Shown here: one piece after another, positions 1 through 64,000 of the stretch | Layout: each line of letters begins with the position of its first letter | Numbering within the stretch: the stretch's first letter is position 1 | Position numbers and translations under genes: made by a program | Source of the DNA: Ectothiorhodospira shaposhnikovii | Lineage (GTDB): Bacteria; Pseudomonadota; Gammaproteobacteria; Ectothiorhodospirales; Ectothiorhodospiraceae | DNA length: 64,000 nucleotides | NCBI RefSeq assembly: GCF_022227765.1 | Contig: NZ_JAJMLZ010000012.1 | Coordinates: forward strand, 1-64,000 | Direction: 5' to 3' | Notes under the pieces: model-generated | Seen by the model: the letters and a program-made list of their open reading frames with translations, nothing else | What the model was told of the DNA's origin: nothing | The model's database searches: none

Positions 1-171
1 CAGCTTGTGACGAGCCCATCAATTCCGACTCCACATCTGAGCGTCATCCAGTTACTGAACATCCTGTCTGAGTACAACCCTCGCGCTGGAAAGGTCGCTG
101 GAGACCGACCTGCAATTAGAATCTTAAATCCTGAAGAGGGTGACGATAGGGTTCCGTTGAAGTTTCCGAAG

Positions 172-480
172 AACGCCGGGAAGCATTGCTCAAGAAGCTG
201 TTCACGCCCAACACCTGGGCTATCTATCTCCCAGGTGGCAGAGGAAGAAGGGATCAGCGCGGCCACTCTGTATCTCTGGCGTAAAAATGCCTGTGATGAT
301 GGCCAGCACTGCCTGAGAATGGGGCGATCAGGGAGGGCAAGATGCCCGAAGCTGGGAGGACAAGCCGCACCAGTTGCGGCAGAAAGACCGTGACACCCGC
401 TGGACCAAGAAGCACAAAAGGACCTTTTACGGCTACAAGAACCAAAATCTAATGGTTTTAGAGATTATCACTGGTCGACA
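172..480 (+). pseudogene. Chimeric transposase debris (IS3-type OrfA and IS5-type DDE pieces)
   Basis: Two unrelated transposase scraps abut. The first, around 220-300, reads ISQVAEEEGISAATLYLWR, the helix-turn-helix of IS3-family OrfA proteins. The second starts near 355 in another frame and reads DRDTRWTKKHKRTFYGYKNQ, typical of the catalytic part of IS5-family transposases. Neither has a full-length frame, a start in context or visible terminal repeats. I infer a decayed insertion hot-spot at the left edge of the polysaccharide region. The family assignments rest on short motifs only. Confidence 0.6.
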
Positions 481-814
481 GAATAGCCTCTTCCCAAGCG
501 GCAAAAACTGAATCCGGATTAAATAACGGTAAGTCTATAAACGCATTTTCTGCGAACGTCTGTCGCTTTGCTGGATTCGATAAAAGATCTGAGAGAGCAG
601 CAGACAACCCCCTTGCATTTAGAGGCTCTACTAATAGTCCATTCACTTCATGACGTACTAGTTCGGAGGGTCCAACTATATCGAAACTTATCACCGGCGT
701 TCCAAGTGAAAACGACTCAATCACAACGAGACCAAAGCCTTCGAAACGTGAGGACAAGACAAAAATCTGTGCGGATGCATAGTCTGCAACAACATCGTAT
801 ACAATCGATGCCAA
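458..814 (-). pseudogene. Truncated GT4-family glycosyltransferase, C-terminal part
   Basis: The 118-residue frame carries the nucleotide-sugar-binding half of a GT-B (GT4) glycosyltransferase: a segment ADYASAQIFVLSSRFEGFG, then VVIESFSLGTPVI, containing the usual E-x7-E signature. A full enzyme has about 350-400 residues, so the acceptor domain is missing. A TAA stop lies a few codons upstream of the TTG used as start, beside a run of seven A residues, so frameshift decay is possible. It lies between transposase debris and a sulfotransferase in AT-rich DNA and is most likely a nonfunctional remnant of a glycan cluster. Confidence 0.7.
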
Positions 815-967
815 TGATTTGATATTTTTTTACCGTAAACTGCCCGCCAATATCGATCAAACTCAGATTGCTCTGATGCACTAATCTGGTTAAACCTACC
901 GCTCAATACTTGAAAAAGGTCAGAAACTACAAGTCGTACCTACAACCCCTCCTTTGCAGCCCACAAC

Positions 968-1618
968 CTATTCAAAACTATAATTAAAAGCACTGATATC
1001 ATGAGCGTAAAGCTGCTGCACAATATCGATCATCCCGGGATTCAAGTATGCATTCCGAAAGTCGTACCTGCTATCTTGTGTGACATTCGACCTAGGAAGC
1101 TTTAATGAGCGGCCCAGCTTATTCTCTACTGCCTTTATATCGACTTCAAGATCCTCCATCTTTCCCAAGTAGTCTACAATGACTTCCTGCGTGCACTCAG
1201 GCTCACAAACAAAACGGGTCTGCGGCTGAAACACGTAATCTGCCTTATGCAAATCCTGATAAACGAGCCACTCCTGCAGAAAGCGCTCAAAGGTCGAAAA
1301 TTCGGGTATTTGATATCGTTCAGGATGGGCTATACCCATTGAGTCTGTACGACCAACCTTCGCGAAACGATAGGCAGAAAGCAATCTGTCCCAAGGATTT
1401 CTTACCACAGAAAAAACAAATGAACGACTGTACAACCTCGGAAACCTTGACCTAATCTCTACTGCGGTGTAATGCCCGATGGTACGCCCATAGAGCGCTT
1501 TGTTGATGCTGGTCCCGGCTGCCTTTGGGACATGCACAAAAACAACTTTCTCACGACTCCAGTAAGGATAGCGTCGATATAAATTTAAATTTTTACGTAA
1601 ATACCCCATCATGTGCAT
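968..1618 (-). CDS. Sulfotransferase family 2 protein
   Basis: A 216-residue protein with the two PAPS-binding motifs of carbohydrate sulfotransferases. The 5'-phosphosulfate loop is VFVHVPKAAGTSINKAL near residues 26-42, and the 3'-phosphate motif is SVVRNPWDRLLSAY near residues 70-83. The family transfers sulfate from PAPS to sugars. Beside a flippase and glycosyltransferase debris, it probably modified an exported polysaccharide. The start has a plausible upstream AAGG. Base composition is visibly more AT-rich than the later EPS genes, suggesting acquisition by transfer. The acceptor cannot be read from the sequence. Confidence 0.85.
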   Translation of the reverse strand: MHMMGYLRKNLNLYRRYPYWSREKVVFVHVPKAAGTSINKALYGRTIGHYTAVEIRSRFPRLYSRSFVFSVVRNPWDRLLSAYRFAKVGRTDSMGIAHPERYQIPEFSTFERFLQEWLVYQDLHKADYVFQPQTRFVCEPECTQEVIVDYLGKMEDLEVDIKAVENKLGRSLKLPRSNVTQDSRYDFRNAYLNPGMIDIVQQLYAHDISAFNYSFE

Positions 1619-2091
1619 AAGTCAACCTTTTTTATCTGAAGGGCACCTCGAAAGATTAACCCACCGGAGCATCACAATGGCGAGCCTCCCACCCTGATGT
1701 ATTTTCTCCATCTAATCCGGATTCCGTGACCTAAGACGCAGTTAAGCCCTGCTGTAGAAACCGAATGATGCAATTTTAATCGCATGGTGAACTGGCAAGA
1801 CTTTTGATTAGGCTTACCAAGGTTCATGACGTGACTCGCAAGAGCCGTGCATGATCAAGTTGTGAAGATCATTCTTCTCACTAGTGCCGGAGGCAGGATT
1901 GTCTTGTAAAACTTGGGACAAGAACTCAAGTAGGCAGTCTATCTGTAATGAGTGACGGCACAGACATAATGATTCATGCATTTCCAGTATGCATAGAAAA
2001 TAATATGGCGCTCCTGAGGACCTCATTGTCTTTTCATTGAATCTGCTGCTGATCATCTGTCTCGTCTTCCCCTTCCATATCTGGAAGTTTT
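1619..2091. other. Intergenic stretch without a recognisable gene
   Basis: About 470 bases of comparatively AT-rich DNA between the flippase and the sulfotransferase. An 80-codon minus-strand frame (1814-2056) exists, but it has no recognisable motif or convincing ribosome-binding site. I see no terminator or repeat. Confidence 0.4.
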
Positions 2092-3471
2092 TTATAAGGT
2101 GCGATTTTTAGAAACTCCCGAGTGCAAGCCTTTATTGGGTCCGATTGCAACACTCTCAATGCCCAGCCTTTTAAACACATAATATCTCAGGATCATGTTC
2201 CAGATCAGGAGTGTCATAGCAGTGGAAATTGCCGCACCATTTAGGCCGAATGGAGGGATCAGCACAAGATTCATAACAACATTACATACAGCTGCAATCG
2301 CTACGCCTCGTACCGTATCTCGCTCGTGCCCAGTCATGTTCAGCAGCATACCCACTGAACCCATGGCAGCATTAATAAGCTGTCCGATAGCCAGGATACC
2401 GAGTGCTAAAACACCAAGGCGATACTCAACCCCAAAAAGCAACTCTAGCAATGGCCCGCCAAACACTACCATCACGAGGACCGGGGGAAGAGCGAGTAAT
2501 AGAATAATGCGCGCGCTCCTTGTAACCAATCGTTGTAGCCGCGCCAAGTCATTCTGCGCGTACAAGCGGGCAAAATGTGGTTGCAGTACTTGATTCATGG
2601 CGTCCAGGCCGAACACAACCAATGTAGCCACCTGGAGGACAATGCGGTAAACACCGACCTCTTCGTCGGTTCGAATCGTGCCCAGCATGATTATGTCGGT
2701 ATGGGAATTAATAAGGTGCAGTCCCGCAAGCATAGCGAGCGGCACAGCAGCACGGCGCCAATAAGCCGATTCATACTGGGGCTGCGGGTTTGCACGTAGC
2801 GCTCTCGGTCTAGCGCGTAGGAGCAATACAACTCCTACCAAAAAAGCCGCTAACGCCGCTAATCCGTGCAAACCCATTACGCTGGCCGGCGTCAATACCT
2901 CTGCGTTCCACCACCACACGACCGCCAGAAGCATGGCGAGGAGAAGCCCGGGGCGCAGTATGCTCTCCGGCAGTTGTCCCAGGACAACACGACGCAGCCC
3001 CCTGAGTGCCGCCCCGCGCACATTCCCCAGCGCGATTAATGGCACCAGCGCAAACCCTACTACCAAGGTCTGCCAGCGTTGATCACCTAGCCATTCGCTG
3101 CCCAGCCAGAATGCCATTCCCCCGAGCGTCACCACTACTACAGAAAAAAGGGTTACGAAGAGGTTGCTCCATCGCCAGAGGCCCCGCATGAGTCCCCAGT
3201 TGACGTTCGCTTGGGCCTTGGCGGTTTCTCGCACGACAAGCTGCGGCAACCCGACCTGTGCGGGGATGGCTAGCAGCATGATTAGCGATAGAACGAACGC
3301 ATAAACACCGTAGCCTTCCGCACCTAGAGTCCTGGCCAGCACGATAGCTGTAACGAAAGCTAAGGCTACACTGGCAAGCTTGACGACCATGCTCCCTGCG
3401 CCGCCTCGGATCAGTTGCTGCCGCAACGTTGCCGTCACATATTTACGGTCGTCCAAGCAGTTCTCAGTCAC
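2092..3471 (-). CDS. Wzx-like polysaccharide flippase (MOP superfamily)
   Basis: A 459-residue integral membrane protein with about 12-14 hydrophobic segments, opening with a basic stretch and LVLARTLGAEGYGVYAF near residues 43-60. That pattern, transmembrane helix 1 followed by LG.EGYG.Y, is typical of O-antigen/teichoic-acid flippases. It would flip lipid-linked repeat units across the inner membrane. It follows a truncated ABC-transporter gene on the same strand, and a sulfotransferase and glycosyltransferase remnant lie downstream. This places it in a surface-polysaccharide cluster. Length is normal for the family. The substrate cannot be inferred. Confidence 0.85.
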   Translation of the reverse strand: MTENCLDDRKYVTATLRQQLIRGGAGSMVVKLASVALAFVTAIVLARTLGAEGYGVYAFVLSLIMLLAIPAQVGLPQLVVRETAKAQANVNWGLMRGLWRWSNLFVTLFSVVVVTLGGMAFWLGSEWLGDQRWQTLVVGFALVPLIALGNVRGAALRGLRRVVLGQLPESILRPGLLLAMLLAVVWWWNAEVLTPASVMGLHGLAALAAFLVGVVLLLRARPRALRANPQPQYESAYWRRAAVPLAMLAGLHLINSHTDIIMLGTIRTDEEVGVYRIVLQVATLVVFGLDAMNQVLQPHFARLYAQNDLARLQRLVTRSARIILLLALPPVLVMVVFGGPLLELLFGVEYRLGVLALGILAIGQLINAAMGSVGMLLNMTGHERDTVRGVAIAAVCNVVMNLVLIPPFGLNGAAISTAMTLLIWNMILRYYVFKRLGIESVAIGPNKGLHSGVSKNRTL

Positions 3472-3506
3472 GGTATGAGCGTCAAAGATGAGGGCAACAC
3501 AACAGG

Positions 3507-3851
3507 CTACTCGCTGAGACTGTAATGGCGCATCTCGATGAAACGGTTCATCACGTAATGGGTGAGGATGCGGAACGCGGCGGAGAAGAGCATGAGGGCG
3601 AAGATGGCGCCGCCCAGGGCCATGAGAAAGCCCTGGGTGCTGGTGAAGCGCAGGCCTTCGTAAAGACTGGAGAGGATAGCGTTGGTGTACACCACCTCGG
3701 GATTACCGAGCACGGCCAGGAAGGGCATGATGGACGCCACGCCGGCGGTTTCCAGCAGGGCCATGAGGATGACCATGGCCAGCACGAGGCTGCCCCGGCG
3801 GCGTTCTCGGGGGGTGAGCAGGGCCAGGGCCTTGGAGAACACTGTGATCAA
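3507..3851 (-). pseudogene. N-terminal stub of an ABC transporter permease/ATPase
   Basis: Only about 114 residues remain. They show an amphipathic start, VFSKALALLTPRERRR, then a first membrane helix with LLETAGVASIMPFLAVLGNP and a second helix. This is the beginning of an exporter-type half-transporter of the PglK/MsbA-like kind found in glycan clusters. The rest of the membrane domain and the entire nucleotide-binding domain (about 450 residues) are gone, and the flippase start lies only 35 bases beyond the stop. I chose the TTG at 3851 because homology-like sequence begins there. I infer that recombination replaced the rest of an older cluster with the flippase-sulfotransferase segment. 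Confidence 0.75.
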
Positions 3852-3899
3852 GGTGTGGGGTCCGGGTTCATGTGGGCGGCTGTTGTGGGGGCTTTCAGG

Positions 3900-3911
3900 C
3901 ACGCTACCGCC
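3900..3911 (-). promoter_or_regulatory. ops element (RfaH recruitment site)
   Basis: The minus strand reads GGCGGTAGCGTG, identical to the core of the E. coli operon polarity suppressor element. It lies 48 bases upstream of the ABC-transporter stub that heads the flippase cluster, in the direction of transcription. A short inverted repeat, GCACG...CGTGC, brackets it. Two RfaH/NusG paralogues are encoded elsewhere in this window. The match and position are seen directly. That it recruits one of those factors is inference. Confidence 0.75.
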
Positions 3912-4059
3912 ATCCCCGTGCACCCTTGAGTGCAAGGAGTTACCTGCCCCGTGGGCGTTTGCAAGCCCTGTGGTGCGGGTCGGCGGCTGTCATGCAGCCC
4001 GTATCTTTCATCATCGGGGGGAACTGCGAGGTAATTTCCCGGCGCATAGCTCCATCACG

Positions 4060-4197
4060 GGGTTGATCACGCACTCGTCCAAGCGCTGTCTTGCCGGAGC
4101 CATTCTCCCCAATACAAAGTGGCAGCCGTGGACCGAGAGGCACTGCGCAGTGCCCCCACACGCGGTAATTTTCGAGGATGACCTGGCGGAGTTTCAC
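4060..4197 (-). pseudogene. Fragment of an AAA/OLD-like ATPase coupled to the chaperone gene
   Basis: A GTG at 4197 overlaps the stop of the SecB-like gene (GTGA), giving tight coupling. About 40 residues follow with VILENYRVWGHCAVPLGPRL and a Walker A motif, IGENGSGKTAL, as at the start of RecF/OLD-type ATPases. Resemblance to such ATPases then stops and frames diverge. A complete family member has several hundred residues. It looks like a fourth gene of the toxin-antitoxin-chaperone operon lost by deletion. Confidence 0.6.
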
Positions 4198-4736
4198 TTG
4201 GTGGGCTGACAGGATTCTGATGCTTCGTTGGAGTCGCGAGCCTTGAGCATATACATGGGAATGGGGATGGGGGGGATACCCATACGGGCACACGTGCCTT
4301 GTACGTATTCCCGCCAGTAAGGCCAGATGTGATAGCCCACGTTGTAGCGCGAAAATTCTTCAAGCGCGGGTTGCAGCGTTTCGTCTTCGATGCCGTCACG
4401 GATGTCGTATTCGGCGCAGAAATCCGCCGTGATCTCCAGGTACACGTCCTCTTCATCCACTGGGGCAGTTTCCGTCACACTGGCATTGTTCACAAGACGG
4501 ACACCGGCCTGGAAGTGGCACATGGCTATGCGGCGCGGGATCGCTTTCGTCTGCTCCTCAAAGCCCAGGATATCGATCCTGGCGCCCGGCTTGCCACGGA
4601 ACTGGGGTGTGAGATCCAGTTCATCATCAAGATACGGCGGAAGAACGCCCTCCTTGCAGCGGATGTGGCCGCCGCGCAGGTGAACCGCGCGGATACTCAA
4701 GGCCTTGGTGGCGATCTCGATGAGTGAGCGATCCAT
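4194..4736 (-). CDS. SecB-like chaperone of a toxin-antitoxin-chaperone module
   Basis: A 180-residue acidic protein. Its C-terminal part, YHIWPYWREYVQGTCARMGI followed by PPIPIPMY, matches the SecB fold's closing pattern: an aromatic-rich helix containing a PY.RE..-type segment, then a G..P.....P strand. The middle holds the alternating beta segments expected for SecB. Dedicated SecB-like proteins are known third members of some HigBA-type TA systems, where they fold and stabilise an otherwise unstable antitoxin. It starts 3 bases after the stop of an XRE antitoxin gene, itself overlapping a RelE/HigB-like toxin gene. Canonical secB is shorter (about 155 residues) and usually sits next to grxC/gpsA, not here. 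Function follows mainly from context. Confidence 0.75.
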   Translation of the reverse strand: MDRSLIEIATKALSIRAVHLRGGHIRCKEGVLPPYLDDELDLTPQFRGKPGARIDILGFEEQTKAIPRRIAMCHFQAGVRLVNNASVTETAPVDEEDVYLEITADFCAEYDIRDGIEDETLQPALEEFSRYNVGYHIWPYWREYVQGTCARMGIPPIPIPMYMLKARDSNEASESCQPTK

Positions 4737-4739
4737 GCT

Positions 4740-5129
4740 TCAGGCTGCGGTCTTCCAGCAATCCATGGGATGGAGCACGTTGCCGGTTTCCGTGTAGCGG
4801 ATCCTGGGGTGCCCACAGGTGAATTTTTCAACGGGCCTGAATTCCCAGCCGTCCGCCTCGGCGCCATTCAGGGAGAAATCAGGGCTTTTGCCCAGGGCGA
4901 AGCAGATATCCGCCAGGGTGCGCAGGGTCATGTTGCGGGATCCACTCAGGATCTGGGAGATGTAGCCTCTGGTGGTGCCCATGCGGGCTGCCAGGTCGGC
5001 CTTGTTGACTCCAGCCTCTTCCATTTCCTGCCAGAGTGCCTCCGTGACTTGGGTAATGAGCCGTTCCTGGGCTACTAGCCGGGCGTTTTCCGGGCTTTCG
5101 GCAGCCCAACGGTCCAGAAAATCGGTCAT
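4740..5129 (-). CDS. XRE-family antitoxin (HigA-like) with C-terminal extension
   Basis: 129 residues. The helix-turn-helix spans about residues 39-90 (NKADLAARMGTTRGYISQIL, then MTLRTLADICFALG). It would bind the operator upstream of the operon and neutralise the upstream-encoded toxin. After the DNA-binding domain comes a tail of about 38 residues with W, F, Y and L residues (GWEFRPVEKF and onward). In chaperone-controlled antitoxins such a hydrophobic tail is the chaperone-addiction segment recognised by the SecB-like partner. Its start overlaps the toxin stop by 4 bases (ATGA), and the chaperone gene begins 3 bases after its stop. The role of the tail is inference. Confidence 0.8.
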   Translation of the reverse strand: MTDFLDRWAAESPENARLVAQERLITQVTEALWQEMEEAGVNKADLAARMGTTRGYISQILSGSRNMTLRTLADICFALGKSPDFSLNGAEADGWEFRPVEKFTCGHPRIRYTETGNVLHPMDCWKTAA

Positions 5130-5536
5130 GTCTGTGACTCCTCAATCTTTCGCCAGTTCTCGATCACGCGATGCGTGTCCTTTTGAGCGAGCTTTTGTCC
5201 CTTCTTGAAAGCGAAGTGACTGACGTAAAACACCCCACCATGGCGATTTGAGTACCATCCATAGGCCCGGATCTTGTCCACCTTGATGGCATAGAAGTTC
5301 TTCCCATTGGGTAAGTCGCCTTCGGTATTCCAGTAATCCGGCGACCTTAGCCTGCCTGTGTCGGCCAATTGCCTGCGGCGGTTATAAAAGCGCGCGAGCC
5401 AGCTGGCATGCTTGCCGGCCTGGATTGACGAGAGGGCCTCCTGCAGACTCGGCGGCATCCAGGCCTCAGCACCGCTCCCCGGCGGCGGTTGTTCGCAGTA
5501 GCGAATGGTCAGCTTGGCACCTTGGTACTCTTCCAT
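5126..5536 (-). CDS. RelE/HigB-superfamily toxin
   Basis: 136 residues. The core segment FYAIKVDKIRAYGWYSNRHG and the following FYVSHFAFKKGQKL and HRVIENWRKI have the strand-strand-helix layout of HigB/Gp49-type RelE toxins, which cleave mRNA at the ribosome. The N-terminal part (to about residue 60) is less typical. The ATG at 5536 is preferred over an upstream TTG because the palindromic operator ends just before it. It is the first gene of a toxin-antitoxin-chaperone operon, in the toxin-first order typical of HigBA. Catalytic residues cannot be fixed by eye. Confidence 0.8.
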   Translation of the reverse strand: MEEYQGAKLTIRYCEQPPPGSGAEAWMPPSLQEALSSIQAGKHASWLARFYNRRRQLADTGRLRSPDYWNTEGDLPNGKNFYAIKVDKIRAYGWYSNRHGGVFYVSHFAFKKGQKLAQKDTHRVIENWRKIEESQT

Positions 5537-5539
5537 GGA

Positions 5540-5557
5540 GTTTACCAATAAGTAAAC
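5540..5557 (-). promoter_or_regulatory. Candidate autoregulatory operator of the TA-chaperone operon
   Basis: A perfect inverted repeat, GTTTAC-6 bases-GTAAAC, lies 3 bases upstream of the toxin ATG. Its position and size fit binding by the XRE antitoxin. It is the only notable palindrome in the promoter region. Confidence 0.55.
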
Positions 5558-6010
5558 AAATGTCCAGGCTTGCGTGCAGGAGTCCGGTCAGAGGCTAGAA
5601 GGGGTAACAAGCCCGTGCTTGGGAGATAGTGCCCGCCGCCTTCCCGGGCAAAAGGCACGCTCCCACAAGGACCAGCCCCCGGACAGGACACCTCGAGCGC
5701 CCGTGCCGATGTCCGGGAAAGCAGAAAGGGACTCATTCCGCTACCAAATCTGCCCTTCCGTCCTTCAGACCCTTGATCTCGCCTCGCAGGGCGAATGCTT
5801 CGATTTGTTCCGATTGTCCTGCGGTCAGCTCAGGAAGCTCTTTGCCCACGGGCTCGTTGGCACTCTGGATGGCCATGAGGCACGCGACGATCGCCCACTC
5901 CGTAGGGCACATGCCTCCATTTGCTCCTGACTCTGTATGAAGCCTGGCTGCCACGGCGCTGCTGTCGCAGCGATTCGCTGGCAAGGCCAGCTCCACGAGG
6001 GTGAGACTTT
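5558..6010. other. Intergenic stretch with a doubtful 87-codon frame
   Basis: About 450 bases between the TA operon and the regulator gene. A minus-strand frame at 5733-5996 encodes a soluble 87-residue sequence ending in EIKGLKDGRADLVAE. I do not recognise it and cannot exclude a remnant of a longer gene. Short GC-rich inverted repeats (around 5620-5720) resemble the GTGGGAGC-type repeats elsewhere in the window. Confidence 0.35.
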
Positions 6011-6388
6011 TCAGCGCCCTGGCTTGCGTGGTTGTACGGCCTTGTCCGACTCTGTTTTCAAGTCGCTGCCCAACTCTTTTTTCAACACCTCAATCTCCCG
6101 CTGAATCGCCTCGCATTCCTTTTGCTTGCGCGCCAGGAAGGCGCGGGTGATGTGCAGCTTTTCCGTGAGGCCCTTGGGGGTGAGCAGGTAGGCGTAGGCG
6201 CGTTTGTTCTGGCTGTTGCGGAAGTTTTCGGCCTTCACCAGGCCCTTGTCGATGAGGGCGCGCAGGCTGTAGTGGGTGGCGCCCAGGCTCACGCCCAGCG
6301 CTTGTGCCAGTTCCCGCTGGGTGAGCTGGGGGTTGTCGGCCAGCAGACGCAGGAGCCGCAGGCGAATGGTATCGCTGTGGGTGTCCAA
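6011..6388 (-). CDS. MarR-type EPS-associated transcriptional regulator
   Basis: 125 residues. A winged helix-turn-helix runs over about residues 5-75 (LLRLLADNPQLTQRELAQAL, GVSLGATHYSLRALIDKGLV, with a wing containing NKRAYAYLLTPKG). A charged coiled segment follows (ARKQKECEAIQREIEVLKKE), then a basic tail. The layout matches the small MarR-like regulators described as EPS-associated, which occur beside exopolysaccharide and exosortase-type loci. It lies between the TA-chaperone operon and the Septu-like pair, downstream of the EPS genes on the same strand. A degenerate ops-like element 47 bases upstream suggests that transcription reaching this gene may depend on an RfaH-type factor. Confidence 0.85.
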   Translation of the reverse strand: MDTHSDTIRLRLLRLLADNPQLTQRELAQALGVSLGATHYSLRALIDKGLVKAENFRNSQNKRAYAYLLTPKGLTEKLHITRAFLARKQKECEAIQREIEVLKKELGSDLKTESDKAVQPRKPGR

Positions 6389-6435
6389 GGTGGAGCTTGG
6401 CGGGCTGGGTATTTGATGGCTTGAGGGGCTGCAGG

Positions 6436-6447
6436 CATGCTGCCGCC
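6436..6447 (-). promoter_or_regulatory. Degenerate ops-like element upstream of the MarR gene
   Basis: The minus strand reads GGCGGCAGCATG, two changes from GGCGGTAGCGTG. It is embedded in a block (about 6433-6460) that matches the block around the exact ops site at 3897-3924 at most positions. Both sit 47-48 bases upstream of a start codon. The paired sequence and spacing are direct observations. Function is inferred. Confidence 0.4.
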
Positions 6448-6741
6448 ATCTTCGTGCATGTTTGGGGGATGCATGAAGGAAGCGGGTCCGGTCCCTGGGG
6501 ATTCAGGGGTGGTCGCTCGACCGCGGGTGCGGTTTTGGTTGTTCAGGGTTTGAACGGTACTGTTTTTTTTGGGGGGTTTCAAGGGGGAATTTGGGGGTGG
6601 GCCTTGAGGGGTTCATCATGGCCGGTATTTCTGAATGGCGTGGCCGGGGTGCGGTGGCCCGGTAGCCGATGAACAGGATATCGTGGCGCTTGTCCCCGAG
6701 CATTCGTTTATGGGGCTGTTGGGTGCTCTAAGTGGGGGCTG
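6448..6741. other. Non-coding gap downstream of the HNH gene
   Basis: Together with the leader at 6389-6447 this gap is about 350 bases, GC-rich, with T- and G-runs near 6568-6580. I see no gene, terminator or repeat in it. Confidence 0.4.
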
Positions 6742-7482
6742 TCATAACAATTCTGGTTGGTCATGTCGGAGAACATCTTCGGCAATAGGGCCGAAAAATT
6801 GTCGTGTCATGCTGAAAAAGGATTTGAGTTTTCCAGAAACAGGGGAAAGATCCACTTTCGCCAGGCTGTGCAGATCCATTTCGTTATCCAGGTGTTCGTT
6901 AAACAATTCGCTCAGCTCATCCCACCACTGTTTGCGTTCGCTCTGCAAAAATTGGCTGTTGAGATTCAGAACATCGATGGTGTACTGGGCCCGCTCGCTG
7001 TCCCACTCATTCAGATTTTCTTTGGGCACAATGCGTCCATCTGAAAGGTAAGAGAAGAATCTGGAACAATCGGGCTGATGGGGTGAGACAAATCTTTGTA
7101 TATCCACAGCACCTTGTTTACCCGGTGCGTGCCCCCCGAAAAGATCAGTTGGCACACCGGCTGCCTGCTGGCGGCCTTTTAGAACCCCGATACGCTGTGC
7201 ATCTATGGCACTGGCCGCGAGATTACTGTAATCAAAAGTCCGTCCCGGGTTCTGGCTTTTGTTCTCAACATGCTCGATGTGAAAGCCGATACCATAGGCG
7301 TTCGCGTCTAATTCGCTATAACAGCACAGATGGTATTGCTCATCCAGCAGATATTTCATCACTTCCGGTTTGTGATTGAAGCGACTCCATCGGCTTGTGG
7401 CTTGTGTAGTGGTTTTTGGAGGCGTTTGGTTTGCCTGATTCAGATGATAACCACCATTTCCCTGTTTTTTTATTTCCCTCAT
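6742..7482 (-). CDS. HNH endonuclease-like effector of a Septu-like pair (PtuB-like)
   Basis: 246 residues. The HNH region is near residues 48-95: YHLCCYSELD, then FHIEHVENKS with the conserved HxxH-type general-base segment, then FDYSNLAAS. This is the layout of the TIGR02646-like HNH proteins that partner RecF-type ATPases in Septu and retron-associated defence. The usual CxxC before the HNH is CCYS here, so one zinc-binding cysteine appears substituted. It overlaps the ATPase stop by 4 bases (ATGA), which implies co-translation. It would act as a nuclease released on phage infection. The defence role rests on gene pairing, not on a test. Confidence 0.75.
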   Translation of the reverse strand: MREIKKQGNGGYHLNQANQTPPKTTTQATSRWSRFNHKPEVMKYLLDEQYHLCCYSELDANAYGIGFHIEHVENKSQNPGRTFDYSNLAASAIDAQRIGVLKGRQQAAGVPTDLFGGHAPGKQGAVDIQRFVSPHQPDCSRFFSYLSDGRIVPKENLNEWDSERAQYTIDVLNLNSQFLQSERKQWWDELSELFNEHLDNEMDLHSLAKVDLSPVSGKLKSFFSMTRQFFGPIAEDVLRHDQPELL

Positions 7483-8780
7483 CTCTGAAGTGCCTTCTGC
7501 CTTTCAATACTGCGCTGCAGGCGCTGCAGTTGGGCGTGTTTTTCACCCAGAATCTCTTCCAGGTGAGATCTCAAGGCTTTTGCTTCACTACTTTCATAAA
7601 GCCCTTGATCCACCAATTCGGTCAGGCGCTGAAGGTCTTTTTTCTCGGCAACCGGTGGCTGTGGATCCACCAACATCACACCCTGTAGCACGGTATTGCT
7701 CGGTTCACCATAGGTTCTGGCCAGCGGTCGCTCTGCTGTCGCGCCACCCGCGGTATCACTTTGGATAACACGGATATTTTCCCGCCGAATGGTACTCAAT
7801 ACCTGGGGGCTATGTGTGGTTACAACAAACTGGATATGGGGAAACGCCTCGCGCAGGGTTTGAATGACTGTTTGTTGCCACTCCGGATGCAGGTGCATGT
7901 CCACTTCGTCAATCAAGGCGATACCTTGTGTCTCCTGCTGTGCCCTTGCGCCCATTTGGGGGTTGAGTTTTGCGCAACGCCACGCCATGTCGGCGACCAG
8001 AGAGACCATGGCACGTACACCGTCGCTGAGTTGCGAAACGGGTAACACGCCCATATCCGGGTGGGTCATGGCCAACTCTTCATGTTGAACACTATAGTGA
8101 AAGCCACTCCAACCCTCGTTTTTCAGCACTTTATCCACCGTGTTCCGGATGCCTTCAATCTGGTCCGGCAGTGTGTAGTTTTCGTAGGCATCCATGCTTT
8201 TCTGTTGCAATACGGCCAGTGTGGCTTTTGTCATCCACTGTTGAACCTGGGTAAAACTGGATGCGGAGCTAAAACAGTCTTCGTAACCCATGGTGCGGCT
8301 GGTGCTGAGCACTGCTTTACGGCTGATGTTTTTGTGAGCATTCCACAGACGACCGGAGCTGTAGTACGCCAATAGTGGTAAGTCGACCGGCTCCAGTCCG
8401 CGCACACGGTCCATGAGCGCTTTACCCATGTTTGTCAGCTCGGCGGCACCTTTAACCGTCGTTCGCCCTTTAGCTCCCAGCTCACGGACTACGGGGGCAT
8501 TCAAGCAGTCCAGGGTTGCTTCAATACGAACCGGGAAAACTTGCTCATTATCCGAGCGGCCTTGAAGACGCTGGTATCTGGCATCACGGTATTCGATGGA
8601 CTTGGATTTACCCAAATCAAAAGCTCCAACAAACGTGCCCAGTGCCACCGTGGCTGCATCCAGCACGCTGGTTTTTCCCTGGCCATTCCTGGCAGCCAAA
8701 ACAGTCAGTTCTGGATGAAAAGTAACCTCCAGGCTTTTAAAGCGCCGGAAATTAGTCAGTGTCAGCGTGTCGAGCTTCAT
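7479..8780 (-). CDS. RecF/SMC-like AAA ATPase of a Septu-like pair (PtuA-like)
   Basis: 433 residues. It begins LDTLTLTNFRRFKSLEVTF and has Walker A AARNGQGKTSVLDA near residues 31-44, where Ala replaces the first Gly of the usual G.NG.GKS/T. An ABC-type signature, QLSDGVRAMVSL, is near residue 257. Walker B is GIALIDEVDMHLHPEW near residues 300-315, with the switch histidine in VVTTHSPQVLS. The C-terminus is a charged coiled coil. PtuA-type ATPases form an oligomer that holds an HNH partner inactive until triggered. The gene directly precedes and overlaps the HNH gene. A standalone OLD-like ATPase is the alternative, but no TOPRIM domain is visible. Confidence 0.75.
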   Translation of the reverse strand: MKLDTLTLTNFRRFKSLEVTFHPELTVLAARNGQGKTSVLDAATVALGTFVGAFDLGKSKSIEYRDARYQRLQGRSDNEQVFPVRIEATLDCLNAPVVRELGAKGRTTVKGAAELTNMGKALMDRVRGLEPVDLPLLAYYSSGRLWNAHKNISRKAVLSTSRTMGYEDCFSSASSFTQVQQWMTKATLAVLQQKSMDAYENYTLPDQIEGIRNTVDKVLKNEGWSGFHYSVQHEELAMTHPDMGVLPVSQLSDGVRAMVSLVADMAWRCAKLNPQMGARAQQETQGIALIDEVDMHLHPEWQQTVIQTLREAFPHIQFVVTTHSPQVLSTIRRENIRVIQSDTAGGATAERPLARTYGEPSNTVLQGVMLVDPQPPVAEKKDLQRLTELVDQGLYESSEAKALRSHLEEILGEKHAQLQRLQRSIERQKALQR

Positions 8781-9154
8781 TTGCCTGGCTCCTCAGGGAG
8801 CGGTCTTCGATGGAGTCCGGGCTTTTCGGCAAAATAACTGCTCCCCGTGGGAGCGGGCCTGCCATCAAGCCGTCCTGGCGAAGCCCCGCCCATGCCAAGG
8901 CCATTTTCGTCTGCCACTTCGGAAGATTGCCTTCGATAATCTCGCATGTGCGAATGTCTACCGTCGCTTTTTGCTGCCCATGGTAGACGTGAAGGCAGGG
9001 ACTGCCAACTGACCTGCCATCGGGAACCGGAGAACTCGCCTCCTGCCGGCGATGCGCTGCGATAGTAGCGCCCTGGCGATGCTTTATGCCCGCAGCCTTC
9101 GCGGGCGAGGCCCGCACCCAGCCTTGGTGTCACACGGCTGGCTCCCAGGGGGGG
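8781..9154. repeat. Gap with GTGGGAGC-type (REP-like) inverted repeats
   Basis: About 370 bases separating the EPS operon end from the ATPase gene. A hairpin, GCTCCCC-GTGGGAGC, sits at about 8840-8854. A second GC-rich inverted element with GCAGCCTTCGCGGGCGAGG is around 9090-9110. The same GTGGGAGCGG core recurs near 16525 and 48429. These look like dispersed palindromic repeats. No gene is supported here. Confidence 0.5.
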
Positions 9155-9760
9155 CTATGGAGCGTGCGTAATGGCGTCGATGGGGACAGTGACGGGGCTG
9201 TGCTGGCCCAGGAGGGTCATCATCACGGTGACGCGGTCCTTGGCGCAGGTGGAGATGATGCCAGTGTGGCCGGCCAGGGGGCCGTCGGTGAGGCGGACGG
9301 TGTCGCCGGGCCTGAAAAGGCTGGCGGCGGTGTCCGGGTCCAGGTGCTGCAGGGTCTGTTCCAGGGTGTGGAGTTCCTGGAGCAGACGGGGGGCGATGGT
9401 GGCCGGGGTGTGGCCAAAGCAGATCACTCGGCTGACGCCGCAGGTGCTGCGGACGGGGGCGATGCCCTGCTGGGGGTGGGCGGGGCTGAAGAAGGCGTAG
9501 CGCGGGAAGTAGACCTCGCGGACGCGGGTCCAGCGGCGTTGGCGACGTTTCCAGCAGGCGTGCAATGGCAGGTAGGTATGGTAGCCCTGCTCCGCCAGGT
9601 GGCTGACGGCGATGTGTTCCTGGCGCGGCTTGGTCTGGACCACATACCAGGGGGTGCCGGTGTTGAAGTCCCGAACAAAGGTGCCGATGCCGGGATCACG
9701 CACGGAGGCGCGGGTGTCGAAGCGCCGTTGGGTCGGGCGGGTTTGCGTAGCGGTCGGCAT
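9155..9760 (-). CDS. RfaH/NusG-family antitermination factor (first copy)
   Basis: 201 residues. After an unusual 35-residue N-terminal extension comes the NGN domain (PWYVVQTKPRQEHIAVSHLA, then GYHTYLPLHACWKRR and FPRYAFF). A KOW-type C-terminal domain near residues 145-200 contains FRPGDTVRLTDGPLAGHTGI. Specialised NusG paralogues bind RNA polymerase at ops-like sites and suppress termination in long polysaccharide operons. It is the last gene of the wza-wzc-wecA operon and its ATG overlaps the preceding stop (TGATG), so it probably acts on its own locus. An exact ops site lies at 3900-3911 in the same cluster. Confidence 0.85.
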   Translation of the reverse strand: MPTATQTRPTQRRFDTRASVRDPGIGTFVRDFNTGTPWYVVQTKPRQEHIAVSHLAEQGYHTYLPLHACWKRRQRRWTRVREVYFPRYAFFSPAHPQQGIAPVRSTCGVSRVICFGHTPATIAPRLLQELHTLEQTLQHLDPDTAASLFRPGDTVRLTDGPLAGHTGIISTCAKDRVTVMMTLLGQHSPVTVPIDAITHAP

Positions 9761-11367
9761 CAGGTGTCTCCCTCCGTCTTGATGCGTTCCTGTGCGGCCA
9801 GCCCTTGGGGGCGGGTTTTGGGAAGTGCCTGGGGATCAGGGTGGGAGAGCCAGTCCATGTCCCGTACCTGGCCGTCCACGATCAGGCCGCGCTGGACGAA
9901 GGCGTGGGCTTCGAAAACCAGGGTGCAGGCATGGTGGATCCGCCGGTCGCGGCAGCGCTGGTTGGCGTTGCGGGCCAGGTTTTCCTGGCGGGGGTCGTTG
10001 TCGCGCTTGCGGGCCACCAGGGCGCGGACGGTCAGGTCCTGGTGGATGCTCAGGTTGTTTTTCAGGCGCCGGGTGTAGCGGGTGACGGCGTCGGAGTTGG
10101 CTTCTTCGTCCTCCAGGGGGATCTCCACCAGGGCGTAGCGGATGCCCGCCTGGGGGGTGCCGGGATTGTGTTCATAGATCCGCAGGCAGAAGGTTTCGCT
10201 GGGGTCCAGTTCCTCGGCCAGGGCGCGCATGAGGGCCTTGGGGTCGCGGGCAGCCTTGTCGCCGATGTAGATCCCGGTGGTGGTCGCCGGCACCAGTGTC
10301 ATCCGGGTATGCAGGCGGCGCAGCGTGGGGACGACCCGCCAGGGGCGGACGGTGAGGTAGAAATACCCCGCGAACAAGGCCAGGAAGCCTGCCAGCATGA
10401 GCCATTCCGGGACACCCGCATGGAGCAGCACCAGGCCGGCGGTGGCAAGCACCAGATGCAGCAGGGTGATGAACGCCACTGCGTGATCCACCCGGAATCC
10501 GGCCCGCTGCAGCAGGTGATGCAGGTGGCTGCGGTCGGGGGTGAAGGGGGAACGGCCCAGCCACAGGCGGCGCAGGATCACGCTCAGGGTATCCAGCAGG
10601 GGGATGACGAACAGAGACAGGGCCGCCACCGGCTGGATCACACTTCCCTCCCCCTGGGACAGGCCCACCAGGATCCAGGCAAACAGCAGGCCCAGCAGCA
10701 TGCTGCCGTTGTCGCCCATGAATACCCGGGCGCAGGGCTGACCGTGATGGCGCAGGTTGAAGTACAAAAATCCCGCCAGTCCGCCCAGCAGGCACAGCAC
10801 CAGCATGTAGTAAGGAGAGCCGCCGGCCAGGGCGATGAGCACGGCGATCAGGGCCATGGTGACGAAGGACAGGGTGCCCGCCAGACCGTCGATGCCGTCC
10901 ATCATGTTGAGGGCATTGATGCCGCCCACGGTGGCAAAGAGGGTGAACGGGATGGCCAGCATGGCCAGGTGCAGGGGGTGGCCGAGCAGGAGCGGCCCCA
11001 GGTCGATCAGGATCACGCCGGCGCCCAGGGTCATGACCAGGGCGGCGCCGGTCTGGACCAGCAGGCGAAGGCGAAACCCCAGCCGGATGAGGTCGTCGGT
11101 GAGGCCGGTGATGAAGATGGCGAACGCCGCCGTGGCCATGAGGAGCCACTGGAAGCGCAGTTCCGGGTGGGTCTGGTCCAGGATGACCACCCCCAGGGCA
11201 AAGGCACTGAGGATGCCGAAGCCCCCAACGAAGGGAGTGCTGCGCTTGTGGGCCTTGTGGTCCCCGGGATGGTCCACCAGACCATAGGCCTCTGAAAAGG
11301 CCATGGCCAGTCGGATGGCGGCCACGGAGAAGAGCGCGGCGGCCCCAATGATCAGCAAATCCAGCAC
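9760..11367 (-). CDS. Undecaprenyl-phosphate sugar-1-phosphate transferase (WecA/MraY family) with C-terminal extension
   Basis: About 535 residues. The first 340 or so form a WecA-like polytopic domain with the aspartate-rich LNMMDGIDGLAG, the catalytic region CARVFMGDNGSMLLG, and the HLHHLLQRAGF loop. It transfers a sugar-1-phosphate onto undecaprenyl phosphate, initiating repeat-unit synthesis at the inner membrane. The remaining 190 residues are a soluble extension (RVVPTLRRLHTRM onward) absent from classic WecA, with a possible regulatory role. I chose the GTG at 11367 because an excellent AAGGAG lies just upstream; a longer GTG frame to 11403 has no such site. The gene is flanked by wzc and rfaH-like genes in the same operon. 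Confidence 0.85.
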   Translation of the reverse strand: MLDLLIIGAAALFSVAAIRLAMAFSEAYGLVDHPGDHKAHKRSTPFVGGFGILSAFALGVVILDQTHPELRFQWLLMATAAFAIFITGLTDDLIRLGFRLRLLVQTGAALVMTLGAGVILIDLGPLLLGHPLHLAMLAIPFTLFATVGGINALNMMDGIDGLAGTLSFVTMALIAVLIALAGGSPYYMLVLCLLGGLAGFLYFNLRHHGQPCARVFMGDNGSMLLGLLFAWILVGLSQGEGSVIQPVAALSLFVIPLLDTLSVILRRLWLGRSPFTPDRSHLHHLLQRAGFRVDHAVAFITLLHLVLATAGLVLLHAGVPEWLMLAGFLALFAGYFYLTVRPWRVVPTLRRLHTRMTLVPATTTGIYIGDKAARDPKALMRALAEELDPSETFCLRIYEHNPGTPQAGIRYALVEIPLEDEEANSDAVTRYTRRLKNNLSIHQDLTVRALVARKRDNDPRQENLARNANQRCRDRRIHHACTLVFEAHAFVQRGLIVDGQVRDMDWLSHPDPQALPKTRPQGLAAQERIKTEGDT

Positions 11368-11460
11368 GTTCTGTCTCCTTGGAGCATGTCCGTTCTCCGG
11401 CACTCCGACGGCGGGGTCGAAGGTGACTGCATAAATCCCTGACAGGGGCGCTTGATCAGG

Positions 11461-13704
11461 TCATGACCGATAGCCGTAGCGATACACGTAGCCGCGATAC
11501 CCGTAGCGGTAGCGCTGGCGATTGACGTCCAGGTCGTTGAAGATCACCCCCTTGACGTTCACCCCGGCCTGGGACAGGCGCTTGACCGACTGTTCGATTT
11601 CCTGGATCGGATGCCGCCCTGCCCTGGCCACCAGCAAGGTGGCGCCGCCCAGGTTGCGGGCGATGATGGCGGCGTCGGACACGGCCAGGATGGGCGGGGC
11701 ATCGACGATGACGATGTCGAACATGCCCGAGAGGGTGTCCAGCAGGCTGGTGAACCGCTCGTGCATGAGCAGTTCCGAGGGGTTGGGCGGGATCTGGCCG
11801 GTGGTGACTACCTTGAGTCCGTCCTGGGGCGTGGCGCGGATGATGCGCGGCAGTTCGATGGTGCCGGCGATGTATTCGGTGACGCCCCCTTCCCGGGAGA
11901 TGGAAAACTCCCGATGCATGTGGCCCTTGCGCAGGTCGGCATCCACCAGCACCACGGTCTTGCCGGACTGGGCCAGGACCACGCCCAGGTTCTTGGAAAT
12001 GAAGCTCTTGCCCACGCCCTGGGAGGGGCCGGTGATGAGCAGCGAGCCACGGGAGGAGTCCAGCAGGGCGAAGTGGATGGTGGTGCGCAGGCTGCGCAGG
12101 CTTTCCACGGCATCGTCGGTGGGGCGGGTGATGGCCAGCAGTTCACCGGAGATGCGGCCGCGACGGGATTGCCGGGAGATGTCCTCTTCCGCCTTGCTGT
12201 GGGGAATGGTGGCGTACACGGGCAGGCCCAGGTGTTTTTCGATGGTTTCCGGGTCTTCCACCACCACCCGCAGGGCGCGGATCAGGAAGACCAGGCCCAG
12301 ACCGGCCATCAGGCCCAGGAGCACGCTGATGAGCAGGATCCGCTGCTGGCTGGGGGCCACCGGGCCACGGGAGACCACGGCGGAATCGATGATGCGGGCA
12401 TCGCCCACGGTACCGGCCCGGGCCACGCGCAGTTGCTGGGCGCTGTGGAGCAGGCTGGTGTAGAGGGCGGTGGAGACTTCCACGTCCCGGCGCAGGCGCA
12501 GGGCGGTCTGCTGGGTGTCCGGCAGTTCGGAGACCTGGCCTTCGAGCTGATTGCGCCGGGTGCTCAGACGGCGGATCTGGGCATCCAGGGCCACCATGCG
12601 GGGGTGTTCCGCGGTATAGCGCTGGCGCAGTTCTTCCCGCTGCTGCTGGAGGCGGATGATGTCGTTATCCACCTCGACGATCGATCCCAGCACACTGCGG
12701 GTTTCCATGGTGAGGTCCACGGAGCCGCGGGTCTGGCGGTAGTTGTTGTAGGCGGCCTCGGCGGCGTCGAGCTGGCTCTTGAGCAGGGGCAGCTGGGATT
12801 CCAGGAAGACCAGAGTGTTTTCCGCTTCGGCGGAACGGTGTTCCACGTTCTGGCGCACGTAGGCGTTCATGATCTCGTCCAGCACCGTGGTCAGGCTGGC
12901 GCGGTCGGGGCCACGCAGGGCCAGTTCCAGCACGCCGGACCCCCTGCCCCGTTCCCGGACCTCGAACTGGCCGCGCAGGGCATCGATGGCGGCACCCCGG
13001 CTGCGACGGCCGACGATGAATTCCGTGCCGGGGCGGGCATGGAGTTCGGAGACGAAGATCTGGATGTCGCTGCCGGTGGCGGGTTCCCCCACCCGGCCGG
13101 TGACCAGGATGCGGCTGTCCCGATCCCGCAGGGTGTACATGCCGTTCTGGCCGGTGAGCAGGGTCATGCCCTGGCCGATGCGGCTGGGGGGCACTTCCAG
13201 GCTTTCGATGCGGATGCGCTCGCCGCCCCAGGCGTAGCGTTCCATTCCGAACCGGGCTCCGGCCAGTTCGCTGCCGCCGTGGCGTCGGGCGAAGGCATCG
13301 CCGAATACGGGGGGGTAGGCCGGCCGAGCGAAGATTTCCAGCCCCAGGCGGTCCACCACCCGGCCCAGGATCATGCGCGAGCGCAGGATTTCCAGTTCGG
13401 CGCTGACGGTAACGCTGTCAGACATGATGGCCTGCACATCCTGCAGGGCGGAGAGGCTCTTGCCCTTTTCCTCCACCTGCAGCAGGGCATCGGACCGGTA
13501 GATGGGGGTGGCGGTGAAGGCGGAGAAGATGCCGCCGCACAGGGCCAGGGCGGTAACGGCCGCGATGAGCCACTTGTACTGCAGGACCGTGCCGATCAGT
13601 TCGCCGATGTGGATGGTGTCGCCGTCGTCTTCCACCGGCGCGGCGGGCGGATGGCCCACGCGGGGTGGTTCGTTGACGGGGGTATGCGGCGGGGGACGGT
13701 TCAT
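11461..13704 (-). CDS. wzc: Wzc-type polysaccharide co-polymerase / tyrosine autokinase (first copy)
   Basis: 747 residues. A Wzz-like chain-length domain has a first membrane helix near residues 50-70, a long periplasmic part with coiled coil, and a second helix near residues 455-475 (RILLISVLLGLMAGLGLVF). The cytoplasmic BY-kinase follows: Walker A GPSQGVGKSFISKNLG, Walker A' VVLVDADLRKG, Walker B IVIVDAPPIL. The tail is tyrosine-rich (RYRYGYRGYVYRYGYRS), the autophosphorylation cluster. It controls polymer length and export with the outer-membrane Wza partner. The ATG overlaps the wza stop (TGATG). A Wzb-type phosphatase that could reverse the phosphorylation is at 17858. Confidence 0.92.
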   Translation of the reverse strand: MNRPPPHTPVNEPPRVGHPPAAPVEDDGDTIHIGELIGTVLQYKWLIAAVTALALCGGIFSAFTATPIYRSDALLQVEEKGKSLSALQDVQAIMSDSVTVSAELEILRSRMILGRVVDRLGLEIFARPAYPPVFGDAFARRHGGSELAGARFGMERYAWGGERIRIESLEVPPSRIGQGMTLLTGQNGMYTLRDRDSRILVTGRVGEPATGSDIQIFVSELHARPGTEFIVGRRSRGAAIDALRGQFEVRERGRGSGVLELALRGPDRASLTTVLDEIMNAYVRQNVEHRSAEAENTLVFLESQLPLLKSQLDAAEAAYNNYRQTRGSVDLTMETRSVLGSIVEVDNDIIRLQQQREELRQRYTAEHPRMVALDAQIRRLSTRRNQLEGQVSELPDTQQTALRLRRDVEVSTALYTSLLHSAQQLRVARAGTVGDARIIDSAVVSRGPVAPSQQRILLISVLLGLMAGLGLVFLIRALRVVVEDPETIEKHLGLPVYATIPHSKAEEDISRQSRRGRISGELLAITRPTDDAVESLRSLRTTIHFALLDSSRGSLLITGPSQGVGKSFISKNLGVVLAQSGKTVVLVDADLRKGHMHREFSISREGGVTEYIAGTIELPRIIRATPQDGLKVVTTGQIPPNPSELLMHERFTSLLDTLSGMFDIVIVDAPPILAVSDAAIIARNLGGATLLVARAGRHPIQEIEQSVKRLSQAGVNVKGVIFNDLDVNRQRYRYGYRGYVYRYGYRS

Positions 13705-14945
13705 CACTGACGCCCCCCGAACAGGGGATAGCGCACGCCGCTGACGGTGTTCAGCAGGCTCCAGGTGGGCTGGATGTTGGCGATCACCCGGTTGAAGCGA
13801 ACGATGTCGGCCACGTCCACATAGACGATGTCACGGGGCTGCAGGTGGAAGCGTTCCGCCAGCAGCAGGGCGTCGGGGGATTTGGCGTTGAGATGGTAGA
13901 GCCGGGGTTGCCCGCCCTCCTCGTCACGCATGACGAAGATCCAGCCGGGGTCGGAGCGGTCCTGGTCGACGAAGCCGGCATCGCTGAGCACTTCGGCCAG
14001 GGTGGCGCGGCGACGGTTCATGACGTAGGAGCCGGGGTTTCTGACCTCGCCCAGGACGAAGATCTTGTTGAACTGGCTGTCGAGCACGTTGACGATGTCG
14101 CCGTGCTGGAGCAGCGGGTTCTGGGTGATGTCGCCGTCCTCGTACAGGGCCTGGACGTTGACCCGGTAGGTGGCGCCGTCGCGGGTGAGCAGCACATTGC
14201 CGTGGTCGGCCTGATCACTGAAGCCGCCGGCGCGGTTGACGGCTTCCAGCAGGGTCATGGGGATGTCGTCGATGGCCTGGATGCCGGGTGAGGCCACCTC
14301 CCCCACCACGTAGACGCGCTTGCTGCGAAAGGAGACCACGCGCACGTCCAGTTGGACCCGTTCGATCACCCGGGAGAGGTGTCGGATGAGGACCTGGCGC
14401 AGTTCGCGCACGGTCATGCCGGCCACTTCGATCACGCCCACGTAGGGATAGAAGATGGTGCCGTCCTCGGCCACCAGGGTGCCGGCCTGTTCGGCGGAGC
14501 GGAAGGAGCCGGCGGGGATGGTCAGTTCCGGGTGGTCCCAGACGATCACGCTGATGATGTCGCCGGGGCCGAGCCGGTAGTCCTGGTGTTGCAGGCCGAA
14601 ATCCGGCAGGGCGGCGCCCATGACCTGGGTCTGGGCGGCGGCGGCGCGTCCGGGGAAGGCGCCGATGCCGTTGTTGAGCTGCTGGATGATCAACTCGGCG
14701 GTGATGGGCCGCACGCTGATGTTGGCGGCGGTGAGTTGGTCGTCCTGGATCACCGGCAGGGGGATGGATGAGGTATCCCGCATGCCGCTGGCGGTGGTAC
14801 CCGGCGCCACGGCACAAGCGGACAGGCTGAGGATCAGCCCGATCGGGATGACGAGGGCAAGCCAGGCTTTCCAGACCCGACCATGGGTATTCCCGGGCTT
14901 GACCCACGAGGTCGCCGCCTGCCCGGGGCAGTGTCTAAGCCACAT
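13704..14945 (-). CDS. wza: Wza-type outer-membrane polysaccharide export lipoprotein (first copy)
   Basis: About 413 residues. After a long basic lead comes a hydrophobic signal with lipobox LSAC near residue 44. The polysaccharide-export (PES) domain follows (YRLGPGDIISVIVWDHPEL), then SLBB domains (KRVYVVGEVASPG and KIFVLGEVRNPGSYVMNRRR). It forms the octameric channel for exopolysaccharide. I prefer the ATG at 14945, which has GGAG eight bases upstream, over the ATG at 14960. It is the first gene of the wza-wzc-wecA-rfaH operon. A candidate sigma-54 promoter lies about 100 bases upstream. Confidence 0.9.
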   Translation of the reverse strand: MWLRHCPGQAATSWVKPGNTHGRVWKAWLALVIPIGLILSLSACAVAPGTTASGMRDTSSIPLPVIQDDQLTAANISVRPITAELIIQQLNNGIGAFPGRAAAAQTQVMGAALPDFGLQHQDYRLGPGDIISVIVWDHPELTIPAGSFRSAEQAGTLVAEDGTIFYPYVGVIEVAGMTVRELRQVLIRHLSRVIERVQLDVRVVSFRSKRVYVVGEVASPGIQAIDDIPMTLLEAVNRAGGFSDQADHGNVLLTRDGATYRVNVQALYEDGDITQNPLLQHGDIVNVLDSQFNKIFVLGEVRNPGSYVMNRRRATLAEVLSDAGFVDQDRSDPGWIFVMRDEEGGQPRLYHLNAKSPDALLLAERFHLQPRDIVYVDVADIVRFNRVIANIQPTWSLLNTVSGVRYPLFGGRQ

Positions 14946-15042
14946 CCAAGCACTCCGCATTGAGATGGTTCCATCAGGCTATGTCGGGACTGCGCCTTGC
15001 CCACGGGTCACCGGGTTTCCGGTTGTGCCGTCGTTGGCCTGG

Positions 15043-15057
15043 GCAAGGGGTATGCCT
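15043..15057 (-). promoter_or_regulatory. Candidate sigma-54 promoter of the EPS operon
   Basis: The minus strand reads AGGCATACCCCTTGCC, with GG and GC separated by exactly 10 bases, as required for -24/-12 promoters. The bases match GGCA and TTGC of the consensus. The predicted start near 15031 leaves a leader of about 85 bases before the wza ATG. The flanking -24 T is not conserved, so this is weaker than the site at 15553. Confidence 0.45.
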
Positions 15058-15331
15058 CCGCTGAAAGTGCTGGGAGGTGATGTACCTGGGCAGTCCGTTC
15101 AGTTTTCAGTAGCGGCTATCGCTCAGCAAGAGATGGGCCACTTTTTGTATTTTTTGAGGAATGATTGGCTTTTCAGAAGGTTATGATTTTTTGAGGACTG
15201 AATAATAAAACAGTCAATCGGTGGGGCCGCTGGTATTTGTAAAATATTCTGACATTATTTGTGTGGGTATTTATCTATACAAAGGTTTACGAGCATCAGT
15301 GCATGGTTGATGAGTCGTCGCCCTCCTGCAT

Positions 15332-15436
15332 CGTCATGCCCGCGAACGCGGGAATCCATCAGCTCCGGGATAAACCCCTGGACTCCCGCTTTCGCGGGAG
15401 TGACGGTGTTATTCCCGCGAACGCGGGAATCCATCA
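15332..15436. repeat. Cluster of three short palindromic repeats (CCCGCGAACGCGGG type)
   Basis: Two direct copies of TTCCCGCGAACGCGGGAATCC-like units (15332-15360 as ATGCCCGCG..., and 15411-15436) flank an inverted relative, GACTCCCGCTTTCGCGGGAG (about 15381-15400). Each unit is an internal palindrome. Such repeats are widely dispersed in proteobacterial intergenic regions. They lie between two divergent transcription units, 120 bases before a sigma-54 promoter. Confidence 0.8.
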
Positions 15437-15552
15437 TTGGGCACGGATTCGCCCCAAGACATGTCGACCTTTTTTACACCTACTTTTTTTAAAGTCTTTC
15501 CCTATCGAGCAGCGACGGGAAAATTCCTTTATTTTCAAAATGAATGATGGAA

Positions 15553-15568
15553 TGGTACAAATTTTGCT
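15553..15568 (+). promoter_or_regulatory. Sigma-54 promoter of the PEP-CTERM gene
   Basis: TGGTAC-AAATT-TTGCT matches the -24/-12 consensus TGGCAC-N5-TTGCW at all but one position, with the invariant GG and GC 10 bases apart. It lies 62 bases upstream of the PEP-CTERM gene's ATG. Sigma-54 promoters are a known feature of PEP-CTERM genes controlled by the PrsK/PrsR two-component system. Confidence 0.8.
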
Positions 15569-15629
15569 GACCGCACGGCTGTACATGAGCTTTGCACTCA
15601 CGAATCAAGGACAAGGAAAGGAAGAACGC

Positions 15630-16436
15630 ATGAAAAAGCTACTGACTGCGGCATGCATGACCACCGCTCTGGCGGTCGCGGCACCGGTTTCCGCGGGCTG
15701 GATCCCGGTGACGGATAGTTTGACTGGGAACTTGTTGATTTCAGGACTGAATGATAGTGATGGAGCGTTCACTATCACGGCAACGAATCTTGTCGGGGAT
15801 GTCAATTTTGTTGCCCTGCCGGAGACCCAGCTGAAGGGGGTGTATGTGAAGGGGGAACTGGATTTGTATGCGCCACTTCCATTACCGCAAACAGCTCCAA
15901 TCTTTTCGGTCACCTCTGCCGGCTTCATGAATATCTTCAAGGGCATGCTCGGGATTCCGGATCCAGGATTGAGCGGCATGGAGATTATTCCGCTGTCATT
16001 TGGTCCACTGTCAACCCAAACCGGATTCGGCTCTTTCGATATTGTTTATGATGGTTTCACAAGCAATGCCTTCATTACCGCGATCAACAATAGCATCGGG
16101 ACCATGCTGGTCAATACACAGGGATCAGGGGTCGTGACGGTTGATTACACCTACAACGGCAACTCTGTGAACCTGGAGATTTCCGAGACATTTGCGGACT
16201 GGATGGGGTTTGAGCGCCTGCTTGATCTTGCTGGTGCGTATTTGAGGGAATCGATTGTTGACGCCCTCTCACCTCCTCTTAATGCTATGGTCCCCCCCTA
16301 CACCGGCATCATCGCCGGTGGATTTTCGCTAACCAATGCAGAGATCAAGTTCGTGCCCGAGCCCGGCAGTCTGGCCCTGTTTGGTCTGGGTATGGCCGGT
16401 CTGGCGGCTGCGGGGATGCGGCGGCGGCGCGTGTAG
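15630..16436 (+). CDS. PEP-CTERM sorting-domain protein
   Basis: 268 residues. A signal peptide (MKKLLTAACMTTALAVAAPV, cleaved near SAG) is followed by a beta-rich, low-charge body. The C-terminus is VPEPGSLALFGLGMAGLAAA, then GMRRRRV: the PEP motif, one transmembrane helix and an arginine cluster. This is the exosortase sorting signal, so the protein is processed and sent to the surface or EPS matrix by an exosortase, not encoded in this window. The body has no recognisable enzyme motif. The ATG at 15630 has AGGAAAGGAAG upstream. The gene sits alone behind a sigma-54 promoter, divergent from the EPS operon. Confidence 0.9.
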   Translation: MKKLLTAACMTTALAVAAPVSAGWIPVTDSLTGNLLISGLNDSDGAFTITATNLVGDVNFVALPETQLKGVYVKGELDLYAPLPLPQTAPIFSVTSAGFMNIFKGMLGIPDPGLSGMEIIPLSFGPLSTQTGFGSFDIVYDGFTSNAFITAINNSIGTMLVNTQGSGVVTVDYTYNGNSVNLEISETFADWMGFERLLDLAGAYLRESIVDALSPPLNAMVPPYTGIIAGGFSLTNAEIKFVPEPGSLALFGLGMAGLAAAGMRRRRV

Positions 16437-16524
16437 GAGCAGTCCAGCCTTTGGGAGCAGTTCCTGACTCCGAGGGCAGTCCCGACCGTGCGGGAGTTCT
16501 GACTCTGTGGGCAATCCTGCCCCT

Positions 16525-16556
16525 GTGGGAGCGGACCTGAGAAGGCCCGCTCCCAC
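16525..16556. terminator. GTGGGAGCGG inverted repeat, possible terminator/REP
   Basis: GTGGGAGCGG, 11 bases, then CCCGCTCCCAC form a strong stem between the PEP-CTERM gene and the next gene. There is no T-run, so it could be a dispersed REP-like element as well as an RNA hairpin. The shorter cores upstream (16431-16520) look like decayed copies. Confidence 0.5.
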
Positions 16557-16577
16557 GGCCGAGAGGAAATCAAGCGG

Positions 16578-17756
16578 ATGACTCAGGAAGGTCAAACCAC
16601 ACCCCGACGCAGCGGGCGTTCCCGACATTCCAAAAAACGCCTCCCCCTCTGGCGGCGATTCCTCGGTCCCTTCATTGCCCTGACCCTGATCGCCACGGTT
16701 ATCCTGCTGTACTGGGTACTTCTGGTTCCAGGCCCGGATGGTCAGGCACGGCATCACCACGAAACCCCCATGCCGCCGGCACGGGAACGCACTTCGGCCC
16801 TGCCGCCGCTCGTGCTCCCCCGAGATGAAGCCCCCCATGTCAGCGCCACCGAATGGTGGTACTACAGCGGCCACCTGTTCGGCGAACAGGGCGAGCATTA
16901 CAGCTTCCATGTCACCGTCTTCCTGCGCGACGGCATCGTGCGACATACCGTCTTCCATGGCTCATTCACCGATCATGACAACGATCGCCGCCATACCGCT
17001 CAGCACCGTACCGCCGGTATCCCATCCCCGGTCAACGCCGAAGGTTTCGATTTCCGTTATGCGGACTGGCGGGTATCGGGGTTTGGTGACGACCATGTGG
17101 TCATCATGAACGAGGACGCATTCCATCTGACCCTGGCCCTGACGGACCCCTGGCCGCCAGTCTTGCACAAAGCTCACGGCTCGGCCACCCCGGGCCTGCT
17201 GGACTTCGGGGACGCGGGCATCAGCTATTACTACTCACGACCGCGCATGCGGGCCCGGGGGCAGGTCCGGGTAGGCCGGGACGCCCCGGTCCCGGTGACC
17301 GGAGAGGTCTGGTTCGACCACCAGTGGGGGGATTTCGAAGCCACCAGGCTGGGCTGGAACTGGTTTGCCCTGCATCTGGAGGACGGCACGGAGCTGATGA
17401 TTTACGAACTCTACGATCAGCACGGCAGCCCGCTGACGACCCTGGGTACCCGTTCCCGCCAGGGACTTTCGGAAACGATTTCATCCGGAGATATCCGGGT
17501 TCGCAGCCTTGGGGAATGGACCAGCCCGCAGTCGGGTCTGCGTTATCCCGCGGCCTGGGAGATCGAACTGCCGGAGGGTCGATTGCAGATCGAACCCTTG
17601 CGTGAGAACAGTGAGTTCGACGGTCGGGAGAGCATCTTCATGCTCTACTGGGAAGGCGGGGTGCGAGTCAGCGGTGCCCTGGAAGGCATGGGTTTTGTGG
17701 AAATGAGCGGCTACGACGGTATCGTCCCTGCCCCCGGCATCACCCATGACCATTGA
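16578..17756 (+). CDS. CrtC/AttH-family lipocalin-like membrane-anchored protein
   Basis: 392 residues. A basic N-terminus leads into one membrane anchor (residues 33-52, FIALTLIATVILLYWVLLV). A periplasmic lipocalin-type double domain follows. It has the family-typical SATEWWYYSGHL near residues 91-102, FHVTVFLRDG, a central EVWFDHQWGDFE, and the closing GFVEMSGYDG. This layout matches the carotenoid 1,2-hydratase/hydroxyneurosporene synthase-like (CrtC, AttH) family. True CrtC acts in carotenoid synthesis of purple bacteria; many relatives are uncharacterised lipoprotein-like proteins beside transport genes. No other carotenoid genes are nearby, so I do not assign the enzyme activity. Confidence 0.8.
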   Translation: MTQEGQTTPRRSGRSRHSKKRLPLWRRFLGPFIALTLIATVILLYWVLLVPGPDGQARHHHETPMPPARERTSALPPLVLPRDEAPHVSATEWWYYSGHLFGEQGEHYSFHVTVFLRDGIVRHTVFHGSFTDHDNDRRHTAQHRTAGIPSPVNAEGFDFRYADWRVSGFGDDHVVIMNEDAFHLTLALTDPWPPVLHKAHGSATPGLLDFGDAGISYYYSRPRMRARGQVRVGRDAPVPVTGEVWFDHQWGDFEATRLGWNWFALHLEDGTELMIYELYDQHGSPLTTLGTRSRQGLSETISSGDIRVRSLGEWTSPQSGLRYPAAWEIELPEGRLQIEPLRENSEFDGRESIFMLYWEGGVRVSGALEGMGFVEMSGYDGIVPAPGITHDH

Positions 17757-17857
17757 GCCGCCAGTGCCATCCTTGTGTGCCGGCCTCTGCCGCACACGTT
17801 TTCGTTCGACATGTTAAAACACTGTCTCACCCTCTGAATCAGACCTTCGCTGGCCCC

Positions 17858-18295
17858 ATGTTCAAACACTTGCTGATCCTCTGTACCGGTAATATCTGTC
17901 GAAGCCCGTTTGCCGAAGCCTGTCTTAGGCAACAGTTGGAGACGGCGGGGCGGGATGTCCGTGTCGAGTCGGCGGGGATCGGGGCGCTGGTGGGTCATCC
18001 GGCGGATGAGATCACCCGGCGGCTGGCGGCGGATCAGGGGTTATCTCTGGAGGAGCACAGGGCGGTGCAGGTGACCGAGGATCATGTCCGCCGGGCGGAT
18101 CTGATTCTGGTGATGGAGCCGGTGCATCGTCAGTATCTGCTGGAGCTGTCCCCTTCCGCCCGCGGCAAGGTCTTTTTGCTGGGGCATTGGTCGGAGCGGG
18201 TGATCGAGGATCCTTATCGGCGGTCGGAGTCGGTGTATCAGCGGGTCCACGAGGAAATCCGGCAGGGCGTCGGGGAGTGGCTTTCCAGGGTGTAA
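17858..18295 (+). CDS. wzb: Low-molecular-weight protein-tyrosine phosphatase (Wzb-like)
   Basis: 145 residues. The catalytic loop is near the start, LILCTGNICRSPFAEA (CxxxxCRS with nucleophile Cys and Arg), and the general-acid aspartate is in IEDPYRRSE near residues 112-120. These enzymes dephosphorylate the tyrosine tail of Wzc-type kinases and cycle polymer export. Two such kinases are encoded in the window (13704 and 29455), so either or both may be its substrate. I chose the ATG at 17858 because homology starts there. It stands between the CrtC-like gene and a convergent RfaH-like gene. Confidence 0.9.
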   Translation: MFKHLLILCTGNICRSPFAEACLRQQLETAGRDVRVESAGIGALVGHPADEITRRLAADQGLSLEEHRAVQVTEDHVRRADLILVMEPVHRQYLLELSPSARGKVFLLGHWSERVIEDPYRRSESVYQRVHEEIRQGVGEWLSRV

Positions 18296-18311
18296 GGCCG
18301 GGCTGGGCGGG

Positions 18312-18830
18312 TCAGGCAATCCTTCGGATGTCTTCCAGGTTGATGCGGGCGCGGGTCTGTTTGCCTAGCCAGTCCAGGAGGATGAAGACGCGGGTTTCTC
18401 CGGAAAGGGTTTCGAAGATGCCTTCCAGACCTTCCAGCGGGCCTTGGGTGATGACCACCCGCTGGCCGGGTTGGGGGAGATCCGCCGGCAGGTGATGACA
18501 GCCGGTGGCCGGGTCTTCCCTGCCCCGCAAAAGGCTGATGATGCCGGCATCGATGTACGGGTATTGCTCGCCGAAACGGACCAGGCTGGTGACGCCCACG
18601 GTGGAACGGATGGGTGCAATGCTCTGGTCCTCGTGGCTTGGGGCGGCGAACAGGTAACGGGGAAACAGGGCCTCTTCCAGCTCACGAATCCGCCCCGCGC
18701 GACGAACGCGACGCTTGAGTCGCGGCAGGTAGATCCGGTAATCCTGCGCCCGCAGTCTCGATGCGGCCAGGGCTTCCTGCCTGGGTTTGCAGTAGACCAG
18801 ATACCAGTGATTCAGCATAACGGCATGCAT
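18312..18830 (-). CDS. RfaH/NusG-family antitermination factor (second copy)
   Basis: 172 residues. The NGN domain opens NHWYLVYCKPRQEALAASRL, with YRIYLPRLKRRVRR and LFPRYLFAAP, and SIAPIRSTVGVTSLVRFG as in RfaH. The KOW segment is QPGQRVVITQGPLEGLEGIF. It lacks the long N-terminal extension of the copy at 9155 and is closer in size to RfaH. The ATG at 18830 has AGGA upstream. It stands convergent to the Wzb-like gene and near the second wza-wzc pair and the giant-protein operon, which may be its targets. I found no exact ops site upstream of those genes. Confidence 0.85.
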   Translation of the reverse strand: MHAVMLNHWYLVYCKPRQEALAASRLRAQDYRIYLPRLKRRVRRAGRIRELEEALFPRYLFAAPSHEDQSIAPIRSTVGVTSLVRFGEQYPYIDAGIISLLRGREDPATGCHHLPADLPQPGQRVVITQGPLEGLEGIFETLSGETRVFILLDWLGKQTRARINLEDIRRIA

Positions 18831-18999
18831 TGTTCCTACACGAACATTGAATCCAGGATAGCGGCTACTTCTCACCCGATGACGGCAACATCATCCATAT
18901 TGGTTGATTTTTACTTCCATGGCGGACTCAAATTCACTATCTCGGGGAGCGACCCAGGGTGGACCATGATGGCTAAAACCGATTGGAGTTTTGTGCCTG

Positions 19000-19851
19000 A
19001 TGAAAGCGCTGACCATCCACCGTGGTATCTGTCGTGATCGCCTGAAATCCTCTGCCCTAGTGACCCTGCCACTGATGTGCTCAGCGCTGTGCGCCGCCCC
19101 GGTGGCGGCAGCCGGTACCGAGCTGACCGAGGCGCAGTTTCTGGACTCCCTACGATTGCTGGCGGCGCCTCCCCCACCGCCGCCGCCGCAGGCGGGGCAG
19201 TTTGGCGTGACCTCCGGGTTCGGCATGCCTCACGGGACGGTCTTTGCCGCCGGAGTGCTGACGGATCGTCGCGAGCGCTCCGCCGCCCGGGATTACGACG
19301 GGTCTGCCGGCGTGGGCCTGGGGCTGGGTGATGCCCGGCAGTGGGTGGGTCTGGATGTCACGCTGGGCATCATTAGCACCACGCCTTCCCAACTGGGTGA
19401 GGACGGCAACTTGAATCTGAAGCTGCACCGTCAGCTCCCGGGCCTGACAGCGGGTGGGGTGTCGTCGGTGGCGCTGGGGGTGGGCAACCTGATGCGCTGG
19501 GGCGATGCCCGGGAGGCGGATCAGAATCGCTATGTGTCGGCAAGCACCCTGCTGGATCTGTCCACCTCCGGAGGGCGCCCGATGCCGGTGATGCTGACTG
19601 CGGGGTACGGCACGGCAATCAGCGGCCTGGGTCGCGATGAGGATGGTTTTTTCGGTGCCGGGGTGGGGCTGACGTCACGTTTTTCCGCCTCGGCCTCGTG
19701 GGTCGGTGACGAGTGGATCACCGGAGTGACCTATCTGGAACGTGATCTGAACCTACAGGTCACCCTGGCCGTGGGAGATGTCACCGACCGCCTAGGTGAG
19801 GGGCAACGCTACATCCTGGCGGTGGGGTTTGTGTTCGGCAACGTGTTTTAG
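19000..19851 (+). CDS. Exported protein, possibly beta-barrel, unknown function
   Basis: 283 residues. A signal-like N-terminus (LVTLPLMCSALCAAPVAAAG) is followed by an acidic spacer with a run of seven prolines near residue 60. The long body has alternating hydrophobic/polar strands rich in Gly (VGLGLGDARQWVGLDVTLGI, AVGFVFGNVF). The C-terminal residue is Phe, preceded by alternating hydrophobics, which is the usual outer-membrane barrel signature. I do not recognise the family. It converges on the operon of the giant repeat protein and could be its surface partner, but nothing in the sequence proves this. The ATG at 19000 is chosen over an upstream TTG. Confidence 0.65.
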   Translation: MKALTIHRGICRDRLKSSALVTLPLMCSALCAAPVAAAGTELTEAQFLDSLRLLAAPPPPPPPQAGQFGVTSGFGMPHGTVFAAGVLTDRRERSAARDYDGSAGVGLGLGDARQWVGLDVTLGIISTTPSQLGEDGNLNLKLHRQLPGLTAGGVSSVALGVGNLMRWGDAREADQNRYVSASTLLDLSTSGGRPMPVMLTAGYGTAISGLGRDEDGFFGAGVGLTSRFSASASWVGDEWITGVTYLERDLNLQVTLAVGDVTDRLGEGQRYILAVGFVFGNVF

Positions 19852-19870
19852 CCATGCATCTGGTATCCGA

Positions 19871-19895
19871 CGCAGTCGGGTTTACCTCGACTGCG
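19871..19895. terminator. Hairpin between convergent genes
   Basis: CGCAGTCG and CGACTGCG form a perfect 8-base stem with a 9-base loop just past the stop of the exported protein gene, extending into the 3' end of the opposite gene. It could terminate transcription from either side. No T-run is present. Confidence 0.4.
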
Positions 19896-20397
19896 CCTGC
19901 TTGATGTCGTTGAGAAGTCGCTGCAGGGATTCGCGCACTTCCGGGCTGTGATGTGGCTGTTCCAGTGCCTGTTCCACCAGAGTCGAGGCCTGGCTGAGAC
20001 CCTGGGGCGTGAGCTGGGATACCGGAAAATCAAGCACGGCCGGCGGTAACACGGGCATGTCGGCGGCACGCGCAGGCCCATCCCCTGCCCTTCCGCCTCC
20101 GGTATCGGGAGTTATCACCGGCGGTGATAACTCGGTCCCCGGCGGAGGCCCTACCACCGGCGGAGGCCCTACCACCGATGGGGGTGCTACCACCGATGGG
20201 GGTGCTACCGCGGGCGGGGGCGGGGGCGGGACGGGCACCACGATGATGGCCTCCGGGGGAACGACGGGGACCTGGCCGCCCCAGACAGGCACCACCGGCA
20301 GGATGACCAGCAGGCCGATCAGTCCCAGTCTGCATCCGGGCCGCGTGACGCCCGGGTGCAGGGAGGGTTGCGGTTTTTTCACCAGGGAGTTGGGCAT
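19882..20397 (-). CDS. Proline-rich exported protein co-transcribed with the giant protein
   Basis: 171 residues. A hydrophobic N-terminal segment (LGLIGLLVILPVVPVWGG) is followed by a Pro/Val-rich tract (residues about 45-95) built on repeats of APPSVV and GPPPVV, then a short C-terminal helical part, LVEQALEQPHHSPEVRESLQ. The repeats are also visible in the DNA as 18-base tandem units (about 20138-20211). Its ATG overlaps the stop of the 2525-residue protein (TGATG), so the two are translationally coupled. Role unknown; the rigid extended tract would suit a periplasm-spanning or wall-crossing linker. Confidence 0.7.
   Translation of the reverse strand: MPNSLVKKPQPSLHPGVTRPGCRLGLIGLLVILPVVPVWGGQVPVVPPEAIIVVPVPPPPPPAVAPPSVVAPPSVVGPPPVVGPPPGTELSPPVITPDTGGGRAGDGPARAADMPVLPPAVLDFPVSQLTPQGLSQASTLVEQALEQPHHSPEVRESLQRLLNDIKQAQSR
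20138..20211. repeat. 18-base tandem repeats encoding the Pro/Val tract
   Basis: Units alternate between GGCGGAGGCCCTACCACC and GATGGGGGTGCTACCACC, each at least twice in a row, in frame with the minus-strand gene. They are prone to slippage and length variation. Confidence 0.75.
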
Positions 20398-23300
20398 CAC
20401 AGTACCTCGGGTTGCGTTGGAACATCATGCCAGAGGCAGGGGCCCTCCAGACAGATGGGCTGAGTATCGAAAGATCCCGCCTGGGTCGTGTCACCGCCGG
20501 AAAGATCCAGCAGATAGGCTTGGCCGTCATCACCCTGTATCCAGAGCTGGCCGGCGTCCTCGGTCTGGAGTTCCGAGTCCAAAAAGGCCATGAAGGTGCC
20601 ACCCTGTGCCGCGTCGGAATCGGTGCTCATGGACATCATTGAGATCATGGACATCATGATCGGTGGTACTTCCACCAGCCCGATGTCTGCACCCAGCGTG
20701 AGATCCAGCTGGCCCTCCAGGAAGCCCCGAATGACCACATCCGCGTCCCAGCCCGTGAAGTTATTGCCGGCCGGCACCGTCACCACGGCCTGGAACTCGC
20801 CGTAGCCGTCGATAAGCTCGCGACGGATATCCAGTCCCAGTTGCTGGATGGTACCGGTGCTGTCCACCCACTCGGTGACGAACTCGTTATCGATGAACGA
20901 TACTGTGCCCTGCAGGCCGCCGGACAGGGCCACACCCTGGATCACACCCTCGTAGGTGCTTGCCGGGGCGCCCAGTTCTGCCAGCCCCTGTTGTACCCAA
21001 CTGGTGGACTCAGACCAGTAGAGCTTGTTTTCCTGCAGCGTCAGCCCCTCCAGGTGGCCGCGTATCTCCACCAGGGAAACGATGTCACGAATGGAGTAGA
21101 TCTGGTCGACGGCCACATCGATGATGTTGTCAATAATCACCAGGTTTTCGGCGCTGTGACCCTCGTTGAGGGAGACCACAATGACGCCGTTGAAACCCGA
21201 CTGGGCGCGACCGGCCCCAAGGATGCCCATCGGATCGGCGTTGACAAAATCCACGAACTCGTTGCCCTGAATCAGGAAGTTGTCGAAGCGGTACGGCGTC
21301 TCGCCTTCTCCGAAGAGCTGGAGGCCGCCGCTGTTGTAGGCGCCTTGGTTGTCGATGATGCGCACATCGTCGTTCTGGCCCTTGAACTCCATCCAGAAGT
21401 TGCGCCCGAAGAAGAGTACGTCGTCGTCTTCACCGCCGTAACCGTTGGGTGTGCCGTAGCCCGGCGGCCGCGCATAGCCATAGCCGCTACCTTCCTCGAA
21501 GAATTCCGCCAAGCCGTCGAAGTTGGCGCCGCCCGCGTGGAGGCCGTGGTAGAAGGCGTTCCCGCTGATTTCCACATCCTGCAGGGAAGACAGGTACAAA
21601 TGCCCTGCCGCCGGTCGCCAGAAGACGTTGTCGGTGATGCTGGATGCTTCCAGGCCGCCCAGATAGAGGGCGCCGCCGACGCCTCCCACTACCCCCCCGA
21701 AGAGGTTCCCGGATAGGGTCCAGCCGGTGGCTACCGGGGGGCCATCGTAGCTACCGCCCATGAAGCTGGGTGCCTTGTCGCCCACATAACCGGTGACGTA
21801 GCTATTGCTCAGGGTGAAGTTGTCCAGACCGTCGCCACTCAGGATGCCGGTATCCCAGGTGAGCGGGCCGTTGGCGTGGTGCAGCCGCAGGCCGTCCAGG
21901 GTCACATCCGGGGCTGCAATGGTGATCTTGCCGTTGATCCAGGCTTCCGGGTGCTCACGGACATCATCCTGCAGGTCCGGTAACGGTTTGCCCTCCTCAT
22001 CACGGGGAATCGGCGTCTGGTTGGGTCCGATCAGGGTGAGCGGCTTATCGATGCGAATGTCGCCGATGTATTCACCCGACGCCAGTCGCAACACGTCACC
22101 GGCCTCGGCGGATGCAATGGCTTCGCCAAGGTCCATGAATCCGGTGTTCTGGGTCTCGTTGATCACTTGCACCAATGGCTGGGTACCGGTCACCAGATTC
22201 AGGTCGATCTTGTCCAGATATGTCCGCAGTGCAGCCAGCTGATCGTCCGCCAGGCCAGTGGTGTCCACGGCGACGGAACGGGGGTCCACCGCATCGCTGC
22301 CCAGCAGAGCCGTGATGGTCAGGGCGGTATCAGTCGAGGCCAGGGACAGATGACTCACGCTGTCGAGGCTGCCGATATTGTCCGCCAGGACCTGCCGCTG
22401 GGCGGCGTTCATGCCCTGGGCATTCACGTTGACGGTGGCGGTATCGGCCAGGGCGTCGCCCAACAGGGCATCGAGCTGACCCGCGGACTGGGTGCTGCTC
22501 AGGTTCAGGGTGCCGCCAAGGCCGGCGGGCGCTAACTTGGCAATGGCGTCCGCCACCGCGTTGAGTTGTGCGGATGTCATGCCGGTGGCGTTGACCGTCG
22601 CTGATCCCGCCGCCACGGCCTCGCTGCCCAGCAAAGCCGTGATGGTCAGGGCGGTATCAGTCGAGGCCAAGGACAGATGACTCACGCTGTCGAGGCTGCC
22701 GATATTGTCCGCCAGGACCTGCCGCTGGGCGGCGTTCATGCCCTGGGCATCCACGTTGACGATGGCGGCATCGGCCAGGGCGTTACCCAACAGAGCATCG
22801 AGCTGACCCGCAGACTGGGTGCTGCTCAGGTTCAGGGTGCCGCCAAGGCCGGCGGGCGCTAACTTGGCAATGGCGTCCGCCACCGCGTTGAGTTGTGCGG
22901 ATGTCATGCCGGTGGCGTTGACCATCGCTGATCCATCCGCTGCCGCAGCGCTGCCCAGCAGAGTCGTGATGGTCAGGGCGGTATCGGCCGCCTCCAGGGA
23001 CAGGTTGCTCAAACCGTCGAACCTGTCGATATTGTCCACCAGGGTCTGCCGCTGAGTGGCGTTCATGCCCTGGGCATTCACGTTGACGGTGGCAGCATCG
23101 GCCAGAGCGTCGCCCAACAGGATGTCGAGCAGGCCAATCGACGCCAGGGTCACTGACAGGGTGCCCACGAGTCCTCCCACGGCCACCTTGTCGATTCGAT
23201 CTGTCACGGCGCCCAGCTGTGCGGTATCCATGCCATCAGCACGGACAATGGCTTCGCCGGACTGGCGCAGGTCGAGCACCTCGATGATCGACGCTACAGA

Positions 23301-26300
23301 ATCGTCGGCAGTGAGGATCTGGATCGCTTCCAGGGGCGGACGATCAACGGGGGCAACCTTGCCGATGAACTGACGCAGGGCATTGATCTGCGCGGGTATC
23401 AGATCCGAGGGGTCCACCTGGACACTGACCGACCCATCCGCCACCGCATTGCTGCCCAGTAGAGCATTGATAGCCCGGACCGAATCGGCCACCTCCAGGG
23501 ACAGGTTGCTCAGGCTGTCAACCCCGGCCACATTGTCCGCCAGGGCCTGCCGCTGGGCGGCATTCATGCCTTGGGCATCCACATTGACAGTGGCGGTATC
23601 GGCCAGGGCGTCGCCCAGCAAGGCATCAAGCTGACCCGCGGACTGGCTGCTGCTCAGGATCAGGGTGCCGCCAAGACCGGCAGCCGCTACCTTGGCAATG
23701 GCATCTGCTACCGCGTTGAGTTGTGCGGATGTCATGCCGGTGGCATTGACCGTCGCTGATCCATCCACCGCCGCATCGCTGCCCAGCAGGGTCGTGATGG
23801 TCAGGGCGGTATCAGTCGAGGCCAGGGACAGATGACTCACGCTGTCGAGGCTGCCGATATTGTCCGCCAGGACCTGCCGTTGGGCGGCGTTCATGCCCTG
23901 GGCATTCACCAGCAAGGTTGCATCCGGATTGGTCTGCTGGCCCAGCAAGCCCTCCAACTGCGACAAGGTTTGCTCGGCGGAAAGCAGCAGGGCGGCATCC
24001 GCCTGGATAATGAAACTGGCATTGGCAATGTCGGCACCGGCGGCCAGACTGAGCACGCCGCCCGACACCGTCACCAAGGCAGCACCCAGATTCCCGCTGA
24101 ACTGCGGATTGTCCGTGGCATCCAGTTCCGCCGTCACGGTCCCGGTGGTGAGTTGGGAAAGATCCGCATCCAGCGCCCGTTCCAGGCCGGTGATGCGGAC
24201 GGTCCCCTCACCCAGGATACCGGCATCGGGTATCTGCGCGAACTCGATCACCACAGTGGTTCCAGAGGCTACGGACAAACCGCCCTCGCCAAGAGAGTCG
24301 ACTTGGCGCAGGTCCAGCACGCTCCCGTCACCATCCACTCGAACCCGACCGGTCTCCGGCAGGCGGCCCGTGAAGGTCACCTCGGTGTCGTCGGCCAGGG
24401 CCAGACGCAGGCTGCCGGTCATGGCGGACAGATCCGCCTCCGGTGTCTGCGACAACTCACGGACAGTGACCGTACCGCCCTGAATCTCACGTGCATCGGC
24501 CTGACTTGCGGTCAGGCTGAGTGCTTGACCGGCGGCCACGGTCAGGGTCAGGCTGCCAAGCACACTGCCCGAAGACAACGTGGTGTTGGCGGTGATCTGG
24601 GTCGTGAAAGTCTCGACCGCGACACCGCTCAGGTCCAGGTCCACACGTCCGCTGCCCAGTGACGAGAGCACCACCGCGGTGCCTGCTTCTCCCACGATGT
24701 CGCGACTGCTGGCTTGGCCGGCACGCAGGACAAGGGTCTGTCCAGGGGCCAGACTTACGTCAGCCACCCCCAGTAGGGTTCCCGGGGCCAGGGTCACCAT
24801 GTCATCCGCCAGATACGCGGTGACCATGGCGTCAGGCCCGGCCTGAATCTGGGTGAGATCGCGCTCCTCGGCACCCAGGTCCCTGATTTCCAGGACCCCG
24901 CCCGGGTCCACCTCCATGTAACGGCCATCGGCCTGAGCGGCCGTGACAATCAATTTGCCACCCGCTTCCACCCCCAGCCGCAGGGTATCTCCAAGATCCG
25001 CGCCGGTCAGGTCAAACGCATCACCTTCTCCCACGTTGAGCGAGAGATTTTCCACCGTGATCTCCGACAAGTCTGCCGTCAGCACGCCCCGGGCAGCGGT
25101 GAGTTCGACGGTACCCGCACCCGTCACACGGACGCCATCGGCCAGGGCCAATGGCAGTTCCAGCGCTACATTCTCGTTGACCCACAGATGGTACTCACCC
25201 GTGTCCAGGGTAGCGACGTTACCCAGATCCTGCAGGGAAAGGTCTTGCCGGATGGTGACCGTGTTGCCCAGAACAATACCGGTGATGATCTCGCTGCCCG
25301 GCTGTTGGGCACGGATGGCCTCCACCAGGGTCTCCAACTGGCTCCAGTTGAACACCGTGATATCGGCACTGAACACCACTTCCTGATCGAAACCCTCCAC
25401 GGCGGCCTCGCCGAGAAGGACGCGCACCGTGGACCCGGCAACGGGCAGCACAAGCCGTCCGGCATCCACATCACCCTGGGTGAAATCCGTGAATTCCAGG
25501 GTGGGTGGCCGCAGGCCACCGGGCTGGAAGTTATCGCCGAATGCCTCCTGCAGGTCTATCGGCATGGCGGGGTCCGCCTCACCGATCACGCGCAGGCTCC
25601 CTGCGCCGGCCAGGCTGCTGAACTGTTCGGCATCCAGCAGGCTCAACAAGCCCTGGAACTGTTCCACCGATAACGTCAGGGCAGAGTTGATATTGAAACG
25701 GATGAGTGTGCCGCCGGCGGCCTCGTCCACCGTCAGCGTGGCCTCGGCCAGAGACACGGCACCACCCAGGGCCTCAATGGTGTTGTCACCCCCACCAAAG
25801 TCGATAAGACTGCCGGTGCGCAGTGCCACAGCGGCACCGGCCGGTGCGTCATCACCAAAATCAAACACCAGGCGGTCGTCGCCGCCACCCAGCACCATGC
25901 TGACGAGCAGTTCGGCGGGGGGATCGGCCAGCAGATCCAGTCCGGTGACGTCGATGATCACCGTGGTGGCCTCATCGGCGCCGATGAGGCCTTCACCGGC
26001 ACTGAGCTGCTCCATCTGGGCTGCCGTGAGCAGCAGGGTGGTACCGCCGGGCAAGGTCAGGATGGTCACGTCCGGCGCCAGATCGGCCGCCCGGATGTCC
26101 ACACGGGCGATCTCGACATTCAGGGCCGCCAGTGCCTCCGGCGTGAGTTGTGCGGCACTCAGGGTGCCGCTCAGGCTCAGGGTACCGGCACCCGCCACTC
26201 GGGCACCGGCGGCCAAGTCCTCCATCTCCAGGCTCAGGGTCTGCCCGGTACCCACGGTGATGTCGGCCACTTTGGCGAAGTGGGTCTGAATCGCATCCAG

Positions 26301-27974
26301 CCTGGCGGCCGGCATGCCGGTGGTATTGACGGTGACTGAACCGTCAGCCACGACATCACTGCCCAGCAGGTTCGTGATCAGATCGACCGTGCTGTTGGTC
26401 TGGGTCAGGCTGAGGTTGTTGATGGCCTCCACCTTGTCCAGGTGGTCCGCCACAGCCTGCAGTCGACCAAGCCCCATGCCCTCGGCATCGACCGTGACTG
26501 AGCCATCGGCCACGACTTCACTGTCCAGCAATGCCCGGATCAGGGCCGAGGTGCTATTGGCTGTGGTCAGACCGAGATTGACGATCGCATCCACCTGAAC
26601 CAATGCAGCTTCGACGGCTTCCAGCTGCTCGAAGCCCATGCCGGCCGCATCCACGGTGACCTCTGTTGCCGCATCCACGCGGGACAGCAGGGACTGCATC
26701 TGTGCGGGATTCTGGGCCTGGGTCAGCAACAATTTCCCGGTCAGGCCATCGATTGCCAGCTTCGCCAGGTTGTCGGCCACCAGGTTGAGCTGCGCAGCAT
26801 CCATGTCGGTGGCGTTGACCGTCGCTGATCCATCGGCTACCGCATCGCTGCCCAGCAAAAGATCCATGGCAACCACTGAATCCCCGGCATCCAGGGACAG
26901 GTTGTTCACACCATTGAGGCTGTCGATATTGTCCGCCAGGACCCGCCGCTGGGCGGCATTCATGCCCTGGGCATCCACATTGACAGTGGCGGTATCGGCC
27001 AGGGCATCGCCCAGCAGGGCATCAAGCTGATCCGCGGACTGACTGCTGCTCAGGTTCAGGGTACCGTCAAGACCGTCAGTCGCCACCTTGTCGATCCGGT
27101 CGGCAATGGCATTGAGCTGTGCCGGTGTCATCCCGGTGGCATTCACAATGACGGTGCCGGGCTCGGCGGCATCCATCCTGCTGATGATGGTCGCAGTGTC
27201 ATCGTCTGCGGTCAGGGGCGGCAAAGGATCTGGAGCGTCCGGTGGGACCACGGGGGCAAGGGGAGTGCTGGATGACCCGGACGAGATGGAGGCGATGGCA
27301 GCGACCGCCCCCATCACCCCCAGGGCAACATGCGTGGGGTCAAGATCCTGCAGGGTCCACGGGGTGTCCGCTGCCGGCCACAGACCCAGCATTTCCAGGC
27401 CAGCCTGGCCCACATGAGGCGCTCCCTCAACCCATGTGATGGTATCCGCGGCAAGGGGGACGACGCTTCCATCCTCCATCAGGACTCTGACCGAACCATC
27501 CGGGTGAGGTATCACCTCCACCACCCCCGGTAACTCGCTCAGGGGCACCGGGTCCGGTGCCGCCACGGTCCCTTCGAACGTGTTATCGGCAATCGGCAAC
27601 CCCTGCTCCGCCAGCCAGGACTCGCTTAGATAGGGCACATCTTCGACGACGGTCATCGCTTCCGGCCCGACCCGGATCGACCGACCTTCTTCAAGCGTCA
27701 GCAGCAGCCCGCCGTCATCCTGGAACTCCAGATCCAGCAGCCCCCCCACCCGCCAGGCCGGTACCATCCCTTCAGGCGTCATCTCCGTGGCCTGGGCCAG
27801 CAAGGGCGCCAGCAACACCCCGTTCACTCCGGCAATCAGCGCACCCTGCCGGTGTCGTTGCAACCACATCCGTACCCATTTCAGCCGGCTATCAGAGCCG
27901 GCACCGCTCATCGGAACGATCTCTTCAGCAGAAAGATTGCGTTGAACAGTCGGTGTACGAATGATCGGTGCCAT
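20397..27974 (-). CDS. Giant 2525-residue repeat and beta-helix surface protein, probable T1SS substrate
   Basis: No family is recognised for the whole. In order: an N-terminal domain (1-215) with PHPDGSVRVLMEDGSVVPLA; a hydrophobic segment, ALGVMGAVAAIASISS, near 222-237; a first block of 50-60-residue repeats (about 255-560) of type VNATGMTSAQLNAVADAIAK; a long beta-rich middle (560-1350) with one acidic LGGGDDRLVFDFGDDA stretch; a second block of near-identical repeats (about 1350-1905) alternating VNVDAQGMNAAQRQVLADNI and NATGM units; a right-handed beta-helix region (about 1930-2290) starting IRIDKPLTLIGPNQTPI; and a Met/Asp-rich tail. There are no classic RTX nonapeptides and no autotransporter barrel. 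AGGGAGAT precedes the ATG. It is divergent from wza-wzc copy two and near a LapB-type secretion operon, so I infer a secreted adhesin or matrix protein. Confidence 0.75.
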   Translation of the reverse strand: MAPIIRTPTVQRNLSAEEIVPMSGAGSDSRLKWVRMWLQRHRQGALIAGVNGVLLAPLLAQATEMTPEGMVPAWRVGGLLDLEFQDDGGLLLTLEEGRSIRVGPEAMTVVEDVPYLSESWLAEQGLPIADNTFEGTVAAPDPVPLSELPGVVEVIPHPDGSVRVLMEDGSVVPLAADTITWVEGAPHVGQAGLEMLGLWPAADTPWTLQDLDPTHVALGVMGAVAAIASISSGSSSTPLAPVVPPDAPDPLPPLTADDDTATIISRMDAAEPGTVIVNATGMTPAQLNAIADRIDKVATDGLDGTLNLSSSQSADQLDALLGDALADTATVNVDAQGMNAAQRRVLADNIDSLNGVNNLSLDAGDSVVAMDLLLGSDAVADGSATVNATDMDAAQLNLVADNLAKLAIDGLTGKLLLTQAQNPAQMQSLLSRVDAATEVTVDAAGMGFEQLEAVEAALVQVDAIVNLGLTTANSTSALIRALLDSEVVADGSVTVDAEGMGLGRLQAVADHLDKVEAINNLSLTQTNSTVDLITNLLGSDVVADGSVTVNTTGMPAARLDAIQTHFAKVADITVGTGQTLSLEMEDLAAGARVAGAGTLSLSGTLSAAQLTPEALAALNVEIARVDIRAADLAPDVTILTLPGGTTLLLTAAQMEQLSAGEGLIGADEATTVIIDVTGLDLLADPPAELLVSMVLGGGDDRLVFDFGDDAPAGAAVALRTGSLIDFGGGDNTIEALGGAVSLAEATLTVDEAAGGTLIRFNINSALTLSVEQFQGLLSLLDAEQFSSLAGAGSLRVIGEADPAMPIDLQEAFGDNFQPGGLRPPTLEFTDFTQGDVDAGRLVLPVAGSTVRVLLGEAAVEGFDQEVVFSADITVFNWSQLETLVEAIRAQQPGSEIITGIVLGNTVTIRQDLSLQDLGNVATLDTGEYHLWVNENVALELPLALADGVRVTGAGTVELTAARGVLTADLSEITVENLSLNVGEGDAFDLTGADLGDTLRLGVEAGGKLIVTAAQADGRYMEVDPGGVLEIRDLGAEERDLTQIQAGPDAMVTAYLADDMVTLAPGTLLGVADVSLAPGQTLVLRAGQASSRDIVGEAGTAVVLSSLGSGRVDLDLSGVAVETFTTQITANTTLSSGSVLGSLTLTVAAGQALSLTASQADAREIQGGTVTVRELSQTPEADLSAMTGSLRLALADDTEVTFTGRLPETGRVRVDGDGSVLDLRQVDSLGEGGLSVASGTTVVIEFAQIPDAGILGEGTVRITGLERALDADLSQLTTGTVTAELDATDNPQFSGNLGAALVTVSGGVLSLAAGADIANASFIIQADAALLLSAEQTLSQLEGLLGQQTNPDATLLVNAQGMNAAQRQVLADNIGSLDSVSHLSLASTDTALTITTLLGSDAAVDGSATVNATGMTSAQLNAVADAIAKVAAAGLGGTLILSSSQSAGQLDALLGDALADTATVNVDAQGMNAAQRQALADNVAGVDSLSNLSLEVADSVRAINALLGSNAVADGSVSVQVDPSDLIPAQINALRQFIGKVAPVDRPPLEAIQILTADDSVASIIEVLDLRQSGEAIVRADGMDTAQLGAVTDRIDKVAVGGLVGTLSVTLASIGLLDILLGDALADAATVNVNAQGMNATQRQTLVDNIDRFDGLSNLSLEAADTALTITTLLGSAAAADGSAMVNATGMTSAQLNAVADAIAKLAPAGLGGTLNLSSTQSAGQLDALLGNALADAAIVNVDAQGMNAAQRQVLADNIGSLDSVSHLSLASTDTALTITALLGSEAVAAGSATVNATGMTSAQLNAVADAIAKLAPAGLGGTLNLSSTQSAGQLDALLGDALADTATVNVNAQGMNAAQRQVLADNIGSLDSVSHLSLASTDTALTITALLGSDAVDPRSVAVDTTGLADDQLAALRTYLDKIDLNLVTGTQPLVQVINETQNTGFMDLGEAIASAEAGDVLRLASGEYIGDIRIDKPLTLIGPNQTPIPRDEEGKPLPDLQDDVREHPEAWINGKITIAAPDVTLDGLRLHHANGPLTWDTGILSGDGLDNFTLSNSYVTGYVGDKAPSFMGGSYDGPPVATGWTLSGNLFGGVVGGVGGALYLGGLEASSITDNVFWRPAAGHLYLSSLQDVEISGNAFYHGLHAGGANFDGLAEFFEEGSGYGYARPPGYGTPNGYGGEDDDVLFFGRNFWMEFKGQNDDVRIIDNQGAYNSGGLQLFGEGETPYRFDNFLIQGNEFVDFVNADPMGILGAGRAQSGFNGVIVVSLNEGHSAENLVIIDNIIDVAVDQIYSIRDIVSLVEIRGHLEGLTLQENKLYWSESTSWVQQGLAELGAPASTYEGVIQGVALSGGLQGTVSFIDNEFVTEWVDSTGTIQQLGLDIRRELIDGYGEFQAVVTVPAGNNFTGWDADVVIRGFLEGQLDLTLGADIGLVEVPPIMMSMISMMSMSTDSDAAQGGTFMAFLDSELQTEDAGQLWIQGDDGQAYLLDLSGGDTTQAGSFDTQPICLEGPCLWHDVPTQPEVL
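22354..23900. repeat. 327-base near-identical coding repeats in the giant gene
   Basis: The motif CTCACGCTGTCGAGGCTGCC starts at 22354 and 22681, exactly 327 bases (109 codons) apart, and again near 23836, with diverged copies between. Long identical tracts surround each. The pattern indicates recent duplication or gene conversion inside the repeat block, keeping the frame. Confidence 0.85.
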
Positions 27975-28285
27975 GAAGTCATCTCCCTATTTACTGAATT
28001 TCGGCTTTATATGAATGACTCTATGTGAATGACTCTACCGCCCCCCTCGGCGGGCTGTGGAACAAAAGCCACCATCCCGGATGGTTGTTGCCTTTGGCAC
28101 TCAATCGGTCGACGAATTGGAGGCAACGTGTCCCATGCAACCTGTCCAGGGGTTGCCCGGATCGCAGCCCCCTCCACATATAGAAACCTCCACTTCGGAT
28201 GCTTTGCCGCCATCACCGGAACTCTAAATGGTCCGGCAAGGATAGAATCCTCAACCTTGTAATCATCCTTCAAAGAGGCGGGCTC
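27975..28285. other. Divergent promoter region between giant-protein and wza2 operons
   Basis: About 310 bases with two close copies of TGAATGACTCTA (28012-28036) near the giant gene's start. I found no GG-N10-GC sigma-54 spacing on either strand and no ops element. No gene is supported. Confidence 0.4.
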
Positions 28286-29419
28286 ATGTTCGAGTGGCTG
28301 CATCCGCAGAGGTCGAGGATTGCCTTGGCTCTCATGTTGCTGACCATGCTGTCGGGTTGCACCCTGGTACCGGGAATGACCATGCCCACGCCGGGACAAC
28401 TGCTACACAGTGCGGGGCCGGATGGTGTCTACGAGACCAACAACGGGCTTTTGGTGGAGGTGATCCCCATCACGACGACCCTGACGGAGACCCGTCGCGA
28501 TACTCCCCCTCGCGCCGCTCTCTCCAACCTCCCCCTGGCAACGGTCGACGCCTTACGCGGCGATTATCATATTGCCCCCCGCGATGAACTGGAAATCACG
28601 ACCTGGGGCCATGAGCAGCTCATGCTCATTGAGCGGGAGCAACAACCTCGCCATGTGGTCGCCGCCGACGGCACGATCTTTTTTCCTTTCATTGGTCGCG
28701 TGGAAGTGGCCGGCCTGTCCGCCAAGGACGCCCAGGGGCTGATCACCCGGAAGCTCTCCCGTGTGTTCGAGTCACCGCAGGTGGACGTGCGGATCGTGAG
28801 TTTCCGAGGCCGCCCGGTCAGGGTGATGGGTGAGGTGAACACCCCTGGGCAGGTCTTCATTGCCGATCAGCCACTGACAGTGATGGATGCCATTCACCAG
28901 GCGGGCGGTCCTACCGAGGATGCCGACCTGCGCCGTGTGCTGGTATCGCGCAATGGCGGCAATTTCCAGGTGGATCTGCTATCCACCCTGGAACTGGCGG
29001 AACTGTTCAACAGCCTGGTTCTGCAGGAGTCGGACCTGGTCTATGTGCCGGATAACAGCGGCTCCCGCGTCTACGTGCTGGGCGAGGTCTCCCGCACCAC
29101 CGGCCTCACCCTGCCCCGGGCCGGCCTCACGCTCACTCAGGCACTGGCCGAGTCCAGTGGCCTGAACCCCAGCACTGCCCGCGCCGGTAGTGTGTACGTG
29201 CTGCGCGGCAGCAGCGAAAGACCCCAGGTGTATTACCTTGATCTGCGCCGTGCCGACGGTCTCTTGCTGGGAGACCGCTTTGCCCTGGCGGAGCGAGACG
29301 TGATCTTTGTGGATGCCGCTCCGATCACCCGCTGGAATCGTTTCATCAATCAGCTGCTCCCCACGCTGGTGATATTGCGCGAAACCGACCGCGGTCCCAT
29401 CAATCTGGGATCAAACTGA
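28286..29419 (+). CDS. wza: Wza-type outer-membrane polysaccharide export lipoprotein (second copy)
   Basis: 377 residues. Lipoprotein signal FEWLHPQRSRIALALMLLTM, then LSGC as lipobox near residue 25. The PES domain YHIAPRDELEITTWGHEQLM is followed by SLBB domains (RPVRVMGEVNTPGQVFI, SRVYVLGEVSRTTGLTLPRA). It is a paralogue of the copy at 13704 and forms the outer-membrane channel for a polymer. ATG 28286 is chosen because AGAGGCGG lies upstream and the lipobox is then at normal distance; longer upstream frames lack this. It is directly followed by the second wzc. Confidence 0.9.
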   Translation: MFEWLHPQRSRIALALMLLTMLSGCTLVPGMTMPTPGQLLHSAGPDGVYETNNGLLVEVIPITTTLTETRRDTPPRAALSNLPLATVDALRGDYHIAPRDELEITTWGHEQLMLIEREQQPRHVVAADGTIFFPFIGRVEVAGLSAKDAQGLITRKLSRVFESPQVDVRIVSFRGRPVRVMGEVNTPGQVFIADQPLTVMDAIHQAGGPTEDADLRRVLVSRNGGNFQVDLLSTLELAELFNSLVLQESDLVYVPDNSGSRVYVLGEVSRTTGLTLPRAGLTLTQALAESSGLNPSTARAGSVYVLRGSSERPQVYYLDLRRADGLLLGDRFALAERDVIFVDAAPITRWNRFINQLLPTLVILRETDRGPINLGSN

Positions 29420-29454
29420 AAGCTTGGTCAAATCCAGAAAGCGACTGACGACTC

Positions 29455-31803
29455 ATGTCATATAAACCGGAAGACAAGCCCCGTACCAATGAAGGCTCGA
29501 ACATGGATCATGTCACGGTGGGAAAACCTGTGGAGACGGACGGGGATACCATTGACCTGAGTCAGATCCTCGACTTCCTCCTGCGCGGCAAATGGCAGAT
29601 CATCGGCGCCATGGCGGCCGGGCTGATGGCCGGCGGCTTCCTGTCCTGGCAGAACCTGCCCAGTTACGAGTCCAGTGCATTGCTGCAGGTGGAACTCAAG
29701 ACCCCCATGTTCGCCTTCCAGCTTGATACGGACTTCATGCCCGAATCCCGGGGGATTCCCACCGAGATCGAGATCATGCAGTCCCGCATGGTGCTGGGCA
29801 GAGTGGTCAGTGAACAGCGCCTGGACATGGTGGTCAGTCCGTTGTCGCCCCCCCTGCTCGGCCGCCCTCTGGCAGGTGACAGCCTGTTGCTCTCCCTCCC
29901 GTTGCTGGGCGGCTGGCTGGTGCCCTATGCCGGCTACAATGCCGCTCCGGAGGTAGCCACCTTGGACTTCGAGGGTCCCTGGCAGGAGCGAATGGTGATC
30001 CTCGAAACCCTCGGCGACGGGCATTTCAACGTATGGACGGCAGACGAAAGTCTGCTGCTCGCCCGCGGAACGGTGGACGCCCCCCTCTTCATCACCCGGG
30101 GAGATCAGCATCTGGCCCTGCGCGTCCATGCCCTGGAGGCCTTGCCGGGTACGAAGTTCCAGTTGCGCCAGCGCTCGCATCTGGCCGCCATCCGGGATCT
30201 GCGAGGTCGCATGAACGCCCGTGAACAGGGGCGACAGACAGGACTGGTGAACCTTTCCGTGAGCGCCGAGACACCGGAAGCGGCGGCGCGCATCGCCAAT
30301 GCCATCGCCAACGCCTATCAGCGCCAGCATGTGGAGCGCCGCTCGGAACAGGCGCGCGCCACCCTGGCCTTTCTTGAACAGCAGATCCCGGGCCTGCGCC
30401 GGGAAGTGGAGTTGTCGGAACAGGCACTGATCGAATTCCTGCAGAGTGAGGGCACCGTGGATCTGGACCGGGATGCCTCACGGGTGCTCAACCGGCTGGT
30501 AGACCTGGATACCCGTCTGACGGAACTGCAGAGCGCCCGGGAAGAGTCCTTGCTGCGCCTGACGCCGGAGCATCCTCAAATCCAGTCCATGGACCGTCAG
30601 ATCGCACGGCTGCGTCAGGAAATGGGACAGATGGAGCAGGAAGTCAGCCGACTGCCGGCCTCCCAGCAGCAGTTGCTGGCACTGCGCCGTGAAACCCAGG
30701 CCGCCACCGAAATTTACGTGAACTTCCTCAATACCGCCCAGGAGTTGGAAATCGCTCAGGCAGGCATCGTCGGCTCGGTGCGCATCATCGATCCCGCGGT
30801 GCAAGAGCACCGCATCGTGGGCACCAGCACCCAGCGCATCCTCCTCATCACCGGACTGCTGGGAACCATGCTGGGCGTGGGTCTGGCCTTCCTGCTGCAT
30901 GCGGCCGGACGCCGGGTGCACGACCCCGATCAGCTTGAGCAACTGACCGGTCTGCCGGTCCATGGCGTGGTACCCTTGAGTCGCCTGCAGCGGCGGCTGA
31001 TGCGCGATGCCCGCCAGGGTGAACAGATTCATCCTCTCCAGGAGATCGACGAGGAGGAACCCGCGGTGGAAGCCATCCGCAGCCTGAGTACCGGCCTGAG
31101 AATGGCAAGACGACAGACCGCGCGGGCCACCCCCATCGTGATCACGGGACCGCGCCCGGCCGTGGGCAAGTCCTTCATGAGTATCAACCTGGCAGCCGTC
31201 CTGGCCCAGGGCGGTGCCCGCGTGCTGGTGATCGACGCCGACCTGCGGCGACAGTCGCTGGATCCGTATCTGCCGCCGGAGCATCGCTCGATCGGCCTGA
31301 CCGAATACCTCTCCGGTGAGTGCAAGCTCGAAGATGCCGTGCTCGATCTGGGCAGTTCCTCGGGGGTATTGCGGGTATTGGGTGCCGGCAAACGGAGGAC
31401 ACGCTCCTTCAGCCTAATGATGAGTCCGCAGTTCGACAACCTGCTCAAGGACGTGGCCGATGACTACGACTACATTCTGATCGACACCCCGCCGGCCCTG
31501 ATGTTTGCCGATGCGGCGGGTCTGGCACGCCACGGCATGGAAGTGCTGGTGGTGCTGGAGAGCAGCGGCCACGGGCTCAGGGAAGTGGAGGAGACGGTCA
31601 AACGCCTGCAGCGGGCCGGCGGCCAGATACTGGGTTTCGTGCTCAACCGGTATGTGCCCGTCTCCCGGGGGGCGGGATATCACGGCTACTACGGATATTC
31701 CAGTTACCGCTATCGCTACCGCTACGGCAACCGCTATGAGCGGACGATCCCTCAGTCACGAAAGGCCCGATCACGCACCTTTACCACCGGTTCCAACAGA
31801 TAA
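29455..31803 (+). CDS. wzc: Wzc-type polysaccharide co-polymerase / tyrosine autokinase (second copy)
   Basis: 782 residues. Wzz-like domain with first membrane helix near residues 52-72, periplasmic coiled coil (ERRSEQARATLAFLEQQIPG), and second helix near 460-480. BY-kinase: Walker A GPRPAVGKSFMSINLAAVL, Walker A' VLVIDADLRRQ, Walker B YILIDTPPALMF. The tail is tyrosine-rich (HGYYGYSSYRYRYRYGNRY). It partners the wza copy 35 bases upstream. The ATG at 29455 has a weak ribosome site; an alternative ATG at 29503 precedes MDHVTVGKP. Its 3' end overlaps the convergent HlyD gene by 52 bases, so the two transcripts are antisense at their ends. Confidence 0.9.
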   Translation: MSYKPEDKPRTNEGSNMDHVTVGKPVETDGDTIDLSQILDFLLRGKWQIIGAMAAGLMAGGFLSWQNLPSYESSALLQVELKTPMFAFQLDTDFMPESRGIPTEIEIMQSRMVLGRVVSEQRLDMVVSPLSPPLLGRPLAGDSLLLSLPLLGGWLVPYAGYNAAPEVATLDFEGPWQERMVILETLGDGHFNVWTADESLLLARGTVDAPLFITRGDQHLALRVHALEALPGTKFQLRQRSHLAAIRDLRGRMNAREQGRQTGLVNLSVSAETPEAAARIANAIANAYQRQHVERRSEQARATLAFLEQQIPGLRREVELSEQALIEFLQSEGTVDLDRDASRVLNRLVDLDTRLTELQSAREESLLRLTPEHPQIQSMDRQIARLRQEMGQMEQEVSRLPASQQQLLALRRETQAATEIYVNFLNTAQELEIAQAGIVGSVRIIDPAVQEHRIVGTSTQRILLITGLLGTMLGVGLAFLLHAAGRRVHDPDQLEQLTGLPVHGVVPLSRLQRRLMRDARQGEQIHPLQEIDEEEPAVEAIRSLSTGLRMARRQTARATPIVITGPRPAVGKSFMSINLAAVLAQGGARVLVIDADLRRQSLDPYLPPEHRSIGLTEYLSGECKLEDAVLDLGSSSGVLRVLGAGKRRTRSFSLMMSPQFDNLLKDVADDYDYILIDTPPALMFADAAGLARHGMEVLVVLESSGHGLREVEETVKRLQRAGGQILGFVLNRYVPVSRGAGYHGYYGYSSYRYRYRYGNRYERTIPQSRKARSRTFTTGSNR

Positions 31804-33059
31804 GCCAGAACGCTGCGCTTTCCCCCCAGGATATGTACCTCGGTCACCATGCCGGGGATGATGTCCAAGGGTAGGCCGTCGGCGTCGTACAGGTAGCCCT
31901 CGGTCCGTACCCGCACCGGGTAGAGCCTCTCTTCCGCGTGGGGCACCTCCACTGCATCCGCCCCCAGGGTGATCAGTTGCCCTTCCAGGGCGCCGTAACG
32001 GGCAAAGTCGTAGGCGGTGATATGCACCCGCACCCGCTGGCCCGGGTAGAGAAAGCCGATGTCCTGAGGACGGATGTGTGCCTCCACCAGCAGGGCATCG
32101 TCGGCGGGCACCACTTCCACCAGGGGGTCGCCGGGCCGGGCCACCCCGCCTACCGTGGTCACGTGCAGCTGGTTGACCACACCGTCCACCGGCGAGCGGA
32201 TCCGGGTGCGGGCTACCTGGTCGGCCTTGGCCGGCAGGATCCGCCCCAGTTCGGCGGCTTCGGCGGTGGCCTGACTCAGTTCCGCCAACGCCCGGGCCTG
32301 AAAGCCACGGGTCAGGGCCTGCTTGCGCTCGGCCACCTCGTCGATGGCCGCCTCCAGACGCACCAGGCCGGCACGGATGCGCTCCCGTTCCCCCTCAAGC
32401 TCGTTGAGGGTGCGCCGGATCTGCAGCAGAGACAACTCCGGCTCCAGCCCCCGTTCCACCAGCGGCTGGATCAGGTTGCGCTCTGCCCAGGCCAGTTCAA
32501 GGCCAGCCGTCATGGTGCGTAGCGCCACCTGCTGCTCTGCCTGCTCCTGTTCACGCTGACGACGCTGTACCGCCAGCACCTGTAGTTCCGCCGTCAGCTC
32601 CGCCCGCCGTCCTTCGAACAAACGGGTCTCACCGTCCGTCACCTCGGGGGCCAGGACCTGTAGTTCCGGGCTGAATGCCAGCGGGGTGTTGCCGATCTCG
32701 GCCTGCAGCCGCTGCATGCGTGCCTGCAAGGTATGAAACCGTTGCAGACTGCCCTCATAGTCCCCTTCCAGCAAACCGCCCCGCAGCTCCAGCAGGACAT
32801 CTCCAGCCCGGACCCGGTCGCCCTTGGTGACCCGGATTTCCTGCACCACGCCCCCCTCCAGGCTCTGCACCACCTGCAGGCTTCGTGACGGCACCACCTT
32901 GCCCTGGCCGCGAGTGACTTCATCGATCTCGGTGAAATGAGCCCACACCAGGGCAATCACCAGGAACAGCACCATCACTCCCAGCAGGACGCTGCCGCCG
33001 AGGGAGCGCCCCATGCCCTGATCGCGCAGGAAGTCATCAAAATCCCGTTGTCCGCTCAT
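31752..33059 (-). CDS. Type I secretion periplasmic adaptor (HlyD/LapC family)
   Basis: 435 residues. One membrane helix near residues 24-44 (LLGVMVLFLVIALVWAHF) is followed by DEVTRGQGKVVPSRSLQVVQ. A lipoyl half (EIRVTKGDRVRAGDVLLEL) precedes a long coiled-coil hairpin, the second lipoyl half (IRSPVDGVVNQLHVTTVGGV) and a beta-barrel domain with YPVRVRTEGYL near the end. It links the inner-membrane ABC exporter to TolC. The ATG at 33059 lies one base beyond the ABC gene stop, so translation is coupled. The DEVTRG..G.V.PS signature is typical of the LapC subgroup, which exports very large adhesins. Confidence 0.9.
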   Translation of the reverse strand: MSGQRDFDDFLRDQGMGRSLGGSVLLGVMVLFLVIALVWAHFTEIDEVTRGQGKVVPSRSLQVVQSLEGGVVQEIRVTKGDRVRAGDVLLELRGGLLEGDYEGSLQRFHTLQARMQRLQAEIGNTPLAFSPELQVLAPEVTDGETRLFEGRRAELTAELQVLAVQRRQREQEQAEQQVALRTMTAGLELAWAERNLIQPLVERGLEPELSLLQIRRTLNELEGERERIRAGLVRLEAAIDEVAERKQALTRGFQARALAELSQATAEAAELGRILPAKADQVARTRIRSPVDGVVNQLHVTTVGGVARPGDPLVEVVPADDALLVEAHIRPQDIGFLYPGQRVRVHITAYDFARYGALEGQLITLGADAVEVPHAEERLYPVRVRTEGYLYDADGLPLDIIPGMVTEVHILGGKRSVLAYLLEPVVKVRDRAFRD

Positions 33060-33060
33060 G

Positions 33061-35208
33061 TCATGATGTCCTGATCTTCCGTGGTACCGGATCCTGTGCT
33101 GTCGCCGGGTTGCGCAGGACACGCTCGCGAGGGCCGTCGGCCACCACCCTGCCCTCGTCCAGCACGATCACCCGGTCCACCAGCGCCAGCAGGCTGGTGC
33201 GATGGGTGACCAGGATCAGGGTGCGATCCCTGGGCAGCGCCCCAAGACGCTCGATCACGCCCTTTTCGGTCTGCACGTCCATGGCGCTGGTAGGCTCGTC
33301 CAGCAGCAGGATGCGGGGATCCCCCAGCAGTGCCCGGGCCAGGCAGATGAGCTGGCGCTGGCCACCGGACAGGCCTTCGCCCCGCTCCCCCAGCATCAGG
33401 TCATACCCCATCGGATGCCGGGCCAGGAATTCGTGGGCACCGGCCTGGCGGGCGGCCGCCAGGATGCGGGCATCATCGGCGTGAGGATGGCCCACGGCGA
33501 TGTTCTGGCGCACGGTGCCGCTCAGCAGCCAGGCCTCCTGCAGTACACTGCCCACATGGCCCCGCAGATCGGCCGGATCCAGCTGGCGCAGATCCGTGTT
33601 ATCCACCCGCACGGCCCCCTGGTCAGGTTCATAGATACCCAGCATGAGACGCGCCAGGGTGCTCTTCCCGGACCCCACCCGCCCCAGCAGGGCCACCCGT
33701 TCGCCGGGTTCGATCACCAGGTTGATCCCCCTGAGGGCAGGCTGGCCCTGATCCGGATAGGTGAAATCCACATCCTGGAATTCGATCCGGCCCCGCAAAT
33801 CCGGACGGCTCAGGAAACGGCGTCCGCTGGGGCGCTCACTGGGGAGTTTCATCAGTTGGTCGATGGCCTGGTAGGACTGACGGGCCTGGTTGATTCGGGT
33901 CATGGTCTGGGCCAATTGGGCCAGGGGGGCAAGAATGCGGCCAGTGAGGATGACGGCGGCGATCATGGCGCCCATGGAAATCACACCGTCGGCAATCAGG
34001 AACACGCCGAAAACGACGATGGCCACCTGCGCCCCCTGCTGGGCAAACGCGGTGGCATTGAGGGCGAACTGCTGGATCGCCCGGGCACGCCGGCCGGTGC
34101 CCGACTGATCCCGCACGCTCTCTTCCCAGCGTTCGCGCACCAGTGGCGCGGCCCCGATGGCCTTGATGGTTTCCAACCCGGTGACGGTCTCCACCAGAAC
34201 CCCCTGTTTGCTCCGCCCCTGCTCGTAGGCATCGCGGGAGATCCGCACCAAAAAGGGCTGCAACGCCAGCCCCATCAGCAGGACCAGGGGTACCGCCAGC
34301 AACGGAATAAGATACAGCGGGCCGCCAATCAGGGAGATCACCCAGATGAACAGCAGGATGAACGGCAGGTCCACCAGGGCTACCAGCGAGGCAGACGCAA
34401 AGAAATCCCGCAGGGTCTCGAACTCCCGCAGGGTGCTGGCAAAGCCCCCCGCCGAACCACGACGGGAGCGCATCTGCAGGTTGAGCACATGATCGAAGAT
34501 ACGCCGCCCCATGCGCATGTCCGCCTTCTGACCGGCGGCCTCGATGAAGGCGGCGCGCAAGGTCTTGACCAGAAAGTCGAACACCAGGGCAATTCCCACT
34601 CCCAGGGTGAGGGCAAGGAGGGACTCCATCGCCTCGTTGGGCAGCACCCGGTCATAGACCACCATGATGAACAGGGCCGTGGACAAGCCCAGAAAGTTGG
34701 TCAGGGCCGCCGCCAGCATGACCTGGACGTAGGTCCAGCGATTGCTGGACAATGCGCTCCAGAACCAGTGACCACCCGCATCCTCGACCGGGGTTGCGCC
34801 GCTGCCGGGTCGGTGACGGGGGCGAACTGCAATGACCCGTCCACCGCTCTGTGCCTGCAATGCCTCCAGGCTGCGTTCCACGGGGGTATCGCCGAAGACC
34901 GGATCGAACACCGCCACCCGGTCCTCGTCCAGTCGCGACAGCACCACCACCGCGCGCTGCTCTCCCAGACACACCACCAGCGGGAACAGGTCATCGGACA
35001 ATTGCCGCAGGTCGCGACGCCCCAGTGCCGTGGTCAGGCCGAAGCGGTCGGCGGCGTCCAGAAAGGCCGCCACGTCCATGCCCGGATCCAGCCCCACCTT
35101 GCCGGCACGGATCGCGCCGGCGGACAGGGGCATGCGGAAGTGTTGCGACAAAAACAGTAGACACTGTTCCAGATCCGCCGTCACCGCGTTTGCCTGGTCG
35201 TCATTCAT
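33061..35208 (-). CDS. Type I secretion ABC transporter with degenerate C39-like domain (LapB family)
   Basis: 715 residues. The N-terminal C39-like domain (to about 135) lacks the catalytic cysteine context of bacteriocin peptidases, so it should bind rather than cut substrate. Membrane domain about 150-430. Nucleotide-binding domain: Walker A LLGRVGSGKSTLARLMLG, signature GLSGGQRQLICLARALLG, Walker B ILLLDEPTSAMD, switch VTHRTSLLALVDR. Exporters of this kind secrete RTX or LapA-like giant adhesins without processing at the leader. Its start overlaps the tolC-like stop by 8 bases. The 2525-residue protein 5 kb away is the obvious candidate substrate, by inference. Confidence 0.92.
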   Translation of the reverse strand: MNDDQANAVTADLEQCLLFLSQHFRMPLSAGAIRAGKVGLDPGMDVAAFLDAADRFGLTTALGRRDLRQLSDDLFPLVVCLGEQRAVVVLSRLDEDRVAVFDPVFGDTPVERSLEALQAQSGGRVIAVRPRHRPGSGATPVEDAGGHWFWSALSSNRWTYVQVMLAAALTNFLGLSTALFIMVVYDRVLPNEAMESLLALTLGVGIALVFDFLVKTLRAAFIEAAGQKADMRMGRRIFDHVLNLQMRSRRGSAGGFASTLREFETLRDFFASASLVALVDLPFILLFIWVISLIGGPLYLIPLLAVPLVLLMGLALQPFLVRISRDAYEQGRSKQGVLVETVTGLETIKAIGAAPLVRERWEESVRDQSGTGRRARAIQQFALNATAFAQQGAQVAIVVFGVFLIADGVISMGAMIAAVILTGRILAPLAQLAQTMTRINQARQSYQAIDQLMKLPSERPSGRRFLSRPDLRGRIEFQDVDFTYPDQGQPALRGINLVIEPGERVALLGRVGSGKSTLARLMLGIYEPDQGAVRVDNTDLRQLDPADLRGHVGSVLQEAWLLSGTVRQNIAVGHPHADDARILAAARQAGAHEFLARHPMGYDLMLGERGEGLSGGQRQLICLARALLGDPRILLLDEPTSAMDVQTEKGVIERLGALPRDRTLILVTHRTSLLALVDRVIVLDEGRVVADGPRERVLRNPATAQDPVPRKIRTS

Positions 35209-36571
35209 CCATGCCCGCTCCCATGCTCTGGCTCGGTGTCACGGCGTCGATCTGCAGGGCGTCGAGCAAGGCGCCGGCCACCGCCAGCTGGCGGAACCGG
35301 GCCAGGTCCAGCGCCACCCGCAGATCCACCAGCCGCAACGAGGTCTGGAATAGATCCCGCTGGGCATCCAGCAGATCATTGAGACTGCGCCGGCCGATGC
35401 TGAACTGGGCCTCATAGGCCAGCACCGCCGCCTGATCGGCCTGGAAGGCCTGATACTGGGCCGCAAGTTCACTGCCCAGGGCACGGACCTCGGCCTCGGC
35501 GCCATGCCACTGGTGCATGAGTTCACGCTCCAGTGCCTGCCGTTCCCAGTGGGCCTGGCGCTCCCGCTCCCGGGCCTGGGCCAGACGGGCACCAGCGGCG
35601 CCGCCGTTGTAGAGGGCGTAGTCGACCGTCACAAGCAGGGCCAGATCGGTGTCGCCCTGATCACTGCGATCGACATCGAAACGACGTCCCTGCAGGTCCA
35701 GTCGCAACTGGGGCCAGCGTTCTCCGGCAGCGGCCCGACGCTCACCCCGACCGGCTTCGATACGGGCCAGGGCCTCGTGCAGGACGGGGTTGTCGGCGGT
35801 GGCCTGCGCCGTTGTCAGGTCTGCCATGAGCCACGGAGAAAATTCGAACTGCGGTCGCGGCAAGGGGCCGGGGCGGCTGAAGAACCAAGCCTCATAGATG
35901 GCCGCCGCCTGCTGCCGGCGACCCGAGACGGCCACCTGGCGGGCACGGGCGTCAGCCACCCGACTCTGGGCGCGCAGCTGATCTGCCCGGGATCCGGCGC
36001 CACCGGCCACCCGCTCCAGCACCCGGGCCTCGATCGCCTCGTGGCGGGCCAGGTTGATGTCCGCCAGGGTCTGATGGGCCTGATGCCGAGCCAGGTCATA
36101 ATGGGCACCGAGGGCGTCCAGGACGAACTGCTCGGTCATGGCCCGGGTATGCCACTCCTGTGCCATGAGCCGGCCACGAGCAGCCTGCAGACGGCCCGAC
36201 GAGGCGCCGAAGTCATAGAGTCGCTGGGACACGCCGGCCACTGCACCCACCCGGGAGCCGCTGTCGAAGGCACGCCGTTCCGTGTGACTCAGGCTGCTGC
36301 GCTGCTCCAGGCCCACATGAATCCGTGGCAGCCACTCGGCCCGGACCTCCCGCACCCCTTCACCGAGTTCCTCGCGACGGGCCTGTTCCCGACGTAGGGA
36401 AGGCTGCAGACGCACCGCCTCGGCCACCGCGTTGCGCAGGGCGATTTCCTGGTCGGCATCGACCAGGACCGGCGTCCACCAGGATTCCACCAGATCCTCC
36501 CAGGCATCGGCGAAAGCGGGCCACGGGAGGAAACATGGAATCAGGACGAGCGTCAGCGGTAGGAGTCTCAT
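35201..36571 (-). CDS. TolC-family outer-membrane channel protein (LapE-like)
   Basis: 456 residues. A signal peptide (MRLLPLTLVLIPCFLPWPAFA) is followed by two tandem outer-membrane-efflux repeats. The first runs from EIALRNAVAEAVRLQPSLRR, the second from the TTAQATADNPVLHEALARIE region, each with long coiled helices. FSIGRRSLNDLLDAQRDLFQ, near residues 393-412, is a TolC hallmark, where the motif is usually G.R...DLLDAQR.L. It provides the outer-membrane tunnel for the ABC/HlyD genes directly downstream in the same operon. Length is normal for the family. Confidence 0.9.
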   Translation of the reverse strand: MRLLPLTLVLIPCFLPWPAFADAWEDLVESWWTPVLVDADQEIALRNAVAEAVRLQPSLRREQARREELGEGVREVRAEWLPRIHVGLEQRSSLSHTERRAFDSGSRVGAVAGVSQRLYDFGASSGRLQAARGRLMAQEWHTRAMTEQFVLDALGAHYDLARHQAHQTLADINLARHEAIEARVLERVAGGAGSRADQLRAQSRVADARARQVAVSGRRQQAAAIYEAWFFSRPGPLPRPQFEFSPWLMADLTTAQATADNPVLHEALARIEAGRGERRAAAGERWPQLRLDLQGRRFDVDRSDQGDTDLALLVTVDYALYNGGAAGARLAQARERERQAHWERQALERELMHQWHGAEAEVRALGSELAAQYQAFQADQAAVLAYEAQFSIGRRSLNDLLDAQRDLFQTSLRLVDLRVALDLARFRQLAVAGALLDALQIDAVTPSQSMGAGMDE

Positions 36572-36606
36572 AGGCCATCCTGGCGGACTTTAACGTGAGC
36601 GGATTC

Positions 36607-36695
36607 GCGGACAACCCGGATTTACCAGGAAGGCCTGCTCGTCTGCGGCCAGGAACGCAAGATCGTCGGCGAGATGGCGGCAAAGGTTAGCCGGA
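36607..36695 (+). pseudogene. Fragment duplicating part of the 36967-37587 gene
   Basis: The plus strand encodes RIYQEGLLVCGQERKIVGEM, closely matching RIYQDGLPVCDQERKIVDEV in the complete gene at about 37180-37240, with matching DNA from CCGGATTTACCAGGA onward. Nothing of the rest of that gene is present. It sits immediately left of the first copy of the flanking direct repeat, so it marks a partial duplication or a recombination scar. Confidence 0.75.
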
Positions 36696-36724
36696 ATGAT
36701 CCGCCTGGACCACGTTTCATTGCT

Positions 36725-36885
36725 CCAATATGGAGCCTTTGGCATGGATCGAGTCAGTATCAGCCATTCAAACCGAATAAGCCGATCACCGGGGCATCGC
36801 AAAATCTTCCATATCGGTTGATGATGCCGTAGGCAGGCGTGGCCTGATGGATAACATGGAATCTCACGTTCATCGTCAACGTGGA
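36725..36885 (+). repeat. Left copy of the ~160-base direct repeat flanking the gas-vesicle cluster
   Basis: The block aligns without gaps to 45608-45768 (offset 8883). The 3' part (36789-36885) differs at only about six positions in 97. The 5' part keeps CCAATATGGAG but has diverged. The conserved part contains GGCATC...GATGCC as an inverted repeat (36793-36798 and 36823-36828). It ends about 80 bases before the ATG of the next gene. See the findings for interpretations. Confidence 0.85.
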
Positions 36886-36966
36886 TCGCAGCCAGGGGTG
36901 GTTTTGACTTGGGCGGATTCGCGGGCGACACTGCGGGCTCGTCCCATCCAGTGTTTTTACGTCCCG

Positions 36967-37587
36967 ATGACCAAGAAAGTACTTATTCTCGTTCCCGTGT
37001 TCCACTCCCTGGCCGACCTGGGTTCCGTGGGGGAGCATGTCGAGCAGCAGCGGGCGGCGGCCGGTGGGATTGACGCCGTCCGGGCGCAGGAAGCCAAGGT
37101 GGAGCAGCTCTGGGACGGCATCGAGCAAGCCCTGATGTCGGTCATCCGCTTTACCGGAGTACCTATGGAACAGGTCCGGATTTACCAGGATGGCCTGCCC
37201 GTCTGCGACCAGGAACGGAAAATCGTGGACGAGGTGGCGGCCAAGGGCAGCCGAAATTATCAGCTGGTGGCACGACTGACTGATCAGGGCGCGCAGTTGA
37301 CGGGTACCGAGTCAGCGACGCTGTTACAGCAGGAACTGGCGCTACAGCAAGCCCAAATGGCCGATCAGGGTGAGCCCGCCGCCGAGACGCGGGCGACAAC
37401 ATCACGCTTGCTGCAGGAGCGGGATGCCTTCATCGCCCGCCGCATCCAGGAGACGTTGCAGACGGGAGAGTTGGGGGTGCTGTTCATCGGGCTGTCCCAC
37501 GATGTGCCGTCTCACCTGGGTAACGAGGTGCATGTGCGACCGCTGTTTCAGGTCCCGGCAGCCGTATCCGTCAGTTCCCGGCAGTAG
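36967..37587 (+). CDS. Conserved-looking cytoplasmic protein beside the gas-vesicle genes, function unknown
   Basis: 206 residues. It opens with a hydrophobic strand (KKVLILVPVFHSLADLGSVG). A helical region follows (EAKVEQLWDGIEQALMSVIR, with VRIYQDGLPVCDQERKIVDE), then a Gln/Glu-rich coiled coil (LLQQELALQQAQMADQGE) and a final strand-like part, GELGVLFIGLSHDVPSHLG. I do not recognise the family. Its stop overlaps the convergent gvpL/F stop region by 40 bases, and a partial duplicate lies 300 bases upstream. Context suggests a gas-vesicle accessory or regulatory role, but orientation is opposite to the gvp genes. No good ribosome site is visible; an upstream in-frame ATG at 36847 lies inside the repeat. 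Confidence 0.6.
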   Translation: MTKKVLILVPVFHSLADLGSVGEHVEQQRAAAGGIDAVRAQEAKVEQLWDGIEQALMSVIRFTGVPMEQVRIYQDGLPVCDQERKIVDEVAAKGSRNYQLVARLTDQGAQLTGTESATLLQQELALQQAQMADQGEPAAETRATTSRLLQERDAFIARRIQETLQTGELGVLFIGLSHDVPSHLGNEVHVRPLFQVPAAVSVSSRQ

Positions 37588-38372
37588 TTGTAGGGGGGCC
37601 AGGGTCCCTGCACCACCAGAATCAGGCCCTCTGTCCGCACCTGGTCGGCCAGTGCCAGTGCCTGTGACTGAAACGCATCGGAACAGTCGGTGTCGACGAG
37701 AAAGCTGTGATTGAACACCATGGGCTCATCCCGGCCGGCTGCTTCGCGACCATGGAGGGATAACGGGGCCGCCTCTTCGGCCATATGGGCCAGTTGGGCC
37801 ACGATTTCCCTACCGAAGTCTTCCATCTGTTGACGAGCCTGCCCGGCAATGATCGTGTCGAGCTTCTTCATCAGCAGATAGCGCTTGCCCGGAGACTCCG
37901 GCAGCGCGCGGATCCGGGCGCGGATATCCGGGTCTTCGGCCTTGATGCGATCCTGCACGCACGCTGCGTCCATGAAGCCCTTGATGCTCCATTCGGATTT
38001 GTTATTGAGGCGCTGGAACTGCCCTTCGATGGCGGCGTGATGACCGGCCAGGAACGCACGCAGGCTGTCCGGGGACTGGAACAGGGTACCGAACTTCACC
38101 GGCAGCACCGGCCCCAGGGCCATGATGTCCTGCACGGTACGGGCATGCGCCACGGCACGGGGACCCAGCCAGGCCAGGGATTGCAGGTTTTCATCACTGA
38201 ACTGGTCGGCATCCACCCGGCCATACAGGGCGACGATGCCCTCGTGCTCCAGGCATTCCAGTAACACCGGCACCCTGTCCCCTTCCGAGGCCCACGCCGA
38301 CGGTGCCGGCAGGGCGTCTGCATGGATAGAGCCGCCACGGGCCAGACAGTAGAGATAGAGCGCCTCGGTCAT
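37548..38372 (-). CDS. Gas vesicle protein GvpL/GvpF family
   Basis: 274 residues. The typical opening is ALYLYCLARGG, the central block is LPVKFGTLFQSPDSLRAFLA, and the end is GLILVVQGPWPPYNYCRE, which matches the family's closing G.WPPY.F motif. These proteins help nucleate or assemble the GvpA shell in the cytoplasm. It is the last gene of the cluster and overlaps the CDC48-type gene by 4 bases (ATGA). A second family member is at 42868. The two differ strongly, so they likely have separate roles (F-like and L-like). Confidence 0.9.
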   Translation of the reverse strand: MTEALYLYCLARGGSIHADALPAPSAWASEGDRVPVLLECLEHEGIVALYGRVDADQFSDENLQSLAWLGPRAVAHARTVQDIMALGPVLPVKFGTLFQSPDSLRAFLAGHHAAIEGQFQRLNNKSEWSIKGFMDAACVQDRIKAEDPDIRARIRALPESPGKRYLLMKKLDTIIAGQARQQMEDFGREIVAQLAHMAEEAAPLSLHGREAAGRDEPMVFNHSFLVDTDCSDAFQSQALALADQVRTEGLILVVQGPWPPYNYCRELTDTAAGT

Positions 38373-40549
38373 CGTTTCATGGACTCCAGCACCTCGTCGA
38401 AGTGGGCTTTCTCCAGGATGACCTCGCAGTCACTCTGATCGGGACCACGGGCCACGCACTCGCGCACGGCTTCCATGGCCGCCCGCTGACACAGTGATGC
38501 CAGATCGGCGCCGCTGAAGCCTTCGGTACGGCGGACGATCTCCTTCAAATCCACGTCGGCGGCCAATTGCTTGCCGCGGGTATGCACATTGAGGATGGAG
38601 AGGCGAGCCGCACCGTCGGGCACGGGAATCCGCACATGGAGATCGAAGCGGCCCGGACGTAGCAGAGCCGGATCGATACGGTCAGGCCGGTTGGTGGCGG
38701 CCAGTACCAGGACGTCGTCGAGCTTTTCCACCCCGTCCAGTTCTGCCAGGAACTGCCCCACCACCCGGTCGGCCACGGCATTTTCACCGCTGCCACGGAT
38801 CGGGACCAGGGCATCGATCTCGTCGAAGAAGATCAGGCAGGGGGCGACCTGGCGGGCCTTGCGGAAGACTTCCCGCACCGCTGCCTCGGATTCGCCCACA
38901 TAGCGGGAGAGCAGAGCCGCACCCTTGATGGAGATGAAGTTCATCTCCGTGGGCTGGGCGCTGGCCTGAGCCAGCAGGGTCTTGCCGCAACCTGGCGGCC
39001 CGGAAAGGAGAATCCCCTTGGGAGGATGGATGCCGGCCTTGCGGAACAGATGGCGGTAGCGCACCGGCCATTCGATGGCTTCCTGGAGCAGATCCTTGAC
39101 GTCTTCCAGCCCACCCACGTCGTCCCAGGTGGTGACTGGCACCTCGACGAACACTTCGCGCAACGCGGATGGCTCCACCTCGCGCCGGGCAACGTCGAAG
39201 TCCTGCAACCCGACTTCCAGGGCCATCAGGGTGTCCGGCGAGAGGTCGTTCACCTCCAGTTCGATCTGCGGAAACACCCGCCGCAGGCAGGCCATGGCCG
39301 CTTCCCGGCACAGGGCCTCCAGATCGGCGCCCACATAGCCGTGCGTGAGGGCGGCGATGTCTTTGAGGTTCACGTCTTCCCCCAGGGGCATGCCCCGGGT
39401 ATGGATTTCCAGGATCTGCAAGCGCCCCGGCAGGTCAGGGACCGGGATGATGATTTCGCGGTCGAAACGACCCGGGCGGCGCAGGGCCGGATCCAGCAGA
39501 TTGGGCAGGTTGGTGGCAGCAATGACGATGACCTTGCCGCGCCCTTCCAGTCCGTCCATCAGGGCCAGTAGCTGGGCCACGACTCGGCGTTCCACCTGCT
39601 TTTCCCCGCCCAGATCCTCACGCTTGGGGGCAATGGCGTCGATTTCATCGATGAAGATAATCGAGGGTGCGCGGCGCTGGGCTTCCTCGAAGATCTGACG
39701 CAGCTTGGCCTCGGATTCACCGTAAAACTTACCGATGATCTCCGGTCCGCTGATGTGCAGAAAGTGCGCATCGGTCTCGTTGGCGACGGCCCGGGCCACC
39801 AGGGTCTTGCCGGTGCCGGGGGTGCCGTGGAGCAGGACGCCCTTGGGTGGGTCGATACCCAGTTTTTCGAAAACCTGGGGATAGCGCAGGGGCAGTTCCA
39901 CCATTTCCCTGACTTTATGCACCACAGGACCAAGCCCGCCCACATCCTCGTAAGAGAGGCCGGAGGCCTTGGGTCTGCCCTCCCCCGAATTGTCCTTGTC
40001 GGTGCCGCGGGAGATGCTCAGGCGCGTGGTCGGGCCGATGAAGACGGGGCCCGGCGGATTGGCCTGGACTACCACAAATTCCGCATGCCGGTTGCCGAAC
40101 AGGGTGGCCCGGATCCGGTCCCCCCGCAAAACGGGGGTACCGTCCAGCAGGCTGCCAATGTATTTCATGTCGCGCTGGGCGGGCACCACATCGGTGGGTT
40201 GGAGCACGATGCTCTGCGCCGGGGCGGCCTTGACCCGACGCAGGATGACAGCATCATCCAGGGAGACGCCCGCATTGGTGCGGCTCAGCCCGTCCAGTTG
40301 CACCCGGCCCTGATCCCGGTTTTCCTTGAACGCGGGCATGACGCGGCAAATGGTGTTGCGTGCGCCCACCACCTCCACGATATCTCCGATCTGACACCCC
40401 AGGGCCTGCAGGTTGGCAGGGTCGATGCGGGCGATGGCCCGTCCGGCATCGCGCTTGGCAGCATCGCTGACCTTCAAGCGCAGGCCCGGATCAGGGTCAG
40501 CTGGATGGCTATCGGACGGTCTGCTGGAAGTCCCGGTGAGCGTGGTCAT
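38369..40549 (-). CDS. CDC48/VCP-type tandem AAA ATPase in the gas-vesicle operon
   Basis: 726 residues. A CDC48-N-like double-psi barrel region (about 20-190) with VSDAAKRDAGRAIARIDPAN is followed by two AAA domains. D1 has Walker A GTPGTGKTLVARAVANE, Walker B IIFIDEIDAIAPKRED and NLPNLLDPALRRPGRFDREI. D2 has Walker A GPPGCGKTLLAQASAQ, Walker B LIFFDEIDALVP and NRPDRIDPALLRPGRFDLHV. All catalytic residues are intact. Such unfoldases remodel protein complexes. Here the gene is translationally coupled to gvpL/F and about 30 bases from gvpH, so remodelling of gas-vesicle proteins is a natural inference. It is in addition to the GvpN AAA ATPase. Confidence 0.92.
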   Translation of the reverse strand: MTTLTGTSSRPSDSHPADPDPGLRLKVSDAAKRDAGRAIARIDPANLQALGCQIGDIVEVVGARNTICRVMPAFKENRDQGRVQLDGLSRTNAGVSLDDAVILRRVKAAPAQSIVLQPTDVVPAQRDMKYIGSLLDGTPVLRGDRIRATLFGNRHAEFVVVQANPPGPVFIGPTTRLSISRGTDKDNSGEGRPKASGLSYEDVGGLGPVVHKVREMVELPLRYPQVFEKLGIDPPKGVLLHGTPGTGKTLVARAVANETDAHFLHISGPEIIGKFYGESEAKLRQIFEEAQRRAPSIIFIDEIDAIAPKREDLGGEKQVERRVVAQLLALMDGLEGRGKVIVIAATNLPNLLDPALRRPGRFDREIIIPVPDLPGRLQILEIHTRGMPLGEDVNLKDIAALTHGYVGADLEALCREAAMACLRRVFPQIELEVNDLSPDTLMALEVGLQDFDVARREVEPSALREVFVEVPVTTWDDVGGLEDVKDLLQEAIEWPVRYRHLFRKAGIHPPKGILLSGPPGCGKTLLAQASAQPTEMNFISIKGAALLSRYVGESEAAVREVFRKARQVAPCLIFFDEIDALVPIRGSGENAVADRVVGQFLAELDGVEKLDDVLVLAATNRPDRIDPALLRPGRFDLHVRIPVPDGAARLSILNVHTRGKQLAADVDLKEIVRRTEGFSGADLASLCQRAAMEAVRECVARGPDQSDCEVILEKAHFDEVLESMKR

Positions 40550-40578
40550 GGTGGTTGGGTCGTTCCTTCAAGGGCGGT

Positions 40579-41205
40579 TCATTTGGCCAGGCGGATTTCG
40601 GCAATACCGCCGTTGCAGGAGCGGGTCATGGCTTCGGTCCCGAACCCGCGAGGCAGCAGGATTTCCTTGTGGTATTTCTTGTCACCCCGCTCGGCATGAA
40701 GGACGAGGATGTCCTCGTTGAGTTCGAGACTCAGATCCTCATCCAGGATACCGGGGACTTCGGCCACCACCAGGACGTGGTCGTCTTCATCGAAAACGTC
40801 CACCAGGGGCTCACGAATGGACTGGATCTCCACCTCACCGTCATCGGGATTGCGGCGAACATTGCCGAAGGTGTTCACCTGCATGTCGCCCTGGTCGTGC
40901 CCACCGATGCCCACACGGACAGAGACGCCGTAGACGCCCCTCGCACCGGTGCCGCCGGTATCACTGAATTCACCGCTGCGATGGACCTGACCACCGGCTT
41001 GCTGGGCCTTGTCCACCAGGTCGCCCAGTTGGCCGAGCATGCCGGTGACGGTACCGAGCAGGTTACCGCCGATGGAGACGGAAGCCTGGGACTTGCCCTG
41101 CTCTCCCTCGCCGGCGCTGCCAAAGAGCATGTTCAGACGGCGGGAAATCTCGTCGAGACGTTCCCTACCTTCAGCGTACTTGTCGTCATCCGGCTTGCGG
41201 GTCAT
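40579..41205 (-). CDS. gvpH: Gas vesicle protein GvpH (Hsp20-like)
   Basis: 208 residues. A charged helical start (EGRERLDEISRRLNMLFGSA) and a Gly/Gln-rich middle lead to a C-terminal alpha-crystallin-type domain (VDVFDEDDHVLVVAEVPGIL, EDLSLELNEDILVLHAERGD, KKYHKEILLPRGF). This is the GvpH layout. GvpH relatives act as small chaperones or regulators for vesicle assembly. The ATG lies within the 3' end of the upstream GvpA/J-type gene (20-base overlap), preceded by GGAGGAG. A CDC48-type gene follows. Confidence 0.85.
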   Translation of the reverse strand: MTRKPDDDKYAEGRERLDEISRRLNMLFGSAGEGEQGKSQASVSIGGNLLGTVTGMLGQLGDLVDKAQQAGGQVHRSGEFSDTGGTGARGVYGVSVRVGIGGHDQGDMQVNTFGNVRRNPDDGEVEIQSIREPLVDVFDEDDHVLVVAEVPGILDEDLSLELNEDILVLHAERGDKKYHKEILLPRGFGTEAMTRSCNGGIAEIRLAK

Positions 41206-41584
41206 GGGTTACTCCTCCTCCCTTGACGGGATTGTGTTCGGCGGTAGCAGCCGGCCGTTGGGCCAGTGCGGTCTCCAGTTCCCGGATGCGCTGTTGCATG
41301 CGCTCCAGTTGTTGCTGGTTTTCCGTGGCTTCGACAGGGTTGAGGTAGGGATTGGAAGCCCACCAGTTGATGCCCATTTCCCGGGCTTTGTCCACGGAAC
41401 AGATGAGCAGACGGATCTGAATCGTCAGCAGCTCGATGTCCACGAGCTTGATCTTGATGTCTCCGGAAATGACCACGCCCTTGTCCAGGATGCGTTCGAG
41501 GATATCGCCCAGCGTGGCGGTATCCATGGCATGGGGCATGCGCTGGGAGACACGGGTTGGAGTCTGCTGCACACTGTGGCTCAA
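41186..41584 (-). CDS. gvpJ: GvpA/J-family gas vesicle protein with C-terminal coiled tail
   Basis: About 132 residues. The GvpA-like core runs TLGDILERILDKGVVISGDI, then KIKLVDIELLTIQIRLLICS, with the two amphipathic helices and beta hairpin of the family. A longer tail (ENQQQLERMQQRIRELETAL) distinguishes J/M-type minor proteins from the structural GvpA. I chose the TTG at 41584, which follows GAGGACGACGAC near the gvpK stop; an ATG at 41539 is the alternative. It lies between gvpK and gvpH. The exact letter (J, M or S) is uncertain. Confidence 0.85.
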   Translation of the reverse strand: MSHSVQQTPTRVSQRMPHAMDTATLGDILERILDKGVVISGDIKIKLVDIELLTIQIRLLICSVDKAREMGINWWASNPYLNPVEATENQQQLERMQQRIRELETALAQRPAATAEHNPVKGGGVTHDPQAG

Positions 41585-41594
41585 GTCGTCGTCC

Positions 41595-41897
41595 TCAAAG
41601 CAGCTTGCCCAGAGGGCCAAGATCCAGGTTGAGATCCTCATCGGTGAGGCCGAACTGCTGTTTGAGCTGCTGCATTTCCTCTTCCAGTCGCATGAAGGTG
41701 AGTCCAAGCCGTTCTGCGTCCTCATCGCTGAGACCACCGGCCTCGATACGCCGCAAGGCCTGCTTTTCGAGCAGCTGGCGGACGAGTTCTATAAGGGTGA
41801 GAGCAAGCTGGCCCAGCCCCTTGTGCATGTCATCCGGGTTGAGGGTGATGCGCTGCGACGGCAGCGCATCACGGAGTTCATTCGTGACTTGAGACAT
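41595..41897 (-). CDS. gvpK: Gas vesicle protein GvpK
   Basis: 100 residues. The core GLGQLALTLIELVRQLLEKQ, then ALRRIEAGGLSDEDAERLGL and the ending DLNLDLGPLGKLL, is the characteristic GvpK pattern. GvpK is an essential minor protein of vesicle formation. ATG 41897 has GAGGAG upstream and lies within the 3' end of the previous small gene (20-base overlap). Confidence 0.93.
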   Translation of the reverse strand: MSQVTNELRDALPSQRITLNPDDMHKGLGQLALTLIELVRQLLEKQALRRIEAGGLSDEDAERLGLTFMRLEEEMQQLKQQFGLTDEDLNLDLGPLGKLL

Positions 41898-42087
41898 GGA
41901 CTGACTCCTCGGCGGCAACGGGGGCCGGTTTTTCCCGCAGGGTTTCCACTGAGGCAACCACCGCGGTCAGGCCTACATAGACCAGATGGATATCGGCAAC
42001 CGATATGATGATTTCTCCGGAGACCACGACGCCCTTTTCCAGTACCTGATCAAGTGCTTCACATAATGAGGGGTTGTCTCGTGGCAT
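41878..42087 (-). CDS. Small GvpA/J-family gas vesicle protein
   Basis: 69 residues. SLCEALDQVLEKGVVVSGEI, then IISVADIHLVYVGLTAVVAS, is the GvpA fold core with shorter termini and a short acidic tail. It is the second of three GvpA-fold genes in the cluster and corresponds by position to GvpS/GvpJ-type minor proteins. ATG 42087 has AAGAGGCG upstream. Its 3' end overlaps gvpK. Confidence 0.85.
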   Translation of the reverse strand: MPRDNPSLCEALDQVLEKGVVVSGEIIISVADIHLVYVGLTAVVASVETLREKPAPVAAEESVHVSSHE

Positions 42088-42138
42088 CGACGCCTCTTGC
42101 GAACCGGTCGGTGTTGATCACCGAGCTGGGATGTAAGT

Positions 42139-42516
42139 TCAGGACTGGCTGTTCCAGGCTCTCAGTCGCTCATAGATGCCCAAGGCGATATGACGGCAAT
42201 CGGTTTTTTCATAGAAATCAGCCAGTTCCAGCAGCAACTCGACGGCACGTGCAGCCTGTGACGACTTCGGGTATTCATCCAGCAACTGCCAATACAGATC
42301 AACGGCCTGTTCCAGTTTGCCTTCCTGCTTGAACTGACAGGCCATGTCGAGGGTTCTATCCAGCAGGATCATTTCCAGATTATTGACCCGAGCTGTATCT
42401 CCCGGGGTGGCTGCCGGTACTTCGGACAAACCTGCTTCAGCGAGATTTTTTTCAGCGACATTGGTCAATTCCACATCAATGAACATGTCACATTCCTGCT
42501 TGGAAGTGCCAGACAT
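42139..42516 (-). CDS. TPR-like small protein in the gas-vesicle cluster
   Basis: 125 residues. The C-terminal half is helical, with a TPR-like pair (QEGKLEQAVDLYWQLLDEYP, then ELLLELADFYEKTDCRHIAL). The N-terminal 50 residues are acidic and unstructured-looking. AAGGAG precedes the ATG. No established Gvp family is recognised. From memory, its position between gvpG and a GvpA-type gene matches that of gvpW in the Serratia cluster. Its likely role is as a scaffold or adaptor for other Gvp proteins. Confidence 0.65.
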   Translation of the reverse strand: MSGTSKQECDMFIDVELTNVAEKNLAEAGLSEVPAATPGDTARVNNLEMILLDRTLDMACQFKQEGKLEQAVDLYWQLLDEYPKSSQAARAVELLLELADFYEKTDCRHIALGIYERLRAWNSQS

Positions 42517-42545
42517 GGTTAAGCTCCTTAGACATATGATGAAAT

Positions 42546-42881
42546 TCAGTTCGAGGCTTGGGTGAAATCGTCTTTCGCGGTGCTTTCACCCTCATCGGCT
42601 TCCTCGTATTCGGTTTCATCCTCTTCATCCCTTTCATCCTCTACCGGACTCTGGGTCTCTGCCCAGATTTCATCCAGACGGTCCAGGAGTTCCGCTTCAT
42701 GGGCTTCGAAAGCCTCTTCGCTGATTTCACCGGCCTCCAGTTGTTCATAGAGCGAGGTTAGCGCCTGGGTGATTCGTTCGGCCTCACCTTCAATCTCTTC
42801 ACGGGCACGATCATGAATCTCGCGAAACAGCGCGAACAAGCCCTTGGCCGGGGACATGAGGATGTCATCAAGAAGAAGCAC
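42546..42881 (-). CDS. gvpG: Gas vesicle protein GvpG
   Basis: 111 residues. It starts with the family's LLLDDILMSPAKGLFALFRE, followed by a helical segment, SLYEQLEAGEISEEAFEAHE, and a strongly acidic tail. GvpG is a small essential assembly factor. The GTG at 42881 is chosen because the conserved motif starts immediately after it and it overlaps the gvpF stop by 14 bases. The acidic tail of about 35 residues is longer than usual. Confidence 0.9.
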   Translation of the reverse strand: MLLLDDILMSPAKGLFALFREIHDRAREEIEGEAERITQALTSLYEQLEAGEISEEAFEAHEAELLDRLDEIWAETQSPVEDERDEEDETEYEEADEGESTAKDDFTQASN

Positions 42882-43650
42882 GGAGCCTCTCGGCATCGAA
42901 CCTGACATCGATGAAGTTGAAGGGTGCCCACGGACCGGAATAATTGAAGGACACTTCATTGCCGAACTGGCTCGCCGCCTTGACCACCGCATCTTCAAAA
43001 GGCTTGACTTGGTCACGGCTCACCAGACAGGCGAGATTCATGATTTCGTGATCATTGCGCGGATCATTGCTACGGACCTGCACACTCACCGCTTCAAGCA
43101 GTGGTTGCACCTTTTCCAGGCAAACTCGTCGGTCTTCATTCAACAAACGATCGAATATCCGTCCCAACTCCACCTTGGCATCACGACCGGGGTCTCGCTG
43201 CGAGCCGAAAATTTCGTCGCGCAGTTTTTTGAGTTCAGGGTGGGTGTTCATGATGTATTCGTAGATATTGGATACGTCGAATTTGACGCGCAGCCCCATT
43301 TCCACCTTGTCATGGAAATAACGTACCTGCTCCAGCAGGGTGTCATGCTCTTCGCGCAACAGGGATCGAACGGCACTTTCTCCGGCGGCAATGGTGCCGA
43401 AAGCCAATGGCAGGCAGGAGGTACCGACATCCGTGAGTTGCTTGATCACGCCGTTATGCACCACAAGGTTAGCGCGCTGCGGTCGCAGGCGAATCTGATC
43501 GGTTCTACTGACCAGCGCAGCCAGCTGATTTTCGACGATGCAACGGACCTCTGCCCCCTGCATGCCGATCTTGCCCAGAGAACGGGCCTGGTCTGCCTCA
43601 ATGATGGCATAAATATATAATCTCGATTTTGATTTTATTGTAGTGGCCAT
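42868..43650 (-). CDS. gvpF: Gas vesicle protein GvpF/GvpL family
   Basis: 260 residues. It shows LYIYAIIEADQARSLGKIGM at the start, CLPLAFGTIAAGESAVRSLL in the centre, a helical region with VEMGLRVKFDVSNIYEYIM, and SFNYSGPWAPFNFIDV at the end. This is the complete GvpF pattern: an N-domain and a C-domain that binds GvpA. It precedes gvpG with overlapping codons. The paralogue at 37548 has the same overall plan. Confidence 0.93.
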   Translation of the reverse strand: MATTIKSKSRLYIYAIIEADQARSLGKIGMQGAEVRCIVENQLAALVSRTDQIRLRPQRANLVVHNGVIKQLTDVGTSCLPLAFGTIAAGESAVRSLLREEHDTLLEQVRYFHDKVEMGLRVKFDVSNIYEYIMNTHPELKKLRDEIFGSQRDPGRDAKVELGRIFDRLLNEDRRVCLEKVQPLLEAVSVQVRSNDPRNDHEIMNLACLVSRDQVKPFEDAVVKAASQFGNEVSFNYSGPWAPFNFIDVRFDAERLRASS

Positions 43651-43677
43651 CTTGTTGACTCAGTTTGCAGTAGCCGA

Positions 43678-44007
43678 TCAGTAGTTCAATGTACGCGTGC
43701 GTACTCGCAAGCCGGGCATCAGTCCTGCCGTCGCCGACATGCTCTCATTGCCTTTGACGGCGGGGATCGCATCGGGACGCTCCACGAACTGGTAGAGCAG
43801 TGCTGATTTGTTAGTGATCGATTCCAGGCGCCGATTGATCTCCTGATTGCGGGCCGCCATCCGCTCCTGTTCCAGCACCAGCCGTTGCCGCTCGATTTCC
43901 AACATGGCAAGTTCCATGAGGGCTCCACTGGAACTGCGTGATCGGCGGTGATCGACGATGGATGAAAGGGTCTTGACCTGAGAGGGACTCTTGATGGGCG
44001 ATTTCAT
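43678..44007 (-). CDS. Small helical protein after gvpN (GvpV position)
   Basis: 109 residues. A basic N-terminus (MKSPIKSPSQVKTLSSIVDH) precedes a helix rich in Glu, Arg and Gln (LAMLEIERQRLVLEQERMAA, RNQEINRRLESI). The tail ends VRTRTLNY. I recognise no domain. From memory, its place between gvpN and gvpF is that of gvpV in proteobacterial clusters such as Serratia. GGAGG precedes the ATG at 44007. A role as a coiled-coil accessory of assembly is inference. Confidence 0.65.
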   Translation of the reverse strand: MKSPIKSPSQVKTLSSIVDHRRSRSSSGALMELAMLEIERQRLVLEQERMAARNQEINRRLESITNKSALLYQFVERPDAIPAVKGNESMSATAGLMPGLRVRTRTLNY

Positions 44008-44041
44008 GACGGCAATCCTCCAGGGGGGTGATGGCTCCGTT

Positions 44042-45055
44042 TCAGGCGTTACCGGCCTTGGCCATGACTTTGGCCGTCTCTTTTGAGGATTTGCCGGCGG
44101 TTTTGGACTTGACCGCCCGCGGCTTCCTGCGCGCGGCGGGACGGCGGCAATGCTCATCGATCAACTCATCCAGCATCTGGCCGCCCAGATCCTTGTCGTC
44201 ATGCCGGATCTTGACGCACTCGTCCCCGATGACGTCATGACACAACTGCCGGAAACGCGGGTCGGCGGCGTCCACGGGAGTCCCTCGCGCGGCCATCACC
44301 CGGGCGATCATCAGACAGGCACGAATGGTGGGGCGGGAGTTGTTGACCCCAAAGTCACGAAAGGCGCGAACCATGGAGACAATGGCCCGGGCCTGGTCGA
44401 GGGGTAGCCCGGACGATGACTGCGTGACACGGACTTCAGTGTCCAGATCCGGATGGTCGATTCTGAGGGTGAACATGCGATCCAGCAACGCATCCTGGGT
44501 CTTGTGAACGCCGGCATATTCCTCCGGGTTACTGGTGAAGATCGCCGTGAAGTTGGGATGTACCTGCAACAGGTTGTCGCCCTTGTGCACCCCCGGCAGG
44601 TTGAGCAGTCGTTCCTCAAGCACGGAGAGCAGGACGTTGTTGGCTTCCGGCCTGGAGCGAGTGAATTCGTCATAGATCAGGGTGAAACCGTACTTGCAGG
44701 CCGACGTGAGGCGATTGTCCACCCACTGCCGGCTGACGCGCTCCTCACGCTTGACCACTGAGCTGATGTAATTGTCGAGTACGCTGGAGGTGCGATAACC
44801 GCTTTGCGAACCCACGAGATCGGAGGACCCGAACTCATCATCACCATGAATCAGGACCACCTGTCGACCCAGCTGCGCAGCCAGATGCATGGCCATGACG
44901 GTCTTCCCGGTACCGGCGGGACCGCAGAAATGCACGGCATAGCCCGCATGAATGTACTCCAGTGCACGCTCGGTAATGTCCTTTACATAAGGCGTCTCGA
45001 TGAAACTGGAACTCTTGTCCAGACTCAACAAGGTTAGTTCACTCGGGCTACCCAT
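44042..45055 (-). CDS. gvpN: Gas vesicle AAA ATPase GvpN
   Basis: 337 residues. MoxR/Cbb-Q-type AAA: FIETPYVKDITERALEYIHA, Walker A HFCGPAGTGKTVMAMHLAA, Walker B FTLIYDEFTRSRPEANNVLL, and a sensor region with FTAIFTSNPEEYAGVHKTQD. The C-terminal 35 residues are Lys/Arg/Ala-rich. GvpN promotes vesicle growth. The ATG at 45055 is chosen because GAGAGG precedes it and homology starts there; a longer frame reaches 45121 over a hairpin. It is separated from gvpA by about 90 bases containing two hairpins. Confidence 0.93.
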   Translation of the reverse strand: MGSPSELTLLSLDKSSSFIETPYVKDITERALEYIHAGYAVHFCGPAGTGKTVMAMHLAAQLGRQVVLIHGDDEFGSSDLVGSQSGYRTSSVLDNYISSVVKREERVSRQWVDNRLTSACKYGFTLIYDEFTRSRPEANNVLLSVLEERLLNLPGVHKGDNLLQVHPNFTAIFTSNPEEYAGVHKTQDALLDRMFTLRIDHPDLDTEVRVTQSSSGLPLDQARAIVSMVRAFRDFGVNNSRPTIRACLMIARVMAARGTPVDAADPRFRQLCHDVIGDECVKIRHDDKDLGGQMLDELIDEHCRRPAARRKPRAVKSKTAGKSSKETAKVMAKAGNA

Positions 45056-45084
45056 CCACTGAAACCTCTCACTGCATTGGCAAG

Positions 45085-45143
45085 AACTCCCACAGATATG
45101 ATCTGTAGGAGTTCGTATCAAAGAATCAGGCCAGGCCTGATTC
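45085..45143 (-). terminator. Two hairpins between gvpA and gvpN
   Basis: GAATCAGG-CCAGG-CCTGATTC (45123-45143) is a perfect palindrome. AACTCCCACAGAT-ATG-ATCTGTAGGAGTT (45085-45113) is a 13-base stem with one mismatch. In the transcript they directly follow the gvpA stop, before the gvpN start. There is no long U-run. They most likely reduce read-through or protect the gvpA message, giving more GvpA than the downstream proteins. That function is inferred. Confidence 0.65.
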
Positions 45144-45146
45144 AGC

Positions 45147-45365
45147 TTACTCGGCTACAGCCGCATTGGCTGTCAGGCCGATGGCCTCGGCATACTTGAG
45201 ATAAGTTTCCACGGAAGCGACCACAACGCGGGCCTCAACGGAAAGCAGCTCAATACCGACCAGGGAAACCTTGACCCAGGCATCAATCACGATGCCCTTA
45301 TCAAGGATGCGGTCCACCACTTCTGCAAGACTGGCAGAATCAGTCGTCTTTTGGACACTAGCCAT
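45147..45365 (-). CDS. gvpA: Gas vesicle structural protein GvpA
   Basis: 72 residues. [20 protein letters not shown] and [20 protein letters not shown] are the near-invariant core of the vesicle shell protein, with a short Ala-rich tail. Thousands of copies form the ribbed wall of the gas-filled cylinder. It is the first gene of the cluster, with an excellent AAGGAG upstream, consistent with high expression. Two hairpins after it separate it from gvpN. Confidence 0.97.
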
Positions 45366-45408
45366 GTCAGTTCTCCTTCACATTGGTATCAGATTCAACA
45401 CAAATCCA

Positions 45409-45430
45409 AGGCTTTGTAAGACCAAAGCCT
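45409..45430 (-). promoter_or_regulatory. 5'-leader stem-loop of gvpA
   Basis: AGGCTTTG and CAAAGCCT form a perfect 8-base stem with a 6-base loop about 45 bases upstream of the gvpA ATG. If transcription starts near 45437 the stem lies at the very 5' end of the message, where such structures can stabilise RNA. Confidence 0.5.
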
Positions 45431-45438
45431 CGAGAATC

Positions 45439-45453
45439 AACTTATCATAAGTT
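45439..45453 (-). promoter_or_regulatory. Palindrome overlapping a candidate gvpA -10 box
   Basis: AACTTATCATAAGTT is a perfect 15-base palindrome. On the minus strand it contains TATGAT, one change from the sigma-70 -10 consensus, with only a poor -35 (TTCAGT at 18 bases). A weak -35 plus an overlapping palindrome suggests control by a DNA-binding regulator. The promoter call is tentative. Confidence 0.4.
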
Positions 45454-45607
45454 CATGTTTGATAAAAACTGAAACCATAATCCAAAACGGTACAATCCAG
45501 AGCATTCATTTCATATTCATGAATTAATGGCGGACTCCTGATCCAGTTCTTGCACTAGTCATTACTGAATCTACACCATAGAGCGGTTTGGGCCACTTCG
45601 TATTGAT

Positions 45608-45768
45608 CCAATATGGAGTATTTGACATAGGTCGCTTTATAAGTAAAACCCTGAACCGGACAACAGAATTACCGGGGCATCGAAAAATCTTCCATATCGG
45701 TTGATGATGCCGTAGGCAGTTGCGGCCTGATGGATAACATGGAATCTCACGTTCATCGTCAACAAGGA
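45608..45768 (+). repeat. Right copy of the ~160-base direct repeat flanking the gas-vesicle cluster
   Basis: Matches 36725-36885 in the same orientation with no gaps. The last ~97 bases (from CCGGGGCATCG) are almost identical. The AAGGAAGG ribosome site of the following mshI-like gene overlaps its right edge. The rest of the 45454-45778 gap is AT-rich and holds no gene. Confidence 0.85.
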
Positions 45769-45778
45769 AGGCATACCT

Positions 45779-46747
45779 GTGCCGACGCTCAACCGATTCT
45801 CGCCTTCCAGATACCGGGTCGGCCTGCATCAGGAGCCCCGAGGACTGGCGATGGCCGTACTGGATACCGGCACCGGCCAACGTCCCCGGCTGGTGGACTA
45901 CGGCTGGTGGCCGGGTCAGGACATCCAACGGAACATCCAGACGCTGGGCGATCAGGTCCGGCGCAGTCATCTGCGCAAGGCACGTACCCATTTCGTACTG
46001 GCCCCCAGTGAATACGCCTGCATCCTGCTGGAAGAACCCCGGGTCGAAGCGGGGGAACTGCAGGAAGCCCTGCGCTGGAAGCTGGTCGATGCCCTGCCCT
46101 ATCCGGCCGACGAGGCCGTGATCGACACCTTTCCCACCCCGCTCCAGGACAAGCGCGGGGGTGGTTCGACCATGATCCAGGTGGTGGCGGCCCGGGATTC
46201 GCTGATCAGTGAGCGTGCCCGCCAGGTCCAGGAAGCCGGTTTTCGTCTGGAGACGGTGGATATCCTGGAAATGGCATTGCGTAACCTGGCCGTCCGTCGC
46301 GATGGCCGTCACGATGTCCATGCCGTCGTGCACGTGGGCATGGATCGGAGCCTGATCGTGGTGATCCGGGATCGCCTGCTGTTTCTCACCCGCCGCCTGC
46401 CGCTGGGTTACCGGCAACTGGACCAGCCAGACCTGCCGGTACTCGACATGACGGAGGCATCCTCACCACCCACCCGTGTGTCCGAACAGCGGCTGTGGGA
46501 TGAGATCTGCCGTTCCCTGGAGTATTACGAACGCCATGTCGCTGGTGGCGGTGCCGAGCATGCACTGAGTCTGATCACCGGGTTTCCGGGGGACGGGGCA
46601 CTGGTGCAATGGATGCAGCAGGAGACCCGCATGAGGCCGATGAGTCTGGAAGATCTGCTGGAGATCCCGCCGGACACCCATATCGACCCTCAGGCCCACG
46701 CCCCCCTGATGATCGCCGTGGGCGGCGCCCTGCGCCTGGAGGACTAA
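45779..46747 (+). CDS. mshI: MSHA pilus biogenesis protein MshI (PilM-like)
   Basis: 322 residues. Actin-like PilM fold: VGLHQEPRGLAMAVLDTG at the start, LEEPRVEAGELQEALRWKLV, a central LETVDILEMALRNLAV, and IAVGGALRLE at the end. It forms the cytoplasmic part of the pilus inner-membrane assembly complex. The GTG at 45779 has AAGGAAGG upstream. It is the first gene of an msh operon, 6 bases before the PilN-like gene. Confidence 0.85.
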   Translation: MPTLNRFSPSRYRVGLHQEPRGLAMAVLDTGTGQRPRLVDYGWWPGQDIQRNIQTLGDQVRRSHLRKARTHFVLAPSEYACILLEEPRVEAGELQEALRWKLVDALPYPADEAVIDTFPTPLQDKRGGGSTMIQVVAARDSLISERARQVQEAGFRLETVDILEMALRNLAVRRDGRHDVHAVVHVGMDRSLIVVIRDRLLFLTRRLPLGYRQLDQPDLPVLDMTEASSPPTRVSEQRLWDEICRSLEYYERHVAGGGAEHALSLITGFPGDGALVQWMQQETRMRPMSLEDLLEIPPDTHIDPQAHAPLMIAVGGALRLED

Positions 46748-46753
46748 GACGGC

Positions 46754-47356
46754 ATGAAACAAAGCATCAACCTCTACCGGATTCATAACCCTGGACCACG
46801 GGTGTGGATCTCATTACGCAACATGCTGCTACTGGCGCTGATCCTGGCCTTGGTGCTGGCCGTGCATACCGGACTGCAGACCCGGGAAGCGACGCTGCTG
46901 AATCAATCCCTGGCCGACATGCGCGCCCGGGAGCGGCAGTTACAGGAAGACTTGCAACGGTTGCGGGAATTGATCCCTCCCCAGACGCGAGCCGACAACC
47001 TCCAGGCCGATATCGATGCGATGACGGCCCGCCGTGAACGGCTGGAGCGAAGCATCGAAGTCCTGCAACTGCACCTGCCCCGGGCCGGGGTGGACCTGCG
47101 GGCACCCCTGCAGGCGTTGGACCGTTCGAACCAGTCCGGGCTCTGGCTCACCGGCGTGACCCTGGACGACCAGGGTCGAGGCTTGCGCCTGGAAGGCCGA
47201 GCCCTGGCTTCGCGCCTTGTGCCCGCCTACCTGGACCGCATGACCCGGGAACCGGCCCTTGCAGGTCTGCGCTTTCACCAGGTCCGCGTCCAACAGGCCG
47301 AAAACGAATCCCCCGGTGTGCAGTTCGTGATCTCCACTCGACCCGAAGGTAACTGA
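46754..47356 (+). CDS. PilN-like inner-membrane pilus assembly protein
   Basis: 200 residues. A short cytoplasmic start (MKQSINLYRIHN, the INLY-type motif that binds PilM-like partners) precedes one membrane helix (MLLLALILALVLAVHTGL), a coiled coil and a small C-terminal domain ending QFVISTRPEG. It pairs with the PilO-like protein encoded 3 bases downstream. It corresponds to the second MshI-type gene of some MSHA loci. Confidence 0.8.
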   Translation: MKQSINLYRIHNPGPRVWISLRNMLLLALILALVLAVHTGLQTREATLLNQSLADMRARERQLQEDLQRLRELIPPQTRADNLQADIDAMTARRERLERSIEVLQLHLPRAGVDLRAPLQALDRSNQSGLWLTGVTLDDQGRGLRLEGRALASRLVPAYLDRMTREPALAGLRFHQVRVQQAENESPGVQFVISTRPEGN

Positions 47357-47359
47357 ACC

Positions 47360-48010
47360 ATGTCGTTCATTGCGCGGTTTGCTGATCGCATCAACAGTTA
47401 CAGCCTGCGTGAACGCCTCCTCATGACTTTCCTGGTGTTGATAGTGCTGGTACTGGCGTGGGACCGGGTGTTCCTGCATCCGCTGGAACAGCGCCGTCTC
47501 GACAAGCAGGCAGAGATGCAGCAGATCCAGACCCGGGTGGAAGACTTGATGACGGCGATCCAGCAGCTCGCCCTCCAGCCCGAAGATCAGACCGAGGCTG
47601 GGCTGGAAGCCCGGCGCGATGCCCTGCGCACGGACCTGGGGCAGCTGGAGCAGCAACTGCAAACCCTGCACCGAGGATTTGCCTCCCCCCGGGAGGCCAT
47701 CCGAGTACTGGCCGGTCTGCTGCGGGATCGCCCCGGGGTCAGCGTGGTGGAACTGGCCAACCTGCCGCCGGAACCCTTGCGGTTCGAGCGCGGCGACGAG
47801 GGCATCCCCACAGGCATCTTCATCCATCGTTTGCGCCTAGTGGTGGAAGCCGATTTTGCCGCCGTGGTGGATTTCATGGGACTGGTCGAAGACCTCCCCG
47901 ACGGGGTCTTCTGGGAAACACTGCAGCTTGAGGTACCCCAATGGCCGATCAATCGGGTGAGCATGACCCTGTACGGTCTGTCCGCAGACGAAAACTGGCT
48001 GGGGCTATGA
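47360..48010 (+). CDS. mshJ: MshJ/PilO-like inner-membrane pilus assembly protein
   Basis: 216 residues. One N-terminal membrane helix (LLMTFLVLIVLVLAWDRVFL) precedes a Gln/Glu-rich coiled coil (EMQQIQTRVEDLMTAIQQLA) and a ferredoxin-like domain with FIHRLRLVVEADFAAVVDFM. It is the PilO-type partner of the preceding gene. The stop overlaps the next ATG (ATGA). Confidence 0.82.
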   Translation: MSFIARFADRINSYSLRERLLMTFLVLIVLVLAWDRVFLHPLEQRRLDKQAEMQQIQTRVEDLMTAIQQLALQPEDQTEAGLEARRDALRTDLGQLEQQLQTLHRGFASPREAIRVLAGLLRDRPGVSVVELANLPPEPLRFERGDEGIPTGIFIHRLRLVVEADFAAVVDFMGLVEDLPDGVFWETLQLEVPQWPINRVSMTLYGLSADENWLGL

Positions 48011-48369
48011 AGATGAAGACATCCGGCCGAGTCGCCGTAGCCTTGCTGAGCACGGGTTGTCTTGTCCCGGCCCTATCCCTGGCTGACCCGACCCGCCCTC
48101 CGACCCCGCAGGAACTGCGTGCCTGGCAGGGCATGCTGGATGCCGAGCAGGCGACCACCCGGGGGTGGGTCCTGCAATCGGTGCTGATGGCGCCGCAACG
48201 GCGCATCGCCATCATCAACGGACAGCGTGTCGGGGTGGGTGAAACCGTGGACGGTGCCCGGGTGATCCGGATCGAAGCCGCGGCGGTGGCACTGAGCCAT
48301 GAAGGCCGGGACATCACACTCCGGTTGACTGAAGTCCATGCCGTCGACATCCGCCCTTCGGGGCGATAA
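48007..48369 (+). CDS. mshK: MshK-like pilus biogenesis protein
   Basis: 120 residues. A signal peptide is followed by the short segment LADPTRPPTP typical of PilP/MshK/GspC-type proteins, then WVLQSVLMAPQRRIAIINGQ and VGVGETVDGARVIRIE, the homology region that contacts the secretin. It links the inner-membrane complex to MshL, encoded next. The start at 48007 overlaps the upstream stop by 4 bases. Confidence 0.82.
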   Translation: MKMKTSGRVAVALLSTGCLVPALSLADPTRPPTPQELRAWQGMLDAEQATTRGWVLQSVLMAPQRRIAIINGQRVGVGETVDGARVIRIEAAAVALSHEGRDITLRLTEVHAVDIRPSGR

Positions 48370-48399
48370 GCCTACGGTTCGACAAATAGAGATGAATTC

Positions 48400-50117
48400 A
48401 TGAAGCAACCCGCACCTTCATCCCCCCGTGGGAGCGGCCCTCGGCCACGAACGAACCCGAATCGCACCCGCATGACATGGCTACTGATTCCTCCCCTGCT
48501 GGCCCTGGTGGCGGGCTGCTCCAGTATCCAGGAACGCTCGGCCAAGACTGCGGAAGCCATCGACACGGCCCTGAATCTCGACGCGCTCACAATGCCCGTC
48601 CCCCCGGTCGAAGCCCGGACACCCGCACCGGCCCACCGTATCGAACCCGAACCGGAACCCATGCCGGCCTACGAACGCTTCGACGTGGTGGTCCGCAATG
48701 CACCCGCCCGCGAAGTGCTGATGAGTCTGGTGGAAGGCACCGACACCAACCTGGTGGTGCATCCGGAAGTAGACCAGATCATCTCCCTGGAATTACGCCA
48801 GGTCACCCTGCCCCAGGTGCTCGAAGTGATGCAGGAAGTCTACGGACTCGAATACCGACGCAACGCCTTCGGCTACACCGTGCGCCCGCCGCGATTGGAA
48901 AGCCGGATCTACCACGTCAACTATCTGGACGTGCAGCGCAGCGGACGCTCCAGCATCCGCGTCAGCTCCGGCCAGGCCACCGAAACCGTCGGTACGGACA
49001 GCAACTTCACGGGCCGCCGCACCACCGCCGGCGATGACGAAAGGGGCCTGAGCACCCGCATCCAGACCGATTCCGAATCCCGGTTCTGGAACGACCTGTC
49101 CGCCAGCCTGGAAAACATCATCGGCGATCAGGACGGACGCAGGGTCATCGTCAACCGCCAGTCCGGCGTGGTGTCGGTGCGGGCCATGTCCGATGAACAC
49201 CGCATGGTGGCCGAGTTGATCGAGGCGGTCCAGGGCAGCGTCCAGCGTCAGGTGATCCTGGAAGCCAAGATCGTCGAAGTGGAACTGCGCGACGGCTTCC
49301 AGTCGGGCATCAATTGGGCGGCCCTGGGCCGCATCGACGGCCGCTCCGTCGCCGCCGGACAGTTCAATGGACCGGCCCTGCTCGATGAAGGCTTTGCCGC
49401 CACCCGGGGCCGCACGCTCGGCGCCCTGGCCGAGGACTTCGACATCACCCTGTTCGGCGGCTCCACCCTGGTGGCCGCCGTTGCCGGAGACTTCGCCGCC
49501 CTCATCGAACTGCTGGAGACCCAGGGCCGCACTCAGGTGCTGTCCAGCCCGAGAGTGGCCACGGTCAACAACCAGAAGGCAGTCATCAAGGTGGGCCAGG
49601 ACGAATTCTTCGTCACCGACGTTTCCGCCCAGACCGCCACCGGCACCACCGCCACTACCCGTGCCAGTTCGGTACAGCTCACCCCCTTCTTCTCAGGGAT
49701 CGTGCTCGACGTCACCCCCCAGGTGGCCCCCGATGGACAGGTGATCCTCCATGTGCGGCCCACGGTGAGCGAAGTCACCGAACAGATCCGCAACATCACC
49801 ATCAGTGACGAAGAAGAACAGATCCTGCCCCTGGCCCGCACCACCGTGCGCGAATCCGACAGCATCGTCCGCGCCCGCAGCGGTCAGGTGGTGGTGATCG
49901 GCGGCCTGATGCGCGAGTCCACCCGTCAGCAGCGGGCCGGCACTCCCGGCCTGAGCAGCCTGCCCATCATCGGTCGTGCCTTCTCCAGTCAGCGGGAAAG
50001 CGCCGTCAAGACCGAACTGGTGATCCTGCTACGCCCCATCGTGGTGGCTTCGGATCTGGAATGGGACCGCCAGATCGATGAGCATCGCCGGCGCATGCAA
50101 CAACTGCAAGCGGGGGA

Positions 50118-50121
<4 letters not shown>
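48400..50121 (+). CDS. mshL: MSHA-type pilus secretin MshL
   Basis: 573 residues. Lipoprotein signal with lipobox LVAGC near residue 40. N-domain about 85-170 (VVRNAPAREVLMSLVEGTDT); secretin core from VILEAKIVEVELRDGFQSGI through VLSSPRVATVNNQKAVIKVG and FFSGIVLDVTPQVAPDGQVI to the end with VVVIGGLMRESTRQQ. It forms the outer-membrane pore for the pilus. The first 24 codons contain a GTGGGAGCGG REP-like element; an internal ATG at 48472 would remove it and place the signal peptide at the N-terminus but has no ribosome site. Confidence 0.9.
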
Positions 50122-51898
<1,777 letters not shown>

Positions 51899-51899
<1 letters not shown>

Positions 51900-53119
51900 T
51901 GCCCGAGTTCCTCTGGCGCGCACGCAACAGCGCGGGCACGGCTCAGTCGGGACGGATGGAGGCCGGTGAACGCCTCCAGGTGGCCCGCCGCCTGATGGAA
52001 CGGGGCCTGACGCCGATCTCCATCGAGCCGATGCTCGAACGCCCCCCGGAAGTGCGCGACTGGCGGCACTGGCTGGGCTGGGACAGGCCATCCCTGGACG
52101 AGTTGGCGCTGTTCTGCCGGCAAATGTACACCCTGACCCGGGCCGGCGTGCCGCTGATCCAGGGCTTGGGCAGCCTGGCCGCCGCCACCCACAATTCGTT
52201 ACTCAAGCAGGGCATTGAACAGATCGCCGAAGCCCTGGGGGAAGGCAGCACGCTGGCGGAAGGCATGATGCGCAGTCGCAACGTGTTCCCACCCATGCTC
52301 ATCAGCGTGGTGCGGGTGGGCGAATCCAGCGGCAACCTGCAGGAATCCTTCAACCAGATCGCCCATCATCTGGAACAGGAGCGGGATTTTCGCCGCCGGG
52401 TGGGGAGCGCCCTGCGCTATCCCTTCCTGGTGGTGGCCGCCATGCTCGCCTCGCTGACGGTCATCCTCACGTGGGTGATTCCCACCTTTGCCGACTTCTT
52501 CACCCGGCAGGGGGTATCCCTGCCCCTACCTACCCGGATCATCATCGGCGCATCGGACCTGATGATCACCCTGTGGTGGCTCCTGGCCCTGCTGCTGGCG
52601 GCCGGCTGGATGGGCTTTCGTTACTGGGTGGGCACCCGAGACGGCCACTTGGCCTGGGACCATACCAAGCTGCGCATCCCCCTCTTCGGCGACATCCTCT
52701 TTCGCAGCACCATGGCCCGCTTTGCCCGCGCCTTCGGCATGACCATCCGTTCCGGCGTGCCACTGATACAAGGACTGACGCTGGTGTCCCAGTCCCTTGA
52801 AAACGAATACATCGGCAGCAAGGTGAAGCGCATGTGCGAAGGCATCGAGCGCGGCGACAGCCTCTCCCGCACCGCCCAGTCCACCGAGCTGTTTTCTCCC
52901 CTGCTGCTGCAGATGATCAATGTGGGAGAAGAGACCGGTGATGTGGCGGCAATGCTGGAAGAAACGGCCGATCATTATGAACGTGAAGTAGACCATGAAC
53001 TGAAGAATCTATCGTCATTGATCGAGCCGATCCTGCTGTTATTCCTGGGCATGGTGGTACTCGTACTGACACTGGGGGTATTTCTGCCCATGTGGGATCT
53101 GGGGCGAGTCACCCTGTAA
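51899..53119 (+). CDS. mshG: MSHA pilus inner-membrane platform protein MshG (GspF/PilC family)
   Basis: 406 residues. Two GspF domains: the first has LALFCRQMYTLTRAGVPLIQ and ESSGNLQESFNQIAHHLEQE, the second FARAFGMTIRSGVPLIQGLT and VGEETGDVAAMLEETADHYE. Membrane helices lie near residues 175-200, 220-240 and 375-400. It is the platform on which MshE acts. It starts at the ATG overlapping the mshE stop (TGATG). Confidence 0.92.
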
Positions 53120-53412
53120 TCGATTCATCGCAAACGAAGGTAAAACCATCATTGAAGTACATCCATCAAAGCCCACAAATACCACCATTTCAGATATTTT
53201 TCATAATTGCCGTTTTTGGCTTTGAGTTAATCTAAACTCAGTGCGAATGCAGCATGACTCGGCAACAGGACTGCATGAAGAGCATTTCTAATCAGTGAAA
53301 ACAAAAATAACCATGAACTGAAAGAGGAAGTTCTAAAATCAAACGGAAAAGCCGATCATTGATGTCGCATGAATACACGGAAATCTCAACTCAAAGAAGA
53401 GGACAACCCGGC
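53120..53412. promoter_or_regulatory. Gap upstream of the major pilin, probable promoter region
   Basis: A 293-base AT-rich gap separates the assembly genes from the pilin genes. A TTGCCG at 53207-53212 is followed by T-rich sequence but no good -10 box. No gene and no clear terminator hairpin were seen. A separate pilin promoter is expected by analogy with other msh loci. Confidence 0.35.
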
Positions 53413-53817
53413 ATGAAAGGCATTCAGACTCAGAAAGGCTTTACGTTGATCGAGCTGATTATTGTGATTGTCATTATTGCGTTACTGGCTGCGGTAGGTA
53501 TACCGAGATTTACGGATCTTTCAGAAGGTGCAAAAAAAGCAACAGCACAGGCACTCGCTCAAAACCTCAACTCTGCGCATAGCATCAACTATTCTGCCTC
53601 CTTGATGCCGGATCCTTTTGTAACGGTTAAAAATATTAGTGATTGCAAGGATTCAGGAATTCTTCTTGAAGATGGCATTCCCAATGGATTTAAAGTTGGA
53701 GAAAAACCAATACCTAACACTGCCCCTTGGATCACGGACTGCAACATTTGCTTGGTTAGTGACAGTTCTTGCACAACTATTTTGGCAACCTTCACAGGAA
53801 GATACGTACAACGATAA
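53413..53817 (+). CDS. mshA: MSHA-type major pilin MshA
   Basis: 134 residues. A prepilin leader of nine residues ends in G before FTLIELIIVIVIIALLAAVG, a class-IV pilin helix with the conserved Glu5. The globular part has four cysteines (DCKD, DCNIC, SC). AGAGGA precedes the ATG. It is the first of the pilin genes and is followed by four minor pilin-like genes. It is a little shorter than Vibrio MshA. Confidence 0.88.
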   Translation: MKGIQTQKGFTLIELIIVIVIIALLAAVGIPRFTDLSEGAKKATAQALAQNLNSAHSINYSASLMPDPFVTVKNISDCKDSGILLEDGIPNGFKVGEKPIPNTAPWITDCNICLVSDSSCTTILATFTGRYVQR

Positions 53818-53913
53818 CCAGTAACACCATAAAATTTCCAACCATAAAAAAACCGATCCAAACAAATGGAAGCAAGGGATCTGCTTCCTTGGATTCAATC
53901 AAAAGACTGCAAC

Positions 53914-54264
53914 ATGCCACATGTACTGCCGGGATCGAAGCGAGAACAAGGATTCACCCTGATAGAAGCCGTCATCGGCATCACCCTGATCGGCATAGCC
54001 GCAACCCTGTTTCTGACGCTGTCCGGCCCCATCCTGTCCCAGGGAGAGCCCTGGCATCAGAGTCAGGCAAGACATGTCGCCAGGGCACATATGGATGAGA
54101 TCCTCCGAAAATGTGAAAAACCCGATATACCCAGTGATACGGGCTTCACCGTCACCATAGCACCAAGCAATTTCCATGAAAACGCAGGCCCGGTCTCCAT
54201 CACCGTGAAACACGAAAGATCACCGGCATCCATCACCCTGCAGGGTTTCATCAACTGCATATGA
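53914..54264 (+). CDS. Minor prepilin, MshD/MshB-like
   Basis: 116 residues. A prepilin site is followed by QGFTLIEAVIGITLIGIAAT and a short domain with WHQSQARHVARAHMDEILRK, which resembles MshD (an ARHLARS.MDEIL-type helix). The ATG at 53914 gives a normal leader length. The stop overlaps the next ATG. Assignment within the minor pilins is by position and by the helix. Confidence 0.72.
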   Translation: MPHVLPGSKREQGFTLIEAVIGITLIGIAATLFLTLSGPILSQGEPWHQSQARHVARAHMDEILRKCEKPDIPSDTGFTVTIAPSNFHENAGPVSITVKHERSPASITLQGFINCI

Positions 54265-54725
54265 CAGGGCGAAAAAATTTCCAGATGTCTCAACACGGCC
54301 TCACATTACTGGAAATGCTCCTCATCATGGTGCTGATCGGCGCTCTGGCCGCCGTTGTCTGGCCAAAAATCAATATTGACGGCTTCCAGGATTACCGATT
54401 CGCCAATGAACTGACCCAGGCCTTCAGGGATGCCCGTCGCATCGCATCCGATACCGGAAAAACGGTTTGCATGAAGCTCGATCCTGATGGATACGAAGTA
54501 TTTTTTTGCCATGATCCTGACGATACATACCCCATTCCCCACCCCTCACGGCCTGGTGATTACTCCGGAACGGGCAATATCATTGATCCGAAAGATCCGC
54601 TGGAACTGAAATTCAACCCGTTGGGGCTTCATCAACCGGTCGATGCCGCCGTCACTGTAACAATCAGGGGCGGCCATACCATCGAGATTCAGCCGATCAC
54701 CGGTTATGCGCGAACCCTAAGATGA
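54261..54725 (+). CDS. Minor prepilin, MshC-like
   Basis: 154 residues. The processing site is HG before LTLLEMLLIMVLIGALAAVV (Leu instead of the usual Phe at +1). A GspH-like body follows with YRFANELTQAFRDARRIASD. Both ends overlap neighbours by 4 bases. Position and the GspH-like helix point to MshC. Confidence 0.72.
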   Translation: MTGRKNFQMSQHGLTLLEMLLIMVLIGALAAVVWPKINIDGFQDYRFANELTQAFRDARRIASDTGKTVCMKLDPDGYEVFFCHDPDDTYPIPHPSRPGDYSGTGNIIDPKDPLELKFNPLGLHQPVDAAVTVTIRGGHTIEIQPITGYARTLR

Positions 54726-55513
54726 CCCTTCTCCCCTGCCACAGTCGCCCACGCCGGATCAGACACCCTGATTGCAGGGGCTTCACCCTGCTGGAACTGA
54801 TCCTTGCCATCACGCTGGTCGGCATACTGGCGGCATTTTCCCTCACATTCCTGATCCAGCCGGTTCGGTTCATGGTGGAATCCAGTCTTCGTGCCGAGCA
54901 GGTGGATACCGCGGACATGGCCATGTCCCTCATGACCCGCGAATTGCGGGGTGCCTTGCCCAACAGTATCCGGATCCATACTGACGAAAATGCTCTGGAG
55001 TTCATTCCCGTGCTCGGTGCCGGTCGTTACCAGCGATATGGACAATCCGCCTTGAATGTGACGGCAAAAGAAGGTGACTTCGGGTTTCATGGTTTCATAC
55101 CGACAGACCTGCAGAACGCCTGTAATTCCGATTGTCGGATTTCCATTTACAACACCGGGCAGACAGGCATGGATGCTTATTATTGCGAACAGCTTGCCAG
55201 GGTTTCTAAAATCCATCCTGACCGAATTTCATTTGAAGAGGCCGCATTCAGGACACACTCGCCCCAGCAGCGCTTCTATCTCGTGCGCCATGCCGTCAAA
55301 TATGTCTGTGACAAAGGTGAACTGAGGCGTCGGACATTCACTCTCTGTGATGCCCCAAAGACCCCGACTGACGCCCTTCTGGCAACCGGTGTGAAATCAT
55401 GCGACTTTTCATACAACCCGATGCAAGGTCTTGTAAAAATGGAACTGAATCTCTCGCATAAGGGACAACCCCTGTCCCTGTTCACCCGGGTACAGGTCTT
55501 GAATGCGCCATGA
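54722..55513 (+). CDS. Minor prepilin, MshO-like
   Basis: 263 residues. The N-terminal leader is long and basic (about 20 residues), then RGFTLLELILAITLVGILAA and VESSLRAEQVDTADMAMSLM, a pattern of the larger J-type minor pilins. The C-terminus has RFYLVRHAVKYVCDKGELRR. It overlaps its neighbours by ATGA at both ends. Confidence 0.75.
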   Translation: MTLLPCHSRPRRIRHPDCRGFTLLELILAITLVGILAAFSLTFLIQPVRFMVESSLRAEQVDTADMAMSLMTRELRGALPNSIRIHTDENALEFIPVLGAGRYQRYGQSALNVTAKEGDFGFHGFIPTDLQNACNSDCRISIYNTGQTGMDAYYCEQLARVSKIHPDRISFEEAAFRTHSPQQRFYLVRHAVKYVCDKGELRRRTFTLCDAPKTPTDALLATGVKSCDFSYNPMQGLVKMELNLSHKGQPLSLFTRVQVLNAP

Positions 55514-55947
55514 GTCCGCTGCCTCATACCTTCAGCCAGGGCAGCCCTTCCACCCAGTCAGGGGGCGCTCTCATCACCGCAGTTATCATGATCACCCTCC
55601 TAAGCGTGGTCGGTGCCGTCCTTGCCCAGATTGCATCTCAACAGCATGCCTCCCAGTCCAGGGCGTTCATCGCGGACCAGGCCTGGTATGCGGCACTGGG
55701 AAGGCTTGAGAAGGCAAATGTCGAACTGCGAAATAATCCGAAGCAATGTCCTACTGAAGTAGAACAGGATTTCCTCGACACAGGTTTGTCGACCACTCTG
55801 ATTTGCCTTTCGTATCCGGATATCGAACCGGATCTCACCCTGTATGACCTAATGGCCAGCGCCTGCCATTCTGATGCAATCATCGGTTCTGACATATGCC
55901 GAACCGCAAGATCACAGCTTATCGTCCCAACGTCCCAGAACGACTGA
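55510..55947 (+). CDS. MshP-like minor pilin / pilus protein
   Basis: 145 residues. The hydrophobic helix GGALITAVIMITLLSVVGAV lacks the Glu5 of true prepilins, as is usual for MshP/PilX-type K proteins, and is followed by QALARLEK-like helical sequence (AWYAALGRLEKANVELRNNP). Four cysteines lie in the C-terminal half. It sits at the MshP position before the MshQ-like gene. Confidence 0.7.
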   Translation: MSPLPHTFSQGSPSTQSGGALITAVIMITLLSVVGAVLAQIASQQHASQSRAFIADQAWYAALGRLEKANVELRNNPKQCPTEVEQDFLDTGLSTTLICLSYPDIEPDLTLYDLMASACHSDAIIGSDICRTARSQLIVPTSQND

Positions 55948-55966
55948 TTCCAAGGCCCATCCATTC

Positions 55967-56893
55967 ATGCACTGCAAGCCCTTTCGAACAGCCGGCATGT
56001 TCCTCATCCTGCCGGCCATGATGTTGACGTCCGCCGTAGGGGCTGAATTCGTGATTTCAGATCCGCAGCTTGTCAACCGGGCTGAGTCCAGGTTCAGCCT
56101 TCCGGAGTGTCCGTCAGTCTTCACCTATCTGGGTGAGGCAGTCTGGGTGGATTTCACGCTTGAATGGGATGGAGATGAAGAGCAGAGGCCTGAGATTGGC
56201 GGAGAAAACCTGATTTTTGACATCCTTCTGGATCCAGAAGACGAAAACATTATCAAAAAACAGGAAGTGACTGTAGGCAACTGGAATGACAAAAAGAGTC
56301 GGGTGACTCTGAAGATAACCACCAGCAGGCAAGATCCGACCAACCTGACTGCACAGTTGACGGTGAGTATCAAAAATATTGCTGATCACTCCCTACGGGA
56401 TGCGCCGGTTAAAGTCGGAACGACACAGCTCAGACTGGGCCGCCTCAGACTGGACAATGACCTTGGAGCGCGAGGTCCACTGGTGGTTCGCTGGCAGACG
56501 GAGTACTGGGATGACGAGGGCTGGATGCCCAATATTGAAGATGAATGTACCGCTTTTAATCCTGCCGATGTTCGCTACCGCACCACTCTCACGGGGGAGG
56601 AAGGCTCTGCCCTACCGGAAGCGGGTTCCCCTGTACCCCTGAATAGCCATAGCCTAAATAGCCATAGCCTAGCTGGACGGCTTTCTAATGATGATGAGAA
56701 CTGGCGGCTCGACCTTTCCGGGGGCGCAGGCAAGCTGGGTTTCCGCCGTCTGGAGGGTGATGAGCCGGACTGGCTGGAGGTGAGATTCGACCCTGAAGGC
56801 ATCAAGGATGTGTTCGGCGAGGTGGAATGGGCGCGATTGTCATTTGGACTTCATGCCGGTGATCGGCGTCGGGTATTCACCCTGGAGCCATGA
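55967..56893 (+). CDS. Short MshQ-like pilus-associated exported protein
   Basis: 308 residues. A signal peptide (FLILPAMMLTSAVG) is followed by the beta-rich DUF6701-type region seen at the C-terminus of MshQ (RFSLPECPSVFTYLGEAVWV, then RLRLDNDLGARGPLVVRWQT). A tandem repeat, LNSHSLNSHS, occurs near residue 226. Typical MshQ has over 1000 residues with an N-terminal lectin-like domain, so this is a minimal form: either a truncation that kept a signal peptide or a distinct family. I chose ATG 55967 because the signal peptide starts there. Confidence 0.65.
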   Translation: MHCKPFRTAGMFLILPAMMLTSAVGAEFVISDPQLVNRAESRFSLPECPSVFTYLGEAVWVDFTLEWDGDEEQRPEIGGENLIFDILLDPEDENIIKKQEVTVGNWNDKKSRVTLKITTSRQDPTNLTAQLTVSIKNIADHSLRDAPVKVGTTQLRLGRLRLDNDLGARGPLVVRWQTEYWDDEGWMPNIEDECTAFNPADVRYRTTLTGEEGSALPEAGSPVPLNSHSLNSHSLAGRLSNDDENWRLDLSGGAGKLGFRRLEGDEPDWLEVRFDPEGIKDVFGEVEWARLSFGLHAGDRRRVFTLEP

Positions 56894-56944
56894 GCCTGTC
56901 CAGGACCTCATGTGGAAGCGAGCCTGTCCTGCCGCAGGTGGATG

Positions 56945-57601
56945 TCACGCCCTGAGCAGTACCACCGGATAGGTTGATACCGGCAGGTCCGCGTTCTTTT
57001 CCACCGCCTTGATCACCTCGGCATAATTGCCTTCCGGCAGATCTTCGCCCAGCGATGCCTTGACATCGTGCCGAGCAAAATAACGATTGATCTGAATGGC
57101 TGTGTCCAGATAGCTTTCGGGCAGCATGTGGCTGCGGAGACGGGTGATGCCCGCGCCTCTCACCACCGCTTCGGCAATTTCATCCCCGTTCACCGGGGAC
57201 GGCAGCAGGTCATCCACCTGTTTGCGAAAGATCCGGCGCAGGGTTGCCTGATCCAGCGACTCACTTAGCACGATGATGGAGGGCGGCATCTTGCGCTCCA
57301 CATGGGCCCAGGCACGCACCTGGTCGATCAGTGAAAAGGCCTGCGCCTCCACATGACTGACATCCAGCACCAGGCAGTCCACTTCCAGGGCCTGGCCCGG
57401 CTTTTTCAGGGCCGCGGTGATGCTGGTTTCCAGAAAAACATCGATGTTGCGCCTTTGCAGTTCATATAGCGACTCATCCGACAGACCGGACTGCTGCTGC
57501 ACCCACCACACCTGGAAGGGGGTGATCGGAGCCTGATCCTGAATCTGTAGCAAGCCGGCGTTCGGGTTTTCCTCGGAAGGTAGTGTGTTCCGTTCCAGCA
57601 T
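56945..57601 (-). CDS. Degenerate receiver-domain protein
   Basis: 218 residues. Middle part with VDCLVLDVSHVEAQAFSLID, PSIIVLSESLDQATLRRIFR and DDLLPSPVNGDEIAEAV: the order of a CheY-like receiver with a possible phospho-acceptor Asp (LVLD), a Ser in the Thr position, and Ser instead of the conserved Lys before Pro. Phosphorylation is therefore uncertain. The C-terminal 50 residues have NRYFARHDVKASLGEDLPEG. AAGGAG precedes the ATG. It is downstream of a hybrid histidine kinase on the same strand and may receive or titrate its signal. Confidence 0.6.
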   Translation of the reverse strand: MLERNTLPSEENPNAGLLQIQDQAPITPFQVWWVQQQSGLSDESLYELQRRNIDVFLETSITAALKKPGQALEVDCLVLDVSHVEAQAFSLIDQVRAWAHVERKMPPSIIVLSESLDQATLRRIFRKQVDDLLPSPVNGDEIAEAVVRGAGITRLRSHMLPESYLDTAIQINRYFARHDVKASLGEDLPEGNYAEVIKAVEKNADLPVSTYPVVLLRA

Positions 57602-57744
57602 GCTGACTGCTCCTTTGCCGTGATGTACCTACCCGCATGGACCGGGGATATTCCGAACAAGATCATTCCCGAACCGGTCCTTAAGGATTTCCGTGATAAA
57701 AGGATACAACCGCTCACTCGGCACAAGCACCCCTTTCCCCCGGC

Positions 57745-59448
57745 TTAAAGTCCATTTCGGATGCTTCGGCGAGGCACCCCCCCTCCCAGCCAGCGCTCCA
57801 GCAAACGCTTGAGTTCGTTGCGTGTATAGGGCTTGCTCAAATGATCATCCATGCCGGCCAGGGCAAGATTGCGGACATCCTCCTTCATGACAGCGGCAGT
57901 CAGGGCTACGATGGGGGTATGCTGCGCTTCGGGCTGGCCGGAGCGGATATGGCGGGTGGCCTCCAGACCGCTCATGACGGGCATCTGGCAGTCCATCAGG
58001 ATCAGGTCGTATGTGTTTTCAAGGGCCAGTGCCACGGCTTCCTTGCCATTGCCGGCGGTGGTCACGTCACACCCCAGGGACTCCAGCGTCTCCTTGACCA
58101 GTTCCCGGATTTCCTCGTTGTCGTCCACGACCAGGAGGTGATGCCTGTCAGGGGATATCAAGGCGGATGTCTCTGCGAGGACGGGCCGAACCGCGGGGTT
58201 GCCGTCCGACCGCGGTGACTGTCCGCATGGGTCGGCACGGGGCAGATCCAGTTGGAAACTGACCGTGGTGCCCTGCTCCCGCTGGCTGCGGAGGGTGACT
58301 TCGCCTCCCATGGCCGTGACCAGGTTTCTGACAATGGCCAGACCCAGGCCGGCGCCCCCGACCTGTTTCATCAGGCTTGAGTGATCCTTGTAGAACGGTT
58401 CGAAGAGCCTGGCCTGGATCTCGGGATCGATGCCGATCCCGGTATCGCTGATATCAAACTGGAATCGATAGAGATCAGGCGCGGCCGGGCCGGCCCCGGC
58501 ATGGGGCAGGCACCTCAGGCCAATGGAGATGGTGCCGTGCTCGGTGTATTTGTTGGCATTGCCGATGATGTTCCAGAGAACCTGGCGCAACCGCAGGGAA
58601 TCCACCAACACATGCTCGGGCAGCGCCGGGTCAATCCAGGACACGATGCGGTTGCGCCGGGCGCGGGCAATCCCCTCCATCAGTTCCACACTCTGCTCCA
58701 GCAATTTGCGGACATTGGTGGGTTCGGGATTGAGACTGAGCCGTTGCCCGGCTTCCGATTCGCTGAAGTCGAGGATGTCGTTGACGATGCCGCGGAGCAT
58801 TTCACAGGATCGGTGCAGGGCTTCCACCTGACGGTACTGCTTGTCGGTCAGAGGGGTTTCCAGCAGGGATTCAATCAGCCCCAGCATGGCGGTCAGGGGG
58901 GTACGCACTTCATGGCTGGTCATGGCCATGAACAGGCTTTTGGCCTTGTTGGCGCTCTGGGCCTCTTCCTTGGCCAGCCGCAGGGCATCTTCGGCTGCCT
59001 TGCGTTCGGTGATGTCGTCAAAAACACCGATGACGCCGGTGATCCTGCCCTCGGCGTCGCGCCAGGGGATCTTGGTGGTCTGCGCCCACAGGTAGGCCCC
59101 CGCCGCGGCGTTGAAGAACCGCTCTTCCCACTGCTGCTGCTTTCCGGTACTCAGAACCTGTTGGTCGTTGCGAACGTATTGGTCGGCCAGATGCCCGGGA
59201 AACAGGGCATGGTCGTTCTTGCCGATGATGTCCTCGGGCTGAAGTTCGATGTCGTTCGCAAACCGCCGATTGCAATACACGTAGCGATGGGCGGTATCCT
59301 TGATGAAGATGCGCTGGGGCAGGTGCTCAAGAAGATCCCTGAACGCCGCACCGCCCTTGATGCATTCCGCCGAGCGTCCGCAGGCATGCGGCTGTTCTTG
59401 CGACATGATGCTTGAACCCGCCCAGGGCTGGGCATTCCTGAAGGCCAT
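57745..59448 (-). CDS. PAS-domain hybrid sensor histidine kinase/response regulator
   Basis: 567 residues, no membrane helix. PAS domain (about 25-145) with FIKDTAHRYVYCNRRFANDI; HisKA near 165-230 with MTSHEVRTPLTAMLGLIES (phospho-accepting His); HATPase about 280-400 with WNIIGNANKYTEHGTI, DTGIGID and GGAGLGLAIVRNLV; and a C-terminal receiver (about 445-560) with HLLVVDDNEEI, LMDCQMPVMSG and LSKPYTR. All key residues are present. It is probably a soluble sensor working on the receiver-like protein downstream. The ATG at 59448 is preferred over an upstream TTG. Confidence 0.9.
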   Translation of the reverse strand: MAFRNAQPWAGSSIMSQEQPHACGRSAECIKGGAAFRDLLEHLPQRIFIKDTAHRYVYCNRRFANDIELQPEDIIGKNDHALFPGHLADQYVRNDQQVLSTGKQQQWEERFFNAAAGAYLWAQTTKIPWRDAEGRITGVIGVFDDITERKAAEDALRLAKEEAQSANKAKSLFMAMTSHEVRTPLTAMLGLIESLLETPLTDKQYRQVEALHRSCEMLRGIVNDILDFSESEAGQRLSLNPEPTNVRKLLEQSVELMEGIARARRNRIVSWIDPALPEHVLVDSLRLRQVLWNIIGNANKYTEHGTISIGLRCLPHAGAGPAAPDLYRFQFDISDTGIGIDPEIQARLFEPFYKDHSSLMKQVGGAGLGLAIVRNLVTAMGGEVTLRSQREQGTTVSFQLDLPRADPCGQSPRSDGNPAVRPVLAETSALISPDRHHLLVVDDNEEIRELVKETLESLGCDVTTAGNGKEAVALALENTYDLILMDCQMPVMSGLEATRHIRSGQPEAQHTPIVALTAAVMKEDVRNLALAGMDDHLSKPYTRNELKRLLERWLGGGVPRRSIRNGL

Positions 59449-59718
59449 TGTGTGTCCACCGGACCACTTCAATTATGATAGAGGACAGGATAGCGATCCG
59501 AAGCCTGAAAGAGGGTCATCAGGAGGCTTTTTAAATCCATTCTGGATGGAATAGGAAACGCCCCCTCTGTGCCCCCCGCAGGACAAACCCGCAACCCATA
59601 TTGAGGTTTATCAAAGGTGATCGCCATGGGCGAGCATACCAGCGCGTTAAAGCCTATCATTTCCAACATTTGCAGCCCGCAGCCCTGATTTCCCGGATTG
59701 TTACCAGGACGACCGTCG

Positions 59719-61884
59719 ATGTCGATCAAAGCAAAAATCTCCGCCGGTTTTGCGACCGTTGCCCTCATCACCCTCGCGCTGGGAGGTCTGGGCTACTGGG
59801 GGGCGGTCAAGAGCGAGTCCGCCATCAACGAGTTGGGGGCCTTGCGGCTGCCCGCGGTGCAGACGGTACTGGAGATGCAAGTGGCGCTGGGCGAGGTGGT
59901 GAGCAGTTTCCGCACCCTCATGGATCAGACCGCCACGCAGGAGGCGCGGGCCGTACAGTACCGGGCCATCGAAAGCGCCCGCGCCGAATACCGCCAGGCG
60001 GTCGACCGCTACAATGCACTGCCCAAGAGTGCCGACGAGGCGGCGGCCTGGGAGGCTTTTCAGACCACCCTGCCCAACTGGCTGCAGGCCAACAACGCCA
60101 TCCTCGGCCTGCACCAGGCACTGGATGAGATGCGCCGCGCAGACCCGCAGGGAGACTTCACGACCCATTGGCGCCAGATTGCCGCGCTCACCATGGGAGA
60201 GACCCTGCGCCATCAGGAAACCGCGTTTCAGGCACTGGACCAGTTGGTACAACTCAACATGAGAGCGGCGGCATCGGAAGTCGATAGCGGTCTCTCCCAG
60301 GCCCGGTGGCTGGAGGGCATCAGTCTGGCGGCCGTGATTGTCGGCGTACTGCTCGCCACCCTGCTGGGCATCCTGATCACACGGGGCATCACCGGACCGC
60401 TGAAACTGCTGGTGGATTCCGTGGAACGGGTACGCGGCACGGGTAATTTCAATGAACGGATCATTTACCATGGAAGGGATGAGATCGGCGCCGTCATCAC
60501 CGCCTTCAATGCCCTGCTCGAATCCCAGCGGCATGCCCTTGAAGAAGTCAACACGTCGGTCAACGCCCTGGCAGCCGGCGACTTCGGCTCACGGATCAGC
60601 GGTGATTACGCAGGCGACCTGGACAGCCTCAAGAAAGGCTTCAATGCAAGCGCCGACACCATCCAGCTCACCATGAATGAGCTGGCCAAGGTCATGCGGG
60701 CCCTGCGGAGCGGGGAATTCAGCGTATCCATCGATCCCACCCGGGTGCAGGGCGAATTCCGGCGCATGCTGGAAAATGCCGCCACCGGGATGCACTCACT
60801 GGATGAGAGCACCCAGGGCATCATCAACGTCATGGAGCAGATGGCGGCCGGGGTGTTTCGACACCGGATAGAGGCCGAAGCCGCCGGGCAAATGCTGAAG
60901 CTCAAGCACATGGTCAACGACTCCGTCGGCGCCCTGGAAAAGGCCATCCACGAGATCCAGACCGTCATGGCCGCCCAGGCCCGAGGCGACCTGAGCCTGC
61001 GCGTTGAAGGGCATCATTCAGGGGATTTGGCGATACTGGCAACCTCGGCCAACGACACCGCCGAAAAACTGTCCGACATCATTCATCAGATCAACGAAGC
61101 GGTACTCAGCGTCAGCACCGGGGCCGGCCAGATCTCGACGGGCAATACCAACCTGTCACAGCGGACCGAGGAACAGGCCGCCAGCCTGGAAGAAACCGCC
61201 AGCAGCCTGGAGCAGATGACAAGCACCGTCCGGCAGAACGCCGACAATGCCCGCCAGGCCAGTCAACAGGCCACCCAGGCCAGCGCGGTGGCGGAAACAG
61301 GGGGACACAAGGTCAGGCAAGCCATTGAAAACATGCGCGAACTGACGGCAAGCTCGGAAAAGATGACCAGTATCATCAGCGTCATCGACGGCATCGCCTT
61401 CCAAACCAACATCCTGGCGCTCAATGCCGCCGTGGAGGCCGCGCGGGCGGGCGAGCAAGGACGTGGCTTCGCCGTTGTCGCCAGCGAGGTCCGCACCCTG
61501 GCACAGCGCTCTTCAGCCGCCGCGAAGGAGATCCAGACGCTGATCAGGGAAGATATCGGCATCGTTGAAAACGGCACCCGACTGGTGCATGACACCGGCG
61601 CATCCATGGAGGAGATCATACTGGCGATCAAGCGTGTCAGCGACATCATCGTTGAAATCGCGGCGGCGTCGGATGAACAAAGCCAGGGCATTGAACAGAT
61701 CAACCAGGCGATGTCGCAGATGGACGACGTCACCCAGCAGAACGCCGCCCTGGTGGAAGAAGCCGCCGCCGCCGCGGAATCCCTGGAAGATCAGGCGGAA
61801 CAACTGGCCGCCGCCGTTGCCGTGTTCCGACTCAGAAACGCACGGCGGGATCAGCGGCAGGGACATGGAATCGCATTGATTTGA
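59719..61884 (+). CDS. Methyl-accepting chemotaxis protein
   Basis: 721 residues. First membrane helix 7-30 (ISAGFATVALITLALGGL), a periplasmic four-helix domain to about 200, second helix about 205-225, and HAMP-like repeats (220-430). The signalling domain has TNLSQRTEEQAASLEETASS and the tip LALNAAVEAARAGEQGRGFA, the 36H-type pattern. The C-terminus ends GIALI and lacks a CheR-docking pentapeptide. It is divergent from the hybrid kinase. Its 3' end overlaps the convergent CIA30 gene by 53 bases. Confidence 0.93.
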   Translation: MSIKAKISAGFATVALITLALGGLGYWGAVKSESAINELGALRLPAVQTVLEMQVALGEVVSSFRTLMDQTATQEARAVQYRAIESARAEYRQAVDRYNALPKSADEAAAWEAFQTTLPNWLQANNAILGLHQALDEMRRADPQGDFTTHWRQIAALTMGETLRHQETAFQALDQLVQLNMRAAASEVDSGLSQARWLEGISLAAVIVGVLLATLLGILITRGITGPLKLLVDSVERVRGTGNFNERIIYHGRDEIGAVITAFNALLESQRHALEEVNTSVNALAAGDFGSRISGDYAGDLDSLKKGFNASADTIQLTMNELAKVMRALRSGEFSVSIDPTRVQGEFRRMLENAATGMHSLDESTQGIINVMEQMAAGVFRHRIEAEAAGQMLKLKHMVNDSVGALEKAIHEIQTVMAAQARGDLSLRVEGHHSGDLAILATSANDTAEKLSDIIHQINEAVLSVSTGAGQISTGNTNLSQRTEEQAASLEETASSLEQMTSTVRQNADNARQASQQATQASAVAETGGHKVRQAIENMRELTASSEKMTSIISVIDGIAFQTNILALNAAVEAARAGEQGRGFAVVASEVRTLAQRSSAAAKEIQTLIREDIGIVENGTRLVHDTGASMEEIILAIKRVSDIIVEIAAASDEQSQGIEQINQAMSQMDDVTQQNAALVEEAAAAAESLEDQAEQLAAAVAVFRLRNARRDQRQGHGIALI

Positions 61885-62419
61885 TGGCCAACCGGAAAGA
61901 TCCGGCCTGCGGGTATCCCGTGGTGACGACAGCCCCTTCCGCGCCCTCCTCCATGGATGCCGATGCATCGCCTGGCGGCTGTGTCTGCCTGGCGATCAAG
62001 AGACCGACCCGACAGATCCGTTCCGGCAACAGCGTGGGGGCATTGGGTACCGGCCGTCCGTGATAACCGGGCACAAAGTTCCGGACAGGCAGCCGAACCT
62101 GCGTCCAGACACCCGCCGGTGGTTGAAACGCGGCCTGATAGCTGATGCCGTCGAACTGTTCATCCATCCGCAACGACAGCTTGTAGGCCTTGCCGTCGCC
62201 GCACACCTCAAGGACAAGGGCATCGGTTCCAGGCGCAAACCCCGGAAACAGACCACTGCGCACCGAGGCAAAACCGCCCCCCTGTTCCAGGGACATCACC
62301 CCCTCAAACACCGCAAAGCCCGCCGGATCGTAGCGCAGGCAACTGCGTGAAACCCCACCCATCACCCGGTCATCAACGGATTGCCAGGTTTCGACTACGG
62401 TCGGATCCGAAAAATCCAT
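61832..62419 (-). CDS. CIA30-family (complex I intermediate-associated) protein
   Basis: 195 residues. SWQ-type start (TVVETWQSVDDRVMGGVSRS) followed by beta-jelly-roll segments (GVMSLEQGGGFASVRSGLFP, VLEVCGDGKAYKLSLR, FQPPAGVWTQVRLPVRNFVP) and the closing ICRVGLLIARQ. This is the carbohydrate-binding-like NDUFAF1/CIA30 fold, common in bacteria with unknown function. The ATG at 62419 is chosen because the DD.VMGG motif is then at its usual place. Confidence 0.85.
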   Translation of the reverse strand: MDFSDPTVVETWQSVDDRVMGGVSRSCLRYDPAGFAVFEGVMSLEQGGGFASVRSGLFPGFAPGTDALVLEVCGDGKAYKLSLRMDEQFDGISYQAAFQPPAGVWTQVRLPVRNFVPGYHGRPVPNAPTLLPERICRVGLLIARQTQPPGDASASMEEGAEGAVVTTGYPQAGSFRLAIKSMRFHVPAADPAVRF

Positions 62420-62678
62420 GACGTTTTTCTCCCAAGGGTATAAACCCCTATCTCGGGGCAAGAATTCCCATGCCGGTTACTGTGCCCGAGACGAGCACAC
62501 CGCGGTGGCCGAAGCTGTTGTCTGCAATCGGCCGCGATTCGCCGTGGCCCAAACCAGCCACTTGGCCTTTAGTACCGGAATGACCGAAAAGGGTTGGTCT
62601 GCTGTCGCTGGCCACTACTTGGGTTGGAAAACATACCACGAGCATGTGGATGCTCATCCAGACCATCACGACGACCCG

Positions 62679-64000
62679 TTACTGATCCTTGACCTTCAGG
62701 CTTTTCCAAAGCCGGGACAGCGAATACTGAGGTTGTTTCTGATACACACCGTCATTCCGTTCGCGGTGAACCGCCAGCCCCACGTCGGTAATCATTGTGC
62801 CCTTCTGAACACCCCTGACCACCAGGTCGATGGCACCCAGCTCAACCCGGTCACCCACCACCGGATATCCCCCCAACTCATCAGCAAGGAAGTCAGTCAC
62901 TGTCTGATTCACGGGCAGATGCTCCGGCATGGGGACATTGTATGCCTCCAGCAGATCCGACAGCTGGCAATCACCGTTCACCGTGAACTGGCCGAAAAAC
63001 TCCTGGTCATCCAGATTAGGTGCCCGGGTTTGCGAAAAAAGCCGATCCAGCAGGGGTGTGTATTCGGGAAGTGAAAACAGATAGACCTGATCACCGGCAT
63101 GAAGTCGTGTCGACGGCCCAGGGCGCATGGACCGGCCCCGCCGCACGATCAGGGAGGGTCGTGCCCAGCGCGGCAGTGTCTTACCCGATGTGAGCGGGCA
63201 ATCGGGCATGACGCGATACACAAGCAGCTCATGACGGCCATTGCCGGGCAGGCCCAGTTCGATCCTCTCCAGGGGGCCTAGCTGGGAAGGCACGATCAGG
63301 TTCAACCAGCGCGCCACCGGCTTGATGGTCCATCCCTGTACCAGCAGCGAGGTGATCACGATGATGAAGGCGGTGTTCAGGAAGAGTTCTGCGCCCTCGA
63401 CCCCCTTTACCGCCGGCAGAATGCCCAGGAGTATCGAAACAGCCCCACGCAGACCCACCCAGGCATTGAAGGTGATGGTTTGTCGGTCATAGCGAAAGGG
63501 TAGCAGGCACAGCAACACGGCCAACGGTCGCCCCACCAGGATCAGGAAGAGCCCAAGGGCCAGCGCCGGCAACAGCACGGACCCCAGTTCCGACGGGGTG
63601 ACGAACAATCCCAGCACCAGGAACATGATGATCTGAGCCAGCCAGGTCATGCCCTTCTGCTGATGGCGTAGCGATGTGGCCGCCTTCATGCCCAGATTGC
63701 CGGCGACGACCCCCGCGACATAGATCGCCAGAAAACCGCTGCCACCCAGATACCCGGTGATTGCGAACAAACTCACGGCACAGGCAATCGCCAGGATGGG
63801 ATAGAGCGCATCCTCCAGGTGAAGCCGGTTGATGATCTCGACAATGAGATAGCCACCCACGACGCCCATCACCAGGCCCAGACCCATTTGCAGGACAAAG
63901 CCCGACATCAGACTCATGGCTGGATTGCCCGGTGCGTCGGACAGGATTAATTCGATGAACAGGATGGTCAGCAAGATGGCCATCGGGTCATTGGAGCCCG
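62679..64000 (-). CDS. NhaP2-type potassium/proton antiporter, C-terminal part (partial at window edge)
   Basis: At least 440 residues; the gene runs past position 64000. The readable part starts at GSNDPMAILLTILFIELIL, the conserved ion-site loop of CPA1/CPA2 antiporters. It continues through membrane helices, has FNAWVGLRGAVSILLGILPA, and ends in a TrkA-C/RCK-like cytoplasmic region (DQVYLFSLPEYTPLLDRLFS) and a CorC-like domain with YPVVGDRVELGAIDLVVRGV. This domain order is that of NhaP2 (CvrA). It exchanges K+/Na+ for protons across the inner membrane and supports ion homeostasis. Confidence 0.88.
   Translation of the reverse strand, partial: GSNDPMAILLTILFIELILSDAPGNPAMSLMSGFVLQMGLGLVMGVVGGYLIVEIINRLHLEDALYPILAIACAVSLFAITGYLGGSGFLAIYVAGVVAGNLGMKAATSLRHQQKGMTWLAQIIMFLVLGLFVTPSELGSVLLPALALGLFLILVGRPLAVLLCLLPFRYDRQTITFNAWVGLRGAVSILLGILPAVKGVEGAELFLNTAFIIVITSLLVQGWTIKPVARWLNLIVPSQLGPLERIELGLPGNGRHELLVYRVMPDCPLTSGKTLPRWARPSLIVRRGRSMRPGPSTRLHAGDQVYLFSLPEYTPLLDRLFSQTRAPNLDDQEFFGQFTVNGDCQLSDLLEAYNVPMPEHLPVNQTVTDFLADELGGYPVVGDRVELGAIDLVVRGVQKGTMITDVGLAVHRERNDGVYQKQPQYSLSRLWKSLKVKDQ

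Follow-up and report, generated by a model that had tools for sequence, protein, structure and literature searches.

A probable ops element and two RfaH-type factors in an exopolysaccharide locus of Ectothiorhodospira shaposhnikovii

In the window, i.e. the stretch of 64,000 nucleotides of the Ectothiorhodospira shaposhnikovii contig NZ_JAJMLZ010000012.1 that was analysed here, the motif GGCGGTAGCGTG at 3900-3911 on the minus strand (ops1) is in all probability a genuine ops element, at which RNA polymerase would pause and take up an RfaH-type factor; it stands in the leader of the distal section of an exopolysaccharide locus. This reading is favoured because the flanks of the motif fit a profile of leader sites, homologous leaders are found in relatives, and such sites co-occur with RfaH. 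The 12 bases are those of the ops12 oligonucleotide of E. coli in the accessible text of PMC5995543, which bears out the original prediction of an exact match to the E. coli ops core; the minus strand was implicit there. The features to which the text refers are the following, from upstream to downstream along the minus strand:

18312-18875, minus strand: RfaH; TIGR01955 144.7 bits against a cut-off of 144.5, a narrow pass
13704-14960, minus strand: Wza-type export protein
11461-13707, minus strand: Wzc-type tyrosine autokinase
9760-11403, minus strand: WecA-like sugar-phosphate transferase
9155-9760, minus strand: NusG2, an RfaH-like NusG paralogue in the wza-wzc-wecA gene run; TIGR01955 111.9 bits, below the cut-off of 144.5
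6742-8780, minus strand: Septu-type defence pair (PtuA 7479-8780, PtuB 6742-7482) inside the exopolysaccharide gene run, between NusG2 and marR
6541-6555, minus strand: palindrome GTTCA-N5-TGAAC, 5' of ops2 and marR; candidate operator of the MarR protein
6436-6447, minus strand: ops2, GGCGGCAGCATG, a degenerate ops (T6C, G10A) before marR; the same in relative G002
6011-6388, minus strand: EPS-associated MarR regulator (marR_EPS, TIGR04176); 146.3 bits, passing the cut-off of 88
4740-5548, minus strand: small gene pair, a Cro/C1-type HTH protein and a partner without Pfam match; perhaps toxin-antitoxin
3940-4293, minus strand: remnant of an ATPase N-terminus with weak PtuA likeness, just upstream of ops1
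3914-3939, minus strand: a hairpin may form here in the RNA, ending 2 nt short of ops1 (-13.3 kcal/mol; base-shuffle P 0.005)
3900-3911, minus strand: ops1, GGCGGTAGCGTG, an exact ops element; its flank CCTGAAAGCCCC agrees with the extended consensus
3507-3851, minus strand: 114-codon 5' stub of an ABC transporter gene, PglK-like; the PglK-type resemblance is weak (24.1 bits)
2092-3471, minus strand: polysaccharide flippase (Wzx/MOP type, PF01943)
968-1618, minus strand: sulfotransferase (Sulfotransfer_2)
458-814, minus strand: fragment of a group 1 glycosyltransferase; the contig begins at window base 1

Sequence and flanks of ops1

Ops1 occupies a leader position and lies on the coding strand of the glycan gene run behind it, whose first gene is the ABC transporter stub. 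The TTG start of the stub at 3851 follows after a gap of 48 nt on the same strand, so that the predicted spacing and orientation hold, and behind it the flippase and sulfotransferase frames are open. An intact homologue of the ABC gene in relative G009 encodes 598 aa and is 85% identical over the stub. The bases for a C3:G8 hairpin of the non-template strand with a G4-A7 loop are present in ops1.

The frequency of the motif in the genome is uninformative: the exact 12-mer occurs in two copies against none for the reversed control, the 11-mer in three against five, and the other two 11-mer copies lie antisense to long frames; counts this near to chance level are no proof for ops1. It is thus the flanking context and not the number of motifs that sets ops1 apart. 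A flank profile of the six bases before and the eight bases after the core was trained on 21 sites whose genomes lie outside the family. It assigns ops1 a score of 8.19; of 20,000 random window positions, 0.045% score at least as high, and the two other genomic 11-mer copies have random-like scores of -11.8 and -9.6. Among 17 further exact 12-mers from relatives, which were hand-picked as not leader-like, 16 score below 0 and the best reaches 0.49 (P 0.066). The extended consensus has approximately AG or AT before GGCGGTAGCGTG and, after it, C or T, C, a pyrimidine, a purine and AA. In enterobacteria, the JUMPstart leader of 39 bp holds conserved sequence beyond the ops core.

The hairpin before ops is suggestive only. 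For ops1, a dinucleotide control is weaker than the base shuffles: the 50 nt including ops give a z of -1.16, and 25/200 shuffles fold equally well. In base-shuffle tests of the 30 nt that precede ops, 10/21 class sites have P below 0.1, compared with 0 to 4/21 at six other offsets; among nine family leaders, P is below 0.05 in four (ops1, ops2, G007, G009) and not in the other five.

A scan of the window found no ops with at most two mismatches before wza (13704-14960). An ops-like site, GGCGGTAGAGTC at 28031-28042 on the minus strand, precedes a frame of 2525 codons (20397-27974, minus strand) and was rejected on its random-like flank score of -7.0 alone; no site of this type occurs in the stretches around rfaH of G007 and G002, which may or may not include the 2525-codon gene. 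This frame lies near an HlyD-type gene (31752-33122) and may encode a giant exported protein. A second wza-wzc pair at 28199-31803 on the plus strand gives the window two exopolysaccharide export systems.

RfaH and NusG2

The genome encodes three members of the NusG family, an ordinary NusG outside the window and two paralogues within it. The two RfaH-type factors initially assigned to the window are indeed two NusG paralogues; one of them passes the RfaH cut-off, the other is only RfaH-like. Both keep K10, E48, F56 and T72. At the positions that contact ops, the window RfaH keeps K10 and has R for H20, A for R23 and V for R73; unlike E. coli RfaH, it thus lacks three of four ops contacts. NusG2 keeps K10 and H20 and has E for R23 and C for R73. 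R73 is absent in 9/11 class genomes that combine an exact ops with a full-length RfaH in the locus retrieved; residue 73 is L, F, I, P, K or H in these, and K10 is nearly invariant across the RfaH proteins compared. R73 as the key to the exact ops was therefore rejected, only 2/11 of these genomes having it. A partial second RfaH of G385 carries R73. AlphaFold models show a beta-type C-terminal domain for both window paralogues and no autoinhibited helical form; for fold switchers, such models depend on the alignment, and they do not tell an autoinhibited paralogue from a constitutive one here. The changed contacts and the lack of a helical form in the models are points against the favoured reading.

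It is rather doubtful, though a reading to be reckoned with, that ops1 is served by the cis-encoded NusG2 and not by RfaH. The NusG2 gene shares the gene run with the two ops sites and lies upstream of them; the protein has kept H20 besides K10, RfaH having lost H20, and R73 is missing from both. Its TIGR01955 score, by contrast, stays under the RfaH cut-off (111.9 vs 144.5), and G009 and G005 keep an exact ops before marR with only RfaH and NusG as matches. There are parallels for paralogues encoded within the operon on which they act: according to the accessible text of PMC7593976, this holds for UpxY, TaA and the Shewanella group CL7, and NusG2 likewise lies inside a wza-wzc-wecA run that it may act on. 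In contrast to the within-operon paralogues described there, the ops-type sites of the window lie after the NusG2 gene. In the same text, the recruitment modes of within-operon NusG paralogues are called unknown, and a helix-turn-helix neighbour is mentioned for one RfaH cluster; possibly, this adjacency is the same as that of the marR-rfaH pairs described below. In the close relative G002, the NusG2 gene is split over the ends of contigs C22 and C41 (parts 89% and 100% identical), which may reflect an insertion or a break in the assembly.

History of the locus

Relatives G007 and G009 have marR_EPS, a small winged-helix gene (TIGR04176), before their copy of the ABC gene, and the motif lies ahead of marR_EPS, exact in G009 and with one mismatch (T6G) in G007. 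The search for the motif in close relatives that keep the cluster, as originally proposed, was thus positive. Between ops and the ABC gene, marR_EPS is present in both relatives and missing at ops1; a composite leader of palindrome, ops and marR_EPS is the likely ancestral state at ops1.

The block behind ops1 is old. Window and G007 match at 94.6% identity over 885-1778 and at 90.9% over 1775-3876, which covers sulfotransferase, flippase and stub; G007 has extra DNA between sulfotransferase and flippase, and the homology found by blastn begins at 3876, 24 bp after ops1. The stub is cut at nearly the same codon in the window and in G007, both of which differ there from the intact gene of G009. 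The junction of stub and flippase is therefore old, and G007 has the stub-flippase-sulfotransferase block in common with the window. Of the original idea that the flippase-sulfotransferase segment was dropped into an ops-controlled position, the real ops survives, whereas a recent, private replacement does not agree with the presence of the block in G007 (91-95% identity). Two histories would explain the leader of the window: marR may have been lost from a unit of ops, marR and ABC gene, or the old block may have received an end that carried ops. G002 shows the end of NusG2, an ops2-type site, marR and then genes that, read by eye, resemble those of sugar-modifying enzymes; the window differs from it by the Septu pair (PtuA, PtuB) between NusG2 and ops2. 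Between marR and ops1, the window has the toxin-antitoxin-like genes and the ATPase remnant.

These rearrangements bear on the question of whether ops1 still works. The stub directly behind it and the run of the locus to the contig end count against a working element, and the region may be decaying. Ops1 could then be a true ops by descent that has ceased to work because marR and a portion of the locus are gone and little of the ABC gene is left. Such a relic, which we consider unlikely, would be in keeping with the truncated ABC gene, with the toxin-antitoxin-like genes, ATPase remnant and Septu pair that separate NusG2 from ops1, and with the outcome of two scans, in which neither a promoter-like site just upstream of ops1 (a crude scan) nor a TTCA-N5-TGAA palindrome upstream of it was found. 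It is opposed by the state of ops1 itself, which has its 12 bases and its flanks undamaged whereas ops2 lost T6 and G10, and by the open flippase and sulfotransferase frames behind it.

Co-occurrence of ops and RfaH

The genuine ops element favoured here gains further support from its distribution. In the family set of 47 genomes, 22 contain marR_EPS, and the ops scan covered 27 of the 36 matches, namely the non-fragmentary ones with a locus on record. With at most two mismatches, ops lies upstream of marR_EPS in 13/13 genomes with RfaH compared with 2/9 without (Fisher p 2e-4), namely G024 and G029, in which no RfaH was detected; in G017, one of two marR_EPS copies lacks ops and the other has it with two mismatches. 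Within the genus, none of the five RfaH-less genomes (G001, G003, G004, G006, G008) contains the exact 12-mer, and the RfaH-bearing ones have two copies (G000), one (G002), two (G005), none (G007) and three (G009); one copy each in G000 and G005 is not a leader site by its surroundings.

In the class set of 377 genomes, marR_EPS exceeds the cut-off in 58 (33 below the cut-off were unused), 55 of which were analysed, G000, G005 and G016 being left out as members of the family set. In the stretch around marR and on its strand, ops with at most one mismatch is found in 20/26 genomes with RfaH and in 1/27 without (G205; Fisher 2e-8). The two genomes with a weak RfaH (G274, G320), which have no ops match around marR, stand outside this 2x2 table and inside the 100 kb of the other-strand control, which yielded no ops in 102 kb with RfaH and four in 100 kb without, three of the four inside marR. 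In the 20 carriers, ops precedes marR in 14 and lies after its start, at 641-1058 bp, in six; none was found within the stretch around marR in 6/26 RfaH-bearing genomes (G127, G161, G298, G309, G376, G396). G348 has no detected RfaH, yet a two-mismatch ops site near marR, and a site in G378 lies 1.66 kb from marR with a flank that does not fit. In several class genomes, e.g. G404, G240 and G144, rfaH directly follows marR.

The association also appears independently of marR: the 15-mer GGCGGTAGCGTGYCY occurs in 40/91 genomes with RfaH (defined by an E of at most 1e-17) compared with 4/286 others (p 5e-24), and its reversed control in 5/91 vs 24/286 (p 0.5); without the window's family, the counts are 38/89 vs 3/282. 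In 51/91 RfaH-bearing genomes, the 15-mer was found nowhere. A marR_EPS-like frame on the same strand accompanies 16 of the 30 GGCGGTAGCGTGYCY sites fetched, the window's own included. All presence/absence tests treat the genomes as independent; the 20 class carriers span 17 family labels, and contrasts within labels point in the same direction in f100 and f47 and are less clear in f48 (G348).

EPS-associated MarR, its palindrome and ops2

In 48/56 class loci (27/29 without clear RfaH, 21/27 with RfaH), a TTCA-N5-TGAA palindrome is found in the 400 bp before marR_EPS, compared with 38/5600 shuffles, and it is situated 5' of ops in 11/11 class leaders that contain both. In the family, where 20 loci were scanned, 15 have it, including only 2/6 among the RfaH-less, ops-less loci. 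The palindrome persists in class loci that lack RfaH and ops, which makes it the stronger candidate operator of MarR; ops is taken as the RfaH element.

The opposite assignment, in which the conserved motif is a MarR operator or a constraint around the marR start codon and has no role for RfaH, is very improbable. It could explain why the motif often lies directly before marR_EPS, why its GTG runs in frame into marR in the copies of G031 and G023 (by eye) and why 4/6 RfaH-less, ops-less marR loci of the family also lack the palindrome. It does not account for the near absence of the motif from RfaH-less class genomes with marR_EPS (1/27), in which the palindrome persists, for the six RfaH-bearing genomes with ops 641-1058 bp downstream, past the marR start, or for the exact 18-base sites, of which there are at least 120, since a same-strand marR no more than 1.5 kb away accompanies only 12 of the 120 covered. 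A chance 12-mer, which the genome counts, no higher than random expectation allows, would permit, is hardly credible in view of the flank profile, the homologous position in relatives and the co-occurrence with RfaH.

The window thus contains two ops heads, ops2 with marR and ops1 without. The degenerate ops2 (6436-6447) with its own marR had been missed in the earlier description of this DNA. According to the accessible text of PMC5995543, all single-base changes made in ops apart from G2C weakened the action of RfaH in vivo, T6A being among the strongest defects; on the basis of these mutant data, ops1 should be stronger than both ops2 (T6C, G10A) and the G007 site (T6G), provided that the local proteins have not changed alongside. 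Multiple sites are also found elsewhere: three within 2.4 kb in G009, five within 24 kb in G031 and four within 14 kb in G023, with marR copies or fragments there. In G031 and G023, several near-identical ops-marR leaders with long repeats lie on the same strand in one region of 14-24 kb. The nearby frames tested in these two genomes include those of sugar-nucleotide dehydrogenases, epimerases, an aminotransferase and a flippase, with a beta-CASP nuclease in each.

As judged from these loci, ops is often part of a composite leader, new here, that consists of the palindrome TTCA-N5-TGAA, ops, marR_EPS and glycan genes and is sometimes repeated per locus. More tentatively, and as a conjecture that may well prove wrong, ops plus marR_EPS could be a portable regulatory head for glycan modules in the class: MarR at TTCA-N5-TGAA would decide initiation and RfaH at ops elongation, and repeated heads could serve as homologous landing pads for the exchange of sugar-coat modules and allow RfaH to be reloaded per module.

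Proposed function and relation to known systems

The likeness to the E. coli system, as far as described in the accessible texts of PMC5995543 and PMC2871177, comprises the same 12 bases, the leader position, the strand, an RfaH homologue and glycan genes behind the element. Following ops, the E. coli test template has CTTTTTT and the window CCTGAAAG (PMC5995543, accessible text). Unlike E. coli ops, ops is linked to marR_EPS and a palindrome in many relatives, and the window has two ops sites in one gene run. The accessible text of PMC7593976 names no ops sites outside enterobacteria, and the term ‘MarR’ is absent from its main text; a literature search, which missed most subscription papers and judged part of the matches by the titles listed, found no published link between RfaH/ops and the EPS-associated MarR.

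By analogy with E. coli RfaH, we infer pausing, recruitment and anti-polarity at ops1, which could proceed in the following manner: Transcription would reach ops1 from the wza promoter or from a nearer one. On arriving at 3911, RNA polymerase on the minus strand would pause at U11/G12, and the G4-A7 loop of the non-template strand would be exposed. RfaH (18312-18875) or NusG2 (9155-9760) may then be loaded at this loop, and the polymerase so modified would continue past the stub and transcribe the genes for flippase, sulfotransferase and glycosyltransferase without losses to Rho.

The same 12 bases, with at most one mismatch, track RfaH across at least 17 family labels, including RfaH proteins that lack R73, and many of these sites are linked to a MarR regulator that has a palindrome of its own. 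If this picture is true, the rule of ops recognition and a two-step control, with initiation governed by MarR and elongation by RfaH, would become directly testable.
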